25,841 nt of DNA from a virus, in the IMG/VR virus record IMGVR_UViG_3300031601_002030, positions 1-25,841 of that record. One strand, written 5' to 3'. Under the pieces are notes generated by a model. The model ran no database searches, was not told where the DNA came from, and was given only the letters and a program-made list of their open reading frames with translations. Positions 1 through 25,841 of the stretch are shown here, piece after piece. The first letter of the stretch is position 1. Each line of letters starts with the position of its first letter. A program made the position numbers and the translations under genes.

Positions 1-863
1 GATTATCATATTTTCCTTTGGATGTGCATGCTTTTGAAGACCCAAAGCTGGAGTCACTTCTAGATCATTATGGACCATTTGGTGGATTTGTATATATCCA
101 GATACTATCTCTTGTCTATAGAGAAGGGTATTACTTAAAGATTACATCTAATGAGTTAGCTATTAAGCTACTTAAAATCATGGGACATAATTGGATCAGA
201 GTAGACAAGGTCCGGGAGATTATTCACAGTTGCGTTGAGCTTGGACTCCTTGAAAGAGCGCTCTTTCTGCAAGGTGTTATAACGTCGGTATCTATCCAGA
301 AACAATTTATTCTTTCCACAAAAAGGAGAAAGAATATTAATATTGACAAGTATTGGTTGCTTGACCAGGTGACTATGAACAAATTAGGGGTCCTTTTAAG
401 TATGCAAATTAGTGAAGATAATGTTAACAATAACTTAGTTAGTGTTGACAATAACCTAGTAAATGTTGACATTAATACACAAAGTAAAAGTAAAAGTAAA
501 AGTAAAAGTAAAATAGATAAAAAGATAATAATAGATAAAAGCATTTATGGGTTCCCCAAAATGCATTACTTAACACAATTAATTATTTCTAGGAAATACA
601 TTAAAGAGTTTGATGCAGATATTATGAAGTATAACTCTCTTTTTGAATCAGCAATAGAAACTTATACTTATGAGAATGTATTAAGTGGTGTTAACTACTT
701 GATATCTTATTCAAAGAATCCAGGAGTACCTATTGATGATAAGTACAATTTTATGAAGATATCGTTACTTAATAATCTTGAACGGTTTAAGAAGTTAGAA
801 AACGGAAGAGGTGAGACATTTGAAAAATGGTTCCAAAGAAGCTTTTTACAAGTGGATAGATGA
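1..863 (+). CDS. DUF4373-type phage replication protein (5' end missing)
   Basis: This gene is open at the left edge. The TTG at base 18 looks like a start, but the frame stays open to base 3 and the residues before it (L-S-Y-F-P) complete the 'YFPLDV..F.DPK' opening typical of DUF4373 (Lin1244/Lin1753-like) proteins, so the true start lies outside the window. The N-terminal ~120 residues are the conserved winged-helix-like DUF4373 region, with the 'YGPFGGFVYIQIL' and 'YREGYYL' motifs. A low-complexity linker with five Ser-Lys pairs (bases 483-512) follows, then a C-terminal helical segment. Family members sit in phage replication modules beside DnaD-like or helicase-loader genes and are thought to bind DNA at replication start; that role here is inferred. 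The next gene overlaps its end in another frame, implying co-transcription. Confidence 0.8.
   Translation, partial: LSYFPLDVHAFEDPKLESLLDHYGPFGGFVYIQILSLVYREGYYLKITSNELAIKLLKIMGHNWIRVDKVREIIHSCVELGLLERALFLQGVITSVSIQKQFILSTKRRKNINIDKYWLLDQVTMNKLGVLLSMQISEDNVNNNLVSVDNNLVNVDINTQSKSKSKSKSKIDKKIIIDKSIYGFPKMHYLTQLIISRKYIKEFDADIMKYNSLFESAIETYTYENVLSGVNYLISYSKNPGVPIDDKYNFMKISLLNNLERFKKLENGRGETFEKWFQRSFLQVDR
483..512 (+). repeat. Hexanucleotide repeat (agtaaa x5) inside the replication gene
   Basis: Five perfect tandem copies of AGTAAA encode (Ser-Lys)5 in the linker of the DUF4373 protein. Gain or loss of one unit would change linker length by two residues without a frameshift. Confidence 0.9.
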
Positions 864-1236
864 TGTTAAGAAAGCCTTCAGACATAAAACTGAGTTAGAA
901 GAGAAGCTCAGATATTATGAGAGAAGGCTTGTTGGTTATAACGCAGTTACTTATGATTCGATAGGCTCTGACTCAAGAAAAAATAATGTAGAAGAGAATC
1001 TGTTATATACAATTGGAAAGATAGAAAAGGTCAAAAGCAAAATTAGAAAAGCAAATAGTATCGTCCTAGAGTATCAGGAATTCAAAGAGAACCTGAAGGA
1101 ACAGGAAAGGCAATTGTTAAATAACTTTGTCGAATTAAATCTAAGTATAGGAGAGGTAGCAACAAGTATGAAAATTTCAAGAAGTAGAGTTTATAACATC
1201 TTACTTGCGATAATTGATATATATATTGTTAATTAA
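820..1236 (+). CDS. ArpU/DUF1492-like phage transcriptional regulator
   Basis: A protein of about 138 aa. Its centre (V-T-Y-D-S-I-G-S-D-S-R-K-N near residues 45-57, then V-E-E-N-L) matches the pattern of ArpU/DUF1492-type phage late regulators, and its C-terminus (residues ~100-138) reads as a sigma-70 region-4-like helix-turn-helix ('LNLSIGEVATSMKISRSRVYNIL'). A GTG at 811 would add three residues, but TTG at 820 has a good GAGGTGAG site five bases upstream and is preferred. The gene overlaps the end of the replication gene. In Bacillota prophages this family is usually the last early gene and switches on the late (terminase) operon; that role is inferred from position. The ~12-kb cargo region begins right after it. 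Confidence 0.75.
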   Translation: MKNGSKEAFYKWIDDVKKAFRHKTELEEKLRYYERRLVGYNAVTYDSIGSDSRKNNVEENLLYTIGKIEKVKSKIRKANSIVLEYQEFKENLKEQERQLLNNFVELNLSIGEVATSMKISRSRVYNILLAIIDIYIVN

Positions 1237-1269
1237 GCTATAAAGTGAATACAAGTTGAGGAAATTCAA

Positions 1270-1297
1270 TTTAAAACTAGCTAAATAATGGTATAAT
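1270..1297 (+). promoter_or_regulatory. Extended -10 promoter of the hsd operon
   Basis: TTTAAA (1270-1275), a 16-bp spacer and TGG-TATAAT (TG at 1289-1290, -10 at 1292-1297). It lies 83 bp ahead of hsdM in the only sizeable gap of this stretch. hsdM has a GGGGAG ribosome site at 1368-1373. The R-M genes can therefore be transcribed independently of the phage genes upstream. Confidence 0.65.
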
Positions 1298-1380
1298 TGT
1301 CTCAAGTATGGTCTATTATATATTTATGAAATATCTAATTATGAGCAGCTATAAGACTTAAAAACGCGGGGAGAGAAAGT

Positions 1381-3000
1381 ATGTCAAATCAAAAAGAACG
1401 AGAAAGAGCGGAATTACACAAAACAATATGGCAAATCGCTAATGATTTAAGAGGGTCAATTGATGGATGGGATTTTAAACAATATGTATTAGGAATGCTA
1501 TTTTATAAATTTATATCTGAAAATCTAGTTACATACATTAATAAAAATCAACACGCTTCAGGTGAAAAGAACTTCAACTATGAAGACTTTTCTGATGAGA
1601 GGGCTGAAAATGCTAGACAACAAGTCGTGGATGAAAAGGGTTTCTTTATTCTACCTAGTGAATTATTCTCCAACGTATCTAACAAAGCAAAAAATGATGA
1701 TGATTTGAATGTAACATTAGAAAACGTGTTTAAAAATATAGAAAAATCAGCAAGAGGAACAGAATCAGAAGGCAATTTAAAGGGCTTATTTGATGATATT
1801 GATGTGAACTCAAACAAACTTGGCGGGACAGTAATTGAAAGAAATGAAAAACTTAGAAAACTTCTATTTGCTATTAGAGAACTTAAACTTGGTAAGTATG
1901 AGGATAATAGTATTGATGCATTTGGTGATGCTTATGAATATCTAATGACAATGTATGCAGCGAATGCAGGTAAATCTGGGGGAGAGTTCTTTACGCCACA
2001 AGAAGTAAGTGAACTACTTACACGACTAGCATTGATTGATTTTGGTAATGCAACAACTGATGAAAAAGGCAATATAAGTATTCCAGATAAGAAACGAGTA
2101 GAGAAAGTATATGATCCGGCTTGTGGCTCGGGTTCTTTGTTGTTAAAGTTTGCTAAAATTTTAGGAAAAGAAAATGTGAAATTAGGCTTCTTTGGACAAG
2201 AAATCAATTTGACCACTTACAACTTAGCAAGAATAAATATGTTTTTACATGATATTAACTTCGAAAAATTTAACATCGGCTATGGAGATACGCTTAAAAA
2301 CCCTATACACTGGGACGATAAACCATTTGATGCTATTGTTTCTAATCCGCCATATTCAATAAAATGGGATGGAAAAGACAATCCATTATTTATAAACGAT
2401 GAAAGATTTGCACCTGCAGCGGTGTTAGCTCCCAAATCAAAAGCGGATTATGCTTTTATTATGCATATTTTAAGTTGGTTATCATCTAATGGAACTGCAT
2501 CAATAGTTGAGTTCCCAGGTATTTTATATCGTGGAGGCGCTGAACAGAAGATTCGCAAGTACTTGGTTGACAATAATTTTGTCGATTCTATTATTCAACT
2601 ACCATCAGATTTATTCTTTGGGAACACTATTTCTACAGCAATTATGATTTTACGTAAAAACAAATCTGAAAATAAAATTCATTTTATAGATGCAAGTGAG
2701 GAATTTGAGCGTAAGGGCATTAAGAATAAACTCTCAGATAATAACATTTTAAGAATACTTGAATCTGTTCGCTACAAAAATGAAAAAGAGTATTTTTCAA
2801 GATATGTTCAATTGTCAGAAATTATTGAAAGAGACTACAACCTATCGGTCAATACTTATCTAAAAAAGGAAGACAAGAACGAAGTTATTAATATTATAGA
2901 GTTAAATCAAGAGATTAAGGAGATTGTGTGTAGGGTTGACCTTCTTAGAAAATCGATAGAAGCGATTGTCACTGATTTAGAAGGTGATGAGGTTGAGTAA
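1381..3000 (+). CDS. hsdM: Type I restriction-modification DNA methyltransferase (M subunit)
   Basis: HsdM, 539 aa, the usual family length. It is an N6-adenine methyltransferase that pairs with HsdS to modify the host target (M2S1) and with HsdR to form the restriction complex. The N-terminal helical HsdM domain spans roughly residues 8-150. The catalytic part shows 'GGEFFTPQEV' near residue 200, the SAM-binding motif DPACGSG at 245-251, and the catalytic motif IV NPPY at 322-325, so it appears active. The 'SGGEFFTPQEVSELL' style is that of type IC (EcoR124-like) enzymes. The gene is the first of the operon, and hsdS overlaps its last bases. Its SAM demand may connect with the phage-borne metK further right. 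Confidence 0.96.
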   Translation: MSNQKERERAELHKTIWQIANDLRGSIDGWDFKQYVLGMLFYKFISENLVTYINKNQHASGEKNFNYEDFSDERAENARQQVVDEKGFFILPSELFSNVSNKAKNDDDLNVTLENVFKNIEKSARGTESEGNLKGLFDDIDVNSNKLGGTVIERNEKLRKLLFAIRELKLGKYEDNSIDAFGDAYEYLMTMYAANAGKSGGEFFTPQEVSELLTRLALIDFGNATTDEKGNISIPDKKRVEKVYDPACGSGSLLLKFAKILGKENVKLGFFGQEINLTTYNLARINMFLHDINFEKFNIGYGDTLKNPIHWDDKPFDAIVSNPPYSIKWDGKDNPLFINDERFAPAAVLAPKSKADYAFIMHILSWLSSNGTASIVEFPGILYRGGAEQKIRKYLVDNNFVDSIIQLPSDLFFGNTISTAIMILRKNKSENKIHFIDASEEFERKGIKNKLSDNNILRILESVRYKNEKEYFSRYVQLSEIIERDYNLSVNTYLKKEDKNEVINIIELNQEIKEIVCRVDLLRKSIEAIVTDLEGDEVE

Positions 3001-4219
3001 AATTTACGATGTGATCCATGAATTATCTCCAAAAGGAGTAAAGTTCAGACCTCTTTGGGAATTAACTGTGTGGGATAAGAAATTCAACGCTGTAGATAAT
3101 GAGAAGCAAAGTAAAGTTGTTAAATATACATATGTATTAGCAAAAAAACTTAAAGAGTTAGTAGTTATAAATGGAAAAGTGAGATTATTATCTACAGGAG
3201 ATTATGTAGCATTTACCTCTGAGAAAAAAGCAGGAAATTTGATCAGTGAAGGAGAAATTATTGCGATTCCTTGGGGAGGTAAAGCTAACGTAAAGTATTA
3301 CAAAGGTAAATTTGTAACCGCAGATAACAGGATAGCAACTTCAAAAGATGTGGCAATATTAAATAACAAGTTTTTGTATTATGTATTTTTAGATAGAATA
3401 GATGAAATTCAATCATTTTACAGAGGAGCAGGAATTCAACATCCTAGCATGAAAAGAGTGCTTGATTTGTTGATCCCAGTGCCTCCACTGGAAGTCCAAA
3501 ATGAGATAGTTCGAATTTTGGACAATTTTACGGAGCTAGAAGCGGAGCTAGAAGCGGAGCTAGAAGCGGAGCTAGAAGCAAGAACTAAGCAGTATGATTA
3601 TTATAGAAATAAACTTCTATTTGAATTAGATAATCTATATCCAAAAAACGAGATTAGTTCAGTTTGCAATAAAACATCAAATATTAAGTGGAATGAACAT
3701 AAAAATACAGATAAGATATATATAGATCTCTCATCAGTAGATAGAGTAACACACGCAATTGAAAATACTGAAACTATAAATTCGGATAATGCACCAAGTA
3801 GGGCAAAAAGAATTGTTAAGGAGGACGACGTATTGTTCGCTACTACAAGGCCAACGTTAAAGAGATTTTGTCTAATTCCTAAATGTTTTGATTCTCAAAT
3901 ATGCAGTACAGGTTATTGTGTTCTAAGAACCAAAGTGGATGTTATGATTCCAAAATTCATGTATTACCAACTATCAAATGCTAGATTTTTTGACTATGTG
4001 GAATCAAAACAAAAAGGATCTGCATATCCGGCAATCAGTGATTCTGATATTAGAAAATACAAAATATCTTTACCACCAATTGACGTCCAACAAGTGGCTG
4101 TTGATAAGCTAGATACTTTTAGTAATTGTGTTATGTCGCTTACTGCTGGGCTCCCGGCTGAAATAAATGCTAGAAGAAAACAATACGAGTATTATAGAAA
4201 TAAACTACTTACATTTTAA
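2987..4219 (+). CDS. hsdS: Type I restriction-modification specificity subunit
   Basis: HsdS, about 410 aa, with two target-recognition domains (roughly residues 1-180 and 215-395), each followed by a conserved helical region. The two copies of that region end in near-identical 'KQYDYYRNKLL' and 'KQYEYYRNKLL' (about residues 205 and 400), the internal duplication expected of HsdS. The central spacer holds T-(ELEA)4, encoded by four perfect 12-bp repeats. In EcoR124 the analogous TAEL repeats set the distance between the two half-sites. Start choice is open: GTG 2984, ATG 2987 and TTG 2993 are all in frame, overlapping the end of hsdM, and TTG 2993 has the best-placed AAGGTGA site. No second or silent hsdS copy and no inverted repeats are visible, so inversion-type switching is not supported. 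Confidence 0.95.
   Translation: MRLSKIYDVIHELSPKGVKFRPLWELTVWDKKFNAVDNEKQSKVVKYTYVLAKKLKELVVINGKVRLLSTGDYVAFTSEKKAGNLISEGEIIAIPWGGKANVKYYKGKFVTADNRIATSKDVAILNNKFLYYVFLDRIDEIQSFYRGAGIQHPSMKRVLDLLIPVPPLEVQNEIVRILDNFTELEAELEAELEAELEARTKQYDYYRNKLLFELDNLYPKNEISSVCNKTSNIKWNEHKNTDKIYIDLSSVDRVTHAIENTETINSDNAPSRAKRIVKEDDVLFATTRPTLKRFCLIPKCFDSQICSTGYCVLRTKVDVMIPKFMYYQLSNARFFDYVESKQKGSAYPAISDSDIRKYKISLPPIDVQQVAVDKLDTFSNCVMSLTAGLPAEINARRKQYEYYRNKLLTF
3532..3579 (+). repeat. Four perfect 12-bp tandem repeats in the hsdS spacer
   Basis: The unit GGAGCTAGAAGC occurs four times without mismatch at 3532-3543, 3544-3555, 3556-3567 and 3568-3579, encoding E-L-E-A four times between the two recognition domains. 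Copy-number change keeps the reading frame and would shift the spacing of the two half-sites, as is known for EcoR124I/R124II (two versus three TAEL units). Confidence 0.95.
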
Positions 4220-4233
4220 GGAGGTGTGTTGTG

Positions 4234-7200
4234 ATGGAAGAGTATAAAATAATAGTTCAACAAAACGAATCTACAGTTGTTGAGGAATACAAATCAAATC
4301 AAGAAAGACAAAAAGAGTATCAAAGCGAACCAGAACTAGAAAATGAGTTAATCAAACAACTAAAAAGCCAAGGGTATTCATTTGTTAATATACACAATAA
4401 TACAGACTTGATTTTGAATTTACGTAAGCAGCTTGAGCGTCTAAACAATTACACATTTTCTGAAAATGAATGGAATACTATATTTACTAAATACATTGAT
4501 AACACTAACGAGGAAATAGTAGAAAAAACTCGTAAAATACAAGAAGACTACATTTACAACCTTGTAAAGGAAGATGGATCAACTATAAATATTAGACTTC
4601 TTGATAAGAAACAAATTCATAATAACAAACTTCAAGTCATACACCAATATGAGGTTGAGGGGAAAAGAAAAAATAGATATGATGTAACTATCTTAGTTAA
4701 TGGATTACCACTTGTACATGTAGAATTAAAAAGACGAGGGGTGTCAATTAAAGAAGCGTTCAATCAAATTAGAAGATATGAAAATGAAAGTTTCTGGGCA
4801 GATAATGGGTTATACCAATATGCACAGATTTTTGTCATTTCTAATGGAACCGAAACCAAATATTATTCAAATACAACACGCGAGCTAGCTAATAAGGAAA
4901 ATCAAGGGTTTAACAGCACAAAGAAGAAAACAAGTCATTCATTTGAATTTACTAGCTACTGGGCGGATGCTGAGAGTAAGAACATACCTGATTTATGTGA
5001 TTTTACCGCGACATTTTTATCTAAACATACTATTCTAAATGTATTGACAAAGTATTGTATCTTTACAGTTGATAATCTATTATTAGTTATGAGACCATAT
5101 CAAATCGCTGCTACTGAAAAACTTGTAAATCATATTAAAATTGCTCATAATGCAAAAACATACGGCTCAATAGATGCTGGTGGTTACGTTTGGCATACTA
5201 CAGGTTCAGGTAAGACTTTAACATCTTTTAAGACAGCTCGCGTATCATCTGATTTAAATTATATTAAAAAAGTTCTATTTGTTGTGGATAGAAAAGATTT
5301 AGACTATCAAACAATGAAAGAATATGATAAATTTGAAAAAGGTGCGGCTAATTCTAATACAAGTACAGCGGTACTAAAAAAGCAACTTGAAGATCCAAAT
5401 GCCAAAATAATTATAACAACAATTCAAAAATTGGCTATTTTTGTTAATAGAAACCTTAAACATGATATCTACCAGGATGAAGTAGTTATGATTTTTGATG
5501 AATGTCATCGTTCTCAATTTGGTGATATGCACAGAGACATTGTCAAATCATTTAAAAAATACTATATCTTTGGTTTTACAGGAACACCAATATTCGCTAT
5601 AAATTCATCAACTAGTAATAAATTTCCAACATTAAAAACAACTAAGCAAGTATTCGGTTTGAAGTTGCATACATACACAATTGTAAATGCAATCCACGAT
5701 GGTAATGTTTTACCATTTAGAATCGACTATTTAAATACAGCTAAAGCATCAGACGATATGAACGATGATGAAGAAGTCTATGATATCAAACGAGAAGAAG
5801 CTTTGTTGGATGAAAGACGTATTTCAGAGAATGTTAGATATACTTTGAAACATTTCTCTCAAAAAACAAAAAGAAATGAAAGAGCTTTTAGCTTCAGTAA
5901 GTTATTAAATGTTGAAGAAGTAGCAAAAAGCAAATATCAATCAAGGTTAACGAAAAACATAGAGAATCGTCAATCAATTAAAACCACTGGATTTAATTCT
6001 ATTTTTGCTGTTGCAAGTATCAAAGCAGCAAAGAAATATTATAGTGAGTTTAAAAAACAACAAGAATCCTTAGTTCCAGTAAAAAGGTTAAAGATTGCTA
6101 CTATATTTAGTTGGAGTCCGAATGAGTCATTAGATGGGATTTTTGATGAGAACAATGAGAGCACTGAAAAGCTAGATAAGAGTTCTAGAGATTTCTTAGA
6201 TGATGCAATAAAAGATTATAATTCACACTTTGGAACTAGTTATGATACATCAAGCGATAAATTCCAAAATTACTACAAAGATTTAAGTTTAAGAGTTAAG
6301 AATAAAGGTGTTGACTTATTAATAGTTGTAAATATGTTCTTAACTGGATTTGATGCAACAACTCTAAATACTATATGGATTGATAAGAAATTAAGAATGC
6401 ATGGACTTGTTCAAGCTTTCTCAAGAACAAACAGAATATTGAATTCAATTAAAACATTTGGTAATGTAATTTGTTTTAGAAATCTAGAACCTCAAGTTAA
6501 TAAAGCAATTAGCACCTTTGGAGACAAAGATGCTAGTGGAATTGTATTACTAAAATCTTTCACAGAATACTATGAAGGTTATGAAGGATTCAGTGGTTAT
6601 AAGAACTTGGTTACTGAACTTCTCAGTGAATACCCAATAGGTCATGAGAAAATGGGAGAGAAAGCAGAAAAAGCATTTATAACATTGTTTAATCAGATAT
6701 TGAGAACAAAGAATATTCTTGTCAGTTTTGATGATTTCGAAGGAATGCAAATTCTAAGTGATTTTGATTATCAAGACTACCAAAGCATTTACTTAAGTCT
6801 TTATGATAAATACAGAAGAAATAGAGATGCAGAAGCAGAACAAATCAATGAGGAAATCGAGTTTGAAATTGAACTCGTTAAATCAGTTGAAGTTAACATT
6901 GATTACATATTAATGCTTGTTGATAAGTTCCATAGTGATCATATGGAAGATAAAGAGATAGAAATACGAAAAGCAATTGATTCTTCTCCATCACTAAGAA
7001 ATAAAAAAGATTTAATTCTGAATTTTATAGCTTCATTAACTGTTAATGACACTGTTACGGATGAATGGAGAAAATATATAGAAAACAAAAAGAAAGAAGA
7101 ATTAGACAAGATTATTTCTGAAGAGAGTCTTGAACCTAAAGAAACTAAAATCTTTGTTACTGAAGCTTTTATAAATGGTGAAATAAGGCAAACTGGTACA

Positions 7201-7326
7201 GCAATTGTCAAAGTTTTACCACCAACATCGATGTTTGGTGATACGGCTGGGATGAGCAGAAGTGATAAGAAAAAAACTGTATTTCAAAAATTAATCAAAT
7301 TCTTCAATAGATTTTGGGGATTATAG
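4234..7326 (+). CDS. hsdR: Type I restriction endonuclease, R subunit
   Basis: HsdR, about 1030 aa, close to EcoR124 HsdR length. It provides ATP-driven DNA translocation and cleavage of unmodified DNA. The N-terminal nuclease has the PD-(D/E)xK pattern D151...E165-x-K167 (numbered from GTG 4231, in 'YDVTILVNG' and 'HVELKRRG'). The superfamily 2 motor follows: Walker A GSGKT at 325-329, DECH box at 423-426, then 'GFTGTPIF' (motif III) and a motif VI-like 'QAFSRTNRI'. The C-terminal ~250 residues are the helical HsdM-contact region. ATG 4234 is preferred over GTG 4231 because AAGGAGGTG (4218-4226) is then seven bases away. All key residues are intact, so restriction activity is likely. Confidence 0.96.
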   Translation: MEEYKIIVQQNESTVVEEYKSNQERQKEYQSEPELENELIKQLKSQGYSFVNIHNNTDLILNLRKQLERLNNYTFSENEWNTIFTKYIDNTNEEIVEKTRKIQEDYIYNLVKEDGSTINIRLLDKKQIHNNKLQVIHQYEVEGKRKNRYDVTILVNGLPLVHVELKRRGVSIKEAFNQIRRYENESFWADNGLYQYAQIFVISNGTETKYYSNTTRELANKENQGFNSTKKKTSHSFEFTSYWADAESKNIPDLCDFTATFLSKHTILNVLTKYCIFTVDNLLLVMRPYQIAATEKLVNHIKIAHNAKTYGSIDAGGYVWHTTGSGKTLTSFKTARVSSDLNYIKKVLFVVDRKDLDYQTMKEYDKFEKGAANSNTSTAVLKKQLEDPNAKIIITTIQKLAIFVNRNLKHDIYQDEVVMIFDECHRSQFGDMHRDIVKSFKKYYIFGFTGTPIFAINSSTSNKFPTLKTTKQVFGLKLHTYTIVNAIHDGNVLPFRIDYLNTAKASDDMNDDEEVYDIKREEALLDERRISENVRYTLKHFSQKTKRNERAFSFSKLLNVEEVAKSKYQSRLTKNIENRQSIKTTGFNSIFAVASIKAAKKYYSEFKKQQESLVPVKRLKIATIFSWSPNESLDGIFDENNESTEKLDKSSRDFLDDAIKDYNSHFGTSYDTSSDKFQNYYKDLSLRVKNKGVDLLIVVNMFLTGFDATTLNTIWIDKKLRMHGLVQAFSRTNRILNSIKTFGNVICFRNLEPQVNKAISTFGDKDASGIVLLKSFTEYYEGYEGFSGYKNLVTELLSEYPIGHEKMGEKAEKAFITLFNQILRTKNILVSFDDFEGMQILSDFDYQDYQSIYLSLYDKYRRNRDAEAEQINEEIEFEIELVKSVEVNIDYILMLVDKFHSDHMEDKEIEIRKAIDSSPSLRNKKDLILNFIASLTVNDTVTDEWRKYIENKKKEELDKIISEESLEPKETKIFVTEAFINGEIRQTGTAIVKVLPPTSMFGDTAGMSRSDKKKTVFQKLIKFFNRFWGL

Positions 7327-7360
7327 TTTTAACGCGCTTATATAATAGGGGGTATTTGTA

Positions 7361-8221
7361 ATGATTTTAGCCAAAACAATAGAGATATATTTACCTACTG
7401 GTGATGCCAGCAAAGTTAGTCAAGCAAGGATTACAACCGAAGCAATTAGAATAGTTTATGTAGCTAGATCTGAAATCGCAAATAGGAAAGTCGATTTAGA
7501 TAATATTGGTTGCTATATCTTGGTAGGTCTTGATTCAGCGGGAGATAAGATGGTCTATATAGGAGAGTCTGAAAATATCTATACTCGACTACAAGACCAC
7601 AAAAACAAGAAAGATTTCTGGAATGGAGTATATACTATACAGAACTTAAGCGGAACTTTTGACAAAGCACATCTTACATTTTTAGAACAATCAATGATTC
7701 AAAAAGCACTTGAAGCAGATAGATTTAAAGTTGAAAATGCAAATGGAGGAAAATACACTTCGATTTCTGAATCAAAGATGAATGAATGTTTGGTTTTCTT
7801 TGAAACAATTAAAACATTAATAAAAGCACTAGGCTTCAATGTGTTCGTACCCGAGATTGAGAAAGAACAATTAGATGAACAAGTTAGATTCTACTTCCGA
7901 AGTAAAGACAAATTGTGGGATGCTCAGGGTGTTTTTGTAGATGAGAAGTTCATCGTTCTTAAAGGGTCAATAGCTAGAACTGAACCTACTAGACATAAAA
8001 GAGAGTCAAGTGAGTTAAAATTTAGAGACAAATTAATTGATGACGGAATTATTGAAGAGGTAGAAGGGGTACTGACATTTGTTAAAGATTATTCATTCAA
8101 CTCTCCTAGTCTTGCGGCTGATATTGTTTCTTTGGGTAGTAATAGTGGATGGGTAGTTTGGAAAACTAAAGATGGGAGAACTCTTGGAGATGTATTTAGG
8201 GATGTAAAGATATGTGTTTAA
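7361..8221 (+). CDS. GIY-YIG domain protein with C-terminal DUF4357
   Basis: A 286-aa protein. The GIY-YIG nuclease domain covers about residues 48-115, with G50-C-Y52, Y66-I-G68, a conserved R76 and the metal-binding glutamate E109 in 'FLEQSM', so the catalytic set looks complete. The C-terminus (about 185-280, with 'FYFRSKDKLWDAQGVF' and 'VLKGSIARTE') is DUF4357. Such fusions are repeatedly found beside type I R-M genes, with no proven job; a nuclease acting on restricted or invading DNA is an inference. It follows hsdR by 34 bp with an AGGGGG site eight bases before ATG and is probably part of the same transcript. The next gene overlaps its stop by 10 bp. Confidence 0.85.
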   Translation: MILAKTIEIYLPTGDASKVSQARITTEAIRIVYVARSEIANRKVDLDNIGCYILVGLDSAGDKMVYIGESENIYTRLQDHKNKKDFWNGVYTIQNLSGTFDKAHLTFLEQSMIQKALEADRFKVENANGGKYTSISESKMNECLVFFETIKTLIKALGFNVFVPEIEKEQLDEQVRFYFRSKDKLWDAQGVFVDEKFIVLKGSIARTEPTRHKRESSELKFRDKLIDDGIIEEVEGVLTFVKDYSFNSPSLAADIVSLGSNSGWVVWKTKDGRTLGDVFRDVKICV

Positions 8222-9405
8222 GTGAATTGTTAGAATCTACCAAAAACTTAATAATTGAGTATGGCGGTAAGGTTCATGTAACTCATAATGTATATGGGGG
8301 TTATATATTTTCGAGTTTAGACAATCCAGAAATAGTTAAAGAGTTTCAGGTGAAATTAGAATCATTTGGTTTCTACAATGGTTATAAAGATAAAGCTGTT
8401 ATTATTTTTAATGTGAAACGTAATCTAAACCAAAATAATATTTCATATGATATTTTATTTGGATATCTAGTTGAAGGCATAGATATTATTATGAAGCGAA
8501 TAAAATCATTTCTGGAGAAAGGCAATGTAACGTACCATCATATTTACACAATAAAGGGAGTGAAATTTAACAAGAACTTTAGGGTTTTGGATACAGTATC
8601 TGCTGTGAACAACAATGATATTCCTAAAGAACTACGTGAATACTGGGATTCAAAGTTTAACTTTCATTCTAGGTATTATAGTACTTCAGAATGGTCAGAA
8701 ATAAGGTCAGGATTAATCTATACAGCTAAAATTAAAGTTGTAGATATTGAATATGATGTTGAAGAGCACATTGATGATGAATTGAAAGAAGTTTCAAAGA
8801 TAATGAGAATGTTTGAATTGATTTTTCCATTATTAACTAGTGTTCCCATACATTTGATAAAGAATTACTCTATTATTGATAGAGATAGTATTTTACGCAC
8901 AAATGATGGATCATCAAAGGCTCTTCCAAGCATTGCTATAAATAGCATGCGTAAAACAGATGTAAACACTAGTGAACTTGGTGATTATATATCAAAATTA
9001 GGAAGTTTAGCAAAGAAGGACTATTTAGTTTTAACATCAACGTTAAGAAGATTCAACAATGCTTTAATAGTTAGATCTGTTAATGACTCATACATTGACT
9101 TAAGGATTATTCTTGAGTCACTTCTTAGCTCTACGAAACATGATACTCCAATTCGACATACAGTTTCCCTAAGAGGTGGGTGGTTACTTGGGAAAACGGT
9201 GGAAGAAAGAGTAGATTATTCAAAAAGAATAAAAAAATTATATGATTATGGTTCAAAAGCTGTTCATGGCTCTAGTAATAATGTGACATCAAGTGAAATT
9301 CTACATAATAGTTTGAATTTAGTATGCGAATTAATCAAAACCATAATTAAAAATGGCAAAGTTTTTGATGAAGAGACTTGGACTAGGCTAACATTTGGAA
9401 GTTAA
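8212..9405 (+). CDS. Apea-like HEPN protein with degenerate Rx4H motif
   Basis: A 397-aa protein; the N-terminal ~270 residues are not recognised. The C-terminal part resembles the Apea-like HEPN family: an 'LRIILESLLSS' helix near 295, then 'LYDYGSKAVHGSS' near 343-355. HEPN ribonucleases use R-x4-H; here H352 is present but the arginine position (347) is glycine, so RNA cleavage is probably lost and the domain may act as a sensor, scaffold or antitoxin-like partner. It overlaps the GIY-YIG gene by 10 bp, implying translational coupling and a shared function with the R-M operon. There is no terminator-like hairpin directly after the stop. Confidence 0.75.
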   Translation: MCLSELLESTKNLIIEYGGKVHVTHNVYGGYIFSSLDNPEIVKEFQVKLESFGFYNGYKDKAVIIFNVKRNLNQNNISYDILFGYLVEGIDIIMKRIKSFLEKGNVTYHHIYTIKGVKFNKNFRVLDTVSAVNNNDIPKELREYWDSKFNFHSRYYSTSEWSEIRSGLIYTAKIKVVDIEYDVEEHIDDELKEVSKIMRMFELIFPLLTSVPIHLIKNYSIIDRDSILRTNDGSSKALPSIAINSMRKTDVNTSELGDYISKLGSLAKKDYLVLTSTLRRFNNALIVRSVNDSYIDLRIILESLLSSTKHDTPIRHTVSLRGGWLLGKTVEERVDYSKRIKKLYDYGSKAVHGSSNNVTSSEILHNSLNLVCELIKTIIKNGKVFDEETWTRLTFGS

Positions 9406-9409
9406 ATTT

Positions 9410-9450
9410 TTTATACCGGGTATAATCACTGTGAAAGCTATTATCAGGTA
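9410..9450 (+). repeat. Copy A of a ~42-nt related element ending in a TATAAT box
   Basis: This stretch, just after the HEPN gene stop, contains CGGGTATAAT (9417-9426), then TGTGA and ATTAT at fixed distances. A similar arrangement recurs at 13060-13101. By eye about 30 of 42 positions agree. The TATAAT has no good -35 and no TGn, so it may or may not be a promoter. Confidence 0.35.
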
Positions 9451-9516
9451 TGATTATATACTTTCTTTGAATAAAGAGCACTATTTAATGCAACTCTCAT
9501 CAATTGTTTCTTTATT

Positions 9517-9544
9517 TTGTCTGAAAATAGTGTATATTTATAAT
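9517..9544 (+). promoter_or_regulatory. Candidate promoter for the second HEPN cargo block
   Basis: TTGTCT (9517-9522), a 16-bp spacer and TATAAT (9539-9544) lie 100 bp before the ATG at 9645. A small TAGATT-T5-AATCTA hairpin sits in the leader (about 9571-9587). The gap 9406-9644 shows no gene. Confidence 0.45.
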
Positions 9545-9644
9545 TAAGATAAGAGTCGAAGGATGTTGGAATAGATTTTTTTAATCTAATGGAGTTTATT
9601 GGTTGAGAAGTTCTTGCATAAAGTTTTTCTAAGGAGGACAAATG

Positions 9645-10631
9645 ATGTTTAGAAAAGGATATATGATACTTAGATTATCAACACCAATTATTCTAGATAA
9701 GATATATGGGATTGAGGATAATATACTATTAAGACCATTTAAAACAAATGAGTTTTATGATTTCATGCATTCGTATCAAAAAACATATATTGTACCTGAT
9801 ATGCAAAATCGTGTAAATGAATTGTTCAGACGTAATTTTATTATGTCTGAAGATTTCACTACCTATTATGGGAATGGTAGTTATAAGGCAAATGCTGATA
9901 ATAGTAGATTGTGTTGCGTAGAATTTAAGGATGAGGTCTATGATAACAAAGGGATAGTTTCTAAGTGTTGGAACTATATGGATTCAATGGCACTATTGCC
10001 AGAACCGGTTTTAGTTTATGATCAGATGGATTATTACACTGATGGAAATACAGCATCAGCAAGTGATATGTACAGAAGATTTGATATAACAAAACCTGTT
10101 ATAGTTACAGAAGATATCATTGAGAAGATTCATTCTAATTACACAAGATTTGTTGAAATGTATGTTCAGCAAGATTTAAACTACTTTAAAATAAAGAGTT
10201 CGATTAGATTCTATCTATCTGGTTTAAGTAATTCATATCGTACATGGAACTATCAGTCTATGATGATGTATTTTATAATATTAGAGATGTTCTTAATTGA
10301 AGGAGATGAAGGGGTTACGTCCCAGTTCATAAACAACCTTTTTGCAATCAAAGATAAACTAGATAATGTGATGAGTTTTACTGATTTGCATAACATTGCC
10401 TTTAGTAAATCTAGTCTTAGATATCTTTATGAGATTAGAAGTAAAATCGCACATGGTAGAACTAATGAAATTGCATTTGGCGTAGGGAAGTTTTCTAGAT
10501 TTAAGGATGAAAAAACTGTTAGTGAGTTATTAAGGTTGATTGCCTTAGACATTATGTTGTTAAATCTTCATAGTCAAGAGGAGCAAGAAACTAATCAGGA
10601 GATGATTAATCATGATTGTGAAACTATTTAG
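9645..10631 (+). CDS. Apea-like HEPN protein with intact Rx4H
   Basis: A 328-aa protein. The N-terminal ~190 residues are unrecognised. The C-terminal ~120 residues match the Apea-like HEPN pattern, with 'SLRYLYEIRSKIAHGR' holding the full R-x4-H (R265 and H270 from ATG 9645). HEPN proteins of this type are predicted ribonucleases, common in abortive-infection and toxin modules; ribonuclease activity here is inferred. ATG 9645 is preferred over ATG 9642 because AAGGAGG (9631-9637) is then seven bases upstream. It overlaps the following small membrane gene by 20 bp, so the two are probably translated together. The C-terminal ends of this and the preceding HEPN protein (8212-9405) share the 'LY(E/D)..SK..HG' core, but the rest of the two proteins is not obviously alike. 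Confidence 0.8.
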   Translation: MFRKGYMILRLSTPIILDKIYGIEDNILLRPFKTNEFYDFMHSYQKTYIVPDMQNRVNELFRRNFIMSEDFTTYYGNGSYKANADNSRLCCVEFKDEVYDNKGIVSKCWNYMDSMALLPEPVLVYDQMDYYTDGNTASASDMYRRFDITKPVIVTEDIIEKIHSNYTRFVEMYVQQDLNYFKIKSSIRFYLSGLSNSYRTWNYQSMMMYFIILEMFLIEGDEGVTSQFINNLFAIKDKLDNVMSFTDLHNIAFSKSSLRYLYEIRSKIAHGRTNEIAFGVGKFSRFKDEKTVSELLRLIALDIMLLNLHSQEEQETNQEMINHDCETI

Positions 10632-10854
10632 TAAACCATTAGAAAAAGCTATCTGGTTATATGTTATTTTTGTGATTGGTAATGTAACAACAGGTATTAT
10701 AAATAATGCCATTGATAATGTCTTACCTGATCTAGATAGTGCATCAAAAAATCTCTTAACTGCAGTTCGATTTATAATGAATATTCCGGGTGCTTTAATT
10801 GTAACGATCGGTGGATTTATCATCTGGTACATTGCTCAAATCAATAAAAAATGA
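10612..10854 (+). CDS. Small two-helix membrane protein (80 aa)
   Basis: It begins inside the HEPN gene, with AGGAGATGA six bases before its ATG. Two hydrophobic segments (about residues 13-31 and 52-74) are separated by a short acidic loop with D-L-D-S, and the C-terminus is basic (K-K). There is no known family. The overlap with the HEPN gene suggests a coupled pair, for example a membrane partner or immunity/effector component, but that is inference. A holin-like role is conceivable from size alone, but its location far from lysis genes argues against it. Confidence 0.7.
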   Translation: MIVKLFSKPLEKAIWLYVIFVIGNVTTGIINNAIDNVLPDLDSASKNLLTAVRFIMNIPGALIVTIGGFIIWYIAQINKK

Positions 10855-10873
10855 TTTGTAGTTCCGATAATAA

Positions 10874-10902
10874 TTGTGATTTCATGTATAAGATACTATA
10901 AT
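10874..10902 (+). promoter_or_regulatory. Candidate promoter for the secreted protein gene
   Basis: TTGTGA (10874-10879), a 17-bp spacer and TATAAT (10897-10902) lie 225 bp before the ATG at 11128. This gives a long leader that contains a 24-bp perfect palindrome. No gene is seen between 10855 and 11127. Confidence 0.5.
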
Positions 10903-11024
10903 AAATTATAAATAGTTATATATAGATAAAATGCGATACATTTTTGGTTAAAATCAAATATCAATAGTAAAATGTAGATTACTATATATTGAATAAGATA
11001 AAACGGAACTTTCAGGTCCTCTTA

Positions 11025-11048
11025 ATTATACTAAAATTTTAGTATAAT
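11025..11048. repeat. 24-bp perfect palindrome in the leader
   Basis: ATTATACTAAAA and its exact reverse complement abut with no loop, 80 bp before the secreted-protein ATG. It could be a repressor operator or a transcript hairpin. A TATAAT hexamer forms its right end (11043-11048) but lacks a -35. Confidence 0.85.
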
Positions 11049-11127
11049 AATTAAATACTATGACAAATGTGCTGTTGATTAAAATGGGAGCTCCAGTTAT
11101 AATATTAATAAATTGAGGAGGATAAGA

Positions 11128-12546
11128 ATGAAAAAAATTGTGTGTTTTGTGTTACTAAGTGCTACATTTATATTTGGTATGCTTTTCAGCAATAGTGTTT
11201 ATGCGTACATACCAGATGATGAGATTTTTGATGAGTTAGGTGATTACACGATTACAGAACCAACCATGGAAACAATAAAAGTATATATTAATTCAGATAT
11301 GGTTGATATTGTTGAGGAAACAGGTGCTACAGTACATACGTCTGAAATTAGACATTACTTTCTTGGGATATATATTTACTCAACTTATAAGTATTATCAT
11401 TATGTTGATAAATATATAGAGAATATAGTTACTCAACGATCAATTTATAATGATATTGATTCATTGATTTTTATATTAAATGAATTGGATAACTTTGCTC
11501 ATGAATATCCTAGCTGCCAAGGTAATGAATTGAATTGCGTCTTGGGGTTTGTTCGATCCACAAGTAACTCATACGCAAATACTTCAACTTTATATGGTGG
11601 GAAATGGGGGTTGTTAGCTGGTGATGTAAATGAAGATTTTGTCAGGTATGTAGATGATAATGATGGAGCTGGATTAGAAATAAGCGAATATTTCTCTGCA
11701 TTTATACCGACACATCAAGACGATACCGATTATGATAAAGTAAACTTCAATTCAAGTTTACATGGAAATGCATACTCAGGTTGGGAGTTTTATGATGGTC
11801 AAGATTATTATAATGGTTTGAAACAATATTTTCTTGTTGATCCATTTAATTATTCTAGTAATATAGATTTAGTTCACATGTTCGCATCTCTGGATGGGAT
11901 ATATAACAATACAGATAATTCTTTATCCTTCGGAAATAAACACAACAGAGATATCGTTTCCTGGGGTGGAGACTTGCAACAAATGGCTGATGAAATGAGA
12001 AATATAAATGTAAGCTTATTACCTACGTACATAGACATTGGTGGTGGATATTCAAATGTATCAGTTGATTTTTGTTCTTTTGTTGGCTATGGGGGATGTC
12101 TTGCTCCAGAAGAAGATATCTTAGCTGATATTGATGCAATGAATATAGCTGTGACATATTTAGATAACGATATTAATGACAGAGTATCAGTTGCATTTTC
12201 ATCTTATTATAATATAATTAACTATGATGATTCATACTTTCCTAATAGATATAAGATGTTCTTGGATTCGGTAATTGATACGATTGAATTAGATAATCCT
12301 GGAACTACTGATATTGAAAAGTTTAAACACGAAGTATATATTACTCTTGATGTAATTCTTGATGGAAATACATATAAAAACTATTATTTGATTCTAGGGG
12401 AAACATATGTTGGATATGGATTATTGCGAGGTAGTGAATGGCCTACAGGAGGATCGCTGCCAAATGTAGAATTAAGGGGCTATTTAGCGGACTTGTTTAT
12501 CGAGTATATTCTTGACATGGCATCTAGGCCATATTATTATGGTTAG
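11128..12546 (+). CDS. Secreted protein of unknown function
   Basis: A 472-aa protein. ATG 11128 is the start; an in-frame TTG at 11113 would put the GAGGAGG ribosome site (11115-11121) inside the gene. The N-terminus is a textbook signal peptide: M-K-K, a hydrophobic core to about residue 20, and V-Y-A at 24-26 as the likely cleavage site. The mature part is acidic and rich in Asp, Tyr and Asn, with two cysteine pairs (near residues 131/138 and 328/334) that could form disulfides. No lipobox, sortase motif or C-terminal membrane helix is visible, so it is probably released or held by a partner. I do not recognise a family. The membrane-protein gene follows after 27 bp. It could alter the cell surface of the lysogen. 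Confidence 0.8.
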   Translation: MKKIVCFVLLSATFIFGMLFSNSVYAYIPDDEIFDELGDYTITEPTMETIKVYINSDMVDIVEETGATVHTSEIRHYFLGIYIYSTYKYYHYVDKYIENIVTQRSIYNDIDSLIFILNELDNFAHEYPSCQGNELNCVLGFVRSTSNSYANTSTLYGGKWGLLAGDVNEDFVRYVDDNDGAGLEISEYFSAFIPTHQDDTDYDKVNFNSSLHGNAYSGWEFYDGQDYYNGLKQYFLVDPFNYSSNIDLVHMFASLDGIYNNTDNSLSFGNKHNRDIVSWGGDLQQMADEMRNINVSLLPTYIDIGGGYSNVSVDFCSFVGYGGCLAPEEDILADIDAMNIAVTYLDNDINDRVSVAFSSYYNIINYDDSYFPNRYKMFLDSVIDTIELDNPGTTDIEKFKHEVYITLDVILDGNTYKNYYLILGETYVGYGLLRGSEWPTGGSLPNVELRGYLADLFIEYILDMASRPYYYG

Positions 12547-12573
12547 AACGCTAAAAAGCAGGAGGAAACGCAA

Positions 12574-13068
12574 ATGAAGAAAATTGTAGTATTATTATCA
12601 CTAGCAATAACTTTGCTTGTGATTAGTTTAGGAAATCTTTATACAAACCTTAGTGCATTAACAATTCTAATAAATACAATTATAATTTCTTTGTGTATTG
12701 GGTATGATAAATCTAAATGGTTAATGCAATGTGCTTTATTACTGTCATCTGTGTTTTTTGAGATACTTCTATTTTTTGGGATTAATCAAATTAATTTACC
12801 GGTAGAAGAACAAAGTATAATACTAGGGATTCTAATGATGATTTTTATCCTATCACAATTAGGGTTGACAATTGTTGGAATAATTATGATTCATATTGGT
12901 CCGAAATCAAAAATAAATCATTATGACTATATTGTTTTGATAATTTCAATAATACTGGCAGGACTATATTTTACTCTCAAAAGTAATGTATTTATATACT
13001 TTGCTCTTACGATACTAATGATATATTCAATACCTTATTTTAGAAAAGTAATTTTTAATCGGGTATAA
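12574..13068 (+). CDS. Multi-pass membrane protein (164 aa)
   Basis: Five or six hydrophobic segments (about residues 4-22, 26-43, 50-69, 83-108, 120-136, 140-157) fill most of the protein, with short polar loops. There is no recognised family. AGGAGG (12560-12565) lies eight bases before ATG, and the gap from the secreted-protein gene is 27 bp, so the two are probably one operon. It might anchor or export the secreted protein, or act as an immunity protein; neither is shown by the sequence. Its stop codon lies inside the copy-B TATAAT element. Confidence 0.75.
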   Translation: MKKIVVLLSLAITLLVISLGNLYTNLSALTILINTIIISLCIGYDKSKWLMQCALLLSSVFFEILLFFGINQINLPVEEQSIILGILMMIFILSQLGLTIVGIIMIHIGPKSKINHYDYIVLIISIILAGLYFTLKSNVFIYFALTILMIYSIPYFRKVIFNRV

Positions 13069-13101
13069 TAGATGTGATAACCATTATGAATTACGATAAT
13101 C
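13060..13101 (+). repeat. Copy B of the CGGGTATAAT-TGTGA-ATTAT element
   Basis: CGGGTATAAT (13060-13069), TGTGA (13073-13077) and CATTATGA follow at nearly the same spacing as in copy A near 9417. The two copies bracket the HEPN/membrane/secreted block. The relation was judged by eye and could be chance in such A+T-rich sequence. Confidence 0.35.
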
Positions 13102-13253
13102 AAATGTAATCAAATGAAACAATATATAACGTTAAACTCATTTTGATGTTAAAATCAAGGAGATAGTGCTTCGCGCTCATGGACAAAATTTGCATTTTTT
13201 GTTAGACTATAAATATCGTGGAGTACTGGCTAAAAATGAGCTTAGAAGTAACA

Positions 13254-13283
13254 GGAATTCAGAAATGAGTTCCTTTTTCTTTT
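13254..13283 (+). terminator. Probable intrinsic terminator
   Basis: Stem GGAATTC (13254-13260) with GAGTTCC (13267-13273), one G-U wobble and a six-base loop, followed by TTTTTCTTTT. It separates the cargo block from the phage gene at 13363. The rest of the gap 13069-13362 shows no convincing gene. Confidence 0.6.
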
Positions 13284-13362
13284 GCAGAAAGAATTGTAGT
13301 ATTCAACTGGTAAACAATTACAGTTTTAACGAATTTAAACTGTACAGTTGGAGTGATTGTTA

Positions 13363-13857
13363 ATGAAAGGAAAAATGCTTGATTACTACGAAAAGTGGGG
13401 AAAAAATGGTGTTTTAGATAACCGGTTAAAAGCGATTGAAGACATGGTTTCTAAAAGTGCAACACAAAAAGAAATCGCTAAAATCCTAGGAATGACAGAA
13501 AAAACTCTGATCAAATTAAAGAATAAACACCCTAAATTGAACCAGGCATTTATATTTGGTAATGATGAATTAAAGTATACGTTAATTGATACTATGTTAA
13601 AGAAAGCAATTGGTTATGAATATGAGGAAATGCAAACAACCATAGAAGAAACAAAAATTGGTACAAAAAAGAGAATTGTTAAATATAAAAAGAAAGCTCA
13701 ACCGGATTATAATGCAATCAGATATTTATTAGTTGTTAAATTTGGTAGAGAGTTTAATGAGAAAAAAGAAGAAATAGACGCAATGTTTGAGCGATTAAAA
13801 GCACGAGAGGAGAACTGGTCGAATGCAAGTAGTGATGAAGATAATAACAAGTCTTAA
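13363..13857 (+). CDS. HTH phage protein, small-terminase-like
   Basis: A protein of about 164 aa. Residues ~24-55 form a helix-turn-helix ('SATQKEIAKILGMTEKTLIKLK'), followed by a 'LKKAIGYEYEE' segment, a basic strand pair and 'PDYNAIRYLLVVKFGREF', the layout of HTH phage proteins often annotated as small terminase or terminase-associated DNA-binding protein. ATG 13363 is chosen over TTG 13357 because GGAGTGA ends six bases upstream. The next gene overlaps by 35 bp. A separate P27-like small terminase sits directly before terL, so this one is more likely an accessory DNA-binding protein or a second packaging-recognition factor. First gene of the original phage packaging block. Confidence 0.7.
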   Translation: MKGKMLDYYEKWGKNGVLDNRLKAIEDMVSKSATQKEIAKILGMTEKTLIKLKNKHPKLNQAFIFGNDELKYTLIDTMLKKAIGYEYEEMQTTIEETKIGTKKRIVKYKKKAQPDYNAIRYLLVVKFGREFNEKKEEIDAMFERLKAREENWSNASSDEDNNKS

Positions 13858-15034
13858 GGAATATGATAATAATCCAAGATGTAATGATGAAGCAGTCGAA
13901 GCAGTTGCTAATTCAATTAAAGAGTTTGGATTTAAGGTTCCCATTGTAGTAACAAGTAATAACGTCATTATTGCCGGACACACCCGTTTAAAAGCCTCTG
14001 TGTTGCTTGGGTTAAAAGAAGTGCCATGTATAATCGCAGATGACTTAAATGAGCAACAAATCAAAGCATTTCGCTTAGCTGATAATAAAACAGCTGAACT
14101 AGCAACCTGGGATTTTTCCAAATTAGAAGATGAGATATCTTTATTAGATATAGATATGCTGCAGTTTGGGTTTGATGAAATGGAAAGTTTACTTCCCGAT
14201 AATGCTGAAGATGATGATTTCGATGGCGTTGATGAAATACCAGAAGTACCATTTACAGAACCAGGAGATATTTATGAGTTAGGAAAACATAGAGTAATGT
14301 GTGGTGACTCTACTAATCCTACGCAAGTAAATATACTTCTTAATGATAAAGTGGTTGATATGACTTTTACAGATCCACCATATAATGTAGATTATGAAGG
14401 AACAGCAGGCAAAATAAAGAATGACAAGATGGAAGATAATAACTTCTATCTTTTTTTATACAATGCATTTCAAAATATGTTTGATCATACAAAACCTGGT
14501 GGAGCAATCTATGTTTGTCATGCTGATACTGAAGGACTTAACTTTAGAAACGCATTCAAGAATGCTGGATACAAATTAGCTGAATGCTTAGTCTGGGTTA
14601 AGAATGCACTTGTACTTGGTAGACAAGATTATCATTGGAGACATGAACCAATTCTCTATGGATGGAAAGAAGGAGCGGCTCATTACTTTATTGATGATCG
14701 TACCCAAGATACCATATGGGAATATAACAAGCCAAAGAAGAATGAAGAACATCCGACTATGAAACCATTAGAGTTAGTAGGTAGAGCAATCAGTAATTCC
14801 TCAAGAAGACATGAAACCATCTTAGATTTATTTGGTGGTTCAGGTTCAACACTAATTGCAGCTGATCAACTTGATCGCAAATCTTGTTTAATGGAACTTG
14901 ATGAAAAGTTTGTGGATGTGATTGTTAAGAGATATATTAGACATACTGAAAACAATGAAAATTGTTATTTGATAAGAAATGGGAAAAGGTCTCCAATTAG
15001 TAATTTTAATGAGTTTGAAATAAACTCACTATAG
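13823..15034 (+). CDS. ParB-like domain/DNA methyltransferase fusion
   Basis: A 403-aa two-domain protein. Residues 1-~110 are a ParB/sulfiredoxin-like domain with 'AGHTR' at 51-55 and 'ADNKTAELA'. The rest is an N4-cytosine/N6-adenine methyltransferase of the class with motif IV first: DPPY at 184-187, 'HPTMKP' near 310, and the SAM-binding 'LDLFGGSGST' at 334-343. All key motifs are intact. Phages of this type use such enzymes to modify their own DNA against host restriction. Start at ATG 13823 has AGGAG ten bases upstream; ATG 13835 is an alternative with a weaker site. The stop lies within a 12-bp palindrome (15026-15037). Confidence 0.9.
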   Translation: MQVVMKIITSLKEYDNNPRCNDEAVEAVANSIKEFGFKVPIVVTSNNVIIAGHTRLKASVLLGLKEVPCIIADDLNEQQIKAFRLADNKTAELATWDFSKLEDEISLLDIDMLQFGFDEMESLLPDNAEDDDFDGVDEIPEVPFTEPGDIYELGKHRVMCGDSTNPTQVNILLNDKVVDMTFTDPPYNVDYEGTAGKIKNDKMEDNNFYLFLYNAFQNMFDHTKPGGAIYVCHADTEGLNFRNAFKNAGYKLAECLVWVKNALVLGRQDYHWRHEPILYGWKEGAAHYFIDDRTQDTIWEYNKPKKNEEHPTMKPLELVGRAISNSSRRHETILDLFGGSGSTLIAADQLDRKSCLMELDEKFVDVIVKRYIRHTENNENCYLIRNGKRSPISNFNEFEINSL

Positions 15035-15046
15035 TGAAAAAAGTGC

Positions 15047-15077
15047 TTGCTATTTAGTCTCTTTAGAGTGATATATA
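15047..15077 (+). promoter_or_regulatory. Weak candidate promoter
   Basis: TTGCTA (15047-15052), a 19-bp spacer and TGA-TATATA (72-77) lie just before the C39-like gene. The perfect palindrome TCACTATAGTGA overlaps the methyltransferase stop ten bases upstream. The spacing is long and the -10 imperfect. Confidence 0.25.
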
Positions 15078-15104
15078 TAGTAACAAAAGAAAAGGAGACT
15101 ATTT

Positions 15105-15482
15105 ATGTTTAAAGAATTTAATGCACACCCAAAAGGAATTAAAACTGGAGACTGTACAGTTAGAGCAATTGCGACAGTAACTAACACTGATTATTTAGAA
15201 TGTCGTCGAGAGTTGAATCGCAAAAGAAAAGAACTAGGACATTCAAGTTATAAGGATACTAAGTTCCTATATGATTACCTGAAAGGTTATCCAAGATTAA
15301 TATTTAAAACAGTTAAGGGAGAACCAAGAATTAAAGGAACTGATTTTACAGAGTTACATCCTAAAGGAAAATACGTCCTTAAAATGGCTGGGCATATTGT
15401 TGCCTGCATTGATGGAGTTATACTTGATACTTGGGACTGTTCTTATCGCTCGGTATATACAGCATGGGAGATTACAAAATGA
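15105..15482 (+). CDS. Papain/C39-like phage protein
   Basis: A 125-aa protein with 'GDCTVRAIA' near the N-terminus (C17), 'GHIVACIDG' (H97) and 'DTWDCS' (D108), in the order Cys-His-Asp expected of a small papain-fold cysteine peptidase. This family is widespread in phages, and neither its substrate nor its activity is established. AAAGGAGAC lies before the ATG. The next gene overlaps its stop by four bases (ATGA), so the two are co-translated. It belongs to the small accessory genes between methylase and metK. Confidence 0.75.
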   Translation: MFKEFNAHPKGIKTGDCTVRAIATVTNTDYLECRRELNRKRKELGHSSYKDTKFLYDYLKGYPRLIFKTVKGEPRIKGTDFTELHPKGKYVLKMAGHIVACIDGVILDTWDCSYRSVYTAWEITK

Positions 15483-15766
15483 AAACAAATTTTATAAGAA
15501 AAGCAATGCCTGATGAACTTCTTCCTCAAGATGAGTTTGTGATTGAAAAAGAAGTAGTTATTGATTCGGATTTGTTCGAATGTTTCATTCAGGATCCACT
15601 TAACGATTATGATTTTATCAAAGAAAACATTGATCTAATGTATTGTGATAACGAAGGAACATTCCACTGCATATTTGTTACTTCAGATAAGCACAGTTTT
15701 GGAATCCTAGTTGAAAGCGAAGGATACCATTATGCAAGATACACAGCATATTTACCAAAAAACTAA
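15479..15766 (+). CDS. Small acidic phage protein (DUF6329-like)
   Basis: A 95-aa protein; start ATG 15479 forms an ATGA overlap with the preceding gene and has GGGAG eight bases upstream (an in-frame TTG at 15431 has no such site). The C-terminal part 'YDFIKENIDLMYCDNEG..H' and 'GILVESEGYHYARYTAYLP' matches small proteins of gut Bacillota and their phages that I recall as DUF6329; that name is held with moderate confidence. Function unknown. The IS1182-type element begins immediately after its stop, leaving the gene intact. Confidence 0.75.
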   Translation: MKTNFIRKAMPDELLPQDEFVIEKEVVIDSDLFECFIQDPLNDYDFIKENIDLMYCDNEGTFHCIFVTSDKHSFGILVESEGYHYARYTAYLPKN

Positions 15767-15814
15767 TAAGGGGCTGTAAAGAAATAGCCCAAAGATAAAA
15801 AATTGATAAAAACA

Positions 15815-15845
15815 AAAACCAGACTCATTCGAGACTGGTTTTTTG
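15815..15845 (+). terminator. Hairpin ahead of the transposase promoter
   Basis: AAAACCAGACTC (15815-15826), loop ATTC, GAGACTGGTTTT (15831-15842) with one A-A mismatch, then more Ts. It should stop read-in transcription from the phage late operon into the transposase gene. Confidence 0.65.
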
Positions 15846-15852
15846 GTATAAT
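15844..15852 (+). promoter_or_regulatory. Extended -10 promoter of the transposase (leaderless)
   Basis: TGG-TATAAT with the -10 at 15847-15852; no -35 is visible because the terminator hairpin occupies that region. The ATG is at 15859, seven bases after the -10, which is about where transcription would start. No ribosome site fits, so the transposase mRNA may be leaderless. Confidence 0.55.
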
Positions 15853-15858
15853 TATAGT

Positions 15859-17427
15859 ATGATAAATACACATAATTACATAGAGAATTATACAACAAAA
15901 CAATTGGTATTACCACTGAATTTAGAAATTATTTTAGAAAAAGATTCAGAAGTATATACCTATCTTGAACTCATGAAAGGAATAAAGCTAGAAAAATACT
16001 TCGGTAGAGAAAGCAATATAGGGAGAATACCGAAAAACAGAGTCAAGATAATGAATGCCATATTATTTGGTTACATGATTGGATATAGAAGTACAAGAAG
16101 GCTTGAAGAAGCATGTAAGAACGATATCAGATTTATGTATTTGATAGAAGGAATGGCAGCGCCGTCCCATACCTTAATCAATAATGTCATGAATGAAATC
16201 AAGGAAAAACTTGATTCGTTATTAGTAGAGATAAATCAAGAAATAATGAAGCGAGAAGATATTGAAACAGATAAATTGTATATCGACGGAACAAAGATTG
16301 AAGCAGACGCGAATAAGTATACATTCAAATGGAAGAAATCGATACTAAAGTTCCGGGAGAAACTATATCTAAAAATAACAAAAGCAATCCCAGAACTAAA
16401 TGAACTAATGAAACAGCATGAATACAAACAAATCAGAACAAAAGAAAAATATAAAGTTAGAGAACTAAAAAAGATAGTGAATCGATTAGTAGAGATAATC
16501 GATTCTTTAGGTATCAAATGTGTATATGGAAAAGGTCAACGAAAAGACCCCATACAGAGAATATATGATAATTTTCAAGGATACTATAATAATAAGTTAC
16601 AGGAATACAAGAAAGACTTAGAAATCATAGGACCTAATCGAAATAGTTATGCAAAAACAGATCATGACGCAACCTTTATGCATATGAAAGAAGATCATAT
16701 GAGGAACGCGCAACTAAAGCCAGGGTATAATGTACAAATCGGTGTTAGCAATGAATATATAATGGTCATTGAAGCTTTTCAAAATGGAGCGGACCAAAAA
16801 ACATTCAAACCTGTACTAGAGAAATACAACCTTATGTATAATAATTATCCTAAATATCCAGTCGCAGACGCAGGATATGGAAGTTACGATAATTATAGTT
16901 ATTGTCTTGATCATGAAATGGGACTATATCAAAAATATGGATTATGGGCAAAAGAAAGAGAACCACAGTTTAAAAATCAAATATATAAAAAAGAAAACTT
17001 CAAACAAGATAGAAATGGCAATTATAGATGTCCTAACAATAAGATATTCGAAAAAGTGCGAGAATATCAAAGTAAGAAGATTACATATAATCACACAATC
17101 AATGAGTATGAATGTTTTTACTGTATGAAATGTCGACAAAAAAAGAACTGTACAAAAGCAAAAGAAAATAGAAAAATTACTGAAATCGTTGGATATCAGA
17201 AGATGAAAAATATAGTGATTGAGAACCTTGACTCTGAACTTGGTATAGAGCTTAGAGTACAGCGTTCTATTCAAGTTGAGGGAGCATTTGGAATTATTAA
17301 AGAAGACATGAAATTTCGTCGTTTTACTAGAACTACGTTTTCTGGCATTAAACTAGAGCTAAATTTAATCGCAATTGGATATAATTTAAAGAAATTTCAC
17401 AATAAACAGTTTCGAACGGTTAACTAA
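15859..17427 (+). CDS. IS1182-family transposase
   Basis: A full-length 522-aa DDE transposase. The N-terminal DUF772-like region (about 15-120, 'RIPKNRVKIMNAILFGYMIG') is followed by the RNase H-like core, with candidate catalytic residues D143 ('YIDGTK'), D337 ('VADAGYGSYDNY') and E474 ('VEGAFG'), and a C-terminal 'FSGIKLELNLIAIGYNLKK'. A Cys-rich stretch (about 400-435, 'CPNNK' and 'CFYCMKCRQKKNC') lies between D337 and E474, as is usual in this family. No frameshift or early stop is seen, so the element may be mobile. Confidence 0.95.
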   Translation: MINTHNYIENYTTKQLVLPLNLEIILEKDSEVYTYLELMKGIKLEKYFGRESNIGRIPKNRVKIMNAILFGYMIGYRSTRRLEEACKNDIRFMYLIEGMAAPSHTLINNVMNEIKEKLDSLLVEINQEIMKREDIETDKLYIDGTKIEADANKYTFKWKKSILKFREKLYLKITKAIPELNELMKQHEYKQIRTKEKYKVRELKKIVNRLVEIIDSLGIKCVYGKGQRKDPIQRIYDNFQGYYNNKLQEYKKDLEIIGPNRNSYAKTDHDATFMHMKEDHMRNAQLKPGYNVQIGVSNEYIMVIEAFQNGADQKTFKPVLEKYNLMYNNYPKYPVADAGYGSYDNYSYCLDHEMGLYQKYGLWAKEREPQFKNQIYKKENFKQDRNGNYRCPNNKIFEKVREYQSKKITYNHTINEYECFYCMKCRQKKNCTKAKENRKITEIVGYQKMKNIVIENLDSELGIELRVQRSIQVEGAFGIIKEDMKFRRFTRTTFSGIKLELNLIAIGYNLKKFHNKQFRTVN

Positions 17428-17484
17428 CAACTAAATAAGCTATAGAAAAATTACTTCTTTAGAGAAGTGTATTTGTTTATACTT

Positions 17485-17515
17485 AAAAAGGCACCAATGT
17501 GTGCCTTTTTTGTTT
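17485..17515. terminator. Bidirectional terminator at the right end of the IS
   Basis: AAAAAGGCAC (17485-17494), loop CAATGT and GTGCCTTTTT (17501-17510) followed by further Ts. A-rich on the left and T-rich on the right, it can work on both strands and separates the transposase from the convergent DUF4238 gene. Confidence 0.8.
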
Positions 17516-17597
17516 TTTTTAAAAGAAAGAACCTGTAGTTTTTAAAAATCTTCTCAGATTCTTAATTCTTTACAGGCCCTTACTTTATTATAAAAAA

Positions 17598-18704
17598 TCA
17601 TAAATTGTCATTCATGTAATTTTCAAAAAATTCCTTAAAACTTAAGAGGTCCTCGCTAATCGGAGAGGAAACTGAATCTTTTATACTTCTATCTTTTTTA
17701 AAGTTTAAACCAATGTTGAGTAAAGAGATTCTTTGTTGAATATCGAAATCATCATTATTCCTGTAAAACATATACCTGTCATTACATGAAAATGTAATTG
17801 CTTTTCTGTGTATTTCAGAGAAAGTGAAAGAGATTCCTGTAGCAGGGATATTGTTATTATATTGTAATATTACATCTATAACTTCATTAAATACAAATAA
17901 ATGAATAGGATTTTTCGCATAAACTATTTTTTTACTACTGACTAATTGCAATAGATTCATTTTATAAATATCTTCCTTGTCTTTTAATTCAAGGAAATCA
18001 AGATTTTTGGATTTTGGATATATTTTTTCGTCAATACACAGTAATGAAATGCGAGGAGATAGTGGTGTTAGGACTATTAAACCGGACATGACAGGGGCAT
18101 TGTGATTAGGTTGAAAAGGATTGATTAGAACAATCGGATTATCACTGGAAATAAAGTCAATATTTGTTTTATTAATACAAATGAGCATTTTAAGATCTAA
18201 TGTAATACTTTCTATATCTTTCGCTATTTTTAAACATAATCCTGCTTCTTGTCTAGTGTCAATGTTGTTTGCAAACTGATTAGTCATGTACCGCAGTTCT
18301 TCTTTAGTAAGTTCTTCTTCTAGAAATTGAGAAGTAATTGCAGTCATTTTAGAAAACATTTCTGTTTTCATTCTTGTTGTATTATCTCTACTGTCAGTAG
18401 TCCGTAACCTTTGAAATGATATAAATGAATTCATTAGTATTTTTTGCTCTTTAGATAAAATTTCGTATGGGTTAGCGAGGATTTCATTTATAAGAGGAGC
18501 CCACTTTGTTTCTAATTTTTGGAGTTTCATTTCCCATTCTTCATCCTCACCATACATATAATCTTCATAACACTGAGACGTGTATGGGATGTCTTTTATG
18601 AGTTCTCTACTTTTTATATTAATAATAGAAAATTTTTTCTTGCTATTAGCAAATGATTTCAAATAAAACTGTGGGACGTAATGTTGATGTTTTCTTTTGC
18701 TCAT
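17598..18704 (-). CDS. DUF4238 protein
   Basis: A 368-aa protein on the opposite strand to all its neighbours. The N-terminus 'KHQHYVPQFYLKSFA' (residues 5-19) is the hallmark of DUF4238, and the middle has 'FISSDNPIV' (near 195-205), also typical of the family. The biochemical function is unknown; members often occur on mobile elements and prophages. A ribosome site AAGGAG (complement of 18715-18720) lies ten bases before the ATG. It has its own minus-strand promoter, and its 3' end is 15 bp from the IS right end. Antisense orientation within a late phage operon marks it as a moron, probably expressed in the lysogen. A defence or exclusion role is inferred. Confidence 0.85.
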   Translation of the reverse strand: MSKRKHQHYVPQFYLKSFANSKKKFSIINIKSRELIKDIPYTSQCYEDYMYGEDEEWEMKLQKLETKWAPLINEILANPYEILSKEQKILMNSFISFQRLRTTDSRDNTTRMKTEMFSKMTAITSQFLEEELTKEELRYMTNQFANNIDTRQEAGLCLKIAKDIESITLDLKMLICINKTNIDFISSDNPIVLINPFQPNHNAPVMSGLIVLTPLSPRISLLCIDEKIYPKSKNLDFLELKDKEDIYKMNLLQLVSSKKIVYAKNPIHLFVFNEVIDVILQYNNNIPATGISFTFSEIHRKAITFSCNDRYMFYRNNDDFDIQQRISLLNIGLNFKKDRSIKDSVSSPISEDLLSFKEFFENYMNDNL

Positions 18705-18734
18705 TTACATGATTCTCCTTTTTTAGCTTATAAA
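18704..18734 (+). promoter_or_regulatory. Weak candidate promoter for metK
   Basis: TTTACA (18704-18709), a 19-bp spacer and TATAAA (18729-18734). It overlaps the divergent DUF4238 promoter region. The IS right-end terminator and the antisense gene upstream would otherwise leave metK-HNH without an obvious source of transcription. Confidence 0.3.
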
Positions 18735-18736
18735 TA

Positions 18737-18766
18737 ATTATATCATGTAACGAATCAATTAAACAA
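18737..18766 (-). promoter_or_regulatory. Extended -10 promoter of the DUF4238 gene
   Basis: Read on the minus strand: TTGTTT (18766-18761), an 18-bp spacer and TGA-TATAAT (-10 at 18742-18737), 33 bp before the DUF4238 ATG. Confidence 0.6.
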
Positions 18767-18784
18767 ACAATGTGGGAGGTATTA

Positions 18785-19915
18785 ATGAAAATAATTACAA
18801 GTGAATCAGTATTTAATGGACATCCTGATAAGGTATGTGACCAAATCAGTGATGCAATACTAGATGCAATTTTAGAACAAGATAAAAATGCAAGAGTAGC
18901 AGTTGAGTGCGCTATCAAAGATGACTTAGTATTTGTTTTTGGAGAAGTCACAACAACTGCTATTGTTAATTATAAACAAATAGCTAGACAGGTATTAAAA
19001 GATATAGGTTATTTAGATACTTTTAATGTGGTTACAAAGATAAGTGAACAATCATCTGATATTGCGCTTGGAGTTGATTCTAATGAATTAAAAGAACAAG
19101 GCGCAGGAGATCAAGGGATTATGTTTGGTTACGCTTGTAATGAAACACAAGAGTTTATGCCATTACCTATTATGCTCGCAAACCAAATATCTAAAGAAAT
19201 GGATAAAATCAGAAAAGAAAAGTACTCACATATTTTTGGCCCAGATGGAAAATGCCAAGTATCTGTAGGGTATGAGAATGGTAGACCAAAGAAGATTGAA
19301 ACTATTGTTGTATCCGCTCAGACGAAACCAGGAATAGATGATTTAATTATAGAAAGTATAATATTAAATGAAGTTCTAACAAAAGTGTTTGATATATATA
19401 CTATCTTTGATGCTAAGGTATTAATCAATCCAACCGGCGAATTTATAATAGGTGGACCGTATGCTGATTCAGGATTAACTGGTAGAAAGATAATTGTTGA
19501 TACGTATGGTGGCTATGCAAAACACGGTGGTGGTGCTTTCTCAGGAAAGGACGTAAGCAAAGTTGATCGTAGTGCGGCTTATTATGCAAGATACGTTGCA
19601 AAAGCCATTGTGGGGGCAGGTCTTGCCACACATTGCGAGGTTCACTTGAGCTATGCAATTGGTGTTGCAAAGCCAGTGAGCGTCTTAGTAAATACATTTG
19701 ATACAGGCGTTACAAGTGATGAAGAGATACAAGCTCTTGTTAATTATATGTTTGATTTCAAACCTGAAAGCATAAGAAAAGAACTTGATTTAGATACAGT
19801 CAAGTTCCAGGAGTTAGCAAAGTATGGACACTTTGGTAGAGAAGATTTAAATGTTCGATGGGAACATGTAGACGATAAGATTAAGCAATTGAGAGAGCTT
19901 TATGGCAAAACCTAA
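18785..19915 (+). CDS. metK: S-adenosylmethionine synthetase
   Basis: MetK, 376 aa, near the usual length. It makes SAM from methionine and ATP in the cytoplasm. Key motifs are intact: GHPDK at 12-16, signature GAGDQGIMFGYA from 106, and the phosphate-binding GGGAFSGKD at 248-256. ATG 18785 follows GGGAGG (18774-18779) by five bases; the upstream ATG 18770 has no site. Chromosomal metK is a housekeeping gene, so a complete copy inside a packaging module is a phage auxiliary gene. The following HNH gene overlaps it by 14 bp. It probably raises SAM for the ParB-methylase two genes away and perhaps for HsdM and HsdR, or offsets SAM depletion; this link is inferred. Confidence 0.95.
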   Translation: MKIITSESVFNGHPDKVCDQISDAILDAILEQDKNARVAVECAIKDDLVFVFGEVTTTAIVNYKQIARQVLKDIGYLDTFNVVTKISEQSSDIALGVDSNELKEQGAGDQGIMFGYACNETQEFMPLPIMLANQISKEMDKIRKEKYSHIFGPDGKCQVSVGYENGRPKKIETIVVSAQTKPGIDDLIIESIILNEVLTKVFDIYTIFDAKVLINPTGEFIIGGPYADSGLTGRKIIVDTYGGYAKHGGGAFSGKDVSKVDRSAAYYARYVAKAIVGAGLATHCEVHLSYAIGVAKPVSVLVNTFDTGVTSDEEIQALVNYMFDFKPESIRKELDLDTVKFQELAKYGHFGREDLNVRWEHVDDKIKQLRELYGKT

Positions 19916-20186
19916 AGAACTACATAGGTTCTATAAATCTATTCAATGGAAAGTAGCAAGAACTATCAAGATTCAGGAAGCTAATGGAAGGTGTGAACGA
20001 TGTGGTGCTTTAGGAGAAGAAGTTCATCATAAGATACGACTAACAATTCTGAATATAATGGATGTAACCATAAGTTTGAATCAAAAGAATTTAGAGTTTC
20101 TATGTAAGAAATGTCACAATGTAGAACATAAGCGTTTCTCGAAGCAACAACAATTTGATGAAGATGGTAATTTGATTTCACGATAA
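19902..20186 (+). CDS. HNH endonuclease
   Basis: A 94-aa protein in the standard form of packaging-associated phage HNH proteins: 'FYKSIQWKVAR', a zinc pair CERC (near 32-35), 'EVHHKI' carrying the catalytic histidine (near 42-44), 'LNQKNLEFLCKKCHNVEH' with the second zinc pair and the final H. In HK97-like phages this small nuclease works with terminase during DNA packaging. It overlaps the end of metK by 14 bp. In most relatives it directly precedes terS; here about 1.6 kb of cargo lies between. Confidence 0.9.
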   Translation: MAKPKELHRFYKSIQWKVARTIKIQEANGRCERCGALGEEVHHKIRLTILNIMDVTISLNQKNLEFLCKKCHNVEHKRFSKQQQFDEDGNLISR

Positions 20187-20209
20187 ACCTCGTTTTTATA
20201 ATTCATTTT

Positions 20210-20218
20210 TGATATAAT
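20210..20218 (+). promoter_or_regulatory. Extended -10 promoter of the two-gene cargo
   Basis: TGA-TATAAT (-10 at 20213-20218), 25 bp before the ATG at 20243, with no good -35 and a GGGGG ribosome site between. It is placed directly after the HNH gene, so the insert can be transcribed separately. Confidence 0.55.
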
Positions 20219-20242
20219 GGTTATAAAAAGGGGGTTGTACAT

Positions 20243-21022
20243 ATGATAAAATCTAACGTTATTAGTGTGGAGAAAAAAGACAATAAAATTGAACTACATA
20301 AAAATTCCTTTATAGATAAAATGGTACTTCTTTTTAATATAGGTGGCGTAGTTATACCACCATTAGCTCTTGTGGGTGTTGGATTGAGTTTGATTAATAA
20401 AAAATACGCAGAAGAAAATCTAAATATTCTAATAGAGCATATACAAAATCAAGAAATTAAGATTTCCGAATTTCAGAAATTGAACAAAGATAATATAAGA
20501 AACTTTTCCTTCAATGTACAAAAAATTATTGAGGAAGTTACACAAGGACGAGCTAAAGAGAAAATCAATATTTACGGAAATGCTTTATTATATGGTATTG
20601 ACAATGGTAGCATATTTGCAGATGACGATAACTTTAGTGAGAAAATAGATCTAATTGCTAATTTAAATATAAATGATTTAAGAATTTTAATTAAAATGGA
20701 CAAAGAAAAGCAGGTTTTTGGAGACGATACGATTGTTCACACTGAGTTTAGAGCTGATTTAGTTCAAACCACTCATTTCATGAATGGTAAAAAAGAAAAT
20801 TATCTTGGCTTTGATGATTTTGATATACATAGAATGTATAAACTTGTATCTCTAGGTTTAGTAAAAGAAGAATATAAGTCAGAAATTGACTCATTTCGTT
20901 CAACAGGTAGTAAAACTATTATAAAAACAGAAATCGAATTTAAATTAACAGAATATTTTGACTCATTAAAAAAATATATAGAAAATAGTAAGGAAAAGTT
21001 TGAAAATGCCCCCCCTACCTAA
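20243..21022 (+). CDS. Membrane-anchored cargo protein with possible winged-helix C-terminus
   Basis: A 259-aa protein. One strong hydrophobic segment, possibly a hairpin because of the central Pro-Pro, spans about residues 27-51; a helical, coiled-coil-prone stretch (54-100) follows. The C-terminal half has 'INDLRILIKMDKE', 'IHRMYKLVSLGLVKEEY' and 'EIEFKLTEYFDSLKKYI', an arrangement that recalls a winged helix-turn-helix, as in some Abi-alpha-like (DUF4393) proteins; this is a fold-level guess. No known family is recognised. It has its own promoter and lies between HNH and terS, 89 bp before a HEPN-like gene. Possibly a membrane sensor or regulator for that protein. Confidence 0.7.
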   Translation: MIKSNVISVEKKDNKIELHKNSFIDKMVLLFNIGGVVIPPLALVGVGLSLINKKYAEENLNILIEHIQNQEIKISEFQKLNKDNIRNFSFNVQKIIEEVTQGRAKEKINIYGNALLYGIDNGSIFADDDNFSEKIDLIANLNINDLRILIKMDKEKQVFGDDTIVHTEFRADLVQTTHFMNGKKENYLGFDDFDIHRMYKLVSLGLVKEEYKSEIDSFRSTGSKTIIKTEIEFKLTEYFDSLKKYIENSKEKFENAPPT

Positions 21023-21111
21023 GAAAAACAATATATTTAAGGGTACCGTATAGGTGGGCAACCAAAATACGCAAAGTAGAATTTTTGAATATCAGAAAAG
21101 AGGTTCTAATT

Positions 21112-21765
21112 ATGATTAACCAGTATGTTAACAATATATTCTCTAAAAATAGAGAATCATTAATCGATACATACAAGCTTAATACCAAGAAGGACATAGA
21201 ACATTTTAAACGTAAAATAATGAGTTTAGACATGAATTTTTCCGTTTTTTTTGAACAACATTATGAAATAATGGATCTTTGTAACAAAAAGAATTATGAT
21301 ACCATTGCAATGACAGTTGCATATAAGTTGATTGATAATTTTGGTTGGATGTATAATGAAAAAAAGAAAATAGGCAGTGCATATACATTTAAGCATTTTG
21401 TTTCTTCTTTTCTTATTAGAAATCTAAGTGATGATGTTACAGTTGATGAATTATGGTCATCACGTTGTGGCATGTATCATCAAAATACTTATGAGTCAAA
21501 TCATACAGCCAAAGATGATAGTGATATAAGATTTGTTGTTTTTTACTCTAATATAAAAATTTCTAAAAAAGATTTATTAAAAATAGTAAATACTATAGAT
21601 TATAAAGCTGAAGATTACTGCTTTTTACGTATGGATGAACTTTTTAAAACAATTAAAATATCTATTAATGAGTTTTTTGAATATGTTATTGTTAGTGGAA
21701 GATTATATGAAATAATTAACAAAATGGCTATGATGCCTTTATGGTATGCTTATATTGATGTCTAG
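21112..21765 (+). CDS. HEPN-like cargo protein with Rx4H motif
   Basis: A 217-aa, mostly helical protein. 'DELWSSRCGMYHQNT' (about 112-126) has R118-x4-H123, placed after a long helix as in HEPN ribonucleases such as those of abortive-infection and toxin modules. The family is not recognised more closely, and the assignment rests mainly on this motif. ATG 21112 is used because AGAGG lies about ten bases upstream; an in-frame TTG at 21085 has no site. It follows the membrane protein gene by 89 bp and ends nine bases before terS. Candidate effector of a two-gene system. Confidence 0.65.
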   Translation: MINQYVNNIFSKNRESLIDTYKLNTKKDIEHFKRKIMSLDMNFSVFFEQHYEIMDLCNKKNYDTIAMTVAYKLIDNFGWMYNEKKKIGSAYTFKHFVSSFLIRNLSDDVTVDELWSSRCGMYHQNTYESNHTAKDDSDIRFVVFYSNIKISKKDLLKIVNTIDYKAEDYCFLRMDELFKTIKISINEFFEYVIVSGRLYEIINKMAMMPLWYAYIDV

Positions 21766-21774
21766 AAATGAAAT

Positions 21775-22092
21775 ATGATAAATAGGGAGTATAAGCGACT
21801 AAAATCGCTTTTTTCTTTGGTTGATGAATCAAAGAAAGAATTAGTAGACAATTTAATATATCAAGCTGCATTTATGAAAGTAGAACTGGATAAACTACAA
21901 GTACAAATAACAAAATATGGTGCAGTTCAAATATCAAGCAAAGGTGCTCAAAGACAAACCGAAGCAGCTAAGTATTATACAAAACTTGTAAATTCATATG
22001 GTACTGTAATAAAAACATTAAACACAATACTAGGAACACAAGTTGATGATGGAGATGATGCATTTGATGAATTTCTTAAAAGAGCAAGTTGA
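21775..22092 (+). CDS. terS: Small terminase subunit, P27-like
   Basis: A 105-aa helical protein with 'EAAKYYTKLVNSYGTVIKTLNTILG' in the C-terminal half, the pattern of P27-type small terminases, and an acidic 'DDGDDAFDEFLK' tail. Small terminases recognise phage DNA for packaging and recruit the large subunit. It directly precedes terL, with its stop overlapping the terL start (TGATG). No good ribosome site is visible before ATG 21775; translation may depend on coupling with the cargo gene that ends nine bases upstream. Confidence 0.8.
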   Translation: MINREYKRLKSLFSLVDESKKELVDNLIYQAAFMKVELDKLQVQITKYGAVQISSKGAQRQTEAAKYYTKLVNSYGTVIKTLNTILGTQVDDGDDAFDEFLKRAS

Positions 22093-23735
22093 TGAACTAT
22101 TTAATTGAATACTGTAAAGAAATTGAATCAGGGAATATACTTGTAGGGGATGAATTAAAAATAGAATTAGATATACTAATTCAAGACTTAGATAATCCTA
22201 GATATATGTTTGATGAAAAGCCAGGCAATCTTCGAATAGATTTTATAGAAACCTTTTGCAAACACACTAAGTCGCCATTTAATGGTATGCCATTCATTCT
22301 TGAACTTTGGGAAAAAGTAATAATTCAATTGGCTTACGGCTTTAAAATGGCTGATACTGGATTAAGAAGATTTAATGAAGTCATTTTATTAGTAGCTAGA
22401 AAGAATGGTAAAACTACATTTGTTGCTGGAATAGATATAGCTGAATTCTTTTTATCTAGAGGTGGTGTTGATATCATATGTGCATCTAACACTACAGAAC
22501 AGGCCAATATATTATTTGAAGAGATAAATAATATGAGAGAGCAGTCTCCAGCTTTATCTAAAGAGAAAAGAAGTAAGAAGAATATATTCTTTATCTATTC
22601 TCCTAAGACAAAAAACAAGATTAAGAAACTCTCTGCTCAATCAAGAAATAAAGACGGATACAATATAGAGGTTGGTTGTATTGATGAAGTACATGAAATG
22701 ACTGATTCAAAAGTATATGATGCTATTAAACAAAGCCAATCAACAAAGAAAGAACCTCTAATATTTATAATAACCACCGAAGGAACAACTGTTGGTGGTT
22801 TTTTAGATAACAAATTAGATTATTGTAGAAAAATGTTAAAAGGTGAGATCAAGGACGAGAGAGTTCTACCCTGGTTTTATACACAAGATTCAACAAATGA
22901 AATATATGAAAATCCTAAGTCATGGCAGAAATCAAATCCAAGCCTTGGAGCTATTAAACTAAATAGTTATTTAGAAGACCTAATGAATAAATCAAAACAT
23001 GACTTATCAACAAGAGTTACTATGTTATGTAAAGACTTTAATATAAAGCAAGTTGAGCAAGGTTCTTGGTTAGCGTTTGACGAGTTAAGTAATGGAGACA
23101 AATATAACTTGGATGATTTAAGAGATAGTTATGCAATTGGTGGTGTTGATTTGTCATCAACTACAGACTTAACGGCGGCTATACTTGTTATACAGAAAAA
23201 GGATAGTTCAAAGAAGTATATAATCCCTCACTTCTTTATGCCTAGTGAAGTAATAGAAAAAAGAATTGCTGAAGATAGTGTTCCTTATGATATATGGATT
23301 AAGAAAGGGTTTATTACATTAACCGAAGGAAATCAGAATGATTTTTCATTAGTTACTCAATGGTTTATGAAGATGATTCATACTTATCAGATTAGACCAC
23401 TATGGGTTGGTTATGATCCATGGAACTCACAGTATTGGGTTAAGGAAATGGAAGATATGGGTTTCAATATGGAGAAGACTAGACAAGGTGTTTATACTTT
23501 ATCTGAACCAATGAAACAATTAGAAGCAGATTTAAAAAATGGCTTAGTCAATTATAATAACAATCCTATTTTGAAATGGTGTTTATCAAACACTCAAGCT
23601 AAGGTCGATTTGAACGGTAATATACAACCATCAAAGCTAAACTCAAAATATAAAAGAATAGATGGTACAGTAGCAATGATTATTGCGTATGTTGTTCTAA
23701 ATAGATTTAAAATAGATTATGAAAATATGTTATAA
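22092..23735 (+). CDS. terL: Large terminase subunit
   Basis: TerL, 547 aa, Terminase_1 (HK97-like) family: an ATPase and nuclease that pumps phage DNA into proheads. The ATPase has a Walker A-like 'VARKNGKTT' (about 101-109) and Walker B 'VGCIDEVHE' (D198-E199). The nuclease half starts with 'GGVDLSSTTDLTA' (D353), the first acidic residue of the RNase H-like centre, and 'VGYDPWNSQYWV' gives a second. The start is ATG 22092, sharing one base with the terS stop. Full length with no lesion. The usual next gene is the portal; here a DUF2971 gene is inserted between them. Confidence 0.93.
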   Translation: MNYLIEYCKEIESGNILVGDELKIELDILIQDLDNPRYMFDEKPGNLRIDFIETFCKHTKSPFNGMPFILELWEKVIIQLAYGFKMADTGLRRFNEVILLVARKNGKTTFVAGIDIAEFFLSRGGVDIICASNTTEQANILFEEINNMREQSPALSKEKRSKKNIFFIYSPKTKNKIKKLSAQSRNKDGYNIEVGCIDEVHEMTDSKVYDAIKQSQSTKKEPLIFIITTEGTTVGGFLDNKLDYCRKMLKGEIKDERVLPWFYTQDSTNEIYENPKSWQKSNPSLGAIKLNSYLEDLMNKSKHDLSTRVTMLCKDFNIKQVEQGSWLAFDELSNGDKYNLDDLRDSYAIGGVDLSSTTDLTAAILVIQKKDSSKKYIIPHFFMPSEVIEKRIAEDSVPYDIWIKKGFITLTEGNQNDFSLVTQWFMKMIHTYQIRPLWVGYDPWNSQYWVKEMEDMGFNMEKTRQGVYTLSEPMKQLEADLKNGLVNYNNNPILKWCLSNTQAKVDLNGNIQPSKLNSKYKRIDGTVAMIIAYVVLNRFKIDYENML

Positions 23736-23737
23736 GG

Positions 23738-23766
23738 TTTAAAATTTTATAGGCTAATGTTATAAT
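23738..23766 (+). promoter_or_regulatory. Promoter of the DUF2971 gene
   Basis: TTTAAA (23738-23743), a 17-bp spacer, and TGT-TATAAT (-10 at 23761-23766), 19 bp before the ATG at 23786. Best-formed of the cargo promoters. Confidence 0.65.
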
Positions 23767-23785
23767 TTTTGTAACGAGGTAATGT

Positions 23786-24856
23786 ATGAAAATAACAAAT
23801 AGTAAAAGATTAGTAAAAAATGGCTGGTATAAAACAAAATTGACGATATTCGATAACGGAGATAAAGATAAAGATATTACAATAAGCAGTGGAGATATTC
23901 GTTTCTTTAGATATAGACCAATTAATGACTATACAATTTCAGCACTAATGAGGCATGAGTTTTGGGCTAGTCAACCAGTAACTTTCAATGATCCATATGA
24001 TTGGTATGTTACTTTTAATCCTAAAAAAGTATTTTTAGCTAGTCAAAAAGCAGGTAATATTGAACAGTCTGATTTGCTTAAGGATAATAAGTTTTTATCA
24101 GAAGTAACAAAATTAACGACTGATATTGTAAAAAAGTCTGTATATATAACTTCCTTGAGTGAAACTGTTGAGAACACTACAATGTGGGCACATTATGCAA
24201 ATAACGGTTCTGGTTTTGCTGTTGAGTACTCATATGACCAATTAGAAGATATTAGAAATCTGTATATTAGTGATTTGCTTAATCATTACAAAATAACTCA
24301 TGAAATCACTGATGATGAAATTTCAAAAGAGCAATTAGATAAATGGTACAAGCTGAATTCTATTTTATTGCCTGTTGAATACTCTTTAAAGGGACAAGAT
24401 TTTACAAAAGAAATGCTAGAAGAAATAGAAAACCCATCAAAAGTATACATAAATAGTAAAGAAGATTTTTTGGAGCATTTAATTGATATAAATAATGATG
24501 TAAATTATAAGAAGAATAGAAGCATGAGAAATTATTTGGCTATTTCAAAAAATAGTAATTGGAAGTATGAGAGAGAGTGGAGGATGGTCGTTTCTTGTAT
24601 TGAGGTTCTCAAAGAACATACTATTCTTGCATATTCTAAGCCGAAAGGTATATATATAGGAGAATTTATTAAAGATAGTGATAAGTTGTTGATATGTTTA
24701 ATTGCTAAAGAAATGGATATAACTTTATATAAAATGTATACAAAATATACAAAAACAGCTAGAAAGCTGAAATATAAAAAAATGACTAATGATGAGATCA
24801 ATGACGTAATTGAGTTAAAGAATGAGTTTCATCTTAGATTACGAGAATTACTTTAA
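23786..24856 (+). CDS. DUF2971 protein
   Basis: A 356-aa protein. The family pattern is clear: 'FRYRPINDYTISALMRHEFWASQPVTFNDPYD' opening (about 31-68, only partly quoted: 'FNDPYD'), 'TMWAHYANNGSGFAVEY' near 131-147, and 'WKYEREWRMV' near 258-267. DUF2971 has no settled biochemical function and is common on mobile elements, often near other cargo. It lies between terL and portal with its own promoter and a GAGG site before ATG, which marks it as a moron. A role in phage exclusion is only inferred. The portal gene begins 12 bases after its stop. Confidence 0.85.
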   Translation: MKITNSKRLVKNGWYKTKLTIFDNGDKDKDITISSGDIRFFRYRPINDYTISALMRHEFWASQPVTFNDPYDWYVTFNPKKVFLASQKAGNIEQSDLLKDNKFLSEVTKLTTDIVKKSVYITSLSETVENTTMWAHYANNGSGFAVEYSYDQLEDIRNLYISDLLNHYKITHEITDDEISKEQLDKWYKLNSILLPVEYSLKGQDFTKEMLEEIENPSKVYINSKEDFLEHLIDINNDVNYKKNRSMRNYLAISKNSNWKYEREWRMVVSCIEVLKEHTILAYSKPKGIYIGEFIKDSDKLLICLIAKEMDITLYKMYTKYTKTARKLKYKKMTNDEINDVIELKNEFHLRLRELL

Positions 24857-24868
24857 ATAGGAGAAAGT

Positions 24869-25841
24869 ATGCCGATATTTAAAAGAAAAAAGAAAACTGG
24901 TTCATTTGATGCTCTACAACTTATAAGCAATCTTAATACGTTTTATACACCATTTGGAACGAACATATCCAAAAGTGATGTTGTTAAGATATGCATTGAT
25001 AGGGTCGCATCGCAGTGTGCTAAGTTAAAACCAAGATACATAAAAACTGAAAATGATAAGACAGTAACCGAGAAAAAAGGTCGACTGTCTTTTCTTTTGA
25101 AATATAAACCAAATGAAGTAATGACCCCTTATGATTTCTTGTATAAAACAATTACGTTATTATTGCTGAATGATAATGCTTTTATCTATCCAAAGTTTGA
25201 TAAGCAGACAGGGGAACTTAAAGGTATTTATCCACTAAGACCTGTAACTGTAGAAATGATAGTCGATGAAGGAGATATGTATTTCATTAGATTTCTATTT
25301 GATAATGGAGAAGCATATACCTTGCCATATGACAATATTATTCATTTGAGAAAGAACTATAGTCAAAACGATATATTCGGCGGTACAGGTTCAACTGGTG
25401 ATCATGAAGCGTTATTGAAAACAATAACAATTAATGATAACTTGCTCCAAGGAATAGATAACGCGGTTAAGTCCTCTATGCAGATTAAAGGTATTATCAA
25501 AATGAATGGTATGTTATCAGAAGCCGATAAGAAGAAACAACGTGAGTTATTCGATGCTGCTCTATCTGAATCAATGACAGTAAAAGGGAGTTCAATAATA
25601 CCAATTGATCTTAAGTCAGAATACATACCATTAGATGTGGATCCTAAACTGATTGATAAGGATACATTAGAGTTTTTGCAATCAAAGATACTTGACTACT
25701 TCGGTGTATCAGTCCCAATATTTACAAGCAAATATTCAGAAGATGAATATAACTCATTCTACGAGTCAACCATTGAGCCTCTTGCTATTCAATTAAGCGA
25801 GGCTTTTTCTTTAGGCTTATTAACAGATAAACAACTAGAAC
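24869..25841 (+). CDS. Phage portal protein (3' end missing)
   Basis: Open to the right edge; 324 codons are visible. AGGAGA (24859-24864) precedes ATG 24869. The sequence has the HK97-type (Phage_portal) layout: a basic start, 'VVKICIDRVASQCAKL' near 37-52, 'LLLLNDNAFIY' near 97-107, 'YPLRPVTVEMI', 'NIIHLRKNYS', and 'FLQSKILDYFGVSVPIF' near 270-286. Portals form the dodecameric vertex through which TerL pumps DNA. Its place after terL confirms the HK97-like packaging order. Capsid protease and major capsid genes would be expected beyond the window. Confidence 0.9.
   Translation, partial: MPIFKRKKKTGSFDALQLISNLNTFYTPFGTNISKSDVVKICIDRVASQCAKLKPRYIKTENDKTVTEKKGRLSFLLKYKPNEVMTPYDFLYKTITLLLLNDNAFIYPKFDKQTGELKGIYPLRPVTVEMIVDEGDMYFIRFLFDNGEAYTLPYDNIIHLRKNYSQNDIFGGTGSTGDHEALLKTITINDNLLQGIDNAVKSSMQIKGIIKMNGMLSEADKKKQRELFDAALSESMTVKGSSIIPIDLKSEYIPLDVDPKLIDKDTLEFLQSKILDYFGVSVPIFTSKYSEDEYNSFYESTIEPLAIQLSEAFSLGLLTDKQLE

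What the first reader, a model, noticed from the sequence alone, without database searches (positions are those of the whole stretch)
11128..13068. Unrecognised secreted protein with a membrane-protein partner in a prophage
A 472-aa protein with a clear signal peptide, four cysteines in two close pairs and no known domain is paired with a multi-pass membrane protein. Such a pair away from structural and lysis genes suggests lysogenic conversion: surface change, superinfection exclusion, or a toxin with its immunity protein.
Basis: partly seen in the sequence, partly recalled or inferred. Interest (0 to 1): 0.5.

Follow-up and report, generated by a model that had tools for sequence, protein, structure and literature searches.

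The report
Phage-borne TelC-family toxin and immunity pair
A phage of what are probably wall-less bacteria carries a secreted protein of the TelC toxin family, which in streptococci destroys a cell-wall building block, next to a membrane protein that probably protects its maker; this raises the question of what such a toxin attacks where there is no cell wall.

Summary
In detail: a 472-aa secreted protein (11128-12546) with two conserved cysteine pairs is followed 27 bases later by a 164-aa multi-pass membrane protein (12574-13068). No profile library names it, but a chain of profile searches identifies it: relatives in Tenericutes-type genomes led to the C-terminus of an RHS-repeat protein, then to PG-binding/Rv2525c proteins. 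A profile of all these finds one solved structure: 5ukh, the TelC toxin domain (E 3.9e-8). The TelC active-site pattern is kept. [quoted passage not shown] In 15 of 15 loci counted, the next gene encodes a membrane protein or lipoprotein by a hydropathy/lipobox rule; most are unrelated to one another, as immunity proteins are. Three related phages carry the pair, at two cargo sites. New here: a stand-alone, Sec-type TelC as phage cargo, and carriage in genomes without detectable MraY or transpeptidases (9 of 12 with a relative) that mostly keep undecaprenyl-pyrophosphate synthase. There lipid II is unlikely to be the self-target; undecaprenyl-pyrophosphate carriers are the likeliest. Activity, immunity, secretion and host are inferred.

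The parts
11116..11121 (+). ribosome-binding site AGGAGG of the toxin gene
   Evidence: read directly
11128..12546 (+). telC-like gene: 472-aa secreted protein of the prok-TelC (Lipocone) family
   Evidence: family
11128..11205 (+). signal peptide, residues 1-26 (cleavage after VYA is my reading)
   Evidence: hydropathy and sequence; no signal-peptide predictor was available
11452..12351 (+). TelC-like core, residues about 109-408
   Evidence: span aligned by hhalign A4 against A7
11515..11538 (+). first cysteine pair, C130 and C137
   Evidence: kept in L087 and L218
11866..11877 (+). D247 and H250: helix-2 motif xD..H of the Lipocone active site
   Evidence: 13 of 13 rows of A9; lined up with NADFTH of 5ukh through A7, in a segment not significant on its own
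11968..11973 (+). G281-D282: motif (S/G)WxGD, candidate helix-3 position
   Evidence: invariant in A6 and A9; lined up with GWEGD of 5ukh through A7, same weak segment
12073..12099 (+). second cysteine pair, C316 and C324
   Evidence: kept in L087 and L218
12115..12135 (+). D330, D334, D336: aspartate-rich motif, candidate helix 4; D336 is the +6 aspartate said to be unique to TelC families
   Evidence: invariant in A6; lined up with EDDYKADLDSVNI of 5ukh, the significant segment
12247..12249 (+). R374: candidate for the conserved arginine of the C-terminal extension (R450 is the alternative)
   Evidence: invariant in A6, lined up with R of VREKEF in 5ukh; R450 is invariant in the 13 rows of A9
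12560..12565 (+). ribosome-binding site AGGAGG of the partner gene
   Evidence: read directly
12574..13068 (+). candidate immunity protein, 164 aa, multi-pass membrane protein
   Evidence: relative next to the L087 toxin at 44%
13253..13274 (+). terminator-like hairpin downstream of the pair
   Evidence: consensus scan only: 2 sites found, 0.6 expected

Best explanation
The pair is a phage-carried toxin-immunity cassette. The lysogen or infected cell exports the 472-aa protein through Sec. Outside, its TelC-family (Lipocone) domain, with the H250/D282/D330-D334-D336 site and probably calcium, cleaves a phosphate-linked head group from a pyrophosphorylated polyprenyl lipid on the outer face of neighbouring cells lacking the partner. 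The 164-aa membrane protein protects the producer and its kin by blocking the toxin at the membrane. Shown here: gene pair, family membership by profiles, conserved active-site residues, conserved two-gene layout with varied membrane partners, cargo status. Inferred: secretion, catalysis, immunity, and the substrate. In rivals with a wall it would be lipid II and undecaprenyl pyrophosphate; among wall-less kin, undecaprenyl-pyrophosphate-linked glycans.
For: Profile A6 (11 sequences, this protein included) finds a single chain in the PDB at E up to 10, 5ukh_A (TelC toxin), E 3.9e-8. A7, four RHS/Rv2525c/anchored members without any Tenericutes-type sequence, ranks 5ukh first of 4 at E 8.9e-6. 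A4 (Tenericutes-type and two phage proteins) against A7: hhalign 99.5%, E 5.5e-23; the two phage proteins alone against A7: 97.6%, E 3.6e-12. Burroughs et al. 2025 (PMC12419801) name TelC as the domain fused to PGBD and Rv2525c barrels, and give the +6 aspartate as unique to TelC: D330 to D336 here. RHS fusion. Partner rule 15 of 15 against 59 of 162 background ORFs by the same rule. All-against-all BLAST of the 15 partners gave four pairs at E up to 0.1, only two convincing: window-L087 and L173-L193. Toxin (74%) and partner (44%) differ more between window and L087 than 6 of 8 other shared phage genes (81-90%). Two insertion sites. TelC kills from outside; TipC is membrane-anchored.
Against: The link to TelC is transitive: profiles of the Tenericutes-type sequences alone (A3, A4) did not find 5ukh at E up to 5 and 10, nor did the single protein at E up to 5. 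In the hits to 5ukh only the DxxxDxD-to-arginine segment is significant by itself (i-E 6.8e-6, 0.0013); the W-AG and H..GWxGD segments line up in order but with no significance. Both predicted structures failed (pLDDT 29.9 and 32.6), so the fold was not checked. No activity, secretion or immunity data. The D247 position is not kept in L204 and L205, and the G546 copy lacks D336 and R374. Behind the RHS gene the next gene is 186 bp away. The 15 loci are not all independent, and the lipobox rule was widened once to take in L199. The small terminase (51%) and HNH (64%) genes also differ strongly between window and L087.
Confidence: 0.77

Rival explanations
1. Superinfection exclusion: the secreted protein changes a surface lipid or glycan that other phages use as receptor, and the membrane protein tethers it or blocks entry; it helps the lysogen rather than killing neighbours.
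For: Carried by phages at cargo sites beside anti-phage genes; a polyprenyl-phosphate hydrolase could alter surface glycans. PMC12419801 suggests limiting of superinfection for intracellular Min-Wnt domains of phages.
Against: The same pair layout stands in loci of cellular genomes with no phage gene that I recognised by eye (L172-L174, L194); the domain is an RHS tip; the partner type changes from locus to locus, which fits immunity, not a shared exclusion mechanism.
Confidence: 0.12
2. Lysis or release module for a wall-less host: a lipid-attacking exported enzyme plus a holin-like membrane protein open the membrane at the end of infection.
For: Phages of wall-less cells need another exit than peptidoglycan cutting; the pair lies beside packaging or tail genes.
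Against: Besides the window only 1 of 18 sibling loci has it upstream of the small terminase gene (the rest of those genomes was not held in full); relatives occur in cellular loci and as an RHS tip; in 8 of the 12 cellular loci counted the partner is a lipoprotein by rule, not a holin.
Confidence: 0.06
3. A secreted housekeeping or scavenging enzyme of the host lineage picked up by phages, with a membrane-bound accessory subunit and no toxicity.
For: One match per genome in cellular genomes; two cellular copies sit next to a radical SAM protein, not a classic toxin feature.
Against: Patchy: 9 of 279, 2 of 160 and 2 of 90 genomes of three orders; partners mostly of unrelated sequence; TelC kinship; broken copy in G002.
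Confidence: 0.08

Closest known systems
TelC-TipC of Streptococcus intermedius (LXG toxin and immunity, T7SS)
   Same: Toxin domain by profile (5ukh); xD..H, GWxGD and DxxxDxD motifs and an arginine; TelC is toxic outside the cell; membrane-anchored immunity protein.
   Different: No LXG domain: a signal peptide instead of T7SS export; carried by phage; the partner is a multi-pass protein or, in relatives, a lipoprotein (TipC's sequence was not compared); found in genomes without detectable MraY.
prok-TelC domains fused to peptidoglycan-binding and Rv2525c-like domains (Burroughs et al. 2025; L204, L205 here)
   Same: Same domain at the C-terminus.
   Different: Those two proteins carry PF01471 and PF08924; the window protein has neither, and has an extra N-terminal region of about 80 residues and two cysteine pairs.
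Stand-alone CapCone-2 and Min-Wnt Lipocone toxins with two-gene immunity layout (Burroughs et al. 2025)
   Same: Signal peptide or lipobox plus Lipocone domain, two genes, TM or lipoprotein immunity.
   Different: Other Lipocone families. For prok-TelC the passages I read mention a stand-alone form in cyanobacteria without secretory signals, and fusions, but no secreted stand-alone two-gene form.
RHS polymorphic toxins
   Same: G1105 carries this domain as C-terminal tip after RHS repeats.
   Different: The window protein has no RHS repeats.

Membership tests
prok-TelC family, Lipocone superfamily | Sequence-profile kinship with the TelC toxin domain (PDB 5ukh) | tested here: met
   E 3.9e-8 with A6, E 8.9e-6 with A7, carried by the DxxxDxD segment; not met by Tenericutes-only profiles, so transitive through
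prok-TelC family, Lipocone superfamily | Active-site polar positions: H2 histidine with xD four positions upstream, H3 acid, H4 aspartate | tested here: met
   I246-D247..H250, D282, D330 in 13 of 13 rows of A9; pattern from PMC12419801 sections 7 and 12; assignment to helices is by alignment, not structure
prok-TelC family, Lipocone superfamily | TelC-only aspartate six positions after the H4 aspartate and arginine in a C-terminal helix | tested here: met
   D336 and R374 invariant in A6 and at least 90% of rows in A9; the G546 copy departs at both; which arginine (R374 or R450) is not settled
prok-TelC family, Lipocone superfamily | TelC fold with two helical lobes and calcium site | tested here: inconclusive
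   both models below pLDDT 33; no fold search run on them
prok-TelC family, Lipocone superfamily | Lipid II / undecaprenyl-pyrophosphate phosphatase activity | not testable with these tools
   known for TelC (PMC5555719 section 8)
LXG / T7SS toxin system | N-terminal LXG domain and T7SS export | tested here: not met
   no LXG or any Pfam hit at E up to 0.1; signal-peptide-like N-terminus
Polymorphic toxin-immunity system | Same toxin domain on different delivery modules | tested here: met
   stand-alone secreted, RHS tip, PGBD-Rv2525c tip, and one with a C-terminal hydrophobic anchor by reading
Polymorphic toxin-immunity system | Adjacent, diverse immunity gene acting in the toxin's compartment | tested here: inconclusive
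   adjacency and membrane or lipoprotein nature in 15 of 15 loci; protection itself not testable here
Phage lysis cassette | Present across sibling phages | tested here: not met
   1 of 18 loci at this site besides the window; other sites of those genomes not all held

The most novel reading that the evidence does not exclude
A branch of the TelC lipid II phosphatase toxins has been kept, with immunity genes, in bacteria that have lost peptidoglycan and in their phages, where it attacks a different polyprenyl-pyrophosphate or phospholipid head group; it would be a wall-precursor toxin re-aimed at wall-less rivals and spread by phages.
Probability: 0.45. Interest if true: 0.75.

Novelty: new variant of a known kind. 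Interest (0 to 1): 0.6.

Why it matters
TelC is known as a toxin against the cell-wall precursor lipid II. Relatives that keep the active-site motif and sit in a toxin-immunity layout, in genomes without detectable MraY and transpeptidases, make a clear question testable: what essential lipid does this enzyme family attack where no wall is made? It also suggests that phages of such bacteria carry antibacterial effectors, and gives a name to a family that the Pfam, PHROGs, NCBIfam and PADLOC copies used here do not recognise.

Tried and rejected
Single-sequence searches of phages and plasmids with the toxin, of phages with one cellular relative and of plasmids with another gave nothing; exact-peptide scans with the toxin, the partner and the G1105 domain gave no relative. 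The sibling-phage route through the large terminase gave L087. Profile scans of viral contigs with A1 and A5 returned only L087's contig, and A8 returned L087's and L218's contigs; a degenerate DNA pattern for the DxxADxDAxN motif had given L218 (2 of 21 loci encode the domain, L087's contig and L218). The G1105 domain met only two phage records, one at E 6e-8 (L206) and one at E 0.04. Weak PDB names met on the way (TCTP 0.12, BamD-like 0.1, FliE 0.0085, ThsA macro 0.23, APP 0.41, L-asparaginase 0.78) were judged chance, as were single-member Pfam hits. EntV (7roa) came at E 0.015 with A7; not followed. The two AlphaFold models were too poor for a fold search, so none was run. One search returned the same table of matches: redundant. 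Class-draw hits in G135, G275 and G329 (E 0.0016-0.0038) were fetched but not examined. Left out of the count of 15 loci: G724 (partner cut by the contig end, near-copy of G733), G520 (95-aa fragment at a contig end), G770 (fragments), and the proteins in L204-L207. In the partner count, start codons inside the longest ORF were used for L173 and L199 so that the lipoprotein signal is N-terminal; the first lipobox expression missed L199 and was widened. A promoter-like site at 11075-11103 exists, but such sites are no more frequent than in shuffles (22 against 21.7).

Full report
What is there. The window is a 25,841-base virus record. The 472-aa ORF starts with ATG at 11128 behind AGGAGG and ends at 12546; the 164-aa ORF starts at 12574 behind its own AGGAGG and ends at 13068. 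The first has a signal-peptide-like N-terminus and, beyond it, four cysteines in two pairs (C130/C137, C316/C324); the second has five hydrophobic peaks. Neither matches Pfam, PHROGs, NCBIfam or PADLOC at the cut-offs used. The small terminase gene follows after about 290 bp.

Relatives. The large terminase gave 80 sibling loci in viral contigs, the best 80 of 281. One, L087, carries both genes in the same order before the small terminase gene (74% and 44% identity). Profiles then found relatives in cellular genomes: 7 of 395 in a class draw (three of them weak), 2 of 160, 2 of 90 and 9 of 279 in three orders. G002, the centre of the draw, is the Tenericutes assembly of locus L003; I call this set 'Tenericutes-type' (that GTDB places it in Bacilli is recalled). 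A later DNA pattern gave a third phage copy, L218 (40-44% identity), again followed by a membrane protein (118 aa).

Identification. Profile A4 hit the C-terminus of a 1337-aa open frame in G1105 (E 6e-14; 2 of 341 genomes of the class of G770, a Romboutsia assembly, Clostridia by recall). Its upstream part is RHS repeats (PF05593) and a one-TM ORF follows. That C-terminus in turn matched 341 plasmid records at E up to 0.1 (Enterococcus 272, Lactiplantibacillus 49); the Lactobacillaceae and actinobacterial matches listed are at E 5e-4 to 3e-8, the Enterococcus ones seen are weak (E about 0.01 over a third of the query). The two such proteins scanned, L204 and L205, carry PF01471, PF08924 (Rv2525c-like) and then this domain. 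Burroughs et al. 2025 (PMC12419801; abstract, outline, passages and sections 7, 12 and 30 read) state that TelC domains are fused to PGBD and Rv2525c-like barrels. The direct test agrees: profile A6 finds only 5ukh, the TelC toxin domain, E 3.9e-8, and A7, which holds none of the Tenericutes-type sequences, ranks it first at E 8.9e-6. The significant part is the D..AD.D..N to arginine segment (i-E 6.8e-6 and 0.0013); the Y..W..AG and DF.H..GW.GD segments line up in order but are not significant alone. A4 against A7 gives 99.5%, E 5.5e-23. Profiles of the Tenericutes-type sequences alone did not reach 5ukh, so the identification runs through A7.

Active site. Invariant in the 11 rows of A6 (window numbering): R143, G165, H250, G281, D282, D330, D334, D336, R374. 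The paper's TelC mark, an aspartate six positions after the H4 aspartate plus a conserved arginine in a C-terminal extension, fits D330, D336 and R374 or R450. If the 14 extra residues of the 365-residue 5ukh chain are an N-terminal tag (my assumption; the toxin construct is residues 202-552), TelC D401, whose alanine variant serves as the inactive control, is the D of NADFTH and corresponds to D247 here. L204 and L205 lack that aspartate. The G546 copy lacks D336 and R374.

How it would work. TelC severs lipid II at the phosphoester to undecaprenyl, needs a pyrophosphate group, binds calcium, and was toxic when exported but not in the cytoplasm (PMC5555719, section 8 and passages). TipC neutralises it from the membrane (PMC6193138, passages). 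Reported immunity proteins of Lipocone toxins are all TM or lipoproteins. Here the next gene downstream encodes a membrane protein or lipoprotein in 15 of 15 loci (5 multi-pass, 8 lipoprotein, 2 with one N-terminal TM), against 59 of 162 background ORFs by the same rule; the loci are not all independent. Gaps are -20 to +34 bp in 14 of them and +186 bp behind the RHS gene. Of all pairs of the 15 partners only window-L087 and L173-L193 are convincingly alike. Between window and L087 the toxin (74%) and partner (44%) differ more than 6 of 8 other shared phage genes (81-90%); the small terminase (51%) and HNH (64%) are the remaining two.

Cargo. Of the 80 sibling loci, 18 hold at least 1.9 kb upstream of the small terminase gene; 1 of 18 (L087) has the pair, and the others have other cargo or replication-region genes there. 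In L218 the pair lies between the major-tail region (phrog_88, then an ORF of phrog_709, of unknown function, by position a tail chaperone, and an 81-aa ORF) and the tape-measure gene. In 21 sibling loci that hold both the phrog_709-like and tape-measure genes, the interval runs from about 225 to 2337 bp, so this looks like a second cargo site. Beside the pair the window has a type I restriction system (my reading of ORFs 1381-7326) and a PDC-S14 gene; L087's contig has AbiH and methylases, an integrase fragment and an anti-repressor.

The wall question. The host of the window is not known. Its IS transposase is up to 83% identical to those of Tenericutes and Izemoplasma assemblies, and G002, one of these, carries a broken copy of the toxin with a membrane protein after it; both are leads, not proof. 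In 21 genomes, MraY matched in 5 (4 over the cut-off) and the transpeptidase domain in the same 5; UppS matched in 19, 18 over the cut-off (E up to 1e-10). Of the 12 Tenericutes-type genomes with a relative (G002, G102, G279, G280, G359, G546, G551, G610, G615, G724, G733, G755), 9 lack both wall markers, and 8 of those 9 have an UppS match (G610 partial, G615 none). The three with wall markers (G102, G280, G359) show that the family is not confined to wall-less genomes. Completeness is not given and some assemblies are small. Published predictions of multiple peptidoglycan losses in related orders fit (PMC10868615, passages). So among such kin lipid II is unlikely to be the target; TelC's use of undecaprenyl pyrophosphate makes that carrier or its glycan conjugates the best candidate. 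The other reading is a weapon against walled neighbours, in which case the partner's role is less clear.

Novelty. Searches of the paper library (up to 20 top rows seen of each) listed no report of TelC-family toxins in phages of, or in, wall-less bacteria; the main text of PMC12419801 has no word beginning with mycoplasm, tenericut, mollicut or prophage, but its source-data tables were not read. Hence: new variant of a known kind.

Noticed in passing
L172:12478-13743 (+) and L174:7815-9146 (-): In two cellular loci (G359, G279) the toxin-lipoprotein pair is followed by a radical SAM protein whose best model is the PapB-type ranthipeptide maturase, far below the cut-off; the toxin or partner may be modified after translation.
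   Followed up: partly
L173:11179-17915 (-): In G102 the pair stands near ABC transporters whose ATPases score against lactococcin-972-type and streptosactin exporters, below cut-off.
   Followed up: partly
Enterococcus plasmids, hits H51-H82: 272 Enterococcus plasmid records match the G1105 domain weakly (E about 0.01 in the rows seen), many annotated 'glycoside hydrolase domain-containing protein' or DUF1906; perhaps an unannotated TelC-type C-terminus.
   Followed up: partly
L203:4501-4875 (-) and 7368-7784 (-): Romboutsia genome with two short stand-alone ORFs resembling the domain (the first by profile; the second by eye), amid small membrane-protein genes; may be orphan toxin tips.
   Followed up: no
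window 1381-8221: Type I restriction genes (HsdM, HsdS, HsdR by reading) followed by a GIY-YIG/DUF4357 gene matching PDC-S14 (E 1e-78).
   Followed up: partly
window 8212-10631: Two ORFs (397 and 329 aa) with RxxxxH-like motifs near their C-termini by eye (KAVHG, KIAHG), possibly HEPN-type; the first has a partial PHROG hit of unknown function, the second none.
   Followed up: no
window 17598-18704 (-): DUF4238 protein on the opposite strand next to the IS transposase; an ORF upstream of the small terminase gene in L085 looks similar by eye.
   Followed up: no
window 18770-19915: S-adenosylmethionine synthetase gene in the phage, found in 46 of the 160 loci held, not far from a ParB-methyltransferase fusion gene.
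   Followed up: partly
window 20243-21765: Two ORFs between HNH and the terminase genes, without Pfam hits, found only in the overlapping contig L081 among the loci searched: perhaps a further cargo site.
   Followed up: no
window 23786-24856: ORF matching PDC-S31 candidate defence models (E 5e-32), between large terminase and portal (portal by L081).
   Followed up: no
L087:18398-19051: ORF in the tail cargo site of L087 with no Pfam or PADLOC hit; by eye TIR-like.
   Followed up: no
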